DNA of 64,000 nucleotides. Source: Pseudomonas purpurea (GTDB lineage: Bacteria; Pseudomonadota; Gammaproteobacteria; Pseudomonadales; Pseudomonadaceae). Location: NCBI RefSeq assembly GCF_039908635.1, contig NZ_CP150918.1, positions 496,001 through 560,000 of the forward strand, read 5' to 3'. The number at the start of each line of letters is the position of its first letter. Within the stretch, counting starts at the first letter, position 1. The notes under the pieces were generated by a model that searched no databases, was not told where the DNA came from, and worked only from the letters and a program-made list of their open reading frames with translations. The translations under genes were made by a program, and so were the position numbers. Shown here piece after piece: positions 1-64,000 of this stretch.

Positions 1-315
1 GCTGAGCGTGTGTATCAGCAGCGTCAGGTTCTGGCCGCCGAGGTCAGCCGCGCCCAGGCACCGAGTGCCGGGGCCGTCGATGCACAACCGCTGTCGACCC
101 GGCTCAGTGAGCGCGCATTGGCCGACGGCCTCGACCTGCAACAACTGGAGGTGCAAGGCGAGGTCTTGCGCCTGACCCTGAGTGGCGATGCGCGGGCACT
201 GCTGGTCTGGTTGCACCAGACCGAACTGGACGGCGCCGTGCTGCAATCGCTGACCCTGAACAAACGGGGGGAGCGGTTGGAGGCACAACTGGTGGTCCAG
301 GGTCACACCGGCTGA
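1..315 (+). CDS. Type II secretion system protein M (GspM), C-terminal part
   Basis: The reading frame is open from base 1, so the gene begins upstream of the window and only about the last 104 residues are present. GspM is an inner-membrane component of the type II secretion machine that binds the cytoplasmic-domain protein GspL. What remains is the periplasmic alpha/beta (ferredoxin-like) part: a run containing LVWLHQTELDGAVLQSLTL followed by a beta strand, as in GspM C-termini. Its 3' end overlaps the 3' end of the convergent MFS gene by 13 bases. The family call rests on this short C-terminal fragment, so the subtype of the secretion system cannot be told. Confidence 0.7.
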   Translation, partial: AERVYQQRQVLAAEVSRAQAPSAGAVDAQPLSTRLSERALADGLDLQQLEVQGEVLRLTLSGDARALLVWLHQTELDGAVLQSLTLNKRGERLEAQLVVQGHTG

Positions 316-1580
316 TTACCCGGCAATAACGGCAACCGGGCGAGCTTCAACGCCACCAGCAACGCAATCAGCAGCAAGCCGATGATGAATGCGCCGATGC
401 CGTTCCAGCCGCCGTAGTGCCAGAACACCCCGCCCGCCGTGCCGGCGATGCTGGAGCCGGCGTAATAGCTGAACAGGTACAACGAAGAAGCCTGGCCCTT
501 GGCCTTGGTGGCGCGGCGGCCGATCCAACTGCTGGCCACCGAGTGCGCGCCGAAGAAGCCGAAGGTGAACACCAGCATGCCGATAATCACCACCGGCAAC
601 GGCGTGAACAAGGTCATGCCGATGCCGGCGAGCATCAACACAATGGTGGCCCAGAGCATTTTGCGGCGCCCCAGTTTGTCGGCCAGCGAGCCGATTTTCG
701 CCGAGCTGTAGATGCCTGACAGGTACACCACCGAAAGCATGCCGACGAGCGCTTGATCCATGTGGTACGGCGCGGCGAGCAAGCGATAGCCGATGTAGTT
801 GAACAGGGTGACGAAGGCGCCCATGACCAGGAACGCTTCCAGAAACAGCAACGGCAGGCCCGCATCGCGAAAGTGCAGGGTGAAGCCGTCGAGCAGGCTG
901 CGCGGGTGCAGCGAGCGGGCGCGGAAGTTGCGTGATTCGGGGAGGATTCTCCAGAACACCGCAGCGGCGATCAGCGCCAGGCCACCGATCACCAGCATCG
1001 CCGTGTGCCAGCTCACGAAGTCGATCAGCACGCCGGTAATCAAGCGCCCGCACATCCCGCCAATGGCGTTGCCGCCGATGTACAGACCCATCGCCAGGCC
1101 GATGTGCTGCGGGTGAATCTCTTCACTCAAATACGTCATGGCCACCGCCGCCAGCCCGCTCAGCGACAACCCCACCAGCGCACGCATCACCAGCACGCCT
1201 TGCCAGGTTGGCATCATTGCGCTGGCCAGGGTGCACATGGCCGCGGCGAACAGCGCGGCAACCATCACCGGTTTGCGACCGATGCGGTCGGAGATCGGCC
1301 CGGTGATCAACAAGCCAATGGCGAGCATCCCGGTGGCCACCGAGAGAATCAGGCTGCTCTGCGCCGCGTTGATCGAAAACTCGCGGGACAGCAGCGGCAT
1401 CATCGGCTGCACGCAGTAGAGCAGGGCGAACGTCGCGAAGCCGCCGCTGAACAGTGCCAGTACGGTGCGCATGAACATCGGCGTGCCTTTTTCGATGTAG
1501 ATGTCGTTCAGTTGAGCGACCACCTCGTCCAGCGCAGCGGGCGGTATTTCATGGGCGAGTGGGGCGACGGCGGTTTTCAC
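303..1580 (-). CDS. MFS transporter, YnfM-like
   Basis: A 425-residue inner-membrane protein with about twelve hydrophobic segments, starting after a roughly 35-residue soluble N-terminus. The loop motif GPISDRIGRKP between segments 2 and 3 is the signature A motif of the major facilitator superfamily. The C-terminal half repeats it as GSLADKLGRRKM. Overall it resembles the YnfM group of proton-driven exporters (putative arabinose or drug efflux). It is divergent from a LysR regulator 119 bases away, the usual arrangement for a regulator and its target exporter. The substrate cannot be read from sequence. Confidence 0.85.
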   Translation of the reverse strand: MKTAVAPLAHEIPPAALDEVVAQLNDIYIEKGTPMFMRTVLALFSGGFATFALLYCVQPMMPLLSREFSINAAQSSLILSVATGMLAIGLLITGPISDRIGRKPVMVAALFAAAMCTLASAMMPTWQGVLVMRALVGLSLSGLAAVAMTYLSEEIHPQHIGLAMGLYIGGNAIGGMCGRLITGVLIDFVSWHTAMLVIGGLALIAAAVFWRILPESRNFRARSLHPRSLLDGFTLHFRDAGLPLLFLEAFLVMGAFVTLFNYIGYRLLAAPYHMDQALVGMLSVVYLSGIYSSAKIGSLADKLGRRKMLWATIVLMLAGIGMTLFTPLPVVIIGMLVFTFGFFGAHSVASSWIGRRATKAKGQASSLYLFSYYAGSSIAGTAGGVFWHYGGWNGIGAFIIGLLLIALLVALKLARLPLLPGNQPV

Positions 1581-1672
1581 TTCGGACCTCGGGAGAGCAC
1601 GGCCAGGCAGGCAATGAAAAAATCATATAGCTGGCTAATGTTTCTATCCAATATATTGTTCGACCTGTTTGA

Positions 1673-1688
1673 TAGGTTTAACGACCTA
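1673..1688. promoter_or_regulatory. Candidate LysR operator (inverted repeat)
   Basis: The 119-base divergent intergenic region between the MFS and LysR genes is AT-rich and contains the perfect inverted repeat TAGGT-N6-ACCTA, ending 11 bases before the LysR start codon. LysR-type regulators typically bind dyads in such shared promoter regions. The assignment is positional inference only. Confidence 0.35.
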
Positions 1689-1699
1689 ATGGGGTTTTC

Positions 1700-2602
1700 A
1701 TGGAATTGCGTCATCTGCGCTACTTCATTGCGGTGGCCGAAGAACTGCACTTTGGTCGCGCCGCACAGGTGCTGGGCATCTCTCAACCGCCGCTGAGCCA
1801 GCAGATTCAGGCGCTGGAGCAGGAAGTCGGCGCACGGTTGTTCGAGCGCACCAATCGTCGGGTCGAGCTCAGCGAGGCCGGTCGACTGTTTCTGGAGGAA
1901 GCGCGGCTGGTGCTGGCGCAGGTCGACAAAGCCGCCGATGTCGCCCGCCGTGCGCAATTGGGCGAGCTGGGTGAATTGAAGATCGGCTTCACTTCGTCGG
2001 CGCCGTTCAACTCGACCATCCCGCAAGCCATTTTTGCCTTTCGCCAGCGTTTCCCGGCGGTGCATTTGAACCTGCGGGAGATGAGCAGCACCCAGGTCGC
2101 CGAGGCGCTGGTGGATGAGTCGATTCAGGTCGGGATCATGCGGCCGTTGCCGCTGCCGGATTCGCTGGCCGTGGTCGAGCTGACCCGTGAGCCGCTGGTG
2201 GCGGTGCTCAGCTCCAAGGACCCGCTGGTGGTGGGCAGCGAGGAGGGGCTGTTTCTATCGGCGCTGGCCCTTGAGCCGTTCGTGTTTTTTCCGCGCAGCT
2301 ACGGCAGTGGTCTGTACGCGCAACTGTTGAGCCTGGCGCGTGACGCCGGGTTCAGTCCGCACTTCAGCCAGGAAGCCGGGGAGGCCATGACCATCATCGG
2401 CCTGGTGGCGGCCGGGCTGGGGGTTTCGGTGCTGCCGGCCTCCTACCAGCGCATGCGCATCGACGGCGTGGTCTACCGCCCGTTGCTGGACCCTGAAGCC
2501 GTGTCCGCCGTGTGGCTGGTACAGCGAAAAGACCAGGCCTCGCCGATGGCCAAGGCGTTTGTCGAGTTGCTGACGCGCAAGGTTGAACCGGTAAAGGCGT
2601 AA
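1700..2602 (+). CDS. LysR-family transcriptional regulator
   Basis: A 300-residue protein of normal LysR length. Residues 1-60 form the winged helix-turn-helix (MELRHLRYFIAVAEELHFGRAA, then SQPPLSQQIQALE), and the rest is the effector-binding periplasmic-binding-protein-like domain. The start GTTTTCATGG is the only good in-frame ATG before the HTH. It is divergently transcribed from the MFS exporter and probably controls it, and perhaps itself. A strong intrinsic terminator follows the stop codon. The inducer is unknown. Confidence 0.9.
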   Translation: MELRHLRYFIAVAEELHFGRAAQVLGISQPPLSQQIQALEQEVGARLFERTNRRVELSEAGRLFLEEARLVLAQVDKAADVARRAQLGELGELKIGFTSSAPFNSTIPQAIFAFRQRFPAVHLNLREMSSTQVAEALVDESIQVGIMRPLPLPDSLAVVELTREPLVAVLSSKDPLVVGSEEGLFLSALALEPFVFFPRSYGSGLYAQLLSLARDAGFSPHFSQEAGEAMTIIGLVAAGLGVSVLPASYQRMRIDGVVYRPLLDPEAVSAVWLVQRKDQASPMAKAFVELLTRKVEPVKA

Positions 2603-2620
2603 CTACGTTGCCTGAACGCG

Positions 2621-2649
2621 GGCGACCTCACAGAGGTCGCCGGTTTTTT
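2621..2649 (+). terminator. Intrinsic terminator after LysR gene
   Basis: A perfect 9-bp stem GGCGACCTC/GAGGTCGCC with a 3-base loop is followed by GGTTTTTTC. It lies 19 bases after the LysR stop codon. Read on the other strand it also sits just beyond the convergent small gene, so it may serve both. Confidence 0.85.
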
Positions 2650-2904
2650 CTACGCCGAAATCTGTGCCTGCAATCGTCGCCCGACGACATCCATCAAATC
2701 GCAGCCGTCGCGCAATGAAGTCACTAGCACCCGCGCCAGCTCACTGTAAATGCCCTCGCTCGACGCGAAATTCTCCAGCAATTGGGTCGCGGTGCGGATG
2801 CGGTAGGCCGCCGTTTCGTGCAACACGTCCAAGGGCGCCTCGGTGTCGATCAACAATGATGCGATGGTGCAGTCGATACCGGTGATAGGCATGTACCGTT
2901 CCAT
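2650..2904 (-). CDS. Small Pseudomonas hypothetical protein
   Basis: An 84-residue acidic, mainly helical protein with no membrane segment or recognised domain. The start is supported by GGAGG nine bases upstream of the first ATG. A second in-frame ATG four codons later is less well placed. It is 34 bases downstream of a DUF6124 gene in the same direction, so the two are probably cotranscribed. Its length and helical pattern (ETAAYRIRTATQLLENFASS) resemble the DUF3077/DUF6124 group of short Pseudomonas proteins, but I do not assign a domain. The function is unknown. Confidence 0.6.
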   Translation of the reverse strand: MERYMPITGIDCTIASLLIDTEAPLDVLHETAAYRIRTATQLLENFASSEGIYSELARVLVTSLRDGCDLMDVVGRRLQAQISA

Positions 2905-2938
2905 GACAAAACCTCCATTCGGTAAAAGAGCGCGACCC

Positions 2939-3307
2939 TCAGTGATTGCAGTTGGGCTGAACCTCAGGCAACCCGTCGGGCGGGTCCAGGTTGTCCAGCG
3001 CCCGGTTTACCAACAACTCGGCCAGCATGGCCAACTGTTGAATGGCCAGCGCTACATTGCGGCGCGAGCCTTCAAGTTCGCAGGCGAAGTCGGTGGTCAT
3101 GACATTGAGCGAGGCCAGTGTTTCACAGGCGTGACAGAGCAGGGATTCGGTGTCGACATTCGGGATGATCGTGAAAACGTGGCTGACCGGGTCGGGGCGG
3201 CCCGGATTGCGCAGGCGAGCGCTGACGGTGCGTTCGGCGGCGGAGAGTTTGGATAAATCGACGGTGTCGACGGGTGAATTCGAGGAATTGGGAGTGATCT
3301 TTTTCAT
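2939..3307 (-). CDS. DUF6124 family protein
   Basis: A 122-residue small soluble protein. The middle and C-terminal parts (VFTIIPNVDTESLLCHACE, then NVALAIQQLAMLAELLVNRALD) match the pattern I associate with DUF6124, a family abundant in Pseudomonas with no established function. The start has a good ribosome binding site (AAGGAG, 8 bases away). It forms a likely two-gene operon with the downstream 84-residue gene. The 5' flank is the AT-rich gap before the XRE gene. Confidence 0.65.
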   Translation of the reverse strand: MKKITPNSSNSPVDTVDLSKLSAAERTVSARLRNPGRPDPVSHVFTIIPNVDTESLLCHACETLASLNVMTTDFACELEGSRRNVALAIQQLAMLAELLVNRALDNLDPPDGLPEVQPNCNH

Positions 3308-3768
3308 GATGGAACTCCTTGCGCGGTTTAATTAAAGTGCAAGTTCCCTGCGCTCAGTTGGGAACTTGGTCGACCACTGTACGCGGGTTGCTGGAGTGGT
3401 AAAGTGATTAATAAAAATTTGTCTTGTTTAATCAGGTAAGTGAACAATTGCATAATTAATTGATTAATATATGAATGTCTGTGGGCTGCCTGGATCGATC
3501 CATAGCATATAAAAACATGCGGTGCTGGTCATCAGCAGACTGCACGTCCATAAACCATCCGGGCTTCCTTGTTTCTGTAGGAAGTTTCATTAAATAAACA
3601 ATTTTCAGGGCTGTGAAACATCATCTAACGGTTGCTCGGGATGGCTGCAGTATTATTTTTGTGCAAAATCTACAGGTGTAGGATGCTTACCTCGCAAGGA
3701 CGCGCCATCATAGGTATTCAGCTCTGGTGTGCAGTTTGTTGAAGCTGTCAGCAAATGGTAAATGTGTA
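3308..3768. other. AT-rich intergenic region
   Basis: About 460 bases separate the divergent DUF6124 and XRE-type genes. The sequence becomes markedly AT-rich from about 3,400 and stays so through the next three genes. I see no gene, no RNA gene and no clear terminator. It must hold the divergent promoters, but no convincing -35/-10 pair was selected. Confidence 0.5.
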
Positions 3769-4368
3769 ATGCATAAAAAAGAGAAAGCAGAAAATCTGAA
3801 AAATAACATTAAGTATTTAATAAAAAGTCGTGGAGAGACGCAACTGTCCTTGTGTAACTCTAGTGGTTTGACCAGAACGACTATCTACAACATCCTGGAA
3901 GGAAGGGTCATCAATGTACAACAATCCACCATCCGCAAAATATCCGATTTTTTTGGTGTGTCCTATAAAGAAATAGAGACGGTTGATTTTGAAGAGAAAG
4001 AAATAATAGAGAGTAGTGTTTCCCTGCAGGGGAATATGAATCCAGCTGCGGTCCCTATTATTAAAGAGAGTTTGCTGATTCAGAGCCTGGATAAAAGAAT
4101 TGGCGAGTTATCCACGATCTATCCTCTGACCTATTATTTTGGCCTGGCCTGCAATTTAATAGCGGTGCTGCTAGAAAATGAAATGAGTGGGGTGAATGAG
4201 CCAGGAGACCTATTGATAGTGAAAAAAGGTTTGTCGCTTAGCGATAAAGAAAAGCTGGCGTACGACAAAACAACAAAAAAACTATTTGTAACCAATGAGT
4301 CTTTATTTGATTCTGATGTTGTTTGTGTTGTGGGGGAAATAATAGAGGAAAGATTTAATGGTCAATAG
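3769..4368 (+). CDS. XRE-type helix-turn-helix regulator with LexA/S24-like tail
   Basis: About 199 residues. Residues 10-65 form a Cro/C1-type helix-turn-helix (ETQLSLCNSSGLTRTTIYNI, then STIRKISDFFGVSYKEIE). The C-terminal 60 residues (EPGDLLIVKKGLSLSD, ending VVCVVGEIIEERF) resemble the beta fold of S24/LexA-type repressors, without an evident Ser-Lys autocleavage pair. The ATG at 3769 is chosen because homology starts right after it, although no strong Shine-Dalgarno is visible. A GTG at 3727 is the alternative. The gene overlaps the transporter gene by 11 bases, so the two are coupled. Codon use is AT-rich, unlike the neighbourhood, which suggests acquisition. It probably regulates its own operon and perhaps queC. 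Confidence 0.75.
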   Translation: MHKKEKAENLKNNIKYLIKSRGETQLSLCNSSGLTRTTIYNILEGRVINVQQSTIRKISDFFGVSYKEIETVDFEEKEIIESSVSLQGNMNPAAVPIIKESLLIQSLDKRIGELSTIYPLTYYFGLACNLIAVLLENEMSGVNEPGDLLIVKKGLSLSDKEKLAYDKTTKKLFVTNESLFDSDVVCVVGEIIEERFNGQ

Positions 4369-5236
4369 TGGCGAGGTTGAAAATAGTAAGTACAAGCTAT
4401 TGGGGTTTGAGAATAGTAAAAGCCTTGCCGTAATCATGGTCATTTCCACAGGAAAAATTATTAAAGTAAAGCTAAGTGAGCTGTTGAGAAGCGAGATATT
4501 AGATGATTTAAATAAGGCAGAAATAAAGGATGTGTACAGGAAGTTTTATTCTCGTGGAACTGCGGTGACCGCGTACGAAATAAATGATCGTCATGAGCGG
4601 CCATGGATGATTTATGTTGTACTCAATTTGCTGTTGTTTGTGCTGTACATTTTTGCAAATGTTGCTGCGACAAAACCTATTTATATAGAATATTTTGATG
4701 TTGTTGTTACTTCTGGTGTTTTTCTTTATTCGTTGACGTTTTTAATTGTTGATTTGTTGAATGAGTTTTATGGTCTCAGGCTTGCAAGGAGAGCCATATT
4801 ATTTGTTTTTTTGGGTAATGTTCTCATTACTGTTTTGCTCGGCATCTCGACCTATCTTCCAGGGTTGCCTGGCTGGAAACTTGATGCGCCCTATAATGAG
4901 ATTATTGGTCATGTATCGTCTGTATTGGTAGCCTCATCTGTCTCTTTTCTTTTTTCTGAATATGTTAATTCTTATTTGTTGTGCAAGATAAGGGAGCTTA
5001 CAAGTTCTAGATTTCTGTTTTTGCGGGTATTTTTCAGCACTTGTTTTGCGGTGATCATAGATAGCTTTCTTTTTTGCTATATTGCTTTTTATGGCATTAT
5101 GCAAAGCAGCGATATCCTTAATATGGTTTATCTTCAGATAGCTATAAAAATGTGTTTCGCAGTTTTTAATATTTTTCCTGCCTACGGAGCAAGGTCATTA
5201 TTTAAAAAATATATAGTTGGAGCACAAGCTGCATAG
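4358..5236 (+). CDS. VUT/YhhQ-type queuosine-precursor transporter with N-terminal extension
   Basis: A 292-residue membrane protein. Residues 1-80 are a soluble extension of unknown function (GFENSKSLAVIMVISTGKII is its core). From about residue 85 there are six or so hydrophobic segments with VUT/YhhQ hallmarks: FANVAATKPI near the first segment, LIVDLLNEFYGLRLARRAI after the third, and SSVSFLFSEYVNSYLL. Family members import 7-deazaguanine precursors (preQ0/preQ1) of queuosine. The next gene, convergent, is queC, which makes preQ0, and this strengthens the assignment. The N-terminal extension is not part of the standard YhhQ protein of about 220 residues. AT-rich, acquired character. Confidence 0.8.
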   Translation: MVNSGEVENSKYKLLGFENSKSLAVIMVISTGKIIKVKLSELLRSEILDDLNKAEIKDVYRKFYSRGTAVTAYEINDRHERPWMIYVVLNLLLFVLYIFANVAATKPIYIEYFDVVVTSGVFLYSLTFLIVDLLNEFYGLRLARRAILFVFLGNVLITVLLGISTYLPGLPGWKLDAPYNEIIGHVSSVLVASSVSFLFSEYVNSYLLCKIRELTSSRFLFLRVFFSTCFAVIIDSFLFCYIAFYGIMQSSDILNMVYLQIAIKMCFAVFNIFPAYGARSLFKKYIVGAQAA

Positions 5237-5289
5237 GGCTAGGGGTGGCTTGCTGTTAATCGCCAATTCCCCCGCTGGTAGAGTGTATT

Positions 5290-5985
5290 TTATAATTCGA
5301 GTTTGAATTGTAGCCTGTTCATAACCTCTATTTTGTTCTCCAAGAACTCAGCCAATCCTTTTGCACGAAGATGACAAGCATCGCACTCAGCGCACCCACT
5401 GCCCTTTATGCCGTTGTAGCAAGTCAGTGTTTGGTAGCGAATCAAGTCCAGTTGTTTGTGGTAGTCGGCCAAGGCCCAGGTCTCTGCCTTATCCAGCCGC
5501 ATAAGCGGCGTTTCAATGCGCAACTTATAGTCCATGCCCAATTCGACAGCGTTATTCAGTACTTTAGTGAACTCATCGCCGCAATCAGGATAGCCAGAGC
5601 ACTCTGTTTCAGAAATGCCGGTGATGATAGTTTTAGCGCGCACTTGATAGGCATAAATAGAAGCCAAGGTCAAAAACAGAATGTTTCTGCCGGGGACGAA
5701 AGTGTTTGGCACACCTTCACCGGAACTATTCGTGCTGGGGACTGGAATGTTGTCGCGGGTCAAGCTGCTGATGGCCAACTCGTTTAGCAATGAAGTGTCC
5801 AGTACCTTGTGCACGTTCACGCCCAGTTGTTTGGAAAGCTGTTGTGCCACTTCAATTTCCGCGCGATGGCGCTGACCATAGTCAAACGTAATGCAGTGGA
5901 TTTCATCGTAGAGCGGTAATGCATGGATCAAACAGGTGGTCGAGTCTTGTCCGCCACTGAAAACGATCACGGCTTTGTTATGCAT
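5290..5985 (-). CDS. queC: 7-cyano-7-deazaguanine synthase
   Basis: A 231-residue enzyme of full QueC length that converts 7-carboxy-7-deazaguanine to preQ0 with ATP and ammonia, in the queuosine pathway. The PP-loop SGGQDSTT is at residues 10-17. The zinc site cysteines are C189, C198, C201 and C204. [20 protein letters not shown] is the conserved core. It reads much closer to the E. coli type ([24 protein letters not shown]) than to the QueC I associate with the Pseudomonas housekeeping locus (LLSGGLDSAT). It may therefore be a second, transferred copy. It is convergent with the VUT transporter, 53 bases apart, and forms with it a queuosine-precursor islet. Confidence 0.92.
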
Positions 5986-6466
5986 TTTTCTGCTCCGGCA
6001 TTAATAGAGTCAACACAGCGCTTGAAGCAAAAGACCGAGACCCGGCCATCGCTTCCACCTCTTGGGGAATCCCGCATGAAGCAGGGCTGCATTGACCCTA
6101 CCGGGTCGCTAAAACTCTGGCTGTGGGACGTTTCCGAAATGCCATGGTCCGTTTTCCCTATGCTCCCTGTCTTTACTTGGGGAGTGCAGCCTGCGGACGC
6201 TTTCCGGCTCCCGACGAAGCTCACAGCAAGGCGCACCGGTTCGTAAAGATGGCGAGTGGGAGGAATGTCAGTCCGTTAAGGAAAGCTTGAACGCGCAGAA
6301 GCCCGGCTTGCTGGCGATAGCGTTGTTAAGAACGCCATCGCCGGCAAGCCGGGCTCTTACGAAAAGCGATATGGGGAGCGTCGTTTTTCTTCCACGGGAG
6401 TGTGGTCGCGTCACAGACGTCTTCGCGTGCGGGCCTTGATGCCCGTCAGGTCAGACGATGCCGCCG
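5986..6466. other. Non-coding region upstream of queC
   Basis: About 480 bases between queC and the next minus-strand gene. The first part should hold the queC promoter and leader. I looked for a preQ1 riboswitch and did not recognise one. A short minus-strand frame near 6,100-6,150 starts M-A-F-R-K-R, like some phage integrase N-termini, but stops after about 15 codons. The region also holds a large hairpin, listed separately. Otherwise I see nothing supportable. Confidence 0.45.
6299..6356. repeat. REP-like long palindrome
   Basis: The arms AGCCCGGCTTGCTGGCGAT and ATCGCCGGCAAGCCGGGCT pair almost perfectly around a roughly 20-base middle. This is the GCGGGCAAGC-type REP unit common in Pseudomonas intergenic DNA. 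On either strand it could also act as a transcription end point. It lies beyond the 3' end of the APE operon. Confidence 0.75.
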
Positions 6467-6913
6467 TTACTGAACCTTCGACAGGTTCCCGCGCAACGCA
6501 ACACCGGCCATCACCGCACCTGCGTGGCATTCATAGGTCTTGGCATCCTTGCGCTCGTTGCTTTTGTAGAAGCTGGCGATGTCGGTCACCGCGTTGGCAC
6601 CGACTTTTTTCGCGGCTTGATGCAGGGTGATCAGGGCCGACTGCAAGGCCCATTCGCAGGCCACTTCATCGGATTTGTTGAAGGCGTTGGTTTTCTTGTT
6701 GGTCACCGCGTTCGGGCTGATCACGGTCATGTTGCCGGCCGGTTTGGTGCCGGCCAGGTAGAACTTCACGCTACCGTCGATTTTGCCGGTGCTGATGGCT
6801 TCAGCCACGACTTTGTCGAACGGCAGAAACAGTTGGGTATCACGGGCCTGGCTGACGCTTGGCAGGGTGCAAAGCAACAGGGTGGCGGCAGCAGCGAGTT
6901 TCTTGAAGGGCAT
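6467..6913 (-). CDS. Secreted small protein at 3' end of APE operon
   Basis: A 148-residue protein with a clear signal peptide (MPFKKLAAAATLLLCTLPSV, then SQA before the mature RDTQLF). The mature part of about 125 residues has an alternating beta/helix pattern with two cysteines, one in EVACEWALQ and one in KTYECHAG, which may form a disulfide. Such proteins are sometimes mis-annotated as excinuclease ATPase subunits. The fold recalls YbjQ/RcsF-like domains, but this is tentative. It follows the lipoprotein gene by 33 bases at the downstream end of the APE operon, so an envelope role linked to the polyene lipid is plausible. Confidence 0.6.
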   Translation of the reverse strand: MPFKKLAAAATLLLCTLPSVSQARDTQLFLPFDKVVAEAISTGKIDGSVKFYLAGTKPAGNMTVISPNAVTNKKTNAFNKSDEVACEWALQSALITLHQAAKKVGANAVTDIASFYKSNERKDAKTYECHAGAVMAGVALRGNLSKVQ

Positions 6914-6946
6914 GCGGGTCTCCTTGACGACGATAAACAGCGAAAA

Positions 6947-7384
6947 TTATTGGGCCGCCGCTGGGGCTGTGGATAACTGTTGGGCAGTCTGCTCAATTTG
7001 AGTGTTTTTCAACCGGCTCAGGATCCCGCGGTCCAGCAGGCGCACCCAGCGGATGTAGTTCTTGTGGATCTTGCCGTCCTTGTAATCAAGCTCACGGCTG
7101 TCGCGGTAGACGATCTTGTAGTGCGTCGGGGCGTACTCGATGTCGATCTCGGCGTGGTACTTGTTGCGCACGGTAATCTCGGCCTGGATCACGTCCGGGC
7201 TGACCCGCTGCACGGTCCACTTGCGTGCGACCAGGGTCTTGAGGATTGCCTGTTTCATGTGCTCCTGATCGACCTGCACGGTCGCCGGAACGATGCGGGT
7301 CGGGGAGTACATGCGTTTGCTGGTGCATGAAACGGTGGTCAGCAGAGCCAGGACAATCAGTGTTGCGCGAAGCAGGGAAGACAT
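6947..7384 (-). CDS. Putative lipoprotein, APE operon
   Basis: 145 residues. The N-terminus has a short hydrophobic stretch ending in a lipobox-like TVSC, so the protein is probably lipidated at C20. The mature domain (SPDVIQAEITVRNKYHAEID, then YAPTHYKIVYRDS) is beta-rich. The function is unknown. GGAG precedes the start. It was probably once directly downstream of the ketosynthase gene: the upstream flank is the duplicated ketosynthase 3' end, and beyond that lies the 3.5-kb insert. Confidence 0.65.
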   Translation of the reverse strand: MSSLLRATLIVLALLTTVSCTSKRMYSPTRIVPATVQVDQEHMKQAILKTLVARKWTVQRVSPDVIQAEITVRNKYHAEIDIEYAPTHYKIVYRDSRELDYKDGKIHKNYIRWVRLLDRGILSRLKNTQIEQTAQQLSTAPAAAQ

Positions 7385-7413
7385 TCCTTTTTCTCCAGAG
7401 GGGTTGAAAGCGC

Positions 7414-7617
7414 TTACGGCCAGCGGCGGAAAATCAGCGAGGTGTTGACGCCGCCAAAGGCAAAGTTGTTGTTCATCACGTACTGGTTGCTCATCTGGCG
7501 GAACTCGCCGCGCAGGTAGTCCAGTTCACCGCAACGCGGGTCGACTTCGTCGAGGTTGAAGGTGTGCACGTACAGGTCGCTGTTCAGCATTTCGATGCTG
7601 AACCAGGACTCCAGCGC
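7414..7617 (-). pseudogene. 3' fragment of ketosynthase gene (duplicated)
   Basis: These bases encode the last 67 residues of a ketosynthase and its stop codon (ALESWFSIEM... FAFGGVNTSLIFRRWP). They appear identical to the end of the full gene at 11125-12351. The fragment lacks the active-site Cys and both His residues, so it is not an enzyme. It is the copy still attached to the original downstream genes. It is the left boundary of the insert. Confidence 0.9.
7414..7617. repeat. Left direct repeat flanking the insert
   Basis: About 204 bases are repeated without a difference that I can find at 11125-11328, in the same orientation, 3,711 bases apart. The repeat begins exactly at the ketosynthase stop codon (TTA on the plus strand) and ends at CCAGCGC. 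Identity at this level suggests a recent event. Confidence 0.9.
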
Positions 7618-7692
7618 TTCTGGTGCCGAGAGCTGCACTCAGATTTTACGAGGTAATGAATCCCGCAGCGTGGCATCCGTCAGGATATCTTT

Positions 7693-7971
7693 TTAGCGGC
7701 TCACGCGCATGCCCGCCGGATCTTGTGCGGTTCTTGGCCTCCATAGTTGAAAGCTTCGGCTCCATACCACTGACTCAGCAGTCAGTGCTTTAAAGGCTTC
7801 GAGTATTGGCTTCTTTACGGCCCAGTTTCCATGGCGATTTTGGTACACATGAGCTTCGCCGAACATCAGACGGATCTCCCGTGCGGCGAGAGCTTGCGGC
7901 AAATAGTCTTGTTTGCGGTATTCGGCCACCATCCATTGGGCGATGCACATGTCTTCATCTGTCCAAGTCAT
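7693..7971 (-). CDS. DUF6953-like small protein
   Basis: 92 residues from the ATG at 7971, which has AGGA nine bases upstream. A GTG at 8004 overlapping the ferredoxin stop is the alternative. The sequence pattern (IAQWMVAEYRKQDYLPQ, FGEAHVYQNRHGNWAVKK, ESVVWSRSFQLWRPR) fits the DUF6953 family as I know it, a small soluble domain of unknown role. It is the last gene of the four-gene minus-strand operon in the insert. The family assignment is from memory and should be treated as probable. Confidence 0.6.
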   Translation of the reverse strand: MTWTDEDMCIAQWMVAEYRKQDYLPQALAAREIRLMFGEAHVYQNRHGNWAVKKPILEAFKALTAESVVWSRSFQLWRPRTAQDPAGMRVSR

Positions 7972-8000
7972 GGCGTGGATTCCTGCTGAAGCCCCTTGGT

Positions 8001-8312
8001 TCACAATTGCTGGTCGGGGTGGAAGAGGTGTTGATCGATAATGTGTTCAACCTGTTGTGGCGTCTCGCACGAGAACCACAGGTTAGCTGGGTAAATCACC
8101 ATGACCGGGCCGTGGTCGCAGCGACCTAGGCAGTCCGATGCGTTGGCGCGCGATGTTCCCGGTTCCCCCAATTTGGCGATCTTGCGTTTTGCGGCGCTGA
8201 GCAGTTCGTGAGCGCCTGAGCCCGAGCAACTACGGCGACCATCGGGGCGCAGGTTTGTGCAAATCAGCACATGGAGTTCGTAGGCCAGGGTCGGATTTTC
8301 TACGTCATTCAT
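8001..8312 (-). CDS. Thioredoxin-fold [2Fe-2S] ferredoxin
   Basis: A 103-residue protein. Cysteines C18, C29, C61 and C65 have the spacing C-x10-C ... C-x3-C, as in thioredoxin-like [2Fe-2S] ferredoxins (the CbiW or NuoE-like group). The contexts are HVLICTNLRPDGRRSC and DCLGRCDHGPVMVIYP. It would be a one-electron carrier. It follows the EamA gene by 19 bases and precedes the DUF6953 gene. Its presence beside a diiron enzyme suggests that it supplies electrons to that enzyme, which is an inference. Confidence 0.8.
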   Translation of the reverse strand: MNDVENPTLAYELHVLICTNLRPDGRRSCSGSGAHELLSAAKRKIAKLGEPGTSRANASDCLGRCDHGPVMVIYPANLWFSCETPQQVEHIIDQHLFHPDQQL

Positions 8313-8331
8313 AGGTGGTCACGACCTCTGT

Positions 8332-9229
8332 TCAAACTTTGTCGGCAGGAACTGCGGCTTTCGATGGTTCCAGATTGAGCGCGAGTACGCTTGTCAGCAC
8401 GATGCCTGTTCCTACGATGACCATGGCAGAAGGGCGTTCACTCAGAACCAACGAGGCCATCAACATTGCTGTGGGGGGGATCAGGTAAAGCGAAATGGAC
8501 GCGCGACTCACGTTGCTCTGCGCCAGCACGTATGCCCAAGCGAGATACGCAAGGGCGCTGGGAAAAATGCCCAGAATGAGCACCGCAAGGTTGACCGAAG
8601 TTGAGGCATTTTGCACTTCGCTCCAAAGGCCCGGGGCATATACAAGCAGCAGTAACGTGCCCGACCAAATGGTGTAACACACCATCGTCAGCCCGTCGTA
8701 ACGATGGGCATGGTGTTTTTGCAAGGCGAAATACAGACTCCATGAAAATGCAGCCAGCAGGATCAGCAGCCCGTGCGCGTCCAGCTCACCCAACCCACGG
8801 TCCCCGGTGACTACCACAGCGGCGCCGAGTAGGGCCGCATAGCACACAGATCCATTGCCAGCCGTTGACCCGATCCTTGAACGCGAAATGTGCCAATAAC
8901 GTGCTGAACAGCGGCGTGGATTGTGCCAGTACGCTGGCGGCCCCAGCGCTAACACCTCGTTGACCGTAGTTGAGGGCTATGTGATGCAGGCTGACGGCAA
9001 AGAGTCCCAGCACCACCAGCAGCGGCAGGTCTTCCAGGCGAGGCAAGGAAATTCGCATCACCAATGCAATCCCGGCCATGAACGTTGAGGCGATGAGAAA
9101 TCGCATCAGCGCAAGATGACCAGGCTCATAAGCCTTTAGCCCGATGTGGATTCCAATGGGGGAATAGGCCCAGCAGAGAATTACAAAAATCGCCGCCAAA
9201 GCGATTTTTACGCTGGGCCTTGTATTCAT
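8332..9229 (-). pseudogene. EamA/DMT-family exporter, frameshifted as read
   Basis: Two overlapping frames together give a normal roughly 298-residue ten-segment EamA permease. The N-terminal half (CWAYSPIGIHIGLKAYEPGH onward) runs to about 8,842, and the C-terminal half (AALLGAAVVVTGDRGLGELD onward) continues in another frame to 8332. Removing one base near 8842 restores WICVYAALLGAAVV. The start ATG at 9229 overlaps the stop of the diiron enzyme gene. EamA proteins export amino acids and small metabolites, so it may export the product of the diiron enzyme. Either a real recent mutation or a sequencing error is possible. Confidence 0.8.
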
Positions 9230-9999
9230 CAAATCGTCGTCCTGGACGTAGCACGATTTTGTACGCTGGGCATGGCATGGGCTATGCCGTTCCAGTACTG
9301 CTCGGTGATGGCCAGGAAGCGGTTGAACGAAGTGCTGACTTCCTCTATGTGCTGGTCAGTTGTGCATTCCTGGGTGGCAGCTTTCACTGCCTGGATCTTG
9401 TGTTCTTTTTCCGCATCGCCGATGTGGATGTAGAAATACTCGCAGTGTTCATGAAAGTCGTCGTTATTGGCATACAAGTGCTTATAGTTGCGGGCCCCTT
9501 CGTACAAGCGGGTGAGCATCGAATAGGCCAGCCACTCCTGAGCCAACAACGTACCGAGCACATGGCGCGGATTGTTGTTGTGGCCACCGTCGGTGTAAAG
9601 ACTCAATTGTTCGCGACTAAACGTGTGGGTACTTTCCAACACAGGCAAAGCCATGAGTTCGTCCATGCTGTATGGCCGATCAGCGAGCCGGCTGAGAAGG
9701 TCGATCAGATAACTTTCCAGAAGGGCGAGGTGGGCCTTTTCCGGGTTGCCGTAGCCCATTTCGGAGTACAGGTTTTTGACGATTTCGACTTGAGCGTATA
9801 GGTCTTCAGTGCCCACAAATGACAGGGCAACCATACGAGAGGTTTGCGTGGTACGGGCTAGGTAATTTCGAGCAAACACCTCAACGTCGGCTAGGGGGAG
9901 TGGGTCAGCCATCCACCGTCGGTAGAACTCGTTATTCAAGGCTTTATGGGGGAACACACTTTCGGCGAGGTAATGTATTTTTCGCTCAACTAACTCCAT
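9229..9999 (-). CDS. Haem-oxygenase-like diiron enzyme (CADD/BesC-like)
   Basis: 256 residues, all helical, of the iron-containing redox enzyme (Haem_oxygenas_2/TenA-like) superfamily. Candidate metal ligands are E80 and H90 in SEMGYGNPEKAH, E155 in LLAQEWLAYS, and the cluster H192...E197/H200 in YIHIGDAEKEH. The GNPEKAH spacing recalls BesC and related enzymes that cleave or oxidise amino acids or fatty acids using O2. It has a good AGGAG site and is the first gene of the insert operon, coupled to the EamA gene. The LysR gene is divergent. The substrate is unknown. It does not look like UndA or PqqC proper. Confidence 0.75.
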   Translation of the reverse strand: MELVERKIHYLAESVFPHKALNNEFYRRWMADPLPLADVEVFARNYLARTTQTSRMVALSFVGTEDLYAQVEIVKNLYSEMGYGNPEKAHLALLESYLIDLLSRLADRPYSMDELMALPVLESTHTFSREQLSLYTDGGHNNNPRHVLGTLLAQEWLAYSMLTRLYEGARNYKHLYANNDDFHEHCEYFYIHIGDAEKEHKIQAVKAATQECTTDQHIEEVSTSFNRFLAITEQYWNGIAHAMPSVQNRATSRTTI

Positions 10000-10083
10000 A
10001 AAAACTCCTACTCATCGAGGGATATGAAAGGGCGACGGCGTCACTGCAATGTGCGCGGGTTGAAGTATCAAAAACATGCAGGT

Positions 10084-10129
10084 TCACTACAAGTGACTTA
10101 AACTGATCCGAGAATTCACTCTGGGTGAA
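10084..10129. promoter_or_regulatory. Paired dyads in the LysR/diiron-enzyme divergent promoter
   Basis: The 132-base divergent region contains two inverted repeats, TCACT-ACA-AGTGA (10084-10096) and TTCAC-N5-GTGAA (10115-10129). They share the half-site TCAC/GTGA. Two spaced related dyads next to a LysR gene are typical of its recognition and activation sites. The second ends two bases before the LysR start codon, compatible with autorepression. Confidence 0.45.
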
Positions 10130-10131
10130 CA

Positions 10132-11046
10132 ATGGAATTGTCTCAACTGCGCATGTTCAAGACGGTTTACGACTTCGGCAGCATCGCGCGCGCCGCTGAG
10201 TTGTTGCACTGCGTGCCGTCCAATATCACAGCACGCCTCAAGTCCCTGGAGCGGGAGCTCGGCACACCGCTGTTTTTCCGTGACGGTCGAGGGTTGCGGA
10301 TCACTCCTGCTGGGGAGGTATTTCTTGATTACGCAGCGAGAATCCTGGGTTTGGCTGATGAAGCCAAGCGTGCGGTAGCGCCCAGCGATACGCCTGGCGG
10401 CCCTCTGCGCATTGGCGCTATCGAGTCTAGTGCTACGGGGCGACTGCCTCGGCTATTGGCCAAGTACCATGCGCTGTACCCGCAGGTGTCTCTGGAGTTG
10501 AGCACTGGCACTTGGGCTCAGTTGCTGGACGATACTCAGGGTCACCGACTTGATGGAGTGATCGTGGCGGTGAACATTGAACGCCCCGGTCTCAAGAGCG
10601 CAGTGGTGTACCGGGAAGATTTAATTCTCATCGCGTCCTCGTCCCATGGGCCTTTACGCAAGGCAGCGGATCTGCAAGGTAAGGATATTTTCATGTGGCC
10701 ATCGGGCTGTCCGTACCGCTTCGCGCTGGAGCAGTGGCTATTGCGCCATGACCAAGTGCTGCCGATCGTCAGCATCGCAAGTTACGGCACCATAGTTGGT
10801 TGTGTCAGTGCCGGTGCCGGCGTTTCGCTGGTGCCCCGTGGTATCTATGAGCAATACCGCCACAGTGCGGGTTGGCAGGGGTATGAATTCCCGGAGCTGA
10901 CGAGTATCGACAACCTGTTTTACTGGCATGAAAACTCAGGTCGACACCCAGCTCGGGAAGCGTTTTTGGCGCTACTGCAGACAGAGTTCGAGGGCTCAGC
11001 GGCGTTGGAAGGAGGCGCTCGTGCGCCTCAGGTAGAACCAGACTGA
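10132..11046 (+). CDS. LysR-family regulator of the insert module
   Basis: 304 residues. The N-terminal winged HTH is seen in MELSQLRMFKTVYDFGSIAR, followed by CVPSNITARLKSLERELGTP, and a full effector-binding domain follows. The HTH recognition segment (VPSNITARLKSLE) is of the PtrR/YbhD-like type. It is transcribed away from the diiron-enzyme operon over 132 bases with two dyads between, so it most likely controls that operon. It ends 78 bases before the repeat copy at 11125 and is convergent with the intact ketosynthase gene. Confidence 0.85.
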   Translation: MELSQLRMFKTVYDFGSIARAAELLHCVPSNITARLKSLERELGTPLFFRDGRGLRITPAGEVFLDYAARILGLADEAKRAVAPSDTPGGPLRIGAIESSATGRLPRLLAKYHALYPQVSLELSTGTWAQLLDDTQGHRLDGVIVAVNIERPGLKSAVVYREDLILIASSSHGPLRKAADLQGKDIFMWPSGCPYRFALEQWLLRHDQVLPIVSIASYGTIVGCVSAGAGVSLVPRGIYEQYRHSAGWQGYEFPELTSIDNLFYWHENSGRHPAREAFLALLQTEFEGSAALEGGARAPQVEPD

Positions 11047-11124
11047 TTACTGCACTTTTCACCAGATTCCCTTCAACGCAACGTGGCCATAATCGTCCAA
11101 TATCCTTGACCTTGAAGTTTTAAG

Positions 11125-11328
11125 TTACGGCCAGCGGCGGAAAATCAGCGAGGTGTTGACGCCGCCAAAGGCAAAGTTGTTGTTCATCACGTACTGGTTG
11201 CTCATCTGGCGGAACTCGCCGCGCAGGTAGTCCAGTTCACCGCAACGCGGGTCGACTTCGTCGAGGTTGAAGGTGTGCACGTACAGGTCGCTGTTCAGCA
11301 TTTCGATGCTGAACCAGGACTCCAGCGC
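11125..11328. repeat. Right direct repeat flanking the insert
   Basis: This is the second copy of the 204-bp segment and forms the native 3' end of the intact ketosynthase gene. The flanking base before the stop codon differs from the left copy (G here, C there). The repeat edge therefore coincides with the end of the coding sequence. Confidence 0.9.
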
Positions 11329-12351
11329 ACCACAGGCGCCGAGGGTATGGCCCAGGAAACTCTTCTGCGAACTGATGGGCATGCGGCTGCCGAACAGGCT
11401 GCTGGTGGCCAGGGTTTCAGCGATATCGCCCTGCTCGGTGGCGGTGCCGTGACCGTTCACGTAGCCGATGGCCGAGGCTTCAATACCGGCGTCTTCGAGC
11501 GCCAGCTCCATGGCCCGGCGCATGGTGACCTGCTCCGGACGGGTGGTGTGCTGGCCGTCGGCGTTGCTGCCGAAACCGACGATTTCGGCGTGGATGTGCG
11601 CACCGCGTGCCAGGGCGTGTTCGAGTTCTTCGAGCACCAGCATGCCGCCGCCTTCACCGATCACCAGGCCATCGCGGCCACTGTCGTAAGGGCGCGGGCT
11701 GGTTTGCGGGGCGTCGTTTTTCAGGCTGGTGGCGTAGAGCGCGTCGAACACCATGGCTTCGGTCGGGCACAGCTCTTCGGCGCCGCCTGCGAGCATCAAC
11801 GGTAGGCGCCCGAACTTGATCGCTTCATAGGCGTAACCGATGCCCTGACTGCCGCTGGTGCAGGCGCTGGACGTCGGGATCAGCCGCCCGGTAAGGCCAA
11901 AGAAAATGCTGATGTTGGCCGCGGTGGTGTGGGGCATCATCCGCACATAGGAGTTGGCGTTCAGGCCCTCGGCCACCGAGTTGAGCAGCATGTTGCCGAA
12001 GGCTTTGATCTCGTCGGTGCTACCGGTGGAGGAGCCGCACGCAACGCCCATCCGGCCATCCTTGATCGACTCGTCGCCCAGCAGGCCGGCGTCGGCCAGG
12101 GCTTGCTCCGCCGCCGCCACGGCCAGACGGGAAACCCGGCCCATGCTGCGCAATTGCTTGCGGGTCCAGTGGCTGGGGACCTTGAAGTCATCGATGGGGC
12201 CGGCCAGCCGAGTGTTCAACTCGGTGAAGCGGTCCCACTCGTCCATGCGCCGGATGCCGCTGCGATTGGCCTTGAAATTGCCCGAGATGGTTTCCCAGTC
12301 GCTGCCCAGCGAGGTGATGCCGGCCATGCCGGTGACGACGACGCGCTTCAT
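11125..12351 (-). CDS. Beta-ketoacyl-ACP synthase (FabF type), aryl polyene
   Basis: 408 residues, a condensing enzyme that extends the ACP-bound polyene chain with malonyl-ACP. The catalytic triad is complete: C164 in SSACTSGSQG, H301 in NGHGTATEQGD and H335 in SFLGHTLGACG, with K330 nearby. The start ATG overlaps the stop of the ketoreductase gene by one base, so an upstream in-frame ATG-like start is rejected. In aryl polyene clusters this gene pairs with the ketoreductase and dehydratase. Its 3' end is the target duplicated by the insert, but the reading frame is intact. Confidence 0.92.
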   Translation of the reverse strand: MKRVVVTGMAGITSLGSDWETISGNFKANRSGIRRMDEWDRFTELNTRLAGPIDDFKVPSHWTRKQLRSMGRVSRLAVAAAEQALADAGLLGDESIKDGRMGVACGSSTGSTDEIKAFGNMLLNSVAEGLNANSYVRMMPHTTAANISIFFGLTGRLIPTSSACTSGSQGIGYAYEAIKFGRLPLMLAGGAEELCPTEAMVFDALYATSLKNDAPQTSPRPYDSGRDGLVIGEGGGMLVLEELEHALARGAHIHAEIVGFGSNADGQHTTRPEQVTMRRAMELALEDAGIEASAIGYVNGHGTATEQGDIAETLATSSLFGSRMPISSQKSFLGHTLGACGALESWFSIEMLNSDLYVHTFNLDEVDPRCGELDYLRGEFRQMSNQYVMNNNFAFGGVNTSLIFRRWP

Positions 12352-13079
12352 CAGCACAGGCCTCCATTAACGGCCAATACCTGGCGGGTGATATAGGCCG
12401 CTTCCGCGGACATCAGGAAATTCACGGCGCCGGCCACCTCTTCAGGGGTGCCCATGCGTTGTGCGGGGATCATTTTCATCAGCTCTTCCACCGGCACGTT
12501 TTCGTCGAGCATCGCTGTGTCGATCAACCCTGGCGCGACGCAGTTGACGGTGATCTTGCGTTTGCCCAGTTCGATGGCCAGGGCCTTGGCGGCGCCGATC
12601 AGCCCGGCCTTGGAAGCGCTGTAGTTGACCTGCCCACGGTTGCCGATCAGCCCGGACACCGAGGTGATGCACACGATCCGCCCGGCGGCGCGACGCCGAA
12701 TCATCGGCATCATCACCGGGTGCAGCACGTTGTAGAAACCGTCCAGATTAGTGCGCATCACCACGTCCCAATCATCCTCGCTCAGGGCCGGAAAAGCACC
12801 GTCGCGGGTCAGGCCGGCGTTGAGCACCACGCCGTAATAGGCGCCGTTGGTTTCAACGTCGGCCTCAAGGATGGCCTTGCAACTGGCGCGATCCGACACG
12901 TCGAATTGCAGGATGCGAGCACTGCGGCCCAGCACCTGAACCTCGGCCTGCACGGCTTCGGCGTCGCTGCGGCCGCTGCGGCAGTGCAGCACCAGGTCAA
13001 ACCCGGCCTGGGCCAGACGTAAAGCGATGGCGCGGCCGATACCACGGCTGGAGCCGGTGACCAGTACGGATTCAGTCAT
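12351..13079 (-). CDS. fabG: 3-oxoacyl-ACP reductase, aryl polyene
   Basis: A 242-residue short-chain dehydrogenase that reduces the beta-keto group after each condensation, using NADPH. The Rossmann motif TGSSRGIG is at residues 8-15 and the structural LNAG at 86-89. The catalytic residues are N111, S140, Y153 and K157 (YSASK). Length and motifs are those of FabG. It overlaps the dehydratase gene by 8 bases upstream and the ketosynthase by one base downstream. It is a pathway-specific paralogue, not the housekeeping FabG. Confidence 0.93.
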   Translation of the reverse strand: MTESVLVTGSSRGIGRAIALRLAQAGFDLVLHCRSGRSDAEAVQAEVQVLGRSARILQFDVSDRASCKAILEADVETNGAYYGVVLNAGLTRDGAFPALSEDDWDVVMRTNLDGFYNVLHPVMMPMIRRRAAGRIVCITSVSGLIGNRGQVNYSASKAGLIGAAKALAIELGKRKITVNCVAPGLIDTAMLDENVPVEELMKMIPAQRMGTPEEVAGAVNFLMSAEAAYITRQVLAVNGGLC

Positions 13080-13536
13080 GACTGGACTCCTGAGATTCTT
13101 GAAGGTAGTGAGCCGCCTGGGGCGGGCAGAACACGTTCAGCCGCGCGGTGGCGTGAATGCCTGGCGCGGTGAGATGGCACTCGAACACACCCATGCCGTT
13201 CTCGTCTTCGAGGGAACGCAAGGCGTGGATCGTCAGTTCGGTGCCCGCGGGGAAGTGCTCCACGTTGCATTCGAATTTACGGGTGCCGAGCAGAAAACCC
13301 AGCTCGACGGGGTCGCCTTGCAGCCGTGCGCGACAGCCGGCATAGGCGGCCACGCTCTGGGCCATCAGTTCGACGCCGACCCAGGCCGGCAGGCTGCCGT
13401 CGGGCCGGTTGAACAGGCCACCGGGCTTGACGGTCAGGCGAGTGTGGATCTGCTCTTCATCGAACGCCAGCACTTGATCGATGAGGATCATGTCGCCGGC
13501 GTGGGGCAGCAATTCGGCGAGCGGCCAGTCAATCAT
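13072..13536 (-). CDS. 3-hydroxyacyl-ACP dehydratase (hotdog), aryl polyene
   Basis: 154 residues from the ATG at 13536, which overlaps the upstream ketosynthase stop as ATGA. The opening MIDWPLAELLPHAGDMILID is the characteristic start of the ApeP-like dehydratases. The helix WVGVELMAQSVAAYAGC is the hotdog central helix with its catalytic Glu. The enzyme removes water to create each conjugated double bond. A second dehydratase domain is found fused to the ligase further upstream, as two types are usual in these clusters. Confidence 0.88.
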   Translation of the reverse strand: MIDWPLAELLPHAGDMILIDQVLAFDEEQIHTRLTVKPGGLFNRPDGSLPAWVGVELMAQSVAAYAGCRARLQGDPVELGFLLGTRKFECNVEHFPAGTELTIHALRSLEDENGMGVFECHLTAPGIHATARLNVFCPPQAAHYLQESQESSHD

Positions 13537-14729
13537 GGGGCGTCTCCGATAATCAGGCTGACGTTGTTGCCGCCGAAGGCAAAGGAATTGCTCATCAGGT
13601 GGCACGCAAAAGTGTGTTTGAGGCGATCAGCGGCCGTGACCCAGTGCAGCGCCGGCAGGTCGGGGTCGGGTTGACCGTCCCAGAGATGCGGCGGCAAGGC
13701 TTGCGCGGTGTTCTCGGCGCTCAGGCTCAGCCAGCAAAATGCGGCTTCCAGTGCGCCGGCGGCGCCGAGGGTGTGGCCGCTCATGGGTTTGGTCGAAGAG
13801 CACGGCACGCCGTCCGGGAACACGGCGGCCACGGCCAGGCTTTCCATGGCGTCGTTGTGTTGCGTCGCGGTGCCGTGCAGGTTCAGGTAGTCGATCTGCC
13901 CAGGCTGCAAGCCGGCGCTGCGCAAGGCTTTGCTCATGGCTTCCCGGGCGCCGCGGCCGGTTGGCTCCGGCGCTGAAATATGGTGCGCATCGCAACTCGC
14001 GCCGCTGCCCAGCAGGGCAATCGGTCGAGGGCTGCGGGTGCTGTTGCTCATCAGGAACAGCACGGCGGCTTCGCCGATGTTGATGCCGTCACGGTTGGCC
14101 GAAAACGGGTTGCAACGCTCGCCGGACACCGCGTCGAGAGCCGAAAAACCATTGAGCGTGAGCTTGCACAGGCTGTCGACGCCGCCACACAGCACCGCGT
14201 CGCACAGGCCCATGTCCAACAACCGTTGGGCGCTCATCAGCGCACGGGCGCTGGAGGTGCAGGCCGTGGAGATGACGTAGGCCGGGCCGCTCAGTTGCAG
14301 CCAGTCGGCGAGGAAGTTCGCCGGGGCGCTGAGCTCTTGTTGCTGATAGTCGTAGTCGCTGGGGAACTGGTGGTCGCGCAGGTAACGGGCGATACCGCGG
14401 CTGGCTTCATCGATGCCCGACGTGCTGGTGCCCAGCACGATGCCGATGCGGCCGCGCCCGTAGGTGTGAATCGCCTGCTCGATGTCGTCCTGGATCTGCA
14501 ACGCGGCTTCCAGCAGCAACTGGTTGTTGCGGCTGCTTTGCTGGCGCAGTTCGACCGGAATCGGTGCCAGTTCGCCATGCACGGCGGCCACCGGCAACAC
14601 ACGTTCCGGCACCCATCCGGCTTCGGTGCGCATGCCCGAGACGTCACCGGCAAACAGGCTGCGGGCCACCTCGTGTTTGTTACGGCCCAGGGCGCAAATC
14701 ACCCCGAGGGCGTTCAGATAAGCGGTCAT
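13533..14729 (-). CDS. Beta-ketoacyl-ACP synthase, second, aryl polyene
   Basis: 398 residues from the ATG at 14729 (ATGA overlap with the lipoprotein gene). The open frame extends much further upstream but only as a shadow of that gene. The catalytic residues are C157 (STACTSSARA), H285 (LNLHGTATQ) and H319 (MSGHTLGAAG), with K314. It starts MTAYLNALGVICALG, typical of the second ketosynthase in aryl polyene loci. It is probably the initiating or extending partner of the ketosynthase at 11125. Confidence 0.92.
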   Translation of the reverse strand: MTAYLNALGVICALGRNKHEVARSLFAGDVSGMRTEAGWVPERVLPVAAVHGELAPIPVELRQQSSRNNQLLLEAALQIQDDIEQAIHTYGRGRIGIVLGTSTSGIDEASRGIARYLRDHQFPSDYDYQQQELSAPANFLADWLQLSGPAYVISTACTSSARALMSAQRLLDMGLCDAVLCGGVDSLCKLTLNGFSALDAVSGERCNPFSANRDGINIGEAAVLFLMSNSTRSPRPIALLGSGASCDAHHISAPEPTGRGAREAMSKALRSAGLQPGQIDYLNLHGTATQHNDAMESLAVAAVFPDGVPCSSTKPMSGHTLGAAGALEAAFCWLSLSAENTAQALPPHLWDGQPDPDLPALHWVTAADRLKHTFACHLMSNSFAFGGNNVSLIIGDAP

Positions 14730-15211
14730 GGCGCGGTCTCGGCGCTGAGCGGCGTGACGTGGTAGTTGAGTTGTTTGGGCAACTCCATCACGAAGTCCGA
14801 GGGTGTCTGGTACTTCACCACCCAGCGTGGTGCAAGGCCACGTATGCCGATGGCGTAACGGGCGCGGGGATAGTTGCGTGGCAATTCGGCTTCGGGTGTC
14901 AGGGCAAACAGCAATGCAGCGAACAACTCGCGAGCCTCGGGGTTGGGCGGCAGCAAGCCGTCGGCTTGCCACTGGCCATCGACCAGGCGCTGACGGGCCA
15001 GCGGAATCCCCAGCGGGTCCATCATCGACCAGCGAATGCCGGCGTCTTCGCGCTGCATCACCAGCAGCCAGTCCTGGCGTTGCCCGGCCTGTTCACGCTC
15101 GATGTGCAGTTGCAGCGGCAGGGGCAATGTCGGATTTGCTGCGGGCAGCGGCAAACGGCTGGCGCAGGCGCTGAGCAACAGGGCACAACACACAAGCAGG
15201 GTACGGATCAT
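14726..15211 (-). CDS. DUF3261 lipoprotein, aryl polyene cluster
   Basis: 161 residues. The N-terminal signal ends with the lipobox LLSACAS, so the protein is probably lipidated. The mature domain has the DUF3261 pattern (WLLVMQREDAGIRWSMMDPL, then GIPLARQRL). The family is found in aryl polyene clusters beside MMPL and LolA-like genes and may help move the lipid to the outer membrane, in analogy to LolB. The ATG at 15211 overlaps the methyltransferase stop by one base. A TTG one codon earlier is less likely. Confidence 0.82.
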   Translation of the reverse strand: MIRTLLVCCALLLSACASRLPLPAANPTLPLPLQLHIEREQAGQRQDWLLVMQREDAGIRWSMMDPLGIPLARQRLVDGQWQADGLLPPNPEARELFAALLFALTPEAELPRNYPRARYAIGIRGLAPRWVVKYQTPSDFVMELPKQLNYHVTPLSAETAP

Positions 15212-15951
15212 CAACGCGGACCTTCGAGCGGTTTGCGGGCCACGACGTTGACCAGGGTTTCTTCCCGTTCACCGACCGGTTTCGGACGGCGCAAGCCGAA
15301 GCGTTCGAGCAGCCCGAAATCCTTCGAACGGCTCCACCATAGATAAGGGTAGGACACGTTTTGCGGGCCGAACTCGAAACCCTGCTCGCGCAGCATCTGC
15401 AAGTAACCGGCGGCACTTTTTTGCACGTGCATCGGGTGGCGAAACAGCCAGCGGATGACCCAGGTGTCGATGTACGCTTCGGTGGACTCGGCGAACAGCA
15501 AATAGCCGCCCGGCTTGAGTACCCGGAAGAACTCGGCCAGGGCCTGCTCCTGTTCCACCAGGTGGTGGAATGTCTGGTGACAGAACAGCAGGTCGACGCT
15601 GGCATCGGGCACCGCGAGGGTGGCGCAGTCGCTGCCGATCAACTCCACGCTCATGCCCTGGCGGTGAGCCTCTTCACCGCTGAGGGTCAGGCTGTGAGGG
15701 TCGGCGTCCAGGCCGATCAGGCGCTGCGGGGCGAACACCTGGCGCAGGTACTGGAACGACTTGCCCTGGCCGCACCCGGCGTCCAGCAGCACCGGATGGC
15801 TCGGCGGCGTTTCGCTGAACAGGCTGCGCAGGTCGTTGATCGCCACGCGCAACACGTGGTGTTGCCAGGTGTGGCTGCGCAGGAACCAGAAGCCGAAGCG
15901 GGTTTCCTCGACGTAGCTGTCGCTGAGGTAGGGCTGCTCGCCGGGACTCAT
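15211..15951 (-). CDS. SAM-dependent methyltransferase, aryl polyene cluster
   Basis: A 246-residue class I methyltransferase. Motif I is LLDAGCGQGKSFQYL, the acidic end of strand 2 is IGLDADPHSL, and motif IV is VDLLFCHQTFHHL. The N-terminal stretch (RFGFWFLRSHTWQHHVLRVA) is characteristic of the methyltransferases in aryl polyene loci. Such enzymes are thought to act on the aryl head group. The gene overlaps its neighbours by ATGA and TGATG. Confidence 0.87.
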   Translation of the reverse strand: MSPGEQPYLSDSYVEETRFGFWFLRSHTWQHHVLRVAINDLRSLFSETPPSHPVLLDAGCGQGKSFQYLRQVFAPQRLIGLDADPHSLTLSGEEAHRQGMSVELIGSDCATLAVPDASVDLLFCHQTFHHLVEQEQALAEFFRVLKPGGYLLFAESTEAYIDTWVIRWLFRHPMHVQKSAAGYLQMLREQGFEFGPQNVSYPYLWWSRSKDFGLLERFGLRRPKPVGEREETLVNVVARKPLEGPR

Positions 15952-17195
15952 TGGGCATCGCTCGCGCAGATTTCCGAAAGCATGCGCAGGCGCCGCTTGG
16001 GTTCGCTGACAAACGGGTTGCGCTCATCCCAGGCGTAACCGGCGAGGATCGAGCTGATCATCCGACGGATTTCCGGTGAGCTGCCCGGGTGGAAGATTAC
16101 GTCCTGGAAGGTTCCGGCGTACCAGCCTTCGACGTAGCAACGGAAGGTGTCGACGCCACGCTTCAGCGGCTCGGCAAACTCGCGCTGCCAGTCGACGCTT
16201 TCGCCGCTCAACTGACGGTGCAAAACGCCAGCGGCCATGCTCGCCGAACGCATGGCGATGGTCACACCGGAGGAGAACACCGGGTCGAGGAATTCGGCGG
16301 CATTGCCAAGCAGGGCAAAGCCCGGGCCGTGCAGGGTTTTGACGTTGGCCGAGTAACCGCCGATGGTCCGAGCAGGGGTGTCCCACACGGCGTTTTCCAG
16401 CACACCGGCCAGGCTCGGCGTTTCAGCGATGAAGCCGCGCAGGCATTCGTCGAGGTTCTCGGTGCGGCCTTCAAAATGTTCCGCCGCCGCGACCACGCCC
16501 ACCGAGCAGCGCCCGTTGCTGAACGGGATGGTCCAGAACCAGATATCGCGGTGCAGCGGGTGAGTGGTGACGAGGATCTTTTCACGCTCGAAATGCGTGC
16601 AGTCGATGCGGTCTTCGACGTGGGTGAATACGGCTTGGCGCACCGGGAAATTCGAAGGCGCTTCAAGGTCCAGCAGGCGCGGCAGAACCCGCCCGTAACC
16701 GCTGGCGTCGAGCACGAAGTCGGCTTCGACGCGGTACTCGCTGCCGTCTTCACGACGGGCGCTGAGCTGCGGTTTCGGCAGATCGAAATCGGCCCCGATG
16801 ATTTCTTCGCCGTAGCGGATTTCCACGCCTTGCAGCGCCGCTTGATCGGCCAGCAGTTTGTCGAAATCGCCGCGCTGCACCTGGAAAGTGGTCGGCTTGC
16901 CATTGCTGAACGTGTCACCGAAATCGAAGGCGCTGTAACGCTCGCCCCAGGCGAAGGCAGCACCGGTTTTCAACTGGAACCCGGCGGCGTTCACCGCGTC
17001 GAGCATGCCGGCTTCTTCAACGAAATCCAGGCAATGGGACAGCAGGCTTTCGCCGATGGAAAACCGTGGGAAATGTTGGCGCTCGAGGATGAGCACGTCA
17101 TGACCTTTGCGCTTGAGCAACGCGGCCGCAATGGCCCCCGATGGGCCGGCGCCGACGACGATAACCTGGCGACGTTCCACTTCAACTGTTGGCAC
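15948..17195 (-). CDS. FAD-dependent oxidoreductase (halogenase-like), aryl polyene cluster
   Basis: 415 residues with a GTG start. The FAD-binding dinucleotide fold is VVGAGPSGAIAAALLKRKGH near residue 14, with a glutamate ending strand 2. Later motifs include the GYG strand (DASGYGRVLPRLLD) and the FAD phosphate motif GFALLGNAAEFLDPVFSSGV. It belongs to the geranylgeranyl-reductase/tryptophan-halogenase superfamily. The WxWxIP segment of true halogenases appears here only as WFWTIPFSNG, so halogenation is not implied. It probably oxidises or hydroxylates the aryl head or a lipid intermediate. Confidence 0.82.
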   Translation of the reverse strand: MPTVEVERRQVIVVGAGPSGAIAAALLKRKGHDVLILERQHFPRFSIGESLLSHCLDFVEEAGMLDAVNAAGFQLKTGAAFAWGERYSAFDFGDTFSNGKPTTFQVQRGDFDKLLADQAALQGVEIRYGEEIIGADFDLPKPQLSARREDGSEYRVEADFVLDASGYGRVLPRLLDLEAPSNFPVRQAVFTHVEDRIDCTHFEREKILVTTHPLHRDIWFWTIPFSNGRCSVGVVAAAEHFEGRTENLDECLRGFIAETPSLAGVLENAVWDTPARTIGGYSANVKTLHGPGFALLGNAAEFLDPVFSSGVTIAMRSASMAAGVLHRQLSGESVDWQREFAEPLKRGVDTFRCYVEGWYAGTFQDVIFHPGSSPEIRRMISSILAGYAWDERNPFVSEPKRRLRMLSEICASDAQ

Positions 17196-18342
17196 TGGGG
17201 CTCCTTGCCGGGGCGGCGATGTGTAAGGGGGTTCGGTGGATGCCGGCCAATGCCGGCAGCAAAGTGGCGATCAGGCCCATCAGCATCAGCGCGAAGTACA
17301 GCGCGGGGCTGATCAGCCCTTGTTGCAGCAGCAGGTTGAGAAAGACGATCTCGCTCAACCCGCGAATGTTCAGCAGCAGGCTTTCGCGCCAGCGGCTGGC
17401 GCCGGTAAACGACGCACCGGCCCAGCCCAGGCCCAGCCAGTTGCCCAGCAGTTTGCTGGCCACCGGCAATAACAACAGTGAGGCCAGTTGCACCCAACTG
17501 AGGCTGCTCATGGCGCTGTGCACATTGATCTGCACAATGCCGAACGTCAGGATCAGCGGGATGGCGACGCCGGTCTGCAAACGGTTCATCCAGGCTGCCT
17601 GTAACGGCAGCACCAGCGGCAGCTTGAGGGCGGCCATGCACAGCAGATAGCCGATACCGAAAATCAGGGCATTGAGTTTGTAATGCTCGGCCACTACCAG
17701 CAGCCCGAAAAAGCCCAGGCTGTGCAGCAACGGTTGGCGCAACCCCAGCAGGCGCAGCAGCATCGGTAGACAGGCACCGGCCAGCGGCAACAGCAGGCTG
17801 CTCAGGTGCAGGCTGCCCTGGGCGATGGCGAACAGGCTCCAGCAGGTCAGGTCGATAAGGATCGCGGTTTGTACCAGTCGCCGGGTTGCAGCAGGTGGGT
17901 AGTCGATATGCCGCAGGTACAGGTAGAGCACCGGAATCGCGGTGATCGCGAACAACAATCCCACTGCCAGCGAACTCAGCCACGGCTGGCTCGGCAGCAG
18001 CCACACCGCCGTGGCGAGCCCGCAGGCGAACGGAATACAGAAGCTCGGCACGGCGATTTTCAGGCTCTGGCGGTCCAGTTCCAGGTCGATCACATCGCTG
18101 AGAATATGCCCCAGCAGCAGGGCAAAACTCAGGCTGTAGAGGTTTTTCAGCCACTGGGGCGAAACCAGCTCGGCCCCGCTCAACTGCCACTGCGGCTCGA
18201 TCCAGAAGTACATCAGCAACGGCAGGCCGAAGGTTGCCAGCAGCAACTGGCTGACAATCGGGATCAAGCCAACGTAACGGCCAACCCGTGTCGCCAGGGC
18301 GAACAACGCCAGGGCCAGCAGCCAAAACAGCGCGATCATCAT
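17182..18342 (-). CDS. Sodium/proton antiporter-like membrane protein, aryl polyene cluster
   Basis: 386 residues with roughly ten to twelve hydrophobic segments from residue 1 (MMIALFWLLALALFALATRV). The overall pattern recalls cation/proton antiporters (CPA2 group), with SVIDLELDR-like acidic residues in LLGHILSDVIDLELDR. I saw no clear nucleotide-binding domain. Such a protein recurs in Pseudomonas aryl polyene loci and its role is not established. The start overlaps the MMPL stop, and its end overlaps the flavoprotein start by 14 bases. Confidence 0.65.
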   Translation of the reverse strand: MMIALFWLLALALFALATRVGRYVGLIPIVSQLLLATFGLPLLMYFWIEPQWQLSGAELVSPQWLKNLYSLSFALLLGHILSDVIDLELDRQSLKIAVPSFCIPFACGLATAVWLLPSQPWLSSLAVGLLFAITAIPVLYLYLRHIDYPPAATRRLVQTAILIDLTCWSLFAIAQGSLHLSSLLLPLAGACLPMLLRLLGLRQPLLHSLGFFGLLVVAEHYKLNALIFGIGYLLCMAALKLPLVLPLQAAWMNRLQTGVAIPLILTFGIVQINVHSAMSSLSWVQLASLLLLPVASKLLGNWLGLGWAGASFTGASRWRESLLLNIRGLSEIVFLNLLLQQGLISPALYFALMLMGLIATLLPALAGIHRTPLHIAAPARSPSANS

Positions 18343-20678
18343 GCTGCGGGCTCCGCAACTGGTGCGGCGTGCACCTGACGCCCGGCCCATGGTGCGAGGA
18401 TGAAGCTGAAGGCCAGCCCCAGGCTCACCGACAGGCCGAAGTTACTCACCGCCGGGGTGCTGGAAATCGCCAGCAGACCGAACGACAGCCAGGTGGTCAG
18501 CGCCGCCAGCAACGTACCGAGCAGGCTCACCGCCGCGCCCCCGATCTGCTCACGCATGAGGATGGCGTAGTCGACGCTGATGGCCGTCACCAGCAGCAGG
18601 CCGAACAGGCTGAACAGCGTCAATGGCTGACCCAGCCAGCCGAGGCTGGCCAGGCTGCACAGCGCGGCCAGCAACGGCAGGGCGACGATGCGCAGTGCAC
18701 CGCCGAAACCGAACGGCAGAATCAGCAACAGGACGATCAGCACGCAGGACGCCAGTTTCAGTTCGGCGGCGCTGATTTGCGTGGCGGCAAACACCGCGTT
18801 CAGGTCTCCGAGGCGGTCGACCAATTGCACACCCGGCAGGTCCAGCGCCTGAATTCGCAGAAGGGCAGCGTCGTTCAAGCCTTGCAGGCTGACCATCGCG
18901 GCCACGCCTTCGTCGGTGGCGCCCAGCCACAACGGGCGCCAGGGTTCGGCCAACGGACCGACCAGCGCGGCGTCGATGTCTTCGGTCGGCAGCGCTTGCA
19001 GGTGCGCCAGCTCGGCGTCCAGCGCCGCTTGCGGGACGCCGAGGTCCAGCAGCGGCTGCCAGAACTGCGGCAGCGTGCTCAGCGCATCGCGCACCTGTTG
19101 TTGCTGGGTGGGCAGGTTGACCAGTTGATTGAGCGCCAGGTAACCCTGGAGTTTGTCCAGGCTGACCAGTTGGTCCAGGCGTTCGCTCAGGGCAATCTGA
19201 CGTTCCAGCAGTTGTTGCTGGTTGGCCGCGCGCACCAGGAAGAATTGGCTGGTGGGCTGATAGCCGGTGATCCGCGCAATCGTCTGGGCTTCGTTCATCA
19301 GTTGCGGCGGTGCGCCGACCCACTGGCGAATGTCGTTTTTGGTGGTGAGCTGCCACAGGCCGCCCGCGCAGAAAGCAATGAGCAGCGCCAGCAGGATCGG
19401 GCTGCGCACGTGCTTGAGCAGTGCCTCGCGCACGTTCAGCAAAAACTCTGCGACCCGCAGCGGCCATTGCGCCGGTTGCAGGTTCGCGCCCTTGAGCAGC
19501 GCTGGCAGCAGGCACACCGCCGACAGGTACGCGCCGAGCAGTCCGGCAGCGGAGAACACCGCGATTTGGGTCAGCGCCGGGAACGGTGTCCAGGCCAGGG
19601 CCAGGTAGCCGATGCAACTGGTGGCCAGGCTCAGGGTCAGCCCCGGCAAGGTCAGGCGCAACGCCGGCCAGCTGTGCCAGGGTTTCAGGCTCCAGCTCTT
19701 GGACAGGTAATGCAGCGGGTAATCGACCGCCACCCCAATCAGACTCGACCCCAGTACCAGGGTCATCACGTGCATGTGGCCGAACAGCGCGACGCAGGCC
19801 ACGGCGCCAAACAGCATGCCGACCAGCACCGGAACGAAGGCCAGCAGCACCCGCATACGGCGGAACGCCAGCAACAGCAGCAACAGAATGCCGACGGTGG
19901 CGCCACCGCCCACCCAGGTGATTTCCCGGGTCGCTTGCTGCTGACCGTTGGCCGCGTACAGCAGGCCGCTGGCCGCGAGCAATTGCACGTCGCTGTGGGC
20001 GGCTTGTTCGCGGTTGTGCTTGAGCAACTCGGCGACTTGCAGCGGCAGTTGCATGTCGAAAGCGTTGCCTTGCGTGCGCGCTCGCAGCAGCACCCAGCTC
20101 TTGCCGTCGGCGTCGGCGATCAATGCGCCGCTGCCGATGTCCAGTTGCACCGAGCCGCGTTGCGGCTGGCTGTTCTGGATACGTCCGGTCAGACCAAGCC
20201 AGTCGTCCTGGCTTGGCACCAGGCTGAAACCGGTGAAGGGGTCGAACAGCGCTTGTACGCGCTGCTGGATGAACGCCTGGGGATGCTCGATCAGTTGCTG
20301 TCGGTCGGTTGCCGACAACATCGCCAGTCGCCCCTTGAGCAACTGTGTGCGCAACGCCGGCAAGTCGGCGTGCAGGTTCCACTGGACCTTCTCGAACAAG
20401 CCGCTGGCCTGCCATTGCTCGCCCAGTGCCTGGGCCATGGCGATGGCTTGCTGGCGGTCGGCATGGCCGACCAGCACCAGCATTTCGCGGTTCAGCGGTT
20501 CCTGCATGCGTTGTTCGGCGCGCAGTTCCAGCGGGTCGGGCGCGGTGCCGGGCACCAGCTCCATCAGGTTGGCCGACAGCGGTGCGCCGTCACGCCATTG
20601 CCAGCCAGCGAGCGCGAGCACCGCTACCAGCAGGATCAGGAACAGCCGTGGAAGCATCCGTTCACTCGGCAAAGTCAT
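18339..20678 (-). CDS. MMPL/RND-type lipid exporter, aryl polyene cluster
   Basis: 779 residues in a twofold arrangement: an N-terminal segment, a large periplasmic loop, five or six membrane segments, then the same again. The motif GSSLIGVAVDYPLHYLSK in the first half and LLVTAISVDYAILMRE in the second are the paired MMPL/RND aspartate-tyrosine segments that carry protons. It probably exports the finished aryl polyene lipid from the inner membrane. The ATG at 20678 has GGAG eight bases upstream. It overlaps the LolA-like stop by 17 bases, and an ATG at 20657 is possible. Confidence 0.88.
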   Translation of the reverse strand: MTLPSERMLPRLFLILLVAVLALAGWQWRDGAPLSANLMELVPGTAPDPLELRAEQRMQEPLNREMLVLVGHADRQQAIAMAQALGEQWQASGLFEKVQWNLHADLPALRTQLLKGRLAMLSATDRQQLIEHPQAFIQQRVQALFDPFTGFSLVPSQDDWLGLTGRIQNSQPQRGSVQLDIGSGALIADADGKSWVLLRARTQGNAFDMQLPLQVAELLKHNREQAAHSDVQLLAASGLLYAANGQQQATREITWVGGGATVGILLLLLLAFRRMRVLLAFVPVLVGMLFGAVACVALFGHMHVMTLVLGSSLIGVAVDYPLHYLSKSWSLKPWHSWPALRLTLPGLTLSLATSCIGYLALAWTPFPALTQIAVFSAAGLLGAYLSAVCLLPALLKGANLQPAQWPLRVAEFLLNVREALLKHVRSPILLALLIAFCAGGLWQLTTKNDIRQWVGAPPQLMNEAQTIARITGYQPTSQFFLVRAANQQQLLERQIALSERLDQLVSLDKLQGYLALNQLVNLPTQQQQVRDALSTLPQFWQPLLDLGVPQAALDAELAHLQALPTEDIDAALVGPLAEPWRPLWLGATDEGVAAMVSLQGLNDAALLRIQALDLPGVQLVDRLGDLNAVFAATQISAAELKLASCVLIVLLLILPFGFGGALRIVALPLLAALCSLASLGWLGQPLTLFSLFGLLLVTAISVDYAILMREQIGGAAVSLLGTLLAALTTWLSFGLLAISSTPAVSNFGLSVSLGLAFSFILAPWAGRQVHAAPVAEPAA

Positions 20679-21240
20679 GTTGCTCCGCATCACTCAAAGG
20701 TTGGGCGCTGGTGCTGTCCTGCATGCGCAGCACGGTGCTGTCGCCCTGGGTTTCCAGCAGTTCGATGCGTTGCACCAGTTCGCCGCCGTCGATGTTGATC
20801 TGGTTGAAGACCTGCTTGAGCAGCAACGAGCGCGGCGTCAGCGTGAGCTTCCAGTTCTGGGCGTCGCCACTTAGCGACAGCTCGAAATCTCGTTGCAGGC
20901 CGCTGCTGTCACCTTGCAGCACGGCGAGGAACAAACGGTTCTGTTCGGCCCCGGCACTCTTGTTCGGCACCGCTTGCCAGTGATCGCCGTCACGCCGGGC
21001 GATACCTTTGGCGCTGATGCGGTAGTCCTGTTGCAACGGTGTCTTGAGCAGCCAGAGCAAGCCGTGGTCCTTGGCCAGCACGAACGTGCCCTTGCTGGTC
21101 AGCGGTTGCGGCAGGGCTCGCAGGTGTTTTTCCTGAATGAAACTGCCGTGGATCACGCTGGGCCTGGCCAACTGATCGCTCAGTTGTTGCAGGTCAAAGG
21201 CGTTTGCCAGGGATGAAAAGCCCAGCAACGCGAACAACAT
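20662..21240 (-). CDS. LolA-like outer membrane lipoprotein carrier, aryl polyene cluster
   Basis: 192 residues from the ATG at 21240, which is followed by a signal peptide (MLFALLGFSSLANAF). The mature protein has the LolA pattern: SVIHGSFIQEKHLRALPQPL, a hydrophobic-cavity beta sheet, and LTPRSLLLKQVFNQI. It may carry the polyene lipid across the periplasm. The frame is open for 56 codons further upstream, but that part is a REP palindrome pair, so the longer start is rejected. Confidence 0.85.
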   Translation of the reverse strand: MLFALLGFSSLANAFDLQQLSDQLARPSVIHGSFIQEKHLRALPQPLTSKGTFVLAKDHGLLWLLKTPLQQDYRISAKGIARRDGDHWQAVPNKSAGAEQNRLFLAVLQGDSSGLQRDFELSLSGDAQNWKLTLTPRSLLLKQVFNQINIDGGELVQRIELLETQGDSTVLRMQDSTSAQPLSDAEQHDFAE

Positions 21241-21264
21241 TCCCACGACTCTGTAGCGGCTGCG

Positions 21265-21376
21265 TGTGGCGAGGGAGCTTGCTCCCTGCCTTGGGCGGCG
21301 GTGTTCTCTCGGGGGGATCGAGTCACCAGGTTTACCGGCGCTATGCGCCGGAGCGGGAGCAAGCTCCCTCGCCACA
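21265..21376. repeat. REP pair (BIME) inside APE operon
   Basis: GTGGCGAGGGAGCTTGCTCCC at the left and GGGAGCAAGCTCCCTCGCCAC at the right face each other around about 70 bases. Both match REP units at 25049 and 58277. The pair lies between the thioesterase and LolA-like genes and may affect mRNA stability or partial termination. Confidence 0.9.
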
Positions 21377-21404
21377 GAGTAGCGGTCCAGTCGGCATTTT
21401 TGAG

Positions 21405-21830
21405 TCATGGCAGCATCCTTTCAACGGCATCGACAAACACCTTCGGTGACGCCAGTTGCATCTCGCGGCTGGCGATTTCCACGGCGACTTGCACCGAGCA
21501 GGCGCGGGTCAGGCGTTCGCCGGTGGCCAGGTCGCTGATCAGGTAATTGATCTTCAGACGGTTCTCCCATTCCACCAGGCTGGCGCGCACGTTGAGCGTC
21601 TGGCCGAACACTGCGCCGCGCACGTAGCGCAATTGCAGGTCGATCACCGGCCACGCGTAGCCGGACTCGAGCATCGCGTTGTAGTTGTGGCCGAGTTTGT
21701 CGAGCAGGGCGCAACGCGCGACTTCCAGGTACTTCACGTAGTGGCCGTGCCAAACCACATGCATCGTGTCGACGTCGAAGAACGGCACGAGGATTTGCGT
21801 GTCGGCGTGCAGCACTCCCTTGCTACGCAT
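21405..21830 (-). CDS. Acyl-CoA/ACP thioesterase (4HBT/YbgC-like), aryl polyene cluster
   Basis: 141 residues, single hotdog domain. The opening VPFFDVDTMHVVWHGHYVKY contains the catalytic Asp and the N-Y context of 4-hydroxybenzoyl-CoA-type thioesterases. Its likely task is release or editing of ACP-bound chains. The start ATG overlaps the ammonia-lyase stop by 8 bases. The longer open frame upstream only shadows that gene. REP elements follow its stop. Confidence 0.88.
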   Translation of the reverse strand: MRSKGVLHADTQILVPFFDVDTMHVVWHGHYVKYLEVARCALLDKLGHNYNAMLESGYAWPVIDLQLRYVRGAVFGQTLNVRASLVEWENRLKINYLISDLATGERLTRACSVQVAVEIASREMQLASPKVFVDAVERMLP

Positions 21831-23367
21831 GCAGCCTCCAGTGTTGCTCGGCGATGCGTTGCAGGCACAGGCGCAGTTCGCCTTCCAGGGCGCGGTCTTC
21901 GATGACCGGCGGGAAGTCCTTGGCGAGCGCTGTGTGCATCTGCGCCAGGGCCGGTGGCAGTGGGCGGGCGTCTTCTGCCTGACTGCGCAACCAGACACCT
22001 TGATTGGCGGCCAGCAGGGTAGCGGCGGCGACTTGTTCGGTCAGCTCCAGCACACGGATCGCATCGCGGGCGGCGATGGTGCCCATGCTCACTTTGTCCT
22101 GGTTATGGCATTCGGTGGAGCGCGAGAACACGCTGGCCGGCATGGTGTTTTTCAGGGCTTCGGCGGTCCAGGCGCTGGTGCCGATCTGCACAGCCTTGAA
22201 GCCGTGGTTGAGCATCGCCCGCTCGGCGGTTGCGCCCGACAGGTTGCTTGGCAAACCGTGGTTGTAACGCTCGTCCACCAGCAGTGCGAGTTGCCGATCG
22301 AGCAGGTCGGCGACGTTGGCCACAAGGTTCTTCAGGCTGTCCATGGCGAAGGCAATGTGCCCGCCGTAGAAATGCCCGCCGTGCAGCACACGTTCGGCTT
22401 CGGCGTCGATGATCGGGTTGTCGTTGGCGCTGTTGAGTTCGATCTCGATGAACGAACGCAGCCAGTTCAGGCTGTCGGCCAACACGCCGAGCACATGGGG
22501 CGCGCAGCGCAGGGAATAACGGTCTTGCAGACGATGCAGCGGCGCGGTCGGCGCGTCGATCGCCAGGTCCTTGCGCAGCCAGGCCGCCACTTGCATCTGG
22601 CCCGGGTGCGGTTTGGCGGCGAACAGGCGCTCGTCGAAATGCTCCGGGTTGCCTTGCAGTGCCACCACGTTCAGCGCGGTGATGCGCGTGGCCAGTTGCA
22701 GCAGGTAATCGGCGCGGGCGAAGGCCAGGCAGGCGAGGCCGGTCATCACGGCGGTGCCGTTCATCAACGCCAGCGCTTCCTTGGGACGCAGCACCAACGG
22801 AGCCCAGCCGAGTTCGCGGTGCACATCGGCCGACAGGCGACGTTCGCCCTTGAACAACACTTCACGTTCGCCGGACAAGGTCGCGGCCACGTACGACAGC
22901 GGCGTCAGATCACCGCTGGCGCCCACCGAACCTTCTTCGGGGATCAGCGGCAGGATGTCGTGTTCGAGGAATGCCTGCAGGCGCTCCAGCAACTCCACGC
23001 GCACGCCGGACACGCCGTGGCACAGCGACTGCAAACGCGCCGCCAGCACCGCACGGGTGGCCTGGGCGTCGAGCAGTTTGCCCAGGCCGCAACCGTGGAA
23101 CGTGTAGAGATGACGCGGCAGCGCCTCGACGTGGTGCAGCGGCACCGCGACCACGCAGGAATCGCCGTAACCGGTGGTCACGCCGTAGATCACGCCTTCC
23201 TTGTCCAGCAAGGAGTCGAGGAAGCGTGCGCCCTTGGCGATACGCTCGCGGTACTCGCTGTCGTTTTGCAGCTGCACAGGCACCTGACGGTTGGCCAGGG
23301 CCAGCACGTCTTCGATGCGCAGAGGGAGTTCGCCGAAGGTTACCGGCTCAAGCAGATGCGTCGTCAT
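21823..23367 (-). CDS. Aromatic amino acid ammonia-lyase (HAL/PAL/TAL family), aryl polyene cluster
   Basis: 514 residues. The self-forming MIO cofactor triad is A150-S151-G152 in GSVGASGDLTPLS, and the catalytic tyrosine lid is Y61 in VIYGVTTGYG. Further conserved parts are NSANDNP and GGHFYGGHIA. The enzyme eliminates ammonia from histidine, phenylalanine or tyrosine. In this setting it probably makes a cinnamate-type aryl starter, although the substrate cannot be decided from sequence. It overlaps the acyltransferase gene by 20 bases, and the ATG at 23367 precedes MTTHLLEPVTFGELPL. Confidence 0.88.
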   Translation of the reverse strand: MTTHLLEPVTFGELPLRIEDVLALANRQVPVQLQNDSEYRERIAKGARFLDSLLDKEGVIYGVTTGYGDSCVVAVPLHHVEALPRHLYTFHGCGLGKLLDAQATRAVLAARLQSLCHGVSGVRVELLERLQAFLEHDILPLIPEEGSVGASGDLTPLSYVAATLSGEREVLFKGERRLSADVHRELGWAPLVLRPKEALALMNGTAVMTGLACLAFARADYLLQLATRITALNVVALQGNPEHFDERLFAAKPHPGQMQVAAWLRKDLAIDAPTAPLHRLQDRYSLRCAPHVLGVLADSLNWLRSFIEIELNSANDNPIIDAEAERVLHGGHFYGGHIAFAMDSLKNLVANVADLLDRQLALLVDERYNHGLPSNLSGATAERAMLNHGFKAVQIGTSAWTAEALKNTMPASVFSRSTECHNQDKVSMGTIAARDAIRVLELTEQVAAATLLAANQGVWLRSQAEDARPLPPALAQMHTALAKDFPPVIEDRALEGELRLCLQRIAEQHWRLHA

Positions 23368-24292
23368 CGGTCTTCCAGAAAGGGTAAAAATTGAACCATT
23401 GTTGGGGCGCTTCAAGGCAGTACTGGCCCAGGCGTTCGGCGTAGCGTGCGGTCCACTGGGCAATGACGTGCTCGCGGTCGCTGCGCTTCCATACCACCGC
23501 GTCGGTGAACGGTTCCAGGATCACGCGATAGCGGCCGTTGTTTTTCAGGCACAGCAGCAGGTTGACCGGGCATTTCAGCAGGCCGGCCAACAGCCACGGC
23601 CCTTGGGGAAACGCTGCCGGGTGGCCGAGGAAGTCCACCCGCACATTGCGCCCGCCATGCAGCGGCACGCGGTCGCCGGCAATCGCCAGCCACTCGCCAC
23701 GGTCCAGCCGTTGGCTGAGTTGCAGCATGATCGCCGGGTCCAGCTCGCTGACCTGGATCAGTCGCAGATTGGTTGCGCCTGCCTCGCCCAGCAGACGGTT
23801 GAAACGTTCGGCGTGCTTGGTGTGCACCAGCACGTTCATCGTCACTTGCTCGCCGAGTTCGGCCAGCGCCCGGCACACTTCAAGGTTGCCCAAGTGCGCG
23901 CCCACCAACATCTGCCCGCGTTCGCCGCGCAGTTGATGGCGCAGCAGCGCCGGGTCGACGATTTCGATTTGCTCGATGCTCAGCTTGCCGTTCCACACGT
24001 CGAGCTTGTCCAGCAGCGCGTCGGCAAACGCCATGAACTGGCCGAACACGCGCCAGCGAGTCGGGCGCAAATCGCTACGGCCACTCCAGTCGGCGAGGCG
24101 TTGCTGGTACTGCCAGGCACTGCGGCGGGCGGTGCGGCCGAACAGGAAAAAGTACAGAACGATGCCGTGCAGCACCGGGCTCAGCACTCGACGGCCGAGG
24201 ACCTTGACGCCGAACGCGGTGAGCTTCATCAACCAGAAACTGCCGCGCTCCTCATGCTTGGCCCAGTGTTTTGACTCCTGCTCGCGACTCAT
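23348..24292 (-). CDS. Lipid A-type (HtrB/LpxL) acyltransferase, aryl polyene cluster
   Basis: 314 residues from the ATG overlapping the glycosyltransferase stop (ATGA). A single hydrophobic segment lies near residue 45 (LSPVLHGIVLYFFLFG), and then the LpxL/HtrB-type fold: GAHLGNLEVCRALAEL holds the H-x4-E/N catalytic motif and AIAGDRVPLHGGRNVRVDFL the substrate motif. Its C-terminus runs to WFNFYPFWK. It probably acylates the lipid anchor to which the polyene is attached. Confidence 0.87.
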   Translation of the reverse strand: MSREQESKHWAKHEERGSFWLMKLTAFGVKVLGRRVLSPVLHGIVLYFFLFGRTARRSAWQYQQRLADWSGRSDLRPTRWRVFGQFMAFADALLDKLDVWNGKLSIEQIEIVDPALLRHQLRGERGQMLVGAHLGNLEVCRALAELGEQVTMNVLVHTKHAERFNRLLGEAGATNLRLIQVSELDPAIMLQLSQRLDRGEWLAIAGDRVPLHGGRNVRVDFLGHPAAFPQGPWLLAGLLKCPVNLLLCLKNNGRYRVILEPFTDAVVWKRSDREHVIAQWTARYAERLGQYCLEAPQQWFNFYPFWKTDDDASA

Positions 24293-25023
24293 GCCTGCCA
24301 CCGTCGCCAAAGGATCATCGGCAGGCGCAGCAACATGCCGAAGAACAGGCGCGTGTGCATGCTCGAGATCAGTGCGTTGTCGTGAAACAGGCGGAAGTGC
24401 GACAGGCCATCCTGCGGGTAGTGAACCTGGGTCGGCAGCCAGCGCATCGGCTGATTGCGCCAGGACAGGCGCACCAGAATCTCCGGGTCGAAGTCCATGC
24501 GTTTGCCGAGTTTTACCGAGTTGATCAGCGCCAGGGTCGGCGGCAGCGGGTACACGCGAAAGCCGCACATCGAATCGGGGATCTGCAACGACAGGCTGTT
24601 GATCCAGACCCACACGTGGGTCAGGTAGCGGGCGTACAAACGGCCCTTCGGCACGCTGGCATCGTATTGCGGATAACCGCAGATCAGCGCTTCGGGATTG
24701 ACCTTCGAGGCGTCGATAAAGGCCTCGACGTCACGCAGGTCATGCTGGCCGTCGGCGTCTACTTGCAGCGCGTGGCTGAAGCCCAGGCGCGACGCTTCGC
24801 GCAGGCCGGCCATGACCGCTCCGCCCTTGCCCTGATTGACCGCGAGCTTCACCAAGTAGATGTTTTCACGCGTAGCCAGTTGTTCCAGTACCGCCGCGCA
24901 TGCCGGGCTGCTGGCGTCATCCACCAGCACGCACGGCAAGCCGCTGGCGAGCAGCGCTTCGACCACGGCAGGCACGGCGGTTTCGTGGTTGTAGACTGGA
25001 ATGACGGCGCAGGGGTTATGCAT
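24289..25023 (-). CDS. Family 2 glycosyltransferase, aryl polyene cluster
   Basis: 244 residues. The GT-A fold starts at once with AVIPVYNHETAVPAVVEALL, followed by VLVDDASSPA and the DXD motif in LQVDADGQHD. The motif GKGGAVMAGLREA is DPM1/GT2-like. No transmembrane segments are evident apart from a hydrophobic C-terminus. It probably adds a sugar to the polyene lipid or its anchor. The gene ends in the acyltransferase start and is preceded by a REP pair that separates it from the ligase gene. Confidence 0.85.
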   Translation of the reverse strand: MHNPCAVIPVYNHETAVPAVVEALLASGLPCVLVDDASSPACAAVLEQLATRENIYLVKLAVNQGKGGAVMAGLREASRLGFSHALQVDADGQHDLRDVEAFIDASKVNPEALICGYPQYDASVPKGRLYARYLTHVWVWINSLSLQIPDSMCGFRVYPLPPTLALINSVKLGKRMDFDPEILVRLSWRNQPMRWLPTQVHYPQDGLSHFRLFHDNALISSMHTRLFFGMLLRLPMILWRRWQA

Positions 25024-25048
25024 GATCTGAAGCCTCGCTTGACCCCAT

Positions 25049-25147
25049 GTGGCGAGGGAGCTTGCTCCCGTTCGAGTGCGTAGCGCTCGCCATTATGTTT
25101 TTTAGGGCTGCTGCGCAGCCCAGCGGGAGCAAGCTCCCTCGCCACAG
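25049..25147. repeat. REP pair (BIME) inside APE operon
   Basis: Two REP units in inverted orientation, GTGGCGAGGGAGCTTGCTCCC and GGGAGCAAGCTCCCTCGCCAC, lie between the ligase-dehydratase and glycosyltransferase genes. They share the core sequence of the pairs at 21265 and 58277. They interrupt an otherwise tightly overlapping operon. Confidence 0.9.
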
Positions 25148-25148
25148 G

Positions 25149-26831
25149 TTATGCATCGCTCAGTGCCTCCAGCAAAATCCGTCCGCTGGAGCAGGCAGCG
25201 GTGTCGTTGCGATAGGCGAAGTACAACTTGCCGCGTTCGCGGTCGAAGCGCAGGTGCAGTTGAACCTGATCGCCGGGACGCACCAGTTGCTGGAATTTCA
25301 GCACTTCCATGCCGGCAAACCGGGCAGGCAGATCGAGCAACTGTTGCCCCAGGTTCAGCGCCCAGTCGACCTGCACCACGCCCGGCAGCACCGGGGTCTG
25401 CGGGAAGTGACCGCTGAAGTAGGCCAGGTCCGGCGGGATCGACAGGTGTAGGTTCCATTCGCCGTCGGCCTCGGCTTGCTCCAGCACCTCGGGCGCTTGT
25501 GGGCGCGGCGCCAGCAGCAGGGCTTCGACTTCGGCTTGCGGCAACTTGCCCTGGGCGTTCAACGGCAGTTGTCGCAGCAAGCGCCAGCGCCGTGGCAGGG
25601 CGAGGGCTTCGCAATGCTGGCTCAGGTGCTGACGCAGTTCCTGGGTCAGTGTCCGTCGGCCCTGATTGCGCAGCGCATGCAGGCCTTGTTCGCTGAGCAC
25701 CAGCAAGGCACCCAGCGACGCACGGTTTTCCTGCACCACGCCGAGGCGCGCTTCGGCGACCCAGTCGTGAGCCATCAACGCCTGTTCGAGCATTGGCAGC
25801 GAGATACGTTTTTCTTCCAGTTTGACGATCCGGTCCAGCCGCCCGAGCAGTTCGAAACGGCCATCGGCAGCGATGCGCGCCGCGTCGGCGGTGTGTTCGA
25901 TGTGACCGCTGGGCAAGTACGGAGAAGCGATGCACAAGGCGCCGTCGCTGTCCTGAGTCAGCACGACGTCGGCAAACGGTTGCCAGAGGTTGTCGCCCTG
26001 ACGCCAGGCGATGCCACCGGTTTCCGAGCTGCCGAGAATCTCGGTCGGCCACTGCGCCAAACGCTGATGCAGGCTCTGTGCGGCCTCGGCCGGCAATGCG
26101 CCGCCCGAGGAAAACACGCGGCGTACGCGGCGCATGGCCGGCCAGTCGAGGTTATCGCCCATGCGCTTGAGCAACGCGGGGCTGGCGACCCAGGCGAATT
26201 GCGGGTACTCGCGGCTGGCACGTTGCAGGTCTTCCGGGAACGCCAGTTGTTTGCGGACAAACACACGCCCGGCGCACAGCGGCCACAGCACCCGGAACAG
26301 CAGGCCGTAGATGTGTTGGGTGGCGACGCTGCCGATGATGCAGGCTTCGCCCAGGTCGGCGCCCCACAGTTGCTCCAGCGCTTGAACCTCGTTGGCCATC
26401 TGGCGCAGGGTTTTCTCGATCCGCTTGGGTTCGCCGCTGGAGCCCGAAGTGCACAGGCTCAGGCGGCATTGATCCAGGTCCAGCTCGGCGGCCGCGAGCG
26501 GCGCATGCTGGAAGTCGGCCAGGTGCGCGTCATCGGCTTGATCGGTCAGCCACAGATCGACGTGGCTCGACCAGCGCTGGCGGGTCTGGCTTTGCAGGTC
26601 GGCGGGCAGCAGCACGCTGACCCCGGCACGCCAGGCACCAAGCAGGGCAATCGCCAGTTCTGCGGCGTCTTCCAGGTGCACGGCGATGCGTGTCACACCT
26701 TGGGCTTGCAGGCCGGCGGCGAGGCGCAGGGCCTGCTCACACAGGCCGACGTGATTGAGCGCCGGGTCCGCCGTAACGGTGCGATCCGGTTGAGCCTCGA
26801 GCAACAGATGCTCAAGTGATATCCAATTCAT
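25149..26831 (-). CDS. Acyl ligase fused to hotdog dehydratase, aryl polyene cluster
   Basis: 560 residues in two domains. Residues 1-440 are an ANL-type AMP-binding ligase: [15 protein letters not shown] is the phosphate loop, [14 protein letters not shown] the adenine motif, and [19 protein letters not shown] the hinge with its lysine. Residues 450-560 form a FabA/FabZ-like domain with [17 protein letters not shown]. It thus would activate the aryl acid for loading on ACP and also dehydrate intermediates. The ATG at 26831 overlaps the upstream membrane gene stop. In many clusters these are two genes. Confidence 0.88.
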
Positions 26832-27373
26832 GGGCGGCCTCGTACCCTTTGTCGTAAGAGCCATTCAATGGCAAACAGCAGACCCATCAACCCGTAGGCG
26901 ATCAGGCCGTTGTACAACGTCCACCAGCTCAGCGGTGCCCAAAGGGTCAGGGCGGCGGCGAGCAAGCCGTTACAGAAGAAAAAAATACTCCAGGCAATCG
27001 TCACCTGGCGGGTGTAGCGAATGGCTTTTTCCGGCAGCTCCGGTTCGCTAAGACGCGCCAGCCGTTCGGCCACCGGCGGGCCGTATTTCAGGCTCAGGCC
27101 AAACAGCCCGAGCATGAAGCTGCTGATCAGCACCGGGTACCAGCGCAACAACAGCGGGTTATCGAACAGCGCCAGCAACAGGCAAAACCCGATGGCCGCG
27201 ACCGCCATCCACAGGCTGCCGGGGCGACGCTGGCCGGTCAGTGCGCGGGCCAGCCACAGCCCGCCCAGCAGCAGGCCGAACTGCCACGGTGCAAAGTGCT
27301 CCATGCCGAAATACACCGCGAAGGGGTACAACAGGCCCGCCAGCAGCAGGCCGAGGCCGATCAAACGGCTCAT
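26828..27373 (-). CDS. COG4648-type membrane protein, aryl polyene cluster
   Basis: 181 residues with five or six membrane segments, beginning MSRLIGLGLLLAGLLYPFAV. A conserved cytoplasmic stretch ALTGQRRPGS and the helix EKAIRYTRQVTIAWSIFFF are typical of COG4648 proteins found next to aryl polyene acyl carrier genes. The function is unknown. It overlaps the ACP gene (27370) and the ligase gene by ATGA-type junctions. Confidence 0.8.
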   Translation of the reverse strand: MSRLIGLGLLLAGLLYPFAVYFGMEHFAPWQFGLLLGGLWLARALTGQRRPGSLWMAVAAIGFCLLLALFDNPLLLRWYPVLISSFMLGLFGLSLKYGPPVAERLARLSEPELPEKAIRYTRQVTIAWSIFFFCNGLLAAALTLWAPLSWWTLYNGLIAYGLMGLLFAIEWLLRQRVRGRP

Positions 27374-27624
27374 GCGGCCGGCTGGACCAGACGGTAGACC
27401 GCCTCGACCACGTCGTTGACGGTGCGCACCGACTTGAATTCTTCGGCGGCGATTTTCTTGCCGGTCTGGCGTTTGATGTGGTCGATCAGGTCGACGGCAT
27501 CGATGCTGTCGATTTCCAGGTCCTGGTACAGGTTGGACTCAAGGCTCACACGCTCTGGCTCCAACTCGAAGAGTTCGACCAGGGCATCGCGCAGGGTGTT
27601 GAAAATGTCGTCACGAGTTTGCAT
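27370..27624 (-). CDS. Acyl carrier protein, aryl polyene (first)
   Basis: 84 residues, acidic, four-helix ACP. The phosphopantetheine serine is S40 in DLEIDSIDAVDL. It carries the growing chain between the ketosynthases, ketoreductase and dehydratases. It lies 9 bases after the second ACP gene, as is usual for the paired carriers of aryl polyene clusters. Confidence 0.93.
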   Translation of the reverse strand: MQTRDDIFNTLRDALVELFELEPERVSLESNLYQDLEIDSIDAVDLIDHIKRQTGKKIAAEEFKSVRTVNDVVEAVYRLVQPAA

Positions 27625-27633
27625 GGTCCGGTC

Positions 27634-27909
27634 TCAAGCTGCCTGTTTTGCAATGACGAATGCCGCAAGGCTCGCCACGTTACTGAAGTGATTGCGCGTG
27701 TCCTTGGCGTCGGCGTCGATCTTGATGCCGTACTTCTTTTGAATCGCCAGGCCCAGTTCCAGGGCGTCTACGGAGTCCAGGCCCAGGCCTTCCCCGAAGA
27801 GCGTCTGCTCGTTGCCGATGTCGTGTTCGGTGATGTCTTCGAGGCCCAGGGCATCGATGATCAGCAGTTTGATGTCCCGCTCCAGGCTAACAGTGTTCAG
27901 ATCGCTCAT
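27634..27909 (-). CDS. Acyl carrier protein, aryl polyene (second)
   Basis: 91 residues from the ATG at 27909, which lies inside the end of the acyltransferase gene. The serine is S46 in GLGLDSVDALEL. Paired carriers in these loci divide roles between starter/priming and elongation. Which does which is not visible here. Confidence 0.92.
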   Translation of the reverse strand: MSDLNTVSLERDIKLLIIDALGLEDITEHDIGNEQTLFGEGLGLDSVDALELGLAIQKKYGIKIDADAKDTRNHFSNVASLAAFVIAKQAA

Positions 27910-28699
27910 CTTCGGCGAGCTCCTTAATGAAGTAAGTGTGCAAATAGTCGTTGAGCTTGCGCGAGGCTTGGGGTGGCGGGCCCTGCGTGGCAAAGGTGTG
28001 TGGGTCTATATCGGCCCCCACGCGAAAACTGAAGTGAACGCGTCGAAAGGGAATGCGATACCAGGGCTCGGCCTTCGTCAGGGTGCTTGGGCTGACCTTG
28101 ATTACCACGGGTGTAATTATTTTGGCACCGCGCAACGCAATCGCCGCGCCACCCCGATGAAAGGCCGGCGCCTGGCCCGGTTGGGTGCGGGTGCCTTCCG
28201 GGAAAATGATCAGTGTCTGGCCCTCTTTCAGCGCCGTGGCGGCGGCATCGAGCATCTCCATGCTGCCGTCGTTGCTGATGTATTGGGTGGAGCGCACCGG
28301 GCCGCGGGTGAAGGGGTTTTCCCACAGGCTTTTCTTGACCACGCAGTTGGCGTTGCGCACCAGGCCAATGAGAAACACCACGTCGATCAGTGACGGGTGG
28401 TTGGCAACAATCATCTGGCCCGGGCGCCCGAGTTTTTCCGCGCCTTCGACGTCGTAGGTCAGCACGCCGGTGCGGGTCATGAAGCGGATAAACAGCCAGA
28501 ACAACCGGCTGACGGTCCGCCGCGCCCGTTGTCGATGCGTGTGCGCGTCACCCGGCAGGCAGCTGAGCAGCGGAAAAATTACCAGCCGCAGGCACAGCCC
28601 GCTGACGCCAAACAGCGCAAAGCTCATGGCAGTGGCGAACAAGCGCCAGTAGTAGGCGTCGCGGGGTTTGCCGGTCACTGGTTGCGTTGCCAGTTCCAT
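27887..28699 (-). CDS. 1-acylglycerol-3-phosphate-type acyltransferase, aryl polyene cluster
   Basis: 270 residues. The PlsC-type catalytic motif H-x4-D is H101...D106 in NHPSLIDVVF and the substrate motif is FPEGTR near residue 165. A membrane segment at residues 21-47 anchors it. It may build the lipid backbone of the polyene or acylate a precursor. It overlaps the chain-length-factor gene by 25 bases and the second ACP gene by 23 bases. Confidence 0.88.
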   Translation of the reverse strand: MELATQPVTGKPRDAYYWRLFATAMSFALFGVSGLCLRLVIFPLLSCLPGDAHTHRQRARRTVSRLFWLFIRFMTRTGVLTYDVEGAEKLGRPGQMIVANHPSLIDVVFLIGLVRNANCVVKKSLWENPFTRGPVRSTQYISNDGSMEMLDAAATALKEGQTLIIFPEGTRTQPGQAPAFHRGGAAIALRGAKIITPVVIKVSPSTLTKAEPWYRIPFRRVHFSFRVGADIDPHTFATQGPPPQASRKLNDYLHTYFIKELAEDERSEHC

Positions 28700-29394
28700 A
28701 CTCGGTTCTTCCAGGCGTGTTGGCAGGTGGTCTGCTCACTGAGTAGCGTACGCAACAGACTCAGGGCATGGGGCCACTGGGCCTTGGGTGTCTCGGCACT
28801 GGTGCTGGTCAAGGACAGTTGCCAATCGTCGCCCGGTGTCAGCAACAACCCGACGGCGTAGGGGAACGGCACGTCATCGATCCAGGTGGCATAGGCTTCT
28901 GGCGGCTGCTCTTCGGTGACCACCAGCAACACCGCTGGCGCACCCTCATTCAGGAGCGCCGCGGCCTCTAGCATGCCGTGTTCAAGGCCGTCGCCGGTTG
29001 CGGCGAGGGCAGTCATTTCACTGGTTTCGCCGCGCATGATCGACCATAGGCCGATCACCGCGTTATGCACCGACAGGCTGAACTGGGTCGGCGACAACGG
29101 CTGTTCGGCCGCCAGGTCACTGAGGATTTCCAGGGTGCGCGGGGTTTCGCCGTGGCGTGAAATAAAGACCAACGGTAGGTGTTCGCGACCATCGGCTAAC
29201 GGCCAGCCGACGCAAAACGCCATCCGCGCGAGGCGGCTGAGGCGGCGGCGCTGCATGGCCGGTAAAAAAGACACATCGGGGGCGGCATCGCTGCGGTCGG
29301 GCACGACCGGTTGTCGGCTCCAGGCCTGCCAATCGTCCACGCTTTCGAGCCCAGGGGCCCAGGCGCGCCATTGGGCGATGTTGAAGTTGATCAC
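28675..29394 (-). CDS. Ketosynthase-like chain length factor, aryl polyene cluster
   Basis: About 239 residues from a GTG at 29394, the start of VINFNIAQWRAWAPGLES, which is the typical opening of this family. It is shorter than a ketosynthase and lacks the catalytic Cys-His-His set, although HNAVIGLWSIMRGETSEMTA keeps the fold. Such proteins (ketoacyl-synt_2) pair with the main ketosynthase and set chain length. It appears to be the first gene of the operon. The longer open frame upstream (42 codons) is less likely. Confidence 0.8.
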   Translation of the reverse strand: MINFNIAQWRAWAPGLESVDDWQAWSRQPVVPDRSDAAPDVSFLPAMQRRRLSRLARMAFCVGWPLADGREHLPLVFISRHGETPRTLEILSDLAAEQPLSPTQFSLSVHNAVIGLWSIMRGETSEMTALAATGDGLEHGMLEAAALLNEGAPAVLLVVTEEQPPEAYATWIDDVPFPYAVGLLLTPGDDWQLSLTSTSAETPKAQWPHALSLLRTLLSEQTTCQHAWKNRVWNWQRNQ

Positions 29395-29753
29395 AGATTT
29401 ATCCCGCCCCTGCGGGCTTCCTTGAGGTGGCGAACCGCGTCGAATGGCGGCTGGCACTACACGCGGCGCGATGGCCGAGTGACGCGCATTATCCCGCTGC
29501 GGCTGGCTTGTAGCAAACACTGGTTACATTTTGTGCAGCGATTTCTGCCATTTTTCAGCAAAAAAGCTGTCGTTTGGCCATTATCCAGATTCTGATAAGG
29601 CCGTCTGCCAGTGGATTCACCTGTCAGCGCAAGAAGGGCGCCACGTTTTCTCAGTGATTGCCGCTAACGGCGTAGTCCGTTCGCCATCGAGGTAGCTAAC
29701 CGGCGTCATCGACTACTACACTCGGTCATTCTTTGATACACGGAGGTTTCGAC
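29395..29753. promoter_or_regulatory. Divergent promoter region of the APE operon and parA-like gene
   Basis: About 360 bases with no gene, between the first APE gene (minus) and the ParA-like gene (plus). The segment 29510-29600 is relatively AT-rich (TTTTTCAGCAAAAAAGC, TTATCCAGATTCTGATAA) and is the likeliest place for the promoters. GGAGG before 29754 is the ParA gene ribosome site. I could not choose a specific -35/-10 pair. Confidence 0.5.
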
Positions 29754-30525
29754 ATGCGGCGCGTGGTGTTCAATCAGAAAGGTGGCGTGGGCAAATCCAG
29801 TATTGCCTGCAATCTGGCGGCGGTCAGCGCCAGCGAGGGCTATCGCACCCTGCTGGTGGACCTCGATGCCCAGGCCAATTCCACTCAGTACCTGACGGGC
29901 CTGACCGGCGACGATATCCCCATGGGCATCGCCGATTTCTTCAAGCAAACCCTGTCTTCGGGACCGTTTTCGAAGAAAACCCAGGTCGACATCTACGAAA
30001 CCCCGTTCGACAACCTCCACGTGGTCACCGCCACGGCGGAACTGGCGGACTTGCAGCCCAAGCTTGAGGCCAAACACAAGATCAACAAGCTGCGCAAACT
30101 GCTCGATGAGTTGGCCGAGGATTACGACCGGATCTACCTCGACACCCCGCCGGCGCTGAACTTCTATGCGGTCTCGGCGTTGATCGCGGCAGACCGGGTG
30201 TTGATCCCGTTCGACTGCGACAGCTTCTCCCGTCAGGCGCTGTACGGCCTGCTGGCAGAAATCGAAGAACTCAAGGACGACCACAACGAAGGCCTGCAAG
30301 TCGAAGGCATCGTGGTCAATCAGTTCCAGGGCCCGGGCGAGCCTGCCGCAGCAAATGCTCGACGAACTGATCAGCGAAGGCCTGCCGGTGCTGCCGGTGT
30401 ACCTGGGCAGCTCGGTGCGCATGCGCGAATCGCACCAGGCCAACATGCCGCTGATCCACCTTGACCCACGGCACAAGTTGACCCGGCAATTCGTCGAGCT
30501 GCACAACCTGCTCGAAAGCGCCTGA
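29754..30525 (+). pseudogene. ParA-family ATPase, frameshifted as read
   Basis: The start ATG has GGAGG nine bases upstream. The deviant Walker A motif [16 protein letters not shown] follows directly, then [15 protein letters not shown] and [20 protein letters not shown], as in chromosomal ParA/MinD-like ATPases. The frame breaks at a GGG run (30329-30331). Without one G the sequence continues with about 63 more sensible residues ([20 protein letters not shown], and later [12 protein letters not shown]) to a stop at 30525. The intact protein would be about 256 residues. No ParB partner is adjacent, so its cargo is unknown. The break may be a sequencing error. Confidence 0.82.
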
Positions 30526-30532
30526 GCGGCGG

Positions 30533-30967
30533 TCAAATCCCTTGGCTGCGCAACCAGCTCAGCAACTGCGGTAACGGGAAGGCGCCGCTCTGGCGTGCCA
30601 CTTCCCGGCCGTTCTTGAACAGAATCAGGCTGGGAATCGAGCGAATCCCCAACTGTGCCGACAACTGCTGATTGGTCTCGCTGTCCAGCTTGGCCAAACG
30701 GCATTGACCGGCCAGTTGCTGCGCCGCTTGTTCGAACACCGGCGCGAACGATTTGCACGGCCCGCACCACTCCGCCCACACGTCCACCAGCAACGGCAGG
30801 TCGCCCTTGATCTGGCTGGCGTAGTCGCCTTGCTTCAGGTCGAACGGTTTGCTCAGCAACACCTCGGCTTTGCAGCGCCCGCACTTGGGCTGATCGCCCA
30901 GGCGTTCGGCGGGAATACGGTTGAGGCCGTTGCAATGAGGGCAGGGGATGAGAAGAGGATCGGTCAT
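30533..30967 (-). CDS. trxC: Thioredoxin 2 with N-terminal zinc finger
   Basis: 144 residues. The N-terminal zinc ribbon uses C9, C12, C29 and C32 (PCPHCN, KCGRC). The thioredoxin domain has the active site W67-C68-G69-P70-C71 and the cis-proline in RSIPSLILFKNG. This is a cytoplasmic disulfide reductase often induced by oxidative stress. The ATG at 30967 is the first after which the zinc finger begins. It is convergent with the ParA-like gene (7 bases between stops). Confidence 0.95.
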   Translation of the reverse strand: MTDPLLIPCPHCNGLNRIPAERLGDQPKCGRCKAEVLLSKPFDLKQGDYASQIKGDLPLLVDVWAEWCGPCKSFAPVFEQAAQQLAGQCRLAKLDSETNQQLSAQLGIRSIPSLILFKNGREVARQSGAFPLPQLLSWLRSQGI

Positions 30968-31067
30968 GGACGGGCTCCGGAATTCAGGCAATGCAACCAA
31001 TCTGGAGCCTGCAACGTTGTTTATCAAGGTGTGCAGGGTGACTCAAGGTTGCCGGTTTTCCTGCTGG

Positions 31068-31538
31068 TCAAAGGTCTTCAATGTTTTCGGGGCCGCCATC
31101 CCTGACCAGTCTTGCGAGCTTCACGTTGAAAAACTGCAGCGCTTGAGGGGTGGCGGTTGTCGTCATTTCGTTGCGTAAAAACCTTATCAATCTGGACAGG
31201 GTCTGCTTTTCTTCATCCGTCATGTCCCTGACCAGATCAAACCCGTTCGAGGATAACGCGGGCGACTTTTTTCTCATGTAGTAGTAACAACCGATGTTCT
31301 CCAGAAGGGAGCTGGCATCCTCTTGTGTTGCTTCTACCGTACCCAGGTACTCACTGAAGGCCTGTTTGAGTGTAGGGCCCGGGGTGGCATGGGTTTTCAG
31401 AAAAGCGCACAGCTCTTGCCAGTTGATGATGTGCAACTGGGTGCCCCAGTCAGGGTCTCGGGTGAAATACTGTCCGGTGCCTCTGAAGTACTCAGGGAAT
31501 TCGTTGTTGCTTGCTGCGATTTCGAAGCTGGTGGTCAT
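31068..31538 (-). CDS. Unknown protein at the end of the T6SS immunity array
   Basis: 156 residues from the ATG at 31538. The longer open frame upstream runs into the MITE and is rejected. Mixed helical content (QELCAFLKTHATPGPTLKQA, then MTDEEKQTLSRLIRFLRNEM), no signal or membrane segment. It is not recognised. Its position at the downstream end of a run of immunity-like genes in one orientation makes an immunity role plausible but unproven. The MITE-like element separates it from the SUKH gene upstream. Confidence 0.55.
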   Translation of the reverse strand: MTTSFEIAASNNEFPEYFRGTGQYFTRDPDWGTQLHIINWQELCAFLKTHATPGPTLKQAFSEYLGTVEATQEDASSLLENIGCYYYMRKKSPALSSNGFDLVRDMTDEEKQTLSRLIRFLRNEMTTTATPQALQFFNVKLARLVRDGGPENIEDL

Positions 31539-31595
31539 CGGCGGTGTTCCTGTTTTGCACCTTGCTGTGGCGTTCTTGAGCTCGGTGATCGCTAG

Positions 31596-31735
31596 GCTCT
31601 GTACGAAAACTGCCTGCGTGTCGATCATGTTGCGTTAAAAACAGGCTCGGAATGCTCATTTACAACCCGTAAACTCCGCTTCCTCGCCTGTTTTTGCCTT
31701 GCCTGATCGCCACTCGGCGACTTTTCGTACAGTCC
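31596..31735. mobile_element. 140-bp MITE-like element with CTAG duplication
   Basis: The ends GCTCTGTACGAAAACTGCC and (inverted) GGACTGTACGAAAAGTCGCC form imperfect terminal inverted repeats. The bases on each side are CTAG, a 4-bp target duplication of the kind made by IS5-group elements. The element has no transposase. It inserted at the stop codon of the SUKH gene: the TAG stop comes from the right-hand CTAG. An internal palindromic segment AAAAACAGGC...GCCTGTTTTT is also present. Confidence 0.75.
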
Positions 31736-32161
31736 CTAGGACAAATACCAGGTTAAAAACGCAAAGAAACTCTTCCACCTCAACGCTGTTTCCCCCGCCA
31801 GAAACGCATCGCGTTGTGCAAGATCGAAGTCCACTACCTCGCCACTGTGTTTGTCGTATACGTAGCAACCTTCACCCTGAACGCCCGTCAGGCAGATGAA
31901 GTTTTCCGGCAGTTCCCACACCTCGTGAATGAACCCGGTGGCCATCTCTATTTCATGGCTTGGGCCACCAAGGTTGGAGAGTTCGATGTACGAAGAATTG
32001 CTCTCGTAGAAGGTGACTTGGTAGCGGAGAAAAAACGCTGCAAATTCACTGTTCACAGGAATATCGAGCCGGTTGAGTGCCTCGGTGACTGAGGCCTTGT
32101 CTACCGTGTGAATATCGCCGGTCTGCTTCTCGATAAGGCGGACCAAACGTTCAGGAATCAT
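31736..32161 (-). CDS. SMI1/KNR4 (SUKH) family, probable immunity protein
   Basis: 141 residues. The pattern of the SUKH superfamily is visible: PVNSEFAAFFLRYQVTFYES, then a turn with GGPSHEI, LPENFICLTGVQGEGCYVYD and DFDLAQRDAFLAGETALRWKSFFAFL. SUKH proteins bind and neutralise diverse toxins. It overlaps the next small gene by 4 bases and lies in the T6SS array. Its stop codon is provided by the CTAG copied at the MITE insertion. Confidence 0.7.
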   Translation of the reverse strand: MIPERLVRLIEKQTGDIHTVDKASVTEALNRLDIPVNSEFAAFFLRYQVTFYESNSSYIELSNLGGPSHEIEMATGFIHEVWELPENFICLTGVQGEGCYVYDKHSGEVVDFDLAQRDAFLAGETALRWKSFFAFLTWYLS

Positions 32162-32391
32162 TTATCGGTCTGCGTTTTATCGAGCGGTGTTTTTGCGGCG
32201 GATTTTCGGCGCAGCAGGAAGATGCCAGCCTGCACGAGGTGCAAAATGACGCTCAAGAACAGGAGGAGTTTGAAGGTGGGGGAGCGGGTTGCGATGGCCG
32301 CAGCGGCCAGAATACCCATCAGCCATTTGGTGTAGAGGCCGAATGTATTGCGTTTGCTCGGTGAAGCCTGTTGCTGATCGTCCATGTTCAC
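32158..32391 (-). CDS. Small membrane protein, unknown
   Basis: 77 residues with two hydrophobic stretches (KWLMGILAAAAIATRS and LLLFLSVILHLVQAGIFLL) and a charged tail (RRKSAAKTPLDKTQTDK). It is not recognised. Its stop overlaps the SUKH start (ATGA), so they are translated together. Small membrane proteins in T6SS arrays are often immunity proteins to pore-forming effectors. This is inference only. Confidence 0.6.
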   Translation of the reverse strand: MNMDDQQQASPSKRNTFGLYTKWLMGILAAAAIATRSPTFKLLLFLSVILHLVQAGIFLLRRKSAAKTPLDKTQTDK

Positions 32392-32489
32392 TGCCAGAAG
32401 TTAAAATCACTGCCGTTTCAGGGCCACGCTAGGGTACTTCATCGAGGGTGTGGCTGAAACCTGCGGGTGGCAGTCGCGAGGTCGACTGC

Positions 32490-33095
32490 TTAGTGTTGTT
32501 GAATGCCGAGTGGGCCAACTTTTTCCTCTAACGCCTGGACAAACACGGCCTCGGAGGTGAATGGCGATGCCTCCAGAAAGTCGATAAACCACTCCAGGTC
32601 CAGCGCGCTAAACAGGTATCGCCATTTGGGTTCTTTGGCTTCGCTGGCCGGTACGGTACAGCCACCGAGGCCATGCCCTTTACCTTCATAAAACATGAAG
32701 TAGTCATCGCTGTAGCAATAGCCGATCGACTTGGGCCATTCAGCGCTGTGGGGTTGGTGCGGGACCAGGTCCTTCTCGGCAATCATGTAATAACTTCGGA
32801 CTTTGTGTTCGTGTCGCGCGGGGTTGCAGTTGGAGAGCCAGCCCAGGCAACAAGCGGCTCTGTCGGCGCTGTCCATCCAGTCCGATTGCTTTCTCTCCAG
32901 TTCCGTAAACGTACCGTCGGCACTTGCGCGGTAGAACAGCAGCCAACCGTCTCGTCCTTCGTGGACGATCAAGCAGGTACAACCATGGCCTTCGACCGTC
33001 AGTGACCAACAGCCGAAGAACTCCCGGCAGTCTTCGAATTCAACGACGTGGAACCCGGTGCGTTTAACAGCATCTTGCAGTTCGGGGTAGTTCAA
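32490..33095 (-). CDS. Unknown protein, T6SS immunity array
   Basis: 201 residues, soluble, rich in aromatic residues and cysteine (CREFFGCWSLTVEGHGCTCL, GYCYSDDYFMFYEGKGHGLG). The strand-rich N-terminus and C-terminal helix (DLEWFIDFLEASPF) would suit an immunity protein. No family is recognised. The ATG at 33095 lies 36 bases after the previous gene's stop, so it is probably cotranscribed. Confidence 0.55.
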   Translation of the reverse strand: MNYPELQDAVKRTGFHVVEFEDCREFFGCWSLTVEGHGCTCLIVHEGRDGWLLFYRASADGTFTELERKQSDWMDSADRAACCLGWLSNCNPARHEHKVRSYYMIAEKDLVPHQPHSAEWPKSIGYCYSDDYFMFYEGKGHGLGGCTVPASEAKEPKWRYLFSALDLEWFIDFLEASPFTSEAVFVQALEEKVGPLGIQQH

Positions 33096-33131
33096 ACGGT
33101 GACTCCTGTCCTGTCAAAAGTGCACATCCCG

Positions 33132-33395
33132 CTAGCTGGCGACGCCCCGGTCACGGCCGGGTTTGAGCATCAGCAACTCGTCCCGCTCACGGTTGCGGCA
33201 GCCCTGTAAAAACGCCAGTGCCAAAGCAGGGTTTGCCCTGTAGGCGTCAAAGCAGGCCTGGTCGATTTGGTAATATTCCTCGTAATCAACCAGGCGGTTG
33301 CTGACCGGTATCGAGAGGTAAAACCGCCCCGACTCTTGTTCGATGCCCAGGGAGAAGCGTTCTACCCGGTCCACAAAAACGTCGTTGAACTTCAT
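33132..33395 (-). CDS. Unknown small protein, T6SS immunity array
   Basis: 87 residues from the ATG at 33395. The longer open frame upstream overlaps the SUKH gene and is rejected. The sequence (KFNDVFVDRVERFSLGIEQE, then VDYEEYYQIDQACFDAYRAN) shows a beta hairpin followed by helices and ends with a stretch GCRNRERDELLMLKPG. It is not recognised. It follows the SUKH gene by 29 bases in the same direction. Confidence 0.55.
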   Translation of the reverse strand: MKFNDVFVDRVERFSLGIEQESGRFYLSIPVSNRLVDYEEYYQIDQACFDAYRANPALALAFLQGCRNRERDELLMLKPGRDRGVAS

Positions 33396-33424
33396 GGTGA
33401 GGGGGGCCTGATGGTTAGTTGAAA

Positions 33425-33871
33425 TCAGCATCTCAGTTCTACATATTCCTTGAAGAACATGAAAAAGCTGTTTGCCAGGGTGTTTTCGATGCGTCTTTGG
33501 AAAACGTTGTAACTGACGACGGCTCCGCCCCCGGCTGAATGACAGTCCACCGCCCAACACACCTCGTCATCGTGTAAGTAGATAACCGCCAAGTGAGAGG
33601 GCAACTGGAACTCGGCTCGGCAGTAAACGGTGTTGTAGTGGATCGTGCCCCCAATGGCTATCGACGCATCATCGTCTGCGATCCCGCCGATTGCCGACTC
33701 GACAACACCGCCGCCACCGCATGTCATGAGGAATTTGATCAGGTCGTCAGGGAACCTCAGGTCGAGCAGTGTTTCAAGCGTGATGACTTCTTGACGACTG
33801 GCGGGTGGAAACCAGCATGTTTCTTCACCAGAGCCATCCAGTTGTCTGGCCAGTGCCGGGTAGTCATGCAT
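33425..33871 (-). CDS. SMI1/KNR4 (SUKH) family, probable immunity protein
   Basis: 148 residues. SUKH features: an N-terminal helix, the turn LDLRFPDDLIKFLMTCGGGG, the strands of GGTIHYNTVYCRAEFQLPSH, then VIYLHDDEVCWAVDCHSAGG and a C-terminal helix NSFFMFFKEYVEL. It is part of the immunity array and is the second SUKH paralogue in the window, with low resemblance to the first. The assignment is by pattern, not by alignment. Confidence 0.65.
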   Translation of the reverse strand: MHDYPALARQLDGSGEETCWFPPASRQEVITLETLLDLRFPDDLIKFLMTCGGGGVVESAIGGIADDDASIAIGGTIHYNTVYCRAEFQLPSHLAVIYLHDDEVCWAVDCHSAGGGAVVSYNVFQRRIENTLANSFFMFFKEYVELRC

Positions 33872-33898
33872 AAGCGGTCTCCGGCCGAGTACACCGAT

Positions 33899-34243
33899 TC
33901 AAAAGGACGGTGCCCGGTTTGGCTCGATCCTGATAAAAGCGTCATTTTCCAGGTAAAAAATGAATGCCCTGTACGCCAGGTGCAAGTCGAATGCCGGGCA
34001 TTGTTCCCGTAGGTTGAGTACTACGGATTGCACATCGTCACACTGGACGACGTAGCGGTAATGGAGCTTTGAAATCGCCACCGGATTATCGTCGCCATCA
34101 TAATCATCGAAGCCATCGGGGTTTTCCACAATCGCTACGCAATCGAGGCCCCAGCGGCTTTTATCCACAGGCAAATAGAGGGCTGTTTGCCAGTCCAGCG
34201 TGTCTGCGTTTGCGAGCAGAGCCGACAATGTCTTGTAGTTCAT
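33899..34243 (-). CDS. Unknown small protein, T6SS immunity array
   Basis: 114 residues, acidic (IVENPDGFDDYDGDDNPVA), soluble, with two or three helices and a strand-rich middle. The start MNYKTLSALLANADTLDWQT resembles DUF7716-like proteins in my memory, but I do not assert it. It sits 27 bases upstream of the SUKH gene, in the same orientation, so it belongs to the same probable transcript. Confidence 0.5.
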   Translation of the reverse strand: MNYKTLSALLANADTLDWQTALYLPVDKSRWGLDCVAIVENPDGFDDYDGDDNPVAISKLHYRYVVQCDDVQSVVLNLREQCPAFDLHLAYRAFIFYLENDAFIRIEPNRAPSF

Positions 34244-34268
34244 GTGTAAACGCTCCCTGAGCCAGACA

Positions 34269-34697
34269 TCACGGGTTCCTGGTAAATACTTCTCCCGTTA
34301 GAGTGATCGCGCTGTGCTCGATCTTTACGGAGTGCAAGTTGTTGATGATGTGCCGCGGGTCATTTCCAGCCCCGAACAGGTAGTCAACGATATCAATGAA
34401 CAGATAGTCCAGAATCAATGCTTCGGCGATTGCAGCGTGCTCCCGAACGAGTGTGATGAAATCCGGGTACCCAATGGCCGCCAGTTCGGGGAGGTCTTCG
34501 TAGCCTTGCTGTTGGTCATCGGTGACGCAGTCATCGATGAACGAGTTTGCTTTGCTTTCGAAGCCGGGTTGTAGATCGTTTAGATCGACGCAAAGCTCGA
34601 ACGGTTTAGTCGCAAGCGTCGTGCTATGCCCAAAACCCATGCTCCTGTAGCTGACTGAGGATGAGTCGATGGCTTTTCCTTCCAAACGAAAAATCAC
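34269..34697 (-). CDS. Unknown small protein, T6SS immunity array
   Basis: 142 residues, no membrane segment or signal. Strands at the N-terminus (MIFRLEGKAIDSSSVSYRSM), then a helix-rich part with LVREHAAIAEALILDYLFID and a final strand. It is not recognised. It lies between DUF3349-like and DUF7716-like genes, and its only clue is this position. Confidence 0.5.
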   Translation of the reverse strand: MIFRLEGKAIDSSSVSYRSMGFGHSTTLATKPFELCVDLNDLQPGFESKANSFIDDCVTDDQQQGYEDLPELAAIGYPDFITLVREHAAIAEALILDYLFIDIVDYLFGAGNDPRHIINNLHSVKIEHSAITLTGEVFTRNP

Positions 34698-34740
34698 CCG
34701 TAATTCTCCTTGAGTGGCACTGAGGCGAGCCCCTGCGTCT

Positions 34741-35034
34741 TTAATCGTCGGTATTTTTCAAGCTGAAGCAGAGCTTTTCCAGCTTTTTTGTTACCTGCTC
34801 AATGGCCGATGGGCTGGGCCTTTTGGTGCTGACAGCCGCGTAGATGTCGTTAAGGACCACGTCCGAGTCTTTGGGGGTGAGGTTCGAAATCAGGTTCGCC
34901 AGATTCCGGTCAGAAAAATGCTCGTATAACACGGCAAGTAACGGGAGGTAATCGGCTTCGTCAATCCCTGTGGGGTACATGCCTTTAAGTAGGTCGAGTG
35001 CACCGACGGATGACGCATGTAATTCAGGGGGCAT
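34741..35034 (-). CDS. DUF3349-like small protein, T6SS immunity array
   Basis: 97 residues. The segment GMYPTGIDEADYLPLLAVLY, followed by FSDRNLANLISNL, is the core pattern of DUF3349, a short helical domain known mainly from actinobacteria. In this array it probably acts as an immunity protein or its partner. That role is an inference from context. The start ATG follows the intergenic 90 bases after the Imm22 gene. Confidence 0.6.
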   Translation of the reverse strand: MPPELHASSVGALDLLKGMYPTGIDEADYLPLLAVLYEHFSDRNLANLISNLTPKDSDVVLNDIYAAVSTKRPSPSAIEQVTKKLEKLCFSLKNTDD

Positions 35035-35124
35035 CTTTTTACCTTGGTATCAGGCTTGATTCGATTCTGAAGTTCAATAAGTGGGGCCAGACCGGTGTTT
35101 TCGAAGTGTAAATTCGTTAATGGT

Positions 35125-35517
35125 CTATTTCTCGCTGTATTTGAATTTTCCGACATGCAAGAACTGTTTGTCTCTAATGGTGTTTGTTTCTAGAGTGACA
35201 GGCGCCTCATGATCATAAATCAAGACTATTGTGTCTATGGTGACTGGGTGCAAATGAGCCGGTCTGCTATTAATCGCGCTCAAAAGCGCTGTGTCATAGG
35301 AACAGCCTGTAATGGCTTCTGCCAATGAGTACGTTGGTTTGATAATGTCTATTTCAATCAAGTCATCGTCTATGAAACCCAGCGAAAACGCACGAGTGAA
35401 CGCTGAGCCCAGAGAATCCCCGTCTTCGGAATAGGACGGACTCACGACTTCCTGCAGGGTTGTTATGTCCCAGTGTGTATTCGCAATCCAGATCGAGACG
35501 GTCTTGGTCACATTCAT
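35125..35517 (-). CDS. Immunity 22-like protein
   Basis: 130 residues. The opening KTVSIWIANTHWDITTLQEV, then SPSYSEDGDSLGSAFTRAFS and IDDDLIEIDI, matches the Imm22 family pattern: W-I-A/G-N near the start, an acidic segment, and a conserved D-D-L/F-I-E. Imm22 proteins are found in polymorphic toxin loci. It probably neutralises an effector delivered by the T6SS. It is followed by the DUF3349-like gene. Confidence 0.65.
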   Translation of the reverse strand: MNVTKTVSIWIANTHWDITTLQEVVSPSYSEDGDSLGSAFTRAFSLGFIDDDLIEIDIIKPTYSLAEAITGCSYDTALLSAINSRPAHLHPVTIDTIVLIYDHEAPVTLETNTIRDKQFLHVGKFKYSEK

Positions 35518-35607
35518 TTAACTCTCGGAGCGTCATTTGCTGTTTTGTATTCAGTCATGGTGATTACTTCTTAATCGTCCGCACCAATGGCTGGCAGATA
35601 AGGATGA

Positions 35608-36591
35608 TTAGCTAGCGGATAGATCGTTTGATTGTTGAGGGTTTACTTGTGTTGGTTCTATATCAATGAGCCGGGTTGTCGGGCCGTCCGGCCGCAGGCG
35701 CTCTGTTACCAATGTTGGCCAGCGCTTGCGGTTTCGGAGTTTTACAACGCTATAGGTGAAGTCATGGATGCTATTCATGGGTTGGAGAAAGACCGCGCAA
35801 ATCAACATGATTGCGCTGCCTAAATCCAGAAAGTTTTTTCCATCAGCGGCTTTATATTCGCTGGCGACAAAGTTCCATGTATTACGTAATACTTTTCCTG
35901 CGCTGTCAGCTATTTCTAGCTGGCCTTTAACAAAGGTATCTGACTCGCTATGGTGCCCGTTTTCATCGAACCATGGTCCGTTGTTCATGTAGGAACGCAA
36001 ATACTCCCAAAAACTCTCCTGTAATTTCAGGCTTTTAGCCATCGGCAATCCAAGGCTGATCAGTAGTTGTTTTTCAGGATGGCCAAAGCATTGAACCAGC
36101 ACCTCAAGAGATGCGTGACGAGTGCCGCCCGTATAAGGTCCTACCATTTCAAACTCGTAAGCAGCTGCTGCGATGCCGTCCCAGGGAGTATGGTACAAGT
36201 CGCCATCGTGCTGAAAGTAAACTTCACGGGTTCGGCGGTTGAAAAGAATCGGAGGGGGGAGAGGGCGGAATACTTCCCAAAGAAAAGGGACTATAAATAG
36301 TAATGCAGCTACAAGCGCTGTCATTAATGCAGGTTGAAGTTTTCCATCTAGTAAAACTAGAAAGGCTAGTACAGCAAACCCTAATCCACCCACACCGGCT
36401 AGTGCGCCGGTGAGCATCCCCCGATATGTCCCGTCGCTGGATGCAATTGTCAAGTAGTGTTCTTTATGTTCCTCTATATCAAATAAACTCATTGGTGGCT
36501 GACCGGTGGGTTCATATGCATGAAGGATTGCACTCGGATTATTGCCACTGAGTTTCTCAGACAGCAGAGCACGTAACTTATTCAGACTCAT
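35608..36591 (-). CDS. DUF6708-like membrane protein
   Basis: 327 residues. There are two hydrophobic segments near 60-110 (GALAGVGGLGFAVLAFLVLL, and then ALMTALVAALLFIVPFLW), followed by a soluble domain in which PPILFNRRTREVYFQHDGDL is the DUF6708 signature (a generic PPxxFNRxTG/R). Homologues are encoded after BTH_I2691-type T6SS effectors and are regarded as immunity proteins. It diverges strongly from its three neighbours. The 123 bases upstream before the next gene look like decayed coding sequence, but I could not assign it. Confidence 0.65.
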   Translation of the reverse strand: MSLNKLRALLSEKLSGNNPSAILHAYEPTGQPPMSLFDIEEHKEHYLTIASSDGTYRGMLTGALAGVGGLGFAVLAFLVLLDGKLQPALMTALVAALLFIVPFLWEVFRPLPPPILFNRRTREVYFQHDGDLYHTPWDGIAAAAYEFEMVGPYTGGTRHASLEVLVQCFGHPEKQLLISLGLPMAKSLKLQESFWEYLRSYMNNGPWFDENGHHSESDTFVKGQLEIADSAGKVLRNTWNFVASEYKAADGKNFLDLGSAIMLICAVFLQPMNSIHDFTYSVVKLRNRKRWPTLVTERLRPDGPTTRLIDIEPTQVNPQQSNDLSAS

Positions 36592-36714
36592 GGGTCAGCT
36601 CAGGTCCGCTGGAAAGCAAGCGTTCAATTTTTTGCCTTGGCAGGCATCCAAAGAACAGGAAGTCTTCGATTTAATCGTCATACAGGATGCCTTTCAGTCG
36701 AGTAGCTCTAACCA

Positions 36715-37968
36715 TCAACCACGGTGCACATTGTCATAATCGTCCGCTTTGGGCGTCGAATGAATGCCTTTGGCTTCTTGCGTGCGGTAGTAGGTTTCGA
36801 TGCTCAGGGTCGGGTCTATTCTGGCTCTCAGGATGCACGGTTGATTTTGCCACTGATATTTAAGATTACCTTTCATCATGGCGGATCTTTCGGTGCGTTC
36901 CCAGACCTGGTATTTCAAGTCGCGCCAGCGGCGTGGCGGGCGCTTGGTGAGTTTGTCATGAGCAGCGGTGGTTGGGTCGAGATGGCGGAATTGCTCAAGG
37001 ATCGGTAACTCCGGCAATGGCTGGCTCACGTCCATGTAACGCTGCAAGGTGTCCCAGAAGGCCAGGCACTCTTCGCGATTCATGCCCAGCGATTGGACCT
37101 TGGCGCCCAAGAATACTTCGAAGTCGCTGTAACGGTGATGCAGCCAGATAGCCATGCAACTGCTGCCGTGAGGGCCAGGGCGAAACTCCATGGTGGTATC
37201 GAATTCGTAGAACGGTGCGGTGAAAGGTGTGCGGAAGCGGTGGGCGACGGTGAGCATGCCGGTTTGTCGATTGAACTCGCTGCCGTCGTGTACAAACACA
37301 CGGAAATACAGGCCCGTTACATAGTCCCAACCGATTACGCCCATGAATACGGTAATTGCCATGGCGGCAGTACCGATGAAGTGGATATTTCCATGAGCGG
37401 GATTACCGTAGTCGGCGATAGAGGCTATCAGGCATAGGGTTACGCCTATTCCCGTCTGGATCAGGTAATACTTGATGTTCGGTTCTTTTTGGCCGGTGAA
37501 CCAAATGCTCAGTCCTATCATGGCGACAGACACTAAGCTCATCAACATCAGAGCGTAGACGCCCAGATTTTTACCGTAGGCTTCTAAAAGCCTGTCAACA
37601 AAACTCCCTAGTGGGTCGGCAAGGACCATAGACCATATAAACCAAGGAATAAAGGCAAGAGATGTCCATTTAAGAAAAATGAGCAGCAGCAAAATTTTAT
37701 TGAAGTTCTCAAAGCGCCAGCGTTGATGATTGATGTAAATATCATTACAGGTCGCTGAGTCAGCAACATCAACTACTTTGGCTTGGAGTTGAACATTTAC
37801 ATCTTGCCAGGGTTCCCGATTGGCATAGTGTCCCCAATGAAGAACAGTACGCATCCAACCAGAGCGGTTGGCATCCTCAGGCCACTTATGGGGAGGTTGC
37901 GCAGGAACCGCTCCGCTGTTGAATGCAGCGAGGCCATAATTTATGGGGGGATTTGTCGCAGCGTTCAT
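36715..37968 (-). CDS. DUF6708-like membrane protein, second type
   Basis: 417 residues with four hydrophobic segments (residues 90-110, 125-160, 170-190 and 200-225) and a soluble C-terminus with FRTPFTAPFYEFDTTMEFRP and AIWLHHRYSDFEVFLGAKVQ. The segment FWDTLQRYMDVSQPLPELPI, followed by LEQFRHLDPTTAAHDK, parallels FFQNFMDVSRPLPDLPL of the next two genes, so it is of the same family though only distantly related. A likely immunity protein for the neighbouring effector. Confidence 0.65.
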   Translation of the reverse strand: MNAATNPPINYGLAAFNSGAVPAQPPHKWPEDANRSGWMRTVLHWGHYANREPWQDVNVQLQAKVVDVADSATCNDIYINHQRWRFENFNKILLLLIFLKWTSLAFIPWFIWSMVLADPLGSFVDRLLEAYGKNLGVYALMLMSLVSVAMIGLSIWFTGQKEPNIKYYLIQTGIGVTLCLIASIADYGNPAHGNIHFIGTAAMAITVFMGVIGWDYVTGLYFRVFVHDGSEFNRQTGMLTVAHRFRTPFTAPFYEFDTTMEFRPGPHGSSCMAIWLHHRYSDFEVFLGAKVQSLGMNREECLAFWDTLQRYMDVSQPLPELPILEQFRHLDPTTAAHDKLTKRPPRRWRDLKYQVWERTERSAMMKGNLKYQWQNQPCILRARIDPTLSIETYYRTQEAKGIHSTPKADDYDNVHRG

Positions 37969-38019
37969 ATCTTGAAAGACCGTATTATTCTCAGCCAGCA
38001 GGGCATGTTATTGGCTTCA

Positions 38020-39077
38020 TTAATCACTGTAGTTCACATGCTGAGCCATTAAGTTGGGGCGGGACAGGGTATCAATGGCGTCAATGCGCCCCAGCATTTC
38101 CTTGACCTTGGTCTTGAACGTTTCGTCGTCCATGTCGATCCAGTAACGGGATTGGCGTCCGCTGGCACGGTCGGCTTCGGCACTCACCGGGTCGAGATGG
38201 CGGTGGGGTTCATAGAGAGGCAGGTCCGGCAGTGGACGGCTGACATCCATGAAGTTCTGGAAAAAATCCCATAATGCGCAGGGCTTTTGCTCGGTGTTGT
38301 CAGGTGTGATCAGGCTATTGAAGTTAATGCGGATGTCCCGGTAACGATGAATCAAAAAAAGTCCGATCATGGGCAGGCCCTGGCGGTCCGGGGTCGTGAC
38401 GAGGTAGGCATCGAACTCGTAGAACGGTGCGATGTGTTCGCCGATGACTCCTGTTTTTTTGAAGTTTTTATAATCAAACACGGTAACCAGACCGGTACGA
38501 CGATTCAGCTCCCAAAGTGGACCTTTGGGTGGACGGAACCAAACTTTCGGGAAATAGTTAATGACGATATGCCCAACGCCCCAGCAGAACAAGGGGAGAA
38601 AAAAAATGGCCAAAATCCCATCATGAGTACTTCAAGGAAACCCAGCTTTATGTATGAGTCTCTTGATGCAATGTAGAGGCCTAGGCTAACAATTGTATAC
38701 AGAGGGGCGGCTATAAAAAATATACCTTTTCCCGCCGTGGCCAGATATATCCAGAGCTTTGAACTTATAGGGAGTTGAGCCAGACGAAAGCGCTCATGAT
38801 CATACTTTTGATGTAACTCGACGCCTTCAAATGTTGGCGGTACATAGGTGCCGTTGGCCTTTTTTTCTTCCTTTTCCTTTTTTACCTGCTCCCAAAAGCG
38901 CATGTCGTCGGGTGTCGGGTCTTCCATGATGCAGCTTGGGGCAACATCTTGAGTATTGCCCCAAGGCAGGCGCGTACCAGAAAATTTACTGAACCAACTG
39001 CGCTCCGCCGACTCCGCTTGATCGGGGATGTCGGCGGGGCAGTAAGTTGTAATTCCGTAATGAGAAGGCTTCGTCAA
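38020..39077 (-). pseudogene. DUF6708 paralogue, frameshifted as read
   Basis: The N-terminal half (SKFSGTRLPWGNTQDVAPSC) and the C-terminal half (FPKVWFRPPKGPLWELNRRT onward) lie in different frames. They meet at a run of eight A (38599-38606, T on the coding strand). One base more or two fewer restores WPFFFLPLFCWG, as in the intact neighbour. The start overlaps the neighbour stop as ATGA. The C-terminal 190 residues are nearly identical to the neighbour while the N-terminal 150 differ more, which suggests gene conversion. The shift may be slippage, true decay or a sequencing error. Confidence 0.75.
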
Positions 39078-40144
39078 TCGCTGTAGTCCACATGCTGAGC
39101 CATTAAGTTGGGGCGGGACAGGGTATCAATGGCGTCAATGCGCCCCAGCATTTCCTTGACCTTGGTCTTGAACGTTTCGTCGTCCATGTCGATCCAGTAA
39201 CGGGGTTGACGTCCGCTGGCTCGGTCGGCTTCGGCACTTACCGGGTCGAGATGGCGGTGGGGTTCATAGAGAGGCAGGTCTGGCAGTGGACGGCTGACAT
39301 CCATGAAATTCTGGAAAAAATCCCATAATGCGCAGGGCTTTTGCTCGGTGTTGTCAGGTGTGATCAGGCTATTGAAGTTGATGCGGATGTCCCGGTAACG
39401 ATGAATCAAAAAAAGTCCGATCATGGGCAGGCCCTGACGGTCCGGGGTCGTGACGAGATAGGCATCGAACTCGTAGAACGGTGCGATGTGCTCGCCGATG
39501 ACACCTGTTTTTTTGAAGTTTTTATAATCAAAGACGGTAACCAGGCCAGTACGACGATTCAGCTCCCAAAGTGGTCCTTTGGGTGGACGGAACCAAACTT
39601 TCGGGAAATAGCTAATGACGGTATGTCCAACGCCCCAGCAGAACAAGGGTAGAAACGTGAATGGCCAAAACCCAGACATGAACAGTTCAAAGAAGCCATA
39701 TTTTATGTCTGAACTTCTAGAGGCGATATGCATTCCTAGGCTAACTAGTGCATATAGCGGAGTCATTATGAAAAAAGTGATTTTTCCAACTATGGTTAAA
39801 TATAGCCATAGTTTTGAGCTTATTGGTAGTTGGGCCAGTCGAAAACGCTCGTGATCGAATTTTTGATGCAGGTTCACTCCGTCGAATGTTGGTTTTGTAT
39901 ATGTATTGCTTGCTTTTTCCTCTTCTGCTTTTTTTTTGGCCTGTTCCCAAAAGCGCATGTCATTGGGCGTGGGATCTTCCATGATGCAACGTGGGGCTAC
40001 ATTTTGAGTATTGCCCCAGGGTAGGCGTGTGCCAGAAAATGTATCTAACCAACTGCGTTTGACAGAGGTTGGTTGTTTTGGGACTCTTTCATGTTGGAAT
40101 GCATCATGTTCATAGTAAGTTAAAGCTTGGTTGATTTTATCCAT
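39074..40144 (-). CDS. DUF6708 membrane protein, probable immunity to adjacent effector
   Basis: 356 residues. An N-terminal soluble part (SGTRLPWGNTQNVAPRCIME) precedes two or three hydrophobic segments at about 118-145 and 155-190, and then the DUF6708 domain with FRPPKGPLWELNRRTGLVTV, PFYEFDAYLVTTPDRQGLPM and FFQNFMDVSRPLPDLPLYEP. Its start overlaps the effector stop (TAATG), so it is translated with the effector, as expected of a cognate immunity protein. It is the best candidate for that role. Confidence 0.72.
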   Translation of the reverse strand: MDKINQALTYYEHDAFQHERVPKQPTSVKRSWLDTFSGTRLPWGNTQNVAPRCIMEDPTPNDMRFWEQAKKKAEEEKASNTYTKPTFDGVNLHQKFDHERFRLAQLPISSKLWLYLTIVGKITFFIMTPLYALVSLGMHIASRSSDIKYGFFELFMSGFWPFTFLPLFCWGVGHTVISYFPKVWFRPPKGPLWELNRRTGLVTVFDYKNFKKTGVIGEHIAPFYEFDAYLVTTPDRQGLPMIGLFLIHRYRDIRINFNSLITPDNTEQKPCALWDFFQNFMDVSRPLPDLPLYEPHRHLDPVSAEADRASGRQPRYWIDMDDETFKTKVKEMLGRIDAIDTLSRPNLMAQHVDYSD

Positions 40145-43100
40145 TAGTTTGGCGCCTTGTGGGTCTGTTCATCCGCCCAAAAAGGCCGGCCAGTCATGTT
40201 GAAGTCTGAAGCTCTGTAGATCGAACTATACTGAGCGGGGTCTTTCACTGAGGGAGCAGGGAAATATAGGTTCTCACCATTTCCGCTAAGCATGAACTGT
40301 GCTCGTACTGCCCATTGGGTATTGCGGCTACTACTGCCCGGATTTGCGGGGGCAGTGGAAGTAGGGGGCGGGGCAAAAAATAATTCAAGTGCGTCACTGT
40401 AGAGGCGCTGAGCCTGAGCCACGGCGGGTGTCTTAGGTGCAATGGTGTCGGTGCGATAGGGGGACCCTTTGATGCTGTAATGCGTGACTTGCTCGCACAG
40501 GCGACAGTCGGCAGTGATGCTCATGCTGCCAAGACTTCCCAGCAAGCCAGGCAGGCGGCTTTCCAGACGAATCAGGGTGCCAGCACTGCGTATTTCGTAG
40601 GGTACGCTGGCATTGACATCCAGTTTTGCACCGGGTTGATACTCAGGATTGGCGCGGATCGAGATGCCGATGCCAGACATAAGCCCTATCAGGCGATAGA
40701 AGGCTTCGTGGGGATCTCGTAGATGTACAGAAGGGGTTCCGCCTCCCGGACCGAAAGGCCCATTGCTCATCCAGTCATCCAGCGGTGTGCTACTGAGCCA
40801 AAACACCAGGGCCGGCGCCAATACCAATCAATAGAAGGCTTAACCAGCCTAGTGGTTGCATACCTAGGAACGACATCGCCACGCCACTGAATACACCGGA
40901 AGTGACTCCAGCCAAGGCTCCACCAGCCATTAACAAGTAGCCATACATGGCTTTGTCATTCCATTGCCAAGCATATATGGCATCGTATATGTTCAGAAAG
41001 GCAAAGACTGTTCCAGAGACTAGTTGGCCAATAAGGCGGGCGGTAACCTTTTCAACCAATCTCTTTCCCAAGGCCTCACCAAAACCGGTACTGAATCTAC
41101 CCTTAGGAATAATGTAGATAGGTTCTCGTGCGGCAGCTAAGGCTGACTGAGAGCCCATCACTTTAACGGTCAGCGCTTCCATGGCAATTATGAGGTCAAG
41201 GCCAGCGCCGGCAACTCCGCCTACAACTCGGAACATGTTTTTTTCCCGCAAGCTTTGTGTCCATGCTTGTGTTTCATTCCCCACATTCCATATCTCCAAC
41301 ATCAATACTGCGATGCAGACAGGGCTGGAACCAAGAACCTTTTGGGCAGTTGCAAGTGTTTTGTGTCTTTTGATCACCGTATTCAAGGCATTGTCTGCGG
41401 CCTTGGCTGCATCGTCAGCGCTGTTGGCCGCGGATTTGGCTTGCTTGTTGGTGGCCTGCTCTTTGTTCATATTGCTGGTCAATTTCGCTGTGACATGGTC
41501 GCGGGGAAGAACCAGAACTTTATGGGTTGCTGTTTCCACACCGTCAGCGGGCATGCGTTTGCGATCGGTACTGCCCAGTAACTTGCCATTTTTATCCAGG
41601 TACTCGCCATACAGTGTCTTGGGCGTCGTTTCTGGTGCCGGTAGGTCTTCCAGGCCAAACACATAGTATTTTTGAGTAACTTTGCCTCGGCTCATGAAGT
41701 AAGCCGCCCCAAAGGCATCGGGTAGCATACTGCGTAATTGTTGTACGCCTATGGAGTGCAATTGCACGGTCACGGGTTTGGCTTTGCTGGCTAAACGCTT
41801 GCGGAGGCTTTCCAGGCGATCATTGGACTCTGTACTGGTTTTTTTGCGGGCCTTGGCTTCATCTGCGGCCAGGTCGGCAGCTGCCTGGGGGGCTTCGATT
41901 GCTTTGACGGCCAGATTCACGGCGCCCTGCAGGTTTTCAAAAATACTGACCAGCGCACCGGTGACAGCCTTGCCCTTGGTAGTCAGGTAACTGTTGAGAC
42001 TGGCCCCGGCCAACAGATTGGCCACGTCCAGGCTGTCCTCGGTTTTTTGTTGGGCGATGGCAGGTGCTGGCTTTTTCTCGTTTTTAGCCAACTCTGTGGC
42101 GCGGAAGCGACCATCGCCCGTGTTTTCATCCTCTTTGGTGGGTACTTGGTAGGGAGCGTCAGTGGTTTGCTCGTCGCATTCAGGCCAAAGCATGACGTGC
42201 AGCGGAGACTTTTTATCACTGGCAATTTTTCCAATGAACTTTTGTCCTTCGCTGGCAGTGGGGCTGTAGAGGCTGACCCCACTGACTGCGTCGACCACAT
42301 CTCCGCTTGGGGCCAGCGGGTCAAGACGCGCAGGCGGTATGGCGATGGCGGCAATCGTCTGGCTGATGCAGAACAGTGCGCAGGCGTACTCAAAATCATC
42401 CAGGCTGAAATGGTCGGCCAGTGTCTGTTGGGTGCTCGCCTGCTGCAGACTCTCGGTCAACAAGTCCTGAGCTGTGTTCATGTGTTGCCACACCATGGCA
42501 CGCTCTACGGTGGCGGTGCAGCGGTTGATATCTTGCTTGCCGCTGGCGCTGAGTTTTTCCATGCTGGCGTGCAGCGGGTTGGCCGCGCCCGAAATGTTGC
42601 GAGGGACTACCAGTTGTTGCACCAGCAGGGCGCTGGCATGGTTGACCTGGCGCGCAGCGTGGCGAGCGCACAAGAGCAGCAGGTGCGGATGGGTTTTGAT
42701 GCGATTCTGCAGGTAGCGCAAGCGATAGCGTGAGTCATCCAGCAGTACACCGCAGACTTGTCGTTCTCGGGCTTTAGTCAGTACATCGGTAGTGCTTGGA
42801 TGAGCCAGCCACAGATCGGGTTTTTTTGCGGGAGGGTCATCCTTTTTCTCTTCCGTCGGTTTGGGCACAGGCAACGAGTTTTCCAAGGTGTCGGCTACGG
42901 CCGTCACTTCCAGTGTTGCGGTAGCTTTGGGAGAGGTCCCCTTGGCGCACTCAATCAGAAAATCCTTGGCTTCCTGACCGGCCTTGACCGGGAACTGTCC
43001 GTCGAGGCTGAACAGGTGTTGGGCCGGGTGATCGAGCATGTACTCGTAAGCAGGGCTACGGGGGCGTTGAGGTGCTACCACAGTGAGCGGGAAAACACTC

Positions 43101-43954
43101 AGGTCAAGGTTGCGTCTGACGACTGTGACTTGGGCCACGGAGGTCTGATTGGCACGGTCACGAACATCAAAGTTCGAAAATGCCTGCAGCATGGCCTGGC
43201 CGTCTGGCTTGCCTTTGTAGAGGTCTTTGAACCGGGCATTTGAACAGCTCAGATCAGGGTTTCGGCAGCGTTGGTCACGTGCCTTGGCATCTTGTTCAAG
43301 GTGTCGCAGGCGTGGTGCGTTGAGTTGTATTTCGGAGAAACACAACTGCAGGTCCATAACACGCTGATTGTTCCAGATTGCAGGGAGCCAGATATCTTCC
43401 AGGGGTTGCCCGGTGGCTTGGCGATTCCCGGTTTTGAAACCATTGCCTTGACGGTATTGAGCAACATCAATGTCATGGTAAGTGGTTTTGCCTTCCTCAA
43501 TCCGCACCTCCAGTTCACGCCACAGCTTCTTCTGGTAAAAGGCGTAGATGAAGCCAGTTCTGGCAAGAACCGGAGCGCCGAGGTCGTAGCTGCTTTTCGA
43601 GCCCGGCAGCGCGACGAATGGAAGTACGGGAACCAACTGGTTCCATTGTGCATCTGCCTGGCGTGGACTTGCCCGTACATTCTTGAGCAGTGGCAGACGA
43701 ATCGGCTTGCCTGTGCTTGAGGTGATTTCCAGCCATAGATTGCGAGTGGCTTGGCCGGCGCAATCCCAGACATGCAACACACTGCTGCACAGGTCTTTTT
43801 CCAAGGGTTCGGGTTTACCCTTGAGCTCCTTGTTGGCCTCATCGCACAGGACGATTTTCTGGCCAGCGGGATGGTCCTTTCCAATCACCTGAACGATCAG
43901 TTTTCCAGCTTCGCAAGCCGGGCCGGAGCTCAAACTCCCAACGGGTGCGCTCAT
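40144..43954 (-). CDS. Large T6SS membrane effector, BTH_I2691/VasX-like, frameshifted as read
   Basis: The frame from 43954 to about 40810 gives 1,050 residues. A second frame supplies the last 220. A GGG run at 40809-40811 is the junction: removing one base joins LLIGIGAG to LVFWLSSTPLDDW. The corrected protein is about 1,269 residues, the size of this effector class. The N-terminus (GSLSSGPACEAGKLIVQVIG) fits the VasX-type N-terminal region. A coiled-coil stretch rich in Ala/Lys is near 870. Several hydrophobic segments (GTVFAFLNIYDAIYAW, then GYLLMAGGALAGVTSGVFSG) suggest membrane insertion. It is preceded by vgrG and DUF4123 genes and followed by DUF6708 immunity candidates. Confidence 0.8.
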
Positions 43955-44745
43955 GTCAGGGACTCCTTGTCTTGTTGGTTTCGTTCCAGATGCAATCGCA
44001 TCTGTTCCAGGCGATCTTCGCTGGTGCCGTGAGGGGGAACATGGGGCGCATCCTGGCTTGGATGGTGCGCTCGCAGTGACAGGTATTCGTTGAGTTCTGC
44101 GGCTTGCGCAAAGCCGCTGCTCATCCCGTCTTGCAGATATTTCTCGGCTTGTGGGTAGGGCGTTGTGTCGTGTTTTTCCCACCACTGGTACAGGAAGTGT
44201 TCTTTTTGCTGGCGCTGCAATGCCTGTTCATAGGGGGCGCTCAGGTGAACAGGTGTCATGTTCTCGACGGCCTTCCATTGCAATGCTTTGGGATTGTCGA
44301 TGCTGATCCAGCGTTGACCTCCCAGCGCCAGATCGCTCCAGGTTCCGCCGTACCATGTCAGACAGCTTATCGGTCCCATCCACGTCGGGCCGGCCTGGAC
44401 ATCATCGACCGGGAAGAGATAGCTGGCTGTCGTCGGATGGGAGTAGCGCAGGACACCTTTGCGGCCCTGGCCAAAGCGCACTAGCAATATGTGTCGTAGA
44501 TGAGTGAGCAGCGTTTGTGCGTCAGCCTCACTCTCAATAATCAGCCCGGGCCAATTAACCGGCTCGTTGCGAATTGCTTCGAGGAACGCCGAGTGAGTGG
44601 GTGTCTCCAACCACAGAGGACTTTGATCTGCATAGAGGGCCAGTTCGGTTGTGTCGAATAAAAGGCTCAGGTTGGGATCTTCCAAGTGGCGGTAAATCTT
44701 CTCGAGCAAGTCATCTGTGCGTTCAAGCAGTACCGAAATCGTCAC
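43951..44745 (-). CDS. DUF4123 adaptor (T6SS effector chaperone)
   Basis: 264 residues from a GTG overlapping the vgrG stop (GTGA). The domain (LFDTTELALYADQSPLWLET, HLRHILLVRFGQGRKGVLRY, then SYLFPVDDVQAGPTWMGPIS) fits DUF4123, which loads cargo effectors onto VgrG spikes. The stop overlaps the effector start as ATGA. It is therefore expected to be the specific chaperone of the effector that follows. Confidence 0.85.
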   Translation of the reverse strand: MTISVLLERTDDLLEKIYRHLEDPNLSLLFDTTELALYADQSPLWLETPTHSAFLEAIRNEPVNWPGLIIESEADAQTLLTHLRHILLVRFGQGRKGVLRYSHPTTASYLFPVDDVQAGPTWMGPISCLTWYGGTWSDLALGGQRWISIDNPKALQWKAVENMTPVHLSAPYEQALQRQQKEHFLYQWWEKHDTTPYPQAEKYLQDGMSSGFAQAAELNEYLSLRAHHPSQDAPHVPPHGTSEDRLEQMRLHLERNQQDKESLT

Positions 44746-46826
44746 GCTTTTGCTCCTGCCAGCAGGGCTTTTCTGCATGGGCAATCCGTCAACGGACACT
44801 CCATCGGCGTACCGCCCTTGGGTTTCTGGCACAACTCAACAATTGGCACATTCTCCCGCAAGCGCTGCTGTAGAAGAGCCCCCGGCTTATCCGCATCCGC
44901 CTGCTTCAACGGCCCCGGCAGCAACGGCGCCGCCCCCGTGCCGTTCCCGGCGCTTCCGCCCGAGTTCATGTTGATCACCGGGCCACTCAGGGTTACGCCG
45001 CCGCCGTCGATTTTGACGAAGCTGCCGCCGCCGACGAGGGTCATTTCGCTGCCGGCTTCGAGGACGACTTTGAGGCCGCTGCTGAGGTGGATTTCCTGGC
45101 CGGCGTCGATGAACTGGCTGGTGCCGAGTTTGATGTGCTGGTTCACGCCCACGGTGAGGTGGTCGCTGGCCTGGGTTTCGACTTTGCGGTCTGTGTGGAC
45201 GGTGTGGTGTTCCTCGACCTTGAACTCGCTGTAGCTGTTGGCTTCGACGGTGTCATGGCGTTCGTTGCCGACGCGGATTCTCTGGTCGTGTTCGATGTTC
45301 TCGTCCCAGTCGCGCTGGGCGTGCAGGAAGATCTGTTCCTGGCCTTTCTTGTCTTCGATGCGCAGTTCGTTGTAACCGCCGCCGCCCGGTGAGCTGAGGG
45401 TCTTGAAGGTGCTGCGGGTCTTGTTCGCCGGCAGGGCGTAGGGGACGGTGTTTTCCTTGTGATACAGGCAGCCGCTGACCAGTGGCTGGTCGGGGTCGCC
45501 TTCAAGGAACGTCACCAGCACTTCCATGCCGATACGCGGGATGGCGATGCCGCCGTAATGGGCGCCTGCCCAGGCCGAGGAGACGCGCAGCCAGCAACTG
45601 GTCTTGTCGTCGGCCTGACCTTCGCGGTCCCAGTGGAACTGCACCTTCACGCGGCCGTACTGATCGCAGTGGATCTCTTCACCCTTGGGGCCGGTGACCA
45701 CGGCGCTCTGGCTGCCGAGGATGCGCGGCTTGGGGTGGTTCAGGGGCGGGCGGTTGGGTACGTCCCACGGGGTGGCCTGAAAGCGATTGCGGTAACCCTG
45801 GTGGAAATCGTCCTTGAGGGCCGTGGTGTCGCTGGTCACCGACTCTTCGAGGACCTGCGGCTGTTTGCCTTCGTGGAGGATTTCGGTGAGCAGCCAGAGG
45901 TCGTTCCATTTGGCTTTTGGGTGCTGCTTGAGGGCCAGGAAGTGCCCGCTGACCAGCAGCGGCTGATCGCTTTTGCCTTCGGCCAGTTGGAAGTCGCTGC
46001 GGTGGCGTTCCAGGGCGCGGGTGGCCAGGTGTTTGCCACGCTCGCGGTCGGTGAAGCGGCCGGGGTAGTCGTAGTCTTCGAGGTCTGGCTTGGCATCGCC
46101 GGGGGCGGCGCTTTCGAGGGTGAGGCGCGGCTTCTCGAAGTCGTAGTCGCGGCGCGTGGTACGGCTGGTGCGGGTTTCCAGACGCAGGTCGAAGCGCTTG
46201 ATCACCGGGTCGTTGGCGACCATGCCGGAGTCTTGCTGGTAGGCCACGGGGGCGAGTTTCGGGAACACCGTCTGGTCATCGCCAAACACCAGTTTGTGGC
46301 CCGTGGCGCTGTGCTGGAAGTGGTAGTGGATACCTTCTTCCTCGCACAGGCGCTGGATGAAATGCAGGTCCGATTCATCGTACTGAACGCAGTACACGCG
46401 CTCGGGATAAACCGCCCCTAGCTGGAATTGGTAGGCGTTGCTCTGGATGCCGTGTTCTTCAAGCACCTGGCCGATGATTTTCGGCACGGTGATGTTCTGG
46501 AAGATGCGCTGGTTGATGCGGTGCGCCAGGTAGGACAGCTGCGGGCGCAGGGTCACGGCGTAGCGCGTCAGGCGCTTGCCGGAATCGCCTTGGGCGGCGC
46601 GATAGATCTGCCCGTGGATGCCGCTGCCGTCGGGCGACATTTGCAGGAACGCCGGTTTGTGCAACAGGGTTTCGAGGTTCAGGTCCGGTCGTTCGCTGAC
46701 CAGTTCGACCTCGATCTGAAACGGCTGGCTGATGGCTTCCCGGCCTTTGAAGGCGAGCACCTGGAGATCGTTCTCCAGACCTTCGATGGTCAGGCTGAAG
46801 TGAGTCTGATTGGCCGGAGCGAACAT
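44742..46826 (-). CDS. vgrG: Type VI secretion spike protein VgrG
   Basis: 694 residues. The gp27/gp5-like VgrG core is present: MFAPANQTHFSLTIEGL at the start, RYAVTLRPQLSYLAHRINQR, CQYDESDLHFIQRLCEEEGI, the OB-fold, then the beta-helical repeat zone (VKVQFHWDREG, CLYHKENTVPYALP and later KLGTSQFIDAGQEIHLSSG). The C-terminal extension after GPVINMNSGGSAGNG is short and has the DUF2345-like part. A double start ATG is possible. It is the spike that carries the effector encoded two genes further on. Confidence 0.93.
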   Translation of the reverse strand: MFAPANQTHFSLTIEGLENDLQVLAFKGREAISQPFQIEVELVSERPDLNLETLLHKPAFLQMSPDGSGIHGQIYRAAQGDSGKRLTRYAVTLRPQLSYLAHRINQRIFQNITVPKIIGQVLEEHGIQSNAYQFQLGAVYPERVYCVQYDESDLHFIQRLCEEEGIHYHFQHSATGHKLVFGDDQTVFPKLAPVAYQQDSGMVANDPVIKRFDLRLETRTSRTTRRDYDFEKPRLTLESAAPGDAKPDLEDYDYPGRFTDRERGKHLATRALERHRSDFQLAEGKSDQPLLVSGHFLALKQHPKAKWNDLWLLTEILHEGKQPQVLEESVTSDTTALKDDFHQGYRNRFQATPWDVPNRPPLNHPKPRILGSQSAVVTGPKGEEIHCDQYGRVKVQFHWDREGQADDKTSCWLRVSSAWAGAHYGGIAIPRIGMEVLVTFLEGDPDQPLVSGCLYHKENTVPYALPANKTRSTFKTLSSPGGGGYNELRIEDKKGQEQIFLHAQRDWDENIEHDQRIRVGNERHDTVEANSYSEFKVEEHHTVHTDRKVETQASDHLTVGVNQHIKLGTSQFIDAGQEIHLSSGLKVVLEAGSEMTLVGGGSFVKIDGGGVTLSGPVINMNSGGSAGNGTGAAPLLPGPLKQADADKPGALLQQRLRENVPIVELCQKPKGGTPMECPLTDCPCRKALLAGAKA

Positions 46827-46911
46827 CCATTGTTCCTTTTGCAGTCTTGCGGCGCGCGTCGGCACCGGGTGAGGGTGTGGACGAAGGCAGGAATTCTATA
46901 GGGCATAAACG

Positions 46912-46938
46912 ACATCGGCCAGCAGAGCTGGCCGATGT
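46912..46938. terminator. Strong hairpin between hcp and vgrG
   Basis: A 12-bp perfect stem ACATCGGCCAGC/GCTGGCCGATGT with a 3-base loop lies 20 bases after the hcp stop on the minus strand. It is followed by CGTTTATGCC rather than a U run. It may be a weak terminator or a processing site that gives much more Hcp than VgrG. Confidence 0.6.
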
Positions 46939-46958
46939 GTTGTAACGGTCGGCCAGAC

Positions 46959-47477
46959 TTAGCCAGCGACCGGGGAACGCCAGTCATCGGAACCCGAAGT
47001 ACCGGATACTTCGTGGGTCCAGGTGATTTTGCGGTAGGTGAAGTGCACGTCTTCCAGGTGGGTGAAGTGCGAGTTCGATGGGTCCTGGCAGTTGTGCATG
47101 TAGTCCTTGATGTCCACGATGATCGCGTCTTCAAGTTTGGTGGTGTAGTAGTGCTCTTGGGTGCCGGCAGCGGAGGTGCGGTACCACTTGATTTCGATAG
47201 TGGTCATGCGCTCGCCCGACGTCAGGGCAGCCAGCAACAGTGGGGAAGCCTTGTCGAAGACTTTGGTGATAACCACGGGTTTGTGAACGCGTTGGCCGGT
47301 GGGTTGGCCGGATTGCGGGTCACGCGGGATGATGACTTCGTGGCTGAAACCCTGAACCATGACCTGGTCTTCGTGACCTTCCTGGTAGGTGTTGCCAACG
47401 GAGTCTGCGGTGAAGGCGCCGGCGGTGATCAGGCCTTGTTTTTCGCCGGTGACGGACATATATGCTGGTGTTGCCAT
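46959..47477 (-). CDS. hcp: Type VI secretion tube protein Hcp (first copy)
   Basis: 172 residues from the ATG at 47477. Hcp family features: TPAYMSVTGEKQGLITAGAF, VMVQGFSHEVIIPRDPQSGQ, GQRVHKPVVITKVFDKASPL and the end TWTHEVSGTSGSDDWRSPV. Hcp hexamers form the T6SS tube and also chaperone small effectors. The gene has its own sigma-54-like promoter and three palindromes upstream. The hairpin separates it from vgrG. The second hcp is about 70% similar by eye. Confidence 0.95.
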   Translation of the reverse strand: MATPAYMSVTGEKQGLITAGAFTADSVGNTYQEGHEDQVMVQGFSHEVIIPRDPQSGQPTGQRVHKPVVITKVFDKASPLLLAALTSGERMTTIEIKWYRTSAAGTQEHYYTTKLEDAIIVDIKDYMHNCQDPSNSHFTHLEDVHFTYRKITWTHEVSGTSGSDDWRSPVAG

Positions 47478-47547
47478 GGATGCTCTCCTTGCTGACATAA
47501 ATGAGATAGCCCGGGGGCGAAATCGCCCGGTGGGTGATCTTTATGTA

Positions 47548-47562
47548 TCAAGGTTTGTGCCA
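47548..47562 (-). promoter_or_regulatory. Sigma-54-like promoter of hcp (first copy)
   Basis: On the minus strand TGGCAC-N5-TTGA matches the -24/-12 consensus TGGCACG-N4-TTGC. The exact string TGGCACAAACCTTGATA lies about 70 bases before the hcp start codon. The same layout occurs at the second hcp (TGGCATGGACCTTGATA), where the -12 part is identical. Confidence 0.7.
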
Positions 47563-47648
47563 TGTATAAAAAATACTATTTAAATCAAATAGTTATGCGT
47601 TAAAGGCGTAAGAGTTTGCCTTGTTGCGCGTAGGAAAGGTCGCCAAAG

Positions 47649-47770
47649 TGCGCAAGAAGTTGCGCAGTACTGCGCAAGAAGTTGCGCACTCGGCTACAGG
47701 TCAGGTGGGCCGTGGGCTGTAGGGGATTTACGAGCGGATTTCTGGAAACAAGTGCGCAAGAAGTTGCGCA
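47649..47770. promoter_or_regulatory. Three-site palindrome cluster upstream of hcp (first copy)
   Basis: Three 18-bp copies of TGCGCAA-GAAG-TTGCGCA occur at 47649-47666, 47671-47688 and 47753-47770. Each is a palindrome with a 4-base spacer. They lie about 90-210 bases upstream of the sigma-54-like promoter, the usual distance of enhancer sites for bacterial enhancer-binding proteins such as VasH or SfaR. Another group of three is present at the second hcp. The regulator is not in the window. Confidence 0.65.
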
Positions 47771-47885
47771 CTTGAGGTTTTGGCTTCGTGGGTGGGCGAA
47801 GGGATCGGCAGCGAGCGGGATGACGTTACGACGCGTTGCTCATCTGACTGATCCCTGCCGATGCCATCGAGATGAGCAATCGGTT

Positions 47886-48404
47886 TTAGGCGCTGATCGG
47901 GACACGCCAGTCGTCAGAGCCGGAAGTCCCGGATATTTCGTGGGTCCAGATGATTTTGCGGTAGGTGAAGTACACATCTTCCAGGTGAGTGAAGTGCGAC
48001 ATCTGCGGGTCCTGGCAGTTCGGCATACGTGATTGAACCTCGACGATGAGCGCATCCACCAGCTCAATGCTGAAGTAGTGCTCCTGAATGCCTTCAACGG
48101 AGGTTCGATACCAGGCCAGGTGGCAGTTTTCCAACCGCTCTCCAGAGGTCAGCGCGGCAAAAATCAACGGCGAAGACTTGTCGAAAACTTTGGTGATCAT
48201 CAGTGGCTTGTGTACGCGCTGACCGGTTGGCTGGCCCGATTGCGGGTCCCTGGGAATGATGACCTGATGCTGGAAGGCCTGGACCAGAATCTGGTCTTCG
48301 TGGCCTTCCTGATAGATGTTGCCGACAGATTTCTGGGTGAATGTTTCTGCGGTGATCAGGCCTTGCTTGGTGCCTGTGATGGAGAGATACGCGGGTGTTG
48401 GCAT
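47886..48404 (-). CDS. hcp: Type VI secretion tube protein Hcp (second copy)
   Basis: 172 residues from the ATG at 48404. It has the same family parts: TPAYLSITGTKQGLITAETF, ILVQAFQHQVIIPRDPQSGQ and IWTHEISGTSGSDDWRVP. It diverges from the first copy mainly in the central strands (HLAWYRTSVEGIQEHYFSIE versus KWYRTSAAGTQEHYYTTK). It has its own promoter and palindrome triplet, so the two genes are separate transcription units. Confidence 0.95.
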   Translation of the reverse strand: MPTPAYLSITGTKQGLITAETFTQKSVGNIYQEGHEDQILVQAFQHQVIIPRDPQSGQPTGQRVHKPLMITKVFDKSSPLIFAALTSGERLENCHLAWYRTSVEGIQEHYFSIELVDALIVEVQSRMPNCQDPQMSHFTHLEDVYFTYRKIIWTHEISGTSGSDDWRVPISA

Positions 48405-48474
48405 GTGAGCTTTCCTTGCCTGATAAACCAAAAGCCCCCGGAGGTGAAATTGCCTCGGGAGTACCAGAGGGTTA

Positions 48475-48489
48475 TCAAGGTCCATGCCA
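48475..48489 (-). promoter_or_regulatory. Sigma-54-like promoter of hcp (second copy)
   Basis: On the minus strand TGGCAT-N5-TTGA, string TGGCATGGACCTTGATA, about 70 bases before the start codon. It is the counterpart of the promoter at 47548-47562. The match to the -24 consensus has one substitution (T for C at the sixth position). Confidence 0.65.
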
Positions 48490-48563
48490 TTTAAAAATAA
48501 TCTATATAAATCAAATGCTTATGATTTTTACACGATGAATTAAGGCACTGTTCAATCGAAAAC

Positions 48564-48685
48564 TGCGCAAGTTCTTGCGCACCACTGCGCAACAACTTGC
48601 GCAGTGCCCTGAAAGCCATACAGGCCATGCTGCAAGGCGAATTTTCAGCCAATGACGCGCAATCCGTTGTGCAACTTCTTGCGCA
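48564..48685. promoter_or_regulatory. Three-site palindrome cluster upstream of second hcp
   Basis: Three copies of the same 18-bp dyad: TGCGCAA-GTTC-TTGCGCA at 48564-48581, TGCGCAA-CAAC-TTGCGCA at 48586-48603, and TGTGCAA-CTTC-TTGCGCA (one mismatch) at 48668-48685. The spacing (5 bases between the first two, then about 65) mirrors the group at the first hcp. This conservation of layout supports function as enhancer sites. Confidence 0.65.
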
Positions 48686-48712
48686 TCATGGCCAGGTAGT
48701 GGCCGTCATCAC

Positions 48713-50497
48713 TCAGACCAGCGGCCAGAACCACGGAATCACGAACATCGCGACGATCATCATCAGGATGTTCAGCGGGATGCCGATGCGCATGAAGTCG
48801 CTGAATTTGTAGCCGCCCGCGTTATACACAAACGTATTGGTCTGGTAGCCGATGGGTGTGGCGAAGCTGACGCTGGCAGCGAACATCACCGCGACCACGA
48901 AGGGCCGAGGGTCGACGCCCAGTTGCTGGGCGACGCCGATGGCGATGGGTGTCAGCAGCACGGCCACGGCGTTGTTGGAGAGAATTTCGGTGAGCACCGT
49001 GGTCAGCAGGTAAATGAAACCGAGCATCAGCAACGGCCCAGGATTTGGGATCGCGGCCATGGTTTTGTTCACCACCAGGTCGATCAGGCCGACCTTGTCC
49101 ATGGCGATACTGATGGCCAGCATGCCGAAGATCAGGCTGAGGATTTTCCAGTCCACGGCTTTATACGCGTCTTCGACGTCCAGGCAGCGGGTGGCGACCA
49201 CCACCACGGCGGCGATCAGCGCCATGCCTTCGATGGGCATGATTTCAAACGCAGACAGGACCATGACGGCCAGTGTGGCGATCAAGGCAATCGGCGCCTT
49301 GTCGCGGCGGTAGGCGCGCTCCTGCACGGTGTTCAGGCTGATCAGGTCGCCGTTGTCGGCGAAGCGGCGGATTTGCGCCGGGGTGCCTTCAACCAGCATC
49401 ACGTCGCCGAACTGCAGGTGCAGGTCGTCGAGGTTGCCTTGAATGTTTTCGGCCTGACGGTGTACCGCCAGCACGTTGATGCCGTAGCGTGCGGTGAGGT
49501 CGAGGTCGCGCATCGGCCGGTGGCTGTAGCGCGAGCTGCGGCCGACGATGGCCTCGGCGAGGATCACGTCGTGGCTGCTGATGGTTTCGAAGGCTTCACC
49601 GCGATTGAACGTCAGGTGACCGCTTTCGCGCAGCTCGACCACGTCCTGGACTTGTCCGTGCAGCACCAGTCGGTCACCGCTCAACAGTTGGGTGTGGTGG
49701 TCCGGGGTGCTGAGTTCCTGATCGTCACGGAAGATCTTCAGCACTTGCAGGCCACTGCCACCGTTGAGGTTGGCCTCGGCCAGGGTCTTGCCGATCACCG
49801 GTGAGTCGTGGGGCACCAGCAACTCGCTCATGAACGTGCGGCCCAGGTCCGGGCGCAGCTGTTTGGACAGGCTGTCGCGGTCCGGCAGCAGGCGATTGCT
49901 GAAGAGCATCAGGTAGATGAAGCCGACGGCGGCGAACATCAACGCCGCCGGGGTGATCTCGAACATGCCGAACGGCGCCAGGCCGGCCTTGCGCGCCACG
50001 CCGTCCACCAGAATGTTGGTCGAGGTTCCGATCATCGTCAGCATGCCGCCCAGCACGGTGGCGTAGGACAGCGGAATCAAGAGTTTCGAGGGCGAGCTGT
50101 TGGCGCGTTTGGCCAGGGCAATCGCCACGGGCGTGAGAATCGCCACCACCGGGGTGTTGTTGAGGAACGCGGAAATCACCAGCGCGGTAATCATCAAGCC
50201 GCCGAGCACCCGCAGCGGTTTATCGCCGACAAGGTTGCCCAGCCAGTTGCCCAGGGCATCGATGCAACCGGTGCGCTCCAGCGCAGCGGACAGCACGAAC
50301 ATGCAGGCGATGGTGGCCGGCGCCGAGTTGCTCAGCACACCCAGCACTTCGCCGGGGCTGAGGATCTGCGTCACCAGCAACGCCGCAACGGCAATCGCCG
50401 CCACCACGTCGGCGCTCCATTTTTCGCGCACGAAAGAAATCAGCAACCAGATCAGCAACGCAGCGACGAACAGCAGGGGTAACGAGTCCCAGGACAT
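48713..50497 (-). CDS. SLC13/DASS-type permease with RCK_C domains
   Basis: 594 residues from the ATG at 50497. There are about 11 hydrophobic segments in two blocks: an N-terminal block (AAIAVAALLVTQILSPGEVL, ALVISAFLNNTPVVAILTPV) and a C-terminal one (LLTTVLTEILSNNAVAVLLT). Between them lie two TrkA C-type domains (FMSELLVPHDSPVIGKTLAE, then DVILAEAIVGRSSRYSHRPM). The twin Asn/Thr-Pro motifs NNTPVV and SNNAVAVLLTP are those of sodium-coupled anion (sulfate, dicarboxylate or citrate) transporters. The substrate is not fixed. It lies downstream of the palindromes but on the other side of the hcp promoters. Confidence 0.88.
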   Translation of the reverse strand: MSWDSLPLLFVAALLIWLLISFVREKWSADVVAAIAVAALLVTQILSPGEVLGVLSNSAPATIACMFVLSAALERTGCIDALGNWLGNLVGDKPLRVLGGLMITALVISAFLNNTPVVAILTPVAIALAKRANSSPSKLLIPLSYATVLGGMLTMIGTSTNILVDGVARKAGLAPFGMFEITPAALMFAAVGFIYLMLFSNRLLPDRDSLSKQLRPDLGRTFMSELLVPHDSPVIGKTLAEANLNGGSGLQVLKIFRDDQELSTPDHHTQLLSGDRLVLHGQVQDVVELRESGHLTFNRGEAFETISSHDVILAEAIVGRSSRYSHRPMRDLDLTARYGINVLAVHRQAENIQGNLDDLHLQFGDVMLVEGTPAQIRRFADNGDLISLNTVQERAYRRDKAPIALIATLAVMVLSAFEIMPIEGMALIAAVVVVATRCLDVEDAYKAVDWKILSLIFGMLAISIAMDKVGLIDLVVNKTMAAIPNPGPLLMLGFIYLLTTVLTEILSNNAVAVLLTPIAIGVAQQLGVDPRPFVVAVMFAASVSFATPIGYQTNTFVYNAGGYKFSDFMRIGIPLNILMMIVAMFVIPWFWPLV

Positions 50498-50566
50498 GGG
50501 GCTTCCTTTGGCGAACGAATCTCGTATGAGGTATCGGGCGCGCTCGGAGGCGGCCGCGGCCGACAC

Positions 50567-50803
50567 GATAGTGAGGCGCGCTTAGAGAGTCTAAGAATGT
50601 TTAAGTTGGTTGATATGCGATTTGGTTATTGGGTCTGTGCCCCGTCGTATCTGCTCATATATTCACCGGTGTAGGCGTGCGCCCTATACCTAGGCTTTGG
50701 AAGTACATCGAGTGCGCACCGCTGGTCAGCCCATGCCAATAGCGGGTTGCGATAGTCGCGCTCGGTGCCTACCCTCCATAGCAAGATGCGATAAGGATGC
50801 TGC
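50567..50803. other. Intergenic region between SLC13 gene and higBA
   Basis: About 240 bases. The likely SLC13 promoter and the higB promoter must be here, but I chose no specific boxes. A minus-strand open frame (50626-50841) spans it and overlaps higB; I treat it as spurious. Nothing else is recognised. Confidence 0.4.
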
Positions 50804-51100
50804 ATGCGTGTGATCACTGCCAAACGGATCTGGGAGGCCAAGGAAAAATGGCCGCAATCAGCGAGTGCGCTGGATGAATGGTATCGACGGATGAAAATCT
50901 ACAGCCCCGCTGATTTTGCGCAGATGAAGGCGATGTTTGCGGCGGTGGACAAGGTTGAGTCGTGGCATGTTTTCGATGTGGGCGGCAACAAGCTGCGACT
51001 GATCGCGCTGGTCCGCTACAAGGTTCAAAAGCTCTATATCCGGCATGTGCTGGATCATCACGACTATGACAAAGGCAAATGGAAAGAGGACCGCAGATGA
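50804..51100 (+). CDS. higB: HigB-type toxin (mRNA interferase)
   Basis: 98 residues. The RelE/HigB fold is visible: VITAKRIWEAKEKWPQSASA, FDVGGNKLRLIALVRYKVQK and the basic tail YIRHVLDHHDYDKGKWKED, with conserved Lys/Arg/His that would cut mRNA on ribosomes. The order toxin before antitoxin is the rule for higBA. The stop overlaps the antitoxin start by 4 bases. Confidence 0.9.
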   Translation: MRVITAKRIWEAKEKWPQSASALDEWYRRMKIYSPADFAQMKAMFAAVDKVESWHVFDVGGNKLRLIALVRYKVQKLYIRHVLDHHDYDKGKWKEDRR

Positions 51101-51486
51101 GCGCACTCATAAAACAGGCTGTCGAGCATTGGCAGTTCATCTCGCCGTTGCTGCACAAGCCAACGAACGAGGCCGATTACGACCTGCTGGTCAAAGCGCT
51201 TGATGAACTGCTGGAGCTGGTGGGTGAAGATGAGTCCAACCCGCTCATGAGCCTGGTGGACATCATCGGCGACTGGATCGAGGCGTATGACCATGAACAT
51301 CGGCCGATGCCCGTGGATGCACTGCGTTACCTGATGCGCGAACACAGCTTGAGCCAAAGCGACCTGCCGGGTGTTGGCGCGCAATCGGTGGTGTCGGAAG
51401 TTCTCAGCGGCAAGCGCCAGCTCAACCTGCGGCAAGTTCGCTGGTTGGCCGAGCGCTTTGGTGTCTCGGTGGAGACCTTTATCTGA
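51097..51486 (+). CDS. higA: HigA-type antitoxin
   Basis: 129 residues from the ATG overlapping the higB stop (ATGA). The C-terminal half holds an XRE helix-turn-helix (ALRYLMREHSLSQSDLPGVG, then QSVVSEVLSGKRQLNLRQVR) as in HigA, and the N-terminal helical part should bind the toxin. It should repress its own operon. It ends 6 bases before the convergent selO stop. Confidence 0.9.
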   Translation: MSALIKQAVEHWQFISPLLHKPTNEADYDLLVKALDELLELVGEDESNPLMSLVDIIGDWIEAYDHEHRPMPVDALRYLMREHSLSQSDLPGVGAQSVVSEVLSGKRQLNLRQVRWLAERFGVSVETFI

Positions 51487-51492
51487 GCGAAC

Positions 51493-52989
<1,497 letters not shown>

Positions 52990-53004
52990 CTAGGGATAAA
53001 CCCG

Positions 53005-56000
53005 TTAGTCGAGTTTGGCCGCAGGCGGTTGCTTCGCCGATTTGATCTCGGTCGGTGCAACGATGGTTTTGGCTTCCGGCTCGATAGGCACCATTTTGTA
53101 TTCCTGGCCTTGGAGGTTCTTGAGGTAGACCTCCATCTGGCGGAACGAAATGTTGATGTGCTGTTTCTTGAACTCGCGGTTGATGAAGCGGTTGATCTCG
53201 TCGAGTACCGGGTTGCGGTCGCCGAGGTCACGCACGTGCACGCGCAGTTCATGGTCCAGGGTGCTTTCACCGAAATTCAGGAAGTACACCTGAGGCTCGG
53301 GTTCCTTGAGTACTCGCGGGTTATCGCGGGCGGCCTTGAGCAGCAATTCCTTGACCAGGTCCAGGTCCGAGCCGTAGTCGACGCCGAGCTTGAGGGTCAC
53401 GCGGGTGATGGTGTCGGTCAGCGACCAGTTGATCAGTTGCCCGGTGATGAACGTCTTGTTCGGGACAATGATGTCCTTGCGGTCGAAGTCGGTGATGGTG
53501 GTGGCGCGGATGCGGATCTTGCTGACCGTGCCCGACAGGTTGCCGATGGTGATGGTGTCGCCGATCCGCACCGGGCGCTCGAACAGGATCATGATCCCGG
53601 AGATGAAGTTGGCGAAGATCTCCTGCATGCCGAAACCCAGGCCGACGGAGAGCGCGGCTACCAGCCACTGCAACTTGTCCCAGCTCACGCCGAGGGTCGA
53701 CAGGGTGGAGACGAAACCGATACCGGCAATCACATAGGTCAGCAGGGTCGTGGTGGCGTAGGCGCTGCCCTGGGCCAGGTCGAGCTTGGACAGCACCAGC
53801 ACTTCCAGCAGCCCCGGCAGGTTGCGCGCCAGGGCAAACGTGATGCCGATGATGATCAGCGCGCCGAGCATGTCGCCGATGCTGATGGGCACCATGCTCA
53901 TGTTGATGCCGGTGCCGCTGGTGTATTCGTAGAGGGTGATGTTGTCCAGGTATGAGAACACCGTGATCAGGTCGGCCCAGACCCAGTACAGCGCAGCGAT
54001 GAAACCGCCGAGCAGCGCCAGGCGGATCAGGCGCAGGGACTGTTCGTTGACCTTCTCGATGTCCAGCGTGGGCTCTTCGACCACGGCCTCGCCGTCGCCG
54101 GCCTCTCGGGCGGCCTGGCGTTTGCTCAGGGCCCGTTGATACGCCAGGCGCCGTGCCGCCACGCTCAGGCCGCGAACGAAGGTGGCTTCGATCACCAGCC
54201 AGAACATCAGCAGGTACAGGGTGTTGATCAACCGGTCACTGAGTTTCAGCGCGGTGTAGAAGTAGCCGAAGCACACGGCGATGAACAACGCGATTGGCAG
54301 GGCGGTGAACAGGATGCCCACGGCCTTGCGAAACAGCGACGCATTGTTGTGGGTCGGGCTGTTGAGCAGCAATCGGCTGAGCAGCCAGGCCATCAAGGCG
54401 TAGCAGGTCAGGACGACGCCGATGCCGAGTACGTCATCGGCCAGCGCCGCCGGTTGCAACTCGGCAACGGCCACCACGGCCACCAACGCCAGCACCACCA
54501 GTCCGAGACGACGAATCCAGCCCTGGAGGAACTCGACTTGCGGCTTCTCCCAGCGGAAGTGCAGTTCGGCCACGCCGCCCGGCGCGAGGATCCGGTACGC
54601 GGTGTAGAACACCAGCCACGCCTGGGAGATTTGCAGCAACGCGGCGCCGAGGTTGGCGTTCTGCCCGCGTGCGTCGACTTGCAAGGCGTAGCCGCACAGC
54701 GCCAGGCCCAGGGAAACCGGCATCGCCAGCAAAATGTTGATCAGGATCGCCTGCGGCGTGTGCCACTGGCTGTCGCGCTTGAAGTGGCCGATGTCCTGGT
54801 GAACCTTGTTCAACCGCGCATACAGGTACTTACGGCGCCACAGCAGGAAACCGATCAGCAGGGCCAGGGGCAGGAACAGCAGCGGACGCTGGGTCAGGCC
54901 ATCGGTCAATTCGCTGAAGCTCGACGCCCACGGCAGGGTCGTGACCTGTTTCTCCAGTCGCTCCGGCACGGTGCGTGCCCACTCGAGGTCCAGCGGTTTG
55001 TTGCTGGGAATCCAGAACATCTGTTCGTCGAGGGTCGCGCGCAGGGTCTGGGCGGTGCTCAGCAGTTGTTTCTGATTGAGTTGCAGGGTGATGGATTCGT
55101 TGAGCAATGCGCTCAGTTCGCGGCTCAGGCGCTCCAGCAGGTCGCTGCGGGTGACGGCCAGGTCCAGCAGGGTGCGGCGCAGTTGCGGGGTGACCTGATC
55201 GGGCGGCTGGGTCGCCAGCAGGTTTTCGACGTAGGTGCCGGGGCTGCTGATCAGCTCCCGTTGTTGATTGACTTCAAACTGGTACAGGCGAATGTCGGCG
55301 ATCTGGTCGGCGAGGTCGCGGTCGACCCGCAGCCGTGGCAGGGACTGCTTCTGTTTGTAGAGAATCTTGGACAGCAGCAGGCTGCCTTTGAGCACGTTGA
55401 TCTGTTCGTCCAGCGCCGAGTCGCTTTGGGTCACGCTGTCGAGCTGTTGCTTGGTTTGCAGGTTCTGCTGGGTCAGTTCGTTGAGGCGGTCGGTGCTTTT
55501 GAGCAAGTAGTCGGACAGCTTCAGGTTGGCCGCGCTCTCGGTCGCCAGCAGGCTGCTGCTGCCGGCCTTTTGCGCCTCGATCGATTGCTGCGTCACGGTT
55601 TGCTGGGACTGGGCCAGGCGCTTCTGGTTGATCAGGGTTTGCAGGTCCTGGATCTCTTGCTCCATGCGCGCGGTTTTTTCCATCAGCAAATCATGCTGAC
55701 TGTTGCCCAGGTCTTGCAGTTGGCTGTTGCCGGCCAGTTCCTGGCGCCGCAGCGGGATCAGGGCGTTGAGTGCAGCCAGTTCGGCATTGAGTTGGCCACG
55801 CTGATCGGCGCTGAGGGTTTTGCCGTTGTCCTTGCCGAGCTTGAGGATGCCGTTGATTTGCTGGATGCGCGTCTGGCTGCTGCTGATTTCGGCCTGGGCG
55901 CGCTCTGGACGGGTCTGGGCAGTGATGATCAGACTGTTGGCGTCGGCCAGGCTTTTTTGCAGATCGCTTTGCTGGGTGGTGCGCTCGGTCAGCAGTTGCT

Positions 56001-56355
56001 CGAGTTGCGGGATCTGCAGGCTGGCGTAACGTTGCGCCACCGGGGCCGGTTTACTGGCCTTGAGGCGGGCCAGTTCGCGCTGGTTTTCGATGTTCTGCTT
56101 GGGGGCGTTAGCGAGCTGCTGCTTGAGGTCGCTCAGCCGCTGGTCGTAGTCGTTGCGGTTGGTCAGTTGGGTCAGCGTCTGCTGCAACACCAGTTGCAGG
56201 GCCTTTTGATCGGCCTCTGGCAGTTTGCGTTCGGCGATCTTGTCGAGGCTCTTCTGCACGGCGTCGCTGGACGGCGGTTCGGCCGCTTGCAGGGTGCCGA
56301 CGGAGAGACTCAGGCCCAGCAGGGCGATAGCGAAGTAGGTGCGCAGAGTTGGCAT
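53005..56355 (-). CDS. mscK: Mechanosensitive channel MscK (KefA)
   Basis: 1,116 residues, matching MscK/KefA. A signal peptide (MPTLRTYFAIALLGLSLSVG) is followed by a large periplasmic coiled-coil region (residues 30-470), about ten membrane segments (residues 480-900) and the MscS-type pore domain near 930-1010 (LGFGMQEIFANFISGIMILF, then RPVRIGDTITIGNLSGTVSK). The C-terminal alpha/beta cytoplasmic domain follows. It is a potassium-regulated channel that opens under osmotic downshock. The stop is 48 bases before selO. Confidence 0.95.
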   Translation of the reverse strand: MPTLRTYFAIALLGLSLSVGTLQAAEPPSSDAVQKSLDKIAERKLPEADQKALQLVLQQTLTQLTNRNDYDQRLSDLKQQLANAPKQNIENQRELARLKASKPAPVAQRYASLQIPQLEQLLTERTTQQSDLQKSLADANSLIITAQTRPERAQAEISSSQTRIQQINGILKLGKDNGKTLSADQRGQLNAELAALNALIPLRRQELAGNSQLQDLGNSQHDLLMEKTARMEQEIQDLQTLINQKRLAQSQQTVTQQSIEAQKAGSSSLLATESAANLKLSDYLLKSTDRLNELTQQNLQTKQQLDSVTQSDSALDEQINVLKGSLLLSKILYKQKQSLPRLRVDRDLADQIADIRLYQFEVNQQRELISSPGTYVENLLATQPPDQVTPQLRRTLLDLAVTRSDLLERLSRELSALLNESITLQLNQKQLLSTAQTLRATLDEQMFWIPSNKPLDLEWARTVPERLEKQVTTLPWASSFSELTDGLTQRPLLFLPLALLIGFLLWRRKYLYARLNKVHQDIGHFKRDSQWHTPQAILINILLAMPVSLGLALCGYALQVDARGQNANLGAALLQISQAWLVFYTAYRILAPGGVAELHFRWEKPQVEFLQGWIRRLGLVVLALVAVVAVAELQPAALADDVLGIGVVLTCYALMAWLLSRLLLNSPTHNNASLFRKAVGILFTALPIALFIAVCFGYFYTALKLSDRLINTLYLLMFWLVIEATFVRGLSVAARRLAYQRALSKRQAAREAGDGEAVVEEPTLDIEKVNEQSLRLIRLALLGGFIAALYWVWADLITVFSYLDNITLYEYTSGTGINMSMVPISIGDMLGALIIIGITFALARNLPGLLEVLVLSKLDLAQGSAYATTTLLTYVIAGIGFVSTLSTLGVSWDKLQWLVAALSVGLGFGMQEIFANFISGIMILFERPVRIGDTITIGNLSGTVSKIRIRATTITDFDRKDIIVPNKTFITGQLINWSLTDTITRVTLKLGVDYGSDLDLVKELLLKAARDNPRVLKEPEPQVYFLNFGESTLDHELRVHVRDLGDRNPVLDEINRFINREFKKQHINISFRQMEVYLKNLQGQEYKMVPIEPEAKTIVAPTEIKSAKQPPAAKLD

Positions 56356-56391
56356 AGAGACCGGTCAGTGCAAGGTGAAAAGAAAGGCAGT

Positions 56392-58134
56392 TTAGAGGAA
56401 CAAGCCGGGGCCCGGGCGACTTCCTTCGGGGAATCTGACGCCCACTTTACCGATCTTGTTCCCGTCCATGACGGCAACCGTCCAGATGGTGTTGTTCCAT
56501 TCCACCTGGTCACCGACCACGGGCGCGCCCCCAACCTTCTGGGCAATGAAGCGGCCCAGCGAGATGTCTGGATCGACCCCTTCGAGTTGCAGCCCGTACA
56601 GCGCTGAAACCGCGCCCAGCTGGGCGTCGCCTTCCAGAACGAAGTCGCCGAAGAAGCGCAGATCGAGGCCGCGTTGCGGTGCCTGGCTGAAGAGTTTTCC
56701 GAGGGCCGGGAGGTTGTGTTCGTGGCCGATAACGCAGAGTAAATCGTCCACTTCCAGCACCGTACTACCCGACGGATGGAGCAGTTGTTGGTCGCGAAAC
56801 AGGGCGGCGATGCGCGTGCCTTCGGGCATTTTCAGCTCGCGCAGGGCGGCGCCGATGCACCATTTTTCCGCGCCCAGGCGATAAACGAACAACTCCCACT
56901 CGCTGGTGACATGGACCTCCAGCGCCGAACGAGAGATGGGCGCAGGCTCCGGCGGCACCGTGACCTTCAACAGTTTGGCCACCCACGGCAGGCTCGTGCC
57001 CTGCACCAGCAGCGACACCAGCACGATGAAGAAGGCGAGGTTGAAATACAGCTGGGCATTGGGCAGCCCGGCCATCAGCGGGAACACCGCCAGAATGATC
57101 GGGACCGCGCCGCGCAGGCCGACCCAGGAGATAAAGGCTTTTTCGCGACCATGGAACGCCTTGAACGGCAGCAGGCCGACCATCACCGACAGCGGCCTGG
57201 CAAACAGGATCATCCACAGCGCCAGGCCCAGGGCGGGCAGGGCGATAGGCAGCAAGTCGTGTGGGGTAACCAGCAGCCCCAGCACCAGGAACATGCCGAT
57301 CTGTGCCAGCCAGGCCATGCCGTCGAGCATGTGCAGGATGCCGTGGCGGCTGCGCACCGGGCGGTTGCCGATCACCAGACCGCACAGGTACACCGCGAGG
57401 AAGCCACTGCCGTGCAAGGCGTTGGTCAGGGCGAACACGACCAGACCGCCGCTGACCACCAGAATCGGGTACAGGCCGTTGGCCAGGTTGATCCGGTTGA
57501 CCATTTGCAACATCAACCAGCCGCCACCCAGGCCAATGAGGCCGCCGATGCCAAACTCGCGAATCAGGTGCCCCAGCAGGCTCCAGTGCAGGCCGGTCTG
57601 GCCGCTGGCGAGCATGTCGATCAGGGTGACGGTGAGAAACACTGCCATCGGGTCGTTGCTGCCGGACTCGATTTCGAGGCTGGCGCTGACCCGTTCATTC
57701 AGGCCCTTGCCGCCCAGCAGCGAAAACACCGCCGCGGCGTCGGTGGAGCCCACGATGGCGCCGATCAACAGGCCCTGGATCAGGTTCAGGTCAAACAGCC
57801 ACGCGGCGGCCATGCCGGTCAGCCCGGTGGTGATCAGCACCCCGACGGTCGCCAGCGACAGCGCCGGCCACAAGGCCACGCGGAAACTCGAGACGCGGGT
57901 GCGCAGGCCGCCGTCGAGCAGGATCACCGCGAGGGCGAGGTTGCCGACCAGATAAGCCGTGGGGTAGTTATCGAAGATGATGCCGCCGCCGTCGACGCCG
58001 GCAGCCATGCCCACGGCCAGGATGATCACCAGAATCGGGATCCCGAGGCGGGACGAAAGTGAGCTCACCAGAATGCTCGCACCTACCAGCAACGCGCCGA
58101 TCAAGAACAGGCTGTTGATGGTCGTCGCATTCAA
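56392..58134 (-). CDS. nhaP2: Potassium/proton antiporter NhaP2-like (CvrA)
   Basis: About 580 residues from a TTG at 58134, which has GGAG ten bases upstream. The opening [20 protein letters not shown] is the conserved start of NhaP2, so the longer open frame (through a REP pair) is rejected. The membrane part has the CPA1 motifs ([37 protein letters not shown]) with the buried acidic pair. The C-terminal portion has TrkA_C and CorC-like domains ([28 protein letters not shown]-like end). The gene is not coupled to mscK, 36 bases downstream. Confidence 0.9.
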
Positions 58135-58276
58135 AGGCAGTACTCCAGAAAGCTGAAAGGCGGGCGCAAACTGACCATGCAGTCTGCGTGCCAGCGATTC
58201 TAACCTGTTGAATTGTGATGCTGTCAAAAAGCTTTTTACTGCGATTATCCACACCCGTTGGGCTGGATGAGATCGC

Positions 58277-58410
58277 TGTGGCGAGGGAGCTTGCTCCCGC
58301 TGGGGCGCGTAGCGGCCCCAGAACCCAGCACTGCGGTGCGTCATGTGGAACGCATTCGCAGGGTTTACGGCTGCTGCGCACCCGAGCGGGAGCAAGCTCC
58401 CTCGCCACAG
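58277..58410. repeat. REP pair (BIME)
   Basis: GTGGCGAGGGAGCTTGCTCCC and its inverse GGGAGCAAGCTCCCTCGCCAC face each other over about 90 bases that contain the palindrome CTGGGGCGCGTAGCGGCCCCAG. The same units occur at 21265 and 25049. It lies between the nhaP2 and chemoreceptor genes. Confidence 0.9.
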
Positions 58411-58425
58411 GCTGTTCAGTGACCG

Positions 58426-60051
58426 TTACAGGCTGAACCGCCCAACCATGTTGTTCAGGTCCAGCGCCAGGCGCGACAGCTCGTTGGAGGCTGCGCTGGT
58501 CTGGTTGGCACCGGTGGCCGACTGCACAGACAGGTCGCGGATGTTCACCAGGTTGCGGTCGACTTCGCGGGCCACTTGCGCCTGTTCTTCGGCGGCGCTG
58601 GCGATCACCAGATTGCGCTCGTTGATTTCGACGATGGCGGTGTTGATGGTGTCCAGCGACATCCCGGCACCGCGAGCGATGTTCAGGGTCGACTCCGCGC
58701 GTTCGGTGCTGTTGCGCATCGAGTCCACGGCGTGTTCGGTACCGCTCTGGATGCTGCCGATCATGCGTTCGATTTCGCTGGTCGACTGCTGAGTGCGGTG
58801 AGCCAGTGCACGGACTTCGTCGGCGACGACCGCAAAACCACGACCGGCTTCACCAGCACGGGCGGCCTCGATGGCGGCGTTCAGGGCCAGCAGGTTGGTC
58901 TGGTCGGCCAGGCCGCGAATCACGTCCAGCACTTTGCCGATGTCACGAGACTCGTTGGCCAGGTTGCCGATCAGGGTCGCGGTGCTTTGCACGTCGCCGC
59001 TCATGCGTTCGATGGCGCTGACGGTTTCCTGTACCAGGTCACGGCCGTCACCGGCAGAGGTGGTGGCGTTCTTCGAGGCTTCGGACGTGCTGACCGCGTT
59101 GCGGGCGACTTCTTCCACGGCGCTGGTCATTTCGTTGACGGCGGTGGCGGCCTGCTCGATTTCGTTGTTTTGCTGGGTCAGGCCACGGGCGCTTTCGTCG
59201 GTGACGCTGTTCAGTTCTTCCGCGGCGGACGCCAGTTGCGTGGCGGAGCCGGAAATACGCTGCAGGGTGTCGCGCAGCTTTTCCTGCATTTTCGACATGG
59301 CCAGCAACAGGCGGCCAGCTTCGTCGGTGCCGTCAACGGTGATCGGCCGGGTCAGGTTGCCTTCGGCGATTTCTTCAGCCGCGTCCAGCGCCTTGGCAAT
59401 TGGCTGGGTGATGCTGTTGGTCAGCAACCAGGCGAACAGGAATGTCAGGCCGGTGGCGATCAAAAGCAGCGTTACCACCAGGTCGAAGGCCGAATCATAT
59501 TGATCGGCGGCTTTCTCGTTGATGGCAACCGCCTGGTCGTTGTTGATCTGCATCAGGCGGTTGAGGACCTCATTGAGCGCCTCGGAGTTGTTCAGCAAAT
59601 CGGTGTTGATCAGGTTGCGCAGGTCATCGACCTGGTTATTGCGCGACAGGCTCTTCATGCGGTCTTCAAGCTGACGGTACTGTCCAACCAGTTGCACGTA
59701 CTGATCGTAAGCAGCACGTTCTTGCGCGGTGGTGATGACCTTTTCATAGTCGGTCTGTGCGGCGCGAATCTGCTGATTGCGTTGCTCGAACAGTTCGAGG
59801 GTCTTTTGCTGCATGTCCGCTTCGCGGTTGAGCAGCAAGCGGTAGGACAGCACCCGCAGGCGCAGGGTCAACTGAGTGAACTCGTCCAGTGCCTTGATGC
59901 TCGGCACGCTGCTCTGGATGATGTTTTCACCGGCGCCGCGGATCTTGCTCATCTGGTTCAAGGCAAACACACCCAGAATCAGCATCAGGCTGCCGATCAA
60001 GGCAAAGCCGAGGAACGCCCGCGGTGCGATATTCATATTACGAAGGGACAT
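58426..60051 (-). CDS. Methyl-accepting chemotaxis protein, 4HB-type sensor
   Basis: 541 residues from the ATG at 60051. A first membrane segment ([21 protein letters not shown]), a helical ligand domain of about 150 residues ([23 protein letters not shown], four-helix bundle), a second segment ([22 protein letters not shown]), a HAMP domain ([21 protein letters not shown]) and a signalling domain with the conserved hairpin tip [20 protein letters not shown]. The ligand is unknown. The gene is divergent from the zapA operon by about 280 bases. Confidence 0.92.
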
Positions 60052-60329
60052 GGTGTCTACCTGGGAGAAGAGCGCGATCCGTGCGACTGTGAGACTGGTT
60101 ATCTTTGACTTATCGGTCATACGACTAAAGTCTTGAGGCGCTGCGCGCTTTTGTCGCAGATTTATTACGGCGACAAGGTGTGAGGAACCAGAGCGCCGAA
60201 TCGCAGTCTTTAAAGCTCGCAAGCAAGGTCGCCGCCAGGAAAATCAAGGCTCTGAGCCCGAATAACCCTGGCGCCAGTGGTGACTTTTCTTTATCGTACG
60301 CGCCCTTTGAAAATGCTCGGAAAATCAAA

Positions 60330-60560
60330 ATGTTGGAAACATCCCTAAGCCAATTGGAACAGCTGGTCAGCGACCTGGTGCAACAGAACCAGGAACTGCT
60401 CGGTACGAACGCCACCCTGAGCGCAGAACTGGCCCAGGCCAAGGATGAAAACGAAAGCCTGCAACTGAGCCTGATGGAACAGGAAGAAAAGCAGGGTGCA
60501 ACCGCCGCACGTATCCAGGCGTTGGTTGAGCGCGTGAGCGCAGGGCCAGTGAACGCATGA
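60330..60560 (+). CDS. Small coiled-coil protein upstream of zapA (TIGR02449-like)
   Basis: 76 residues from the ATG at 60330. It opens MLETSLSQLEQLVSDLVQQN and is a continuous helix with heptad repeats, as in the TIGR02449/ZapB-like proteins that precede zapA in pseudomonads. An in-frame ATG at 60180 is not followed by conserved sequence. It overlaps zapA by ATGA and probably acts at division with it. Confidence 0.8.
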   Translation: MLETSLSQLEQLVSDLVQQNQELLGTNATLSAELAQAKDENESLQLSLMEQEEKQGATAARIQALVERVSAGPVNA

Positions 60561-60859
60561 GACACGGCGCCGAAGGGGTAAAAGTCGTTTCCATTCTCGG
60601 AGAAGACTATTCGATCAAGGCGCCGGCCGGGGAAGAGCAGACCCTGCTGGACGCCGCATTAATGTTGAAAGCCGTTCTGGCTGACACCAAAAAGAAATAC
60701 CCGACGCTGATTGGCGACAAACTGCTGGTGCTGACGGCGATGAACCTGTGTTCGCAGCAGCTCGAAATGCAGAAACGCCACACTCAGGAACTCGACCGTT
60801 ACCAAGAGCAAGTCAGCGCCACGGTTGAAGTGATTTCCAAGACCATCAATCAGGTCTGA
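60557..60859 (+). CDS. zapA: Cell division protein ZapA
   Basis: 100 residues. ZapA binds FtsZ and bundles protofilaments at the Z ring. The N-terminal domain KVVSILGEDYSIKAPAGEEQ, LLDAALMLKAVLADTKKKY and the C-terminal coiled coil (CSQQLEMQKRHTQELDRYQE) fit the family. The start overlaps the preceding small gene. I looked for 6S RNA, often placed after zapA, in the next 100 bases and saw none; a chemoreceptor gene follows. Confidence 0.93.
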   Translation: MRHGAEGVKVVSILGEDYSIKAPAGEEQTLLDAALMLKAVLADTKKKYPTLIGDKLLVLTAMNLCSQQLEMQKRHTQELDRYQEQVSATVEVISKTINQV

Positions 60860-60958
60860 TGGTGTTGCGCACAACCAAAGAATAGATTGTCGAATAAGTT
60901 GTATACAATCGGCATGGCTGTTGCAGTAGTTCAGCCTCTTATTCTTTGGGGGTGCTCC

Positions 60959-62896
60959 ATGCAGTTCTGGCGACGCAGTATTCAATGGCAGCTGATCCTG
61001 AGCATGGGCACCGCCCTGCTGGTCAGTATTCTGATCGTGGTTGGCATTTACACCCTGGTGGTCAACCGCCTCGCCCAGCGCTATCTGGTCGAGCAAGCCT
61101 TGCCGTCGAGCGTCGAAGCGATGCGCAACGACATCGAACGGATTCTGGTTCAGCCGCTCACCGCCGCCAAAGACATTGCCAGCAACAGCATGGTGCGCGA
61201 GTGGTTGGCCGGGGGCGAAAACAGTGCCCAGGCCAACAGCTTCGTCAGTTACCTGGAAAGCATTCGCGCCGAACACAAAGCCTTTACCGCGCTGATTGCA
61301 GGTGCCGAGTCGAGCCACTACTACACCGAAAAAGGCCTGGATCGGACCCTCAGTCGATCCACCCCGGCCGACGCCTGGTTCTACCGTTTCCTGGACAGCG
61401 ACCAGCCGCGCACCCTCAATATCGACAATGACACCGCCACCGGCGAGTTGGCTCTGTTTATCGACCTCAAGGTCCAGCAGGCCGGCAACGTCGTGGGCGT
61501 TGCCGGGCTTGGGCTGAGCCTGAAAGAGCTGTCGGAGCTGATTCACAACTTCAGCTTTGGTGAGCGCGGCAAGGTCTATCTCGTGCGTTCCGACGGTTTG
61601 ATCCAGGTGCATCCCGAAGCGCCGTTCAGTGGCAAGCAACAGTTGGCCGAGCAGATCAGCGCGCCCGCCGCACTTGCCGTCATGGGGCATCAGGGTTTGA
61701 CCAGCAGCAGCTTCCAGCGTGACGGCGAAGAGTTCCTGGCGTTGAGCTTGCCGTTGCGCGATCTGGGCTGGACCCTGGTGGCCGAAGTGCCGCAGTCGCA
61801 GATCTACGCCGAGGCGAGAAAAGCCATGTGGCTGACCAGTGGCATCGGCCTGGCGGTGGCGCTGGTTTGCCTGTTGCTGGTCGTGCTGCTGGCCCGTGGG
61901 CTGGTGCGGCCGATCCGTCAGGTAACAGCGGCACTGGTAGCGATTGGTAGCGGTAGTGGCGATTTGACCCACAGGTTGGATTCCAGTCGCGCCGATGAGC
62001 TGGGCGACCTGGCCCGCGGCTTCAATCGCTTCCTGGAAAATCAGCACAGCATGATAGGTGACGTGCTGGCCACCAGCGAGCGATTGCGCACAGCCGTTGG
62101 CCAGGTGACGCAGGTGGTGGAAAACACCGCCGAGCGTTCCGGTCGTCAGCAGGAAATGACCGACATGGTCGCCACCGCCGTGCACGAGATGGGCCTGACC
62201 GTTCAGGACATCGCCCGGAACGCCGGTAACGCCGCACTCGCCTCGCAGACTGCCCGCGATGAAGCGATGCAGGCCCGTGAAGTGGTCGGCGGCTCGATCC
62301 GGCATATTGAAAGCATGTCCGACGAAATCGGCATCGCCGCGGGCGCGGTGGGTGAACTGGCGACACAAGTGGCGTCCATCGATCAGGTGTTGGCGGTGAT
62401 TCGCGGGATCTCCGAGCAGACCAATTTGCTGGCCCTGAACGCGGCGATTGAAGCGGCGCGGGCAGGTGACATGGGCCGAGGCTTTGCGGTGGTTGCCGAT
62501 GAAGTGCGGACGTTGGCGCGGCGCACCCAGTCCTCCACTGACGAAATCCAGCAGATGATCGGCAGCCTCAAGCAGGGCGCGGAAAATGCCGTGTCATCAA
62601 TGCATTCGGGGCAAGCGGCGACGGGGACAGGTGTTGAGTCGAGCCAGCGCACCGGCGCGTCGTTGACGGCGATTACCGGGCAGGTCGAGCGCATCAGCGA
62701 TATGAACCATCAAGTGGCGACGGCGACGGAAGAGCAGTCGGCAGTGACCGAAGAAATCAACCGCAACGTGCAAGGGATTTCCGACCTGGCGCGAGCCACG
62801 GCGGGGGAGGTCAGGGCTTGCCGTGAAGACTGTCAGATGTTGCAACGCCTGGCCGATGATCTGGCGCGGCAGATGGGCGGGTTCAAGCTGAGCTGA
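60959..62896 (+). CDS. Methyl-accepting chemotaxis protein, dCACHE-type sensor
   Basis: 645 residues from the ATG at 60959. The membrane segments are [20 protein letters not shown] and [20 protein letters not shown], and the periplasmic domain of about 260 residues between them has CACHE-like strands ([34 protein letters not shown]). HAMP follows ([20 protein letters not shown]) and then the signalling domain with [20 protein letters not shown]. The likely ligands, small organic acids or amino acids, are a family inference. REP elements lie downstream. Confidence 0.92.
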
Positions 62897-62921
62897 ATAA
62901 GGTGGTGACTGGACTGACGCC

Positions 62922-63013
62922 ATCGCGGGCAAGCCTGCTCCCACAGGGTTTGGGTGTTGAACACAGGATTTGTGATCAATAGGGATTCCTGTGGGAGCGG
63001 GCTTGCCCGCGAT
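62922..63013. repeat. REP pair
   Basis: ATCGCGGGCAAGCCTGCTCCCACAGGG and CCTGTGGGAGCGGGCTTGCCCGCGAT are inverted with respect to each other, about 40 bases apart. They are the other common Pseudomonas REP type (GCGGGCAAGC). They separate the chemoreceptor gene and the convergent dehydrogenase gene, and may terminate transcription from both. Confidence 0.9.
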
Positions 63014-63042
63014 TGGATTTCAGCAACAAAACAGGTTTTGGA

Positions 63043-64000
63043 TCAGAACCACTCATCCTGCATCCCCAGGCACGTATCATCCCGTGCCTCGAGAATCGCC
63101 AGTTCATGGTGACAACCTGGCACTTCCCACGTCAGGAAGTAGCGCGCCGCTTGCAGCTTGCCTTTATAGAAACTGATATCTGCGGCGTTGCCTTTGGCCA
63201 GTCCTTCTTCAGCGCGAATCGCTTGTTCGAGCCAGCGCCAGCCGATCACCGTGTGACCGAATGCCTTGAGGTACAGCGCCGAATTGGCGAGGCTGCTGTT
63301 GACCTTGCCTTGTGCCAGATCGTTCAGCAGGCCGAGGGTGACGGCTTGCAGGCGTGCCACCAGTTTTTCCAGCGGCTCACGCAGCGGCGTCAATGATTCA
63401 AACCCTTGCGCCCGTTCGGCGGTGTTGGCGATCAGCCGAATCAATTGCTTGAGCCCGGCACCGCCGTTCTGCGCCAGTTTGCGCCCCAGCAGGTCCAGCG
63501 ACTGAATACCGTGGGTGCCTTCGTGGATCGGGTTCAGTCGGTTGTCGCGGTAATACTGTTCCACCGGGTATTCGCGGGTGTAGCCGTGGCCACCGAGGAT
63601 CTGTATTGCCAGTTCGTTGGCCTTGAGGCAGAACTCCGAGGGCCAGGACTTGACGATGGGCGTCAGCAGATCGAGCAGTTCGTGGGCCTGCTGGCGCTCG
63701 GTTTCGGTCGCAAGGGTGGTGGTGTCGTCGAACAGCCGCGCTGCGTACAAACCGAGGTCGAACGCGCCTTCGACGTACGCCTTCTGGGTCAGCAGCATGC
63801 GTTTGACGTCGGCGTGCTGGATGATCGAGACCGGCGCGGTGTTCGGGTCCTTGCTGTCCGGCAGCCGACCTTGCGGACGCTCGCGGGCGTACTCCAGCGA
63901 GTACAGATAACCTGCGTAACCGAGCATCACCGCGCCCATGCCGACACCGATCCGCGCCTCGTTCATCATCTGGAACATACAGCTCAGGCCTTGATGCGGC
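63043..64000 (-). CDS. Acyl-CoA dehydrogenase, C-terminal part
   Basis: The frame is open to the right end (PHQGLSC precedes MFQMMNEARI), so the gene begins beyond the window. Visible are 319 residues of the acyl-CoA dehydrogenase C-terminal domains: MFQMMNEARIGVGMGAVMLG, IQHADVKRMLLTQKAYVEGA, and the FAD-contacting ILGGHGYTREYPVEQYYRDN with NPIHEGTHGIQSLDLL. The C-terminal tail of about 150 residues is of the fadE5/PA-type. It is an FAD enzyme of beta-oxidation, whose chain-length preference is not readable. Confidence 0.9.
   Translation of the reverse strand, partial: PHQGLSCMFQMMNEARIGVGMGAVMLGYAGYLYSLEYARERPQGRLPDSKDPNTAPVSIIQHADVKRMLLTQKAYVEGAFDLGLYAARLFDDTTTLATETERQQAHELLDLLTPIVKSWPSEFCLKANELAIQILGGHGYTREYPVEQYYRDNRLNPIHEGTHGIQSLDLLGRKLAQNGGAGLKQLIRLIANTAERAQGFESLTPLREPLEKLVARLQAVTLGLLNDLAQGKVNSSLANSALYLKAFGHTVIGWRWLEQAIRAEEGLAKGNAADISFYKGKLQAARYFLTWEVPGCHHELAILEARDDTCLGMQDEWF

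Follow-up and report, generated by a model that had tools for sequence, protein, structure and literature searches.

Accessory DNA often lies in hotspots that have no visible integrase, and its route of entry has mostly to be inferred. In the 64-kb stretch of DNA analysed here (hereafter, the window), the 3' end of a beta-ketoacyl-ACP synthase (KS) gene occurs as two identical copies that enclose a module of five genes, the KS gene itself having stayed intact; this raises the questions of how the module entered and whether the identity of the copies dates its entry. Across several species the locus still shows common junctions, KS tails that have been displaced, flanks of native DNA and tracts of conversion. 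It makes a homology-arm mechanism testable and supplies a footprint for genome-wide searches, namely a copy of the anchor gene's 3' end displaced from the gene. Searches of open-licence papers, which listed titles and abstract openings of at most 10 papers each, gave no prior description of this locus.

A five-gene module behind an intact ketosynthase gene

Base-by-base alignment of the two repeat copies (Table 1) gave 0 differences over 204 bp on the same strand, and the match ended abruptly at both edges of each copy. The pair is the fourth-longest direct-repeat family within the window, and it starts at the KS stop codon. KS is the final gene of a fatty-acid-type biosynthetic operon. Its own 3' end is referred to below as the proximal tail; the distal tail is a KS tail without the remainder of the gene, and its homology persists in decayed form beyond the perfect part, to about position 7633.

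The DNA between the copies (7618–11124, 3507 bp) carries the five module genes, with the LysR regulator divergent from the remaining ones. The predicted haem-oxygenase-like iron oxidase (HO) had a distant match to BesC (7twa, E 0.0038). The frame of the predicted EamA-family exporter is broken in the window, unlike in eight relatives (L032–L039), where the matches lie in a single frame. The module is single-copy in its own genome. Pfam scanning of 19 proteins of the window and 11 proteins of relatives found no integrase or transposase; 14 of the 19 are encoded in the interval that runs from the far-border LysR gene to KS, the five module genes included. A transposon or insertion sequence would have a transposase and terminal inverted repeats or a short target duplication; no transposase is encoded among the five module genes, and the module edges consist of the 204-bp direct repeat of host-gene sequence. 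A plasmid origin was rejected, as 10 of 72,556 plasmid records matched partially and none covered 80% of the query (best, 10%). Promoter and terminator scanning returned sites no more numerous than in shuffled sequences. Behind the distal tail come two genes that we labelled 'lip' and 'G' in this analysis, followed by a second cargo at the same hotspot (2650–5985).

Table 1 Features of the ketosynthase locus in the window, listed from the far border to KS
Feature	Coordinates	Strand	Basis or remark
LysR gene at the far side of the hotspot	1700–2602	+	kept as border in 70/80 surveyed loci
Small gene without Pfam family, second cargo	2650–2904	-	
DUF6124 gene, second cargo	2939–3307	-	
HTH gene, second cargo	3727–4368	+	
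Queuosine precursor transporter (predicted), second cargo	4358–5236	+	
QueC, second cargo	5290–5985	-	Pfam/NCBIfam scans
Gene G	6467–6913	-	without Pfam family; natively next to KS or lip in many Pseudomonas
lip, small putative lipoprotein gene	6947–7384	-	native KS neighbour in G073 and others
Distal (displaced) KS tail	7414–7617	-	alignment; same 204 bp as in the intact gene
Decayed extension of the distal tail	7618–7633	-	alignment; reaches module/tail junction at ~7633/7634
DUF6953 protein	7693–8004	-	Pfam scan
Thioredoxin-like 2Fe-2S ferredoxin	8001–8312	-	23.2 bits, below the Pfam cut-off of 24.8
EamA-family exporter (predicted)	8332–9232	-	frame broken; overlapping ORFs 8332–8955 and 8786–9232
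Haem-oxygenase-like iron oxidase (predicted; HO; Haem_oxygenas_2)	9229–9999	-	Pfam PF14518, over cut-off
LysR regulator	10132–11046	+	NCBIfam: PtrR as top match, score under its cut-off
Module left flank	11047–11124	-	intergenic DNA plus ~50 bp of 3'-terminal sequence from a G-type gene
Intact beta-ketoacyl-ACP synthase (KS)	11125–12357	-	NF006587, 727 bits, over NCBIfam cut-off
Proximal KS tail, the 204-bp copy within intact KS	11125–11328	-	alignment

Carriage of the module and of displaced tails in other Pseudomonas

Nine other Pseudomonas genomes (L032–L039 and L043) have the module at this locus, whole or in part, and a second KS tail is present in 7 of the 10 carriers with the window included (L034, L036 and L039 are those without). 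The order KS, module, KS tail recurs in L032 (second tail 247 bp, 96.4%), L033 (223 bp, 95%), L035 (221 bp, 85.5%), L038 (108 bp, 97%) and L037 (34 bp); L043 combines a partial module with a second tail of 91 bp at 75%. In L039 the module is placed behind G, and 46 bp of the G tail are duplicated. The left-flank type of the window module is found also in L033, L035, L036, L037 and L038. An assembly artefact is unlikely, given that the genome is a single contig and that separately assembled genomes have the same order.

Carriage is patchy: L039 is sister to the module-free G083 (rpoB 99.56%), and L043 and L037 have the module-free sisters G215 and G049, respectively. The original prediction had held that presence of the module in every related genome would tell against a recent integration; the whole module was in fact found in 2 of 297 other Pseudomonas genomes and in none of 80 surveyed loci. 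Precise excision would mimic an empty site, so that patchiness alone cannot separate gains from losses.

Other cargo bounded by a displaced KS tail was found in four module-free genomes (G330, G128, G049 and G362), namely queuosine genes, FMN reductase/hydroxylase and S-pyocin, and the module-free G231 has a displaced tail with no identified cargo. By cargo type, tail lengths in BLAST were 222, 172, 115, 105–106, 96–119 and 91 bp, some of them possibly shortened by erosion. Not counted as displaced tails were L198 (18 bp; at E 2e-4 on a par with the minus-strand control), L155 (a weak 30-bp match) and L202 (26 bp, E 4e-7, away from the KS end); further 222-bp matches in G040 and G174 are distant from KS and were taken as paralogues.

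Native DNA behind the distal tail

The distal tail and flank of the window are colinear over 602 bp, at 85.5%, with the module-free G073 (positions -203 to +396 around its KS stop), and an empty-site alignment of L033 with G046 covers 1425 bp at 94.6%. The 200 bp behind the distal tail were colinear with post-KS DNA of module-free genomes in all seven module carriers with a tail, with a weak match of only 20–32 bp in L032, and in 3 of the 5 module-free tail carriers, giving 10/12 overall; the distal flanks of G330 and G231 had no colinear match among this post-KS DNA. Behind the intact KS, no colinear match was found in 6 of 7 module carriers with a tail and in 2 of the 5 tail carriers without a module; in the other three of these (G330, G128 and G231) the proximal flank gave one match each. 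These flank results weaken the cases of G330, G128 and G231.

With the junction unchanged, the native distal flanks fall into several types (lip-G, G2, QueC, pyocin region). The window combines KS-G-type DNA behind its intact KS with KS-lip-G-type DNA behind its distal tail, indicating that the two flanks derive from different versions of the locus. As a description of the structure, the original prediction holds up: the repeats are perfect, share one orientation and begin at the KS stop codon, no integrase or transposase is visible among the proteins scanned by Pfam, and the colinearity with G073 bears out a module inserted after an intact KS, with the old 3' end left on the old downstream genes. 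From this structure, RecA-dependent excision between the two repeats would return the operon to its normal form.

Repeat identity and the age of the insertion

One module/tail junction is common to the window, L032, L033, L035 and L037, and it joins unrelated sequences. In the distal tail of the window, the 204 bp without differences directly adjoin 16 bp that differ from the intact KS by 6 mismatches and a 2-base gap, and in the proximal tail of L032 distal-type DNA extends past the stop codon. The perfect 204 bases beside a decayed remnant argue that a later recombination produced the identity. Judged from the alignments, the identity dates the latest recombination between the tails, not the original insertion.

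The claim that near identity marks a recent event is therefore not supported, given that the module and its junction occur in other species, that proximal and distal tails diverge by 3 to 25% in other carriers, and that the decayed 16 bp lie beside the perfect stretch; on the last two observations, we rejected repeat identity as a basis for calling the insertion recent. Perfect repeats should not be taken as a sign of recent insertion. It is possible that the module arrived in the window lineage recently.

These data bear on a recent single-crossover (Campbell) integration, the reading of the original prediction, in which a circle carried the module and a KS 3' end and the repeats are identical since the event was recent. 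Such an event matches the geometry (intact KS, insert, old tail with old downstream genes) and the 204 identical bases, but we consider it unlikely: L032, L033, L035 and L037 have the same junction, decayed bases adjoin the perfect ones in the distal tail, and after a single crossover between different species one tail would stem from the donor and the other from the recipient, so that the two would not be identical unless conversion followed.

History of the module

In AU tests, the combined LysR and HO data rejected the trees of both rpoB (9 taxa, p = 1.2e-5) and KS (8 taxa, p = 1.8e-4), and in the reverse tests the module tree was rejected by the rpoB data (p = 0.020) and the KS data (p = 1.9e-4). 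Mean dS over 28 pairs was 0.28 for LysR, 0.32 for HO, 0.51 for KS and 0.53 for KR; mean rpoB dS was lower than that of the module (0.11), which we put down to the codon bias of rpoB, as dS varies among genes by codon use. Two close pairs had similar dS across genes (L036–L038: KS 0.14, LysR 0.15, HO 0.13; L034–L039: KS 0.19, LysR 0.21, HO 0.27).

An in-situ tandem duplication of KS tail, G and module, followed by loss of different spare copies in each lineage, was favoured early in the analysis; L039 retains KS-G-module and the 46-bp G tail, and in other carriers the module is preceded by no more than a remnant of G and followed by a KS tail, as this course of events would leave them. We gave it up once the proximal (KS-G) and distal (KS-lip-G) flanks of the window proved to be of different locus types. 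The sister genomes G083, G215 and G049 without the module also speak against a duplication, which we now regard as very unlikely.

Even less credible is a single old vertical insertion in a common ancestor, repeatedly lost by excision across the repeats. It would account for the shared junction, and direct repeats would ease exact loss, but the module trees reject the rpoB and KS trees, mean module dS is about half that of KS, and few other genomes (2/297) hold the whole module.

Prophages and islands of the e14 type attach at gene 3' ends (icd), where they duplicate the 3' end, preserve the gene and need an integrase. That the module is the remnant of such a site-specific element at the KS 3' end, its integrase lost, is the least probable alternative: it would explain a targeted 3' end, a whole target and direct repeats at both ends, but no recombinase was found among the scanned proteins of the window and relatives, tail lengths differ by cargo instead of showing a constant attachment core (though erosion may shorten some), and a fixed core would not yield the duplicated G tail of L039.

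Proposed mechanism

The reading that we favour, and think probable, is a homology-driven insertion hotspot behind KS, where a cassette with a KS-tail arm moves by RecA recombination without an integrase. Seen directly are the shared junction, the native distal flanks, the tree conflict, the conversion edges and the other cargo with displaced tails; from these we infer the role of RecA, the original illegitimate join and the joint movement of cassette and arm. Incoming DNA would pair with the conserved KS (once with the next gene, G) and bring different cargo in behind it, and the KS 3' end of the recipient would come to lie beyond the cargo, keeping its link with the old downstream genes and often decaying later. 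The module/tail junction would have formed a single time, the likely event being an illegitimate, one-sided join at a point 222 bp ahead of the KS stop. Thereafter, KS-tail sequence would lie on both sides of the cassette, and RecA recombination could insert it in other Pseudomonas with this KS, whatever follows KS, or delete it exactly. The tails of the window would have been homogenised recently over 204 bp, through gene conversion or a crossover. Against this reading, 3 of the 10 carriers have no second KS tail, dS of module and KS is similar in the two close pairs, and the junction could have shifted inside longer tracts, with the downstream flank exchanged later.

More tentatively, the locus may represent a class of integrase-free mobile cassettes, in which cargo plus KS tail would form the mobile unit, the 3' end of a host gene would travel along as the homology arm, any Pseudomonas with the operon would offer its KS tail for landing, and RecA would insert and excise exactly. 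If such a class exists, the operon end would act as a cassette array that works slowly and by homology, and the displaced KS tails would be its record of earlier cargoes.

Comparison with known systems

Homology-facilitated illegitimate recombination has been seen in transformation of Acinetobacter, P. stutzeri and S. pneumoniae, according to two reports (PMC2884548, PMC3240628). It likewise pairs a homologous join on one side with a non-homologous join on the other, and so fits the varied tail lengths; it is known, however, from laboratory events (PMC2884548, PMC3240628), whereas the present locus offers products alone, apparently spreading as defined cassettes. In the window, the intact KS runs into a left flank foreign to the locus, and module and tail join without homology; we infer that both module junctions arose in one event.

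Merodiploids of S. pneumoniae form through donor DNA that is partly repeated in the chromosome (PMC3784515). There too the donor is anchored by a repeat, and pairing between chromatids generates duplication joints, a route that could make both tails recipient-like; the duplications described there span about 100 to 900 kb, unlike those in the window (PMC3784515).

Of the known systems, Rhs and T6SS arrays with their displaced 3' ends come closest to this locus. An orphan rhs-CT fragment of Salmonella (522 bp, 95% identity to the main rhs gene) recombines with the main gene (PMC3967940). The near-identical displaced 3' fragment is shared with our locus, where it measures 204–247 bp at 95–100% (window, L032, L033). 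The orphan rhs-CT carries another toxin end, and recombination yields a chimera (PMC3967940); both KS tails, in contrast, encode the same end, so that recombination only inserts, deletes or homogenises.

Displaced effector/immunity modules of the Vibrio cholerae T6SS have been attributed to homology-facilitated illegitimate recombination (PMC5361080), and they share with the KS locus a homology anchor on one side, an older 3' part orphaned downstream, several cargoes at one site, no known integrase, and later movement of arrays by homologous recombination. Unlike in that account (PMC5361080), the anchor here is a biosynthetic KS that is kept whole, the displaced piece is only its tail, the window cargo is metabolic, and homology to the KS tail flanks the cassette on either side. 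The window has the arrangement of Rhs/T6SS arrays, in which an orphan 3' end downstream of new cargo is followed by the old downstream genes, but its cargo (LysR, oxidase, EamA, ferredoxin and DUF6953) is not a toxin/immunity pair, and its displaced piece, in place of one that keeps a function, is a KS tail lacking the rest of the gene. As a separate observation, pyocin cargo is present at the locus in some relatives.

The duplicated KS tail and its insert

Base-by-base comparison upheld the original prediction of a perfect 204-bp repeat in the same orientation beginning at the stop codon of the beta-ketoacyl-ACP synthase gene (KS), with zero differences between the copies. The predicted insert of about 3.5 kb was likewise recovered, measuring 3507 bp and carrying five genes (the module), which are single-copy in a genome assembled as one contig. 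The EamA gene, split here into two overlapping ORFs, has single-frame matches in eight relatives (loci L032–L039).

Features of the window
Feature	Coordinates	Strand	Remark
KS gene	11125-12357	-	intact
Repeat copy in KS	11125-11328		proximal tail
Second repeat copy	7414-7617		distal (displaced) tail
LysR	10132-11046	+	module gene
Haem-oxygenase-like protein (oxidase, HO)	9229-9999	-	module gene
EamA exporter	8332-9232	-	module gene; frame broken (8332-8955 and 8786-9232)
2Fe-2S ferredoxin	8001-8312	-	module gene
DUF6953	7693-8004	-	module gene
Direct repeats	38013-39959		97%/70%, ~1054 bp apart
ORF	38505-38927		resembles partial copy of 39074-40144 (no Pfam family); may be a further displaced gene end
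Tandem pair of T6SS Hcp genes	46959-48485		stretches 75-83% identical

Carriers of the module

Among 298 Pseudomonas genomes searched at the DNA level, including the window's own, two others hold the whole module, G058 (91%) and G150 (88%). A search with the oxidase matched 8 of 398 genomes at E ≤1e-30: the window's own, G058, G150, and five others at 54-60% identity. Scanning GTDB genomes for the oxidase yielded 19 loci. Identity was 79-92% in nine (L032–L039, L043); further Pseudomonas loci matched at 60% (L040–L042) and 57% (L045). All nine carry a whole or partial module behind KS, within ~5 kb, the module lying further downstream in L034 and L043 retaining no more than the oxidase and part of LysR. 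As the original prediction envisaged, the module occurs elsewhere with an adjoining KS 3' end: a second tail was present in 7 of the 10 carriers compared (the window and six others), and was not found in L034, L036 or L039.

Second KS tails of module carriers and module-free loci matching their distal flanks
Carrier	Tail (bp)	Tail identity	Flank match	Flank identity
Window			G073/L139	83.5%
L032	247	96.4%		over 20-32 bp only
L033	223	95.1%	G046/L182	94%
L035	221	85.5%	G049/L137	79%
L037	34	94%	G049/L137	88%
L038	108	97.2%	L175	84%
L043	91	74.7%	G215/L138	96.5%

The distal flank and empty sites

For each distal tail, the adjoining 200 bp were set against the 400 bp that follow the intact KS in 83 module-free loci (80 surveyed loci plus L135–L137). 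The distal flank had a colinear match in all seven module carriers with a tail, and in three of five module-free tail carriers (not in G330 or G231). For the flank behind the intact KS, no colinear match was found among the 83 loci in six of the seven module carriers, the exception being the converted L032, nor in two of the five module-free tail carriers. Related loci lacking the insert were indeed found, in G073, G046, G330 and G215, and align with the distal tail and flank: counted from KS, positions 3508-4109 of the window correspond to -203..+396 in G073 (85.5%), 3505-4926 of L033 to -221..+1198 in G046 (94.6%), 3537-3757 of L035 to -221..-1 in G330 (78%), and 5625-6192 of L043 to -90..+476 in G215 (91.4%).

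Since the native flanks differ in type between carriers (lip-G, G2, QueC or a pyocin region; lip and G are our labels for native KS neighbours) and the junction stays identical, the module is best explained as having moved together with its tail. In L039 it stands behind a full G gene, with 46 bp of the G tail duplicated instead of the KS tail (compared with G083 and G232), apparently a second, independent joint.

The shared junction and the age of the identity

The window, L032, L033, L035 and L037 share one module-tail junction, ATCTGAGTGC followed by KS sequence from 222 bp before the stop. In the window's distal tail the first 16 bp past this junction are decayed (six mismatches and a two-base gap relative to the intact KS), followed by 204 perfect positions; by simple arithmetic, tails evenly diverged at only 9% would show 0 differences in 204 bp with a probability of 4e-9. 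The two tails therefore recombined recently, after the insertion. Near identity had been read as the mark of a recent insertion, a reading that the junction shared with other genomes and the decayed remnant beside perfect sequence do not support. The same exchange ran the other way in L032, where distal-type sequence continues past the stop codon of the intact KS. The L035 tail is identical in its initial stretch and diverged in the remainder.

Phylogeny of the module and its hosts

AU tests were run without L043 (no LysR) and, for KS, without L037 (KS cut by a contig end). The LysR and HO data rejected both the topology of rpoB (p 1.2e-5, 9 taxa) and that of KS (p 1.8e-4, 8 taxa), and the module topology was rejected by the rpoB (p 0.020) and KS (p 1.9e-4) data. 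Mean dS over 28 common pairs was 0.28 for LysR and 0.32 for HO versus 0.51 for KS and 0.53 for KR; module and KS dS were alike for two closely related pairs, L036-L038 and L034-L039. The rpoB value lay below all four (0.11), which we ascribe to codon bias. Module carriers are scattered in the rpoB tree of 27 genomes, where the sister genome of L039 is module-free G083 (99.56% identity), that of L043 is G215 and that of L037 is G049. Upstream of the tail, a 258-bp stretch of the L033 KS matches the module-free loci L208 and L153 at 97.3% identity. Part of this patchiness may reflect loss, because exact excision would leave an empty site of the same form.

Other cargo at the KS end

Of 398 Pseudomonas genomes, 315 contained the 222-bp KS end, and seven of these gave a second match (no more than two were scored per genome): module carriers G000 and G058, module-free G330, G128 and G049, and G040 and G174, whose distant second matches are taken as paralogues. 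In the three module-free genomes the second copy lies ~3.4-3.7 kb from KS; the intervening genes form a queuosine cassette in G330 and G049, and in G128 they encode an FMN reductase, a fatty-acid hydroxylase and AraC. Among 80 further loci, a non-random sample of best matches to the window's KS tail (L158 being just 1.9 kb long), two had displaced tails, G231 (E 9e-16) and G362 (E 4e-20), the latter with an S-pyocin and a QueC piece in between. At E 0.01, 93 loci including carriers gave 15 plus-strand versus 12 minus-strand matches, none of the latter below E 2e-4. The displaced tail continues into the native KS-G spacer and G gene in L043, G049 and G362. The far border is the same LysR gene in 70 of the 80 surveyed loci, 141-6988 bp from KS, and in none of the 80 does the interval from KS to the border hold the module.

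The queuosine cassette (2650-5985; QueC, precursor transporter, HTH, DUF6124) recurs as a second kind of cargo at this hotspot, QueC occurring in 8/80 surveyed loci and directly behind KS in G330, G049 and L197. A 1-kb duplication (91%) with the cassette's HTH gene flanks it in L043 (1581-5398), where the oxidase is nested cargo, with queuosine pieces on one side and a KS tail on the other. S-type pyocin genes occupy the KS-LysR interval in L032 (8738-9937), L034 (3306-4671), L038 (8407-10057, with an immunity gene), L171 and L183. In L191, L194 and L216 this interval contains a second piece of the far-border LysR (74-78% similar), perhaps displaced from that other border gene.

Proposed mechanism

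We infer that foreign-strain DNA would first pair through the KS gene, its far end being joined without homology to recipient DNA in or near the KS tail; the resulting displacement of the old tail would explain why tail lengths vary and why KS stays intact. In a second step, which the data support, KS-tail sequence at both ends would let the module enter or leave any KS locus by homologous recombination. The proposed third step, sequence exchange between tails, is shown. With tails of different origin, a single crossover alone cannot yield two identical ones; this requires conversion or an exchange between chromatids of the kind proposed in the merodiploid model (PMC3784515).

Homology-anchored modules that displace older 3' ends are described for the T6SS arrays of V. 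cholerae (PMC5361080) and for rhs-CT orphans (PMC3967940), and the KS locus likewise has a displaced older 3' end; PMC2884548 discusses how homology-assisted illegitimate recombination can give rise to variable segments. The KS locus differs from these cases in its biosynthetic anchor gene, in the metabolic nature of the window's cargo and in a cassette with homology at both ends.

Predicted function of the cargo

LysR, oxidase and EamA look like a unit, because P. lundensis-type genomes (L040–L042, L089, L090) also have the three grouped, with 55-61% identity; tblastn at E 1e-5 detected neither ferredoxin nor DUF6953 in these loci (L089 and L090 being just 3.7 kb). The oxidase distantly resembles BesC, 4-chloro-allylglycine synthase (7twa, E 0.0038), and amino acids are substrates of related oxidases (PMC13185094). 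From sequence, we expect it to cleave or desaturate an amino acid, or a relative of one, oxidatively, with the ferredoxin as predicted electron donor and EamA as predicted exporter. The pathway may be decaying in the window, since the exporter is broken there. In other Pseudomonas (L053, L054, L055), EamA and LysR homologues (80-86% aa) are adjacent without the oxidase, which may have been added between them.
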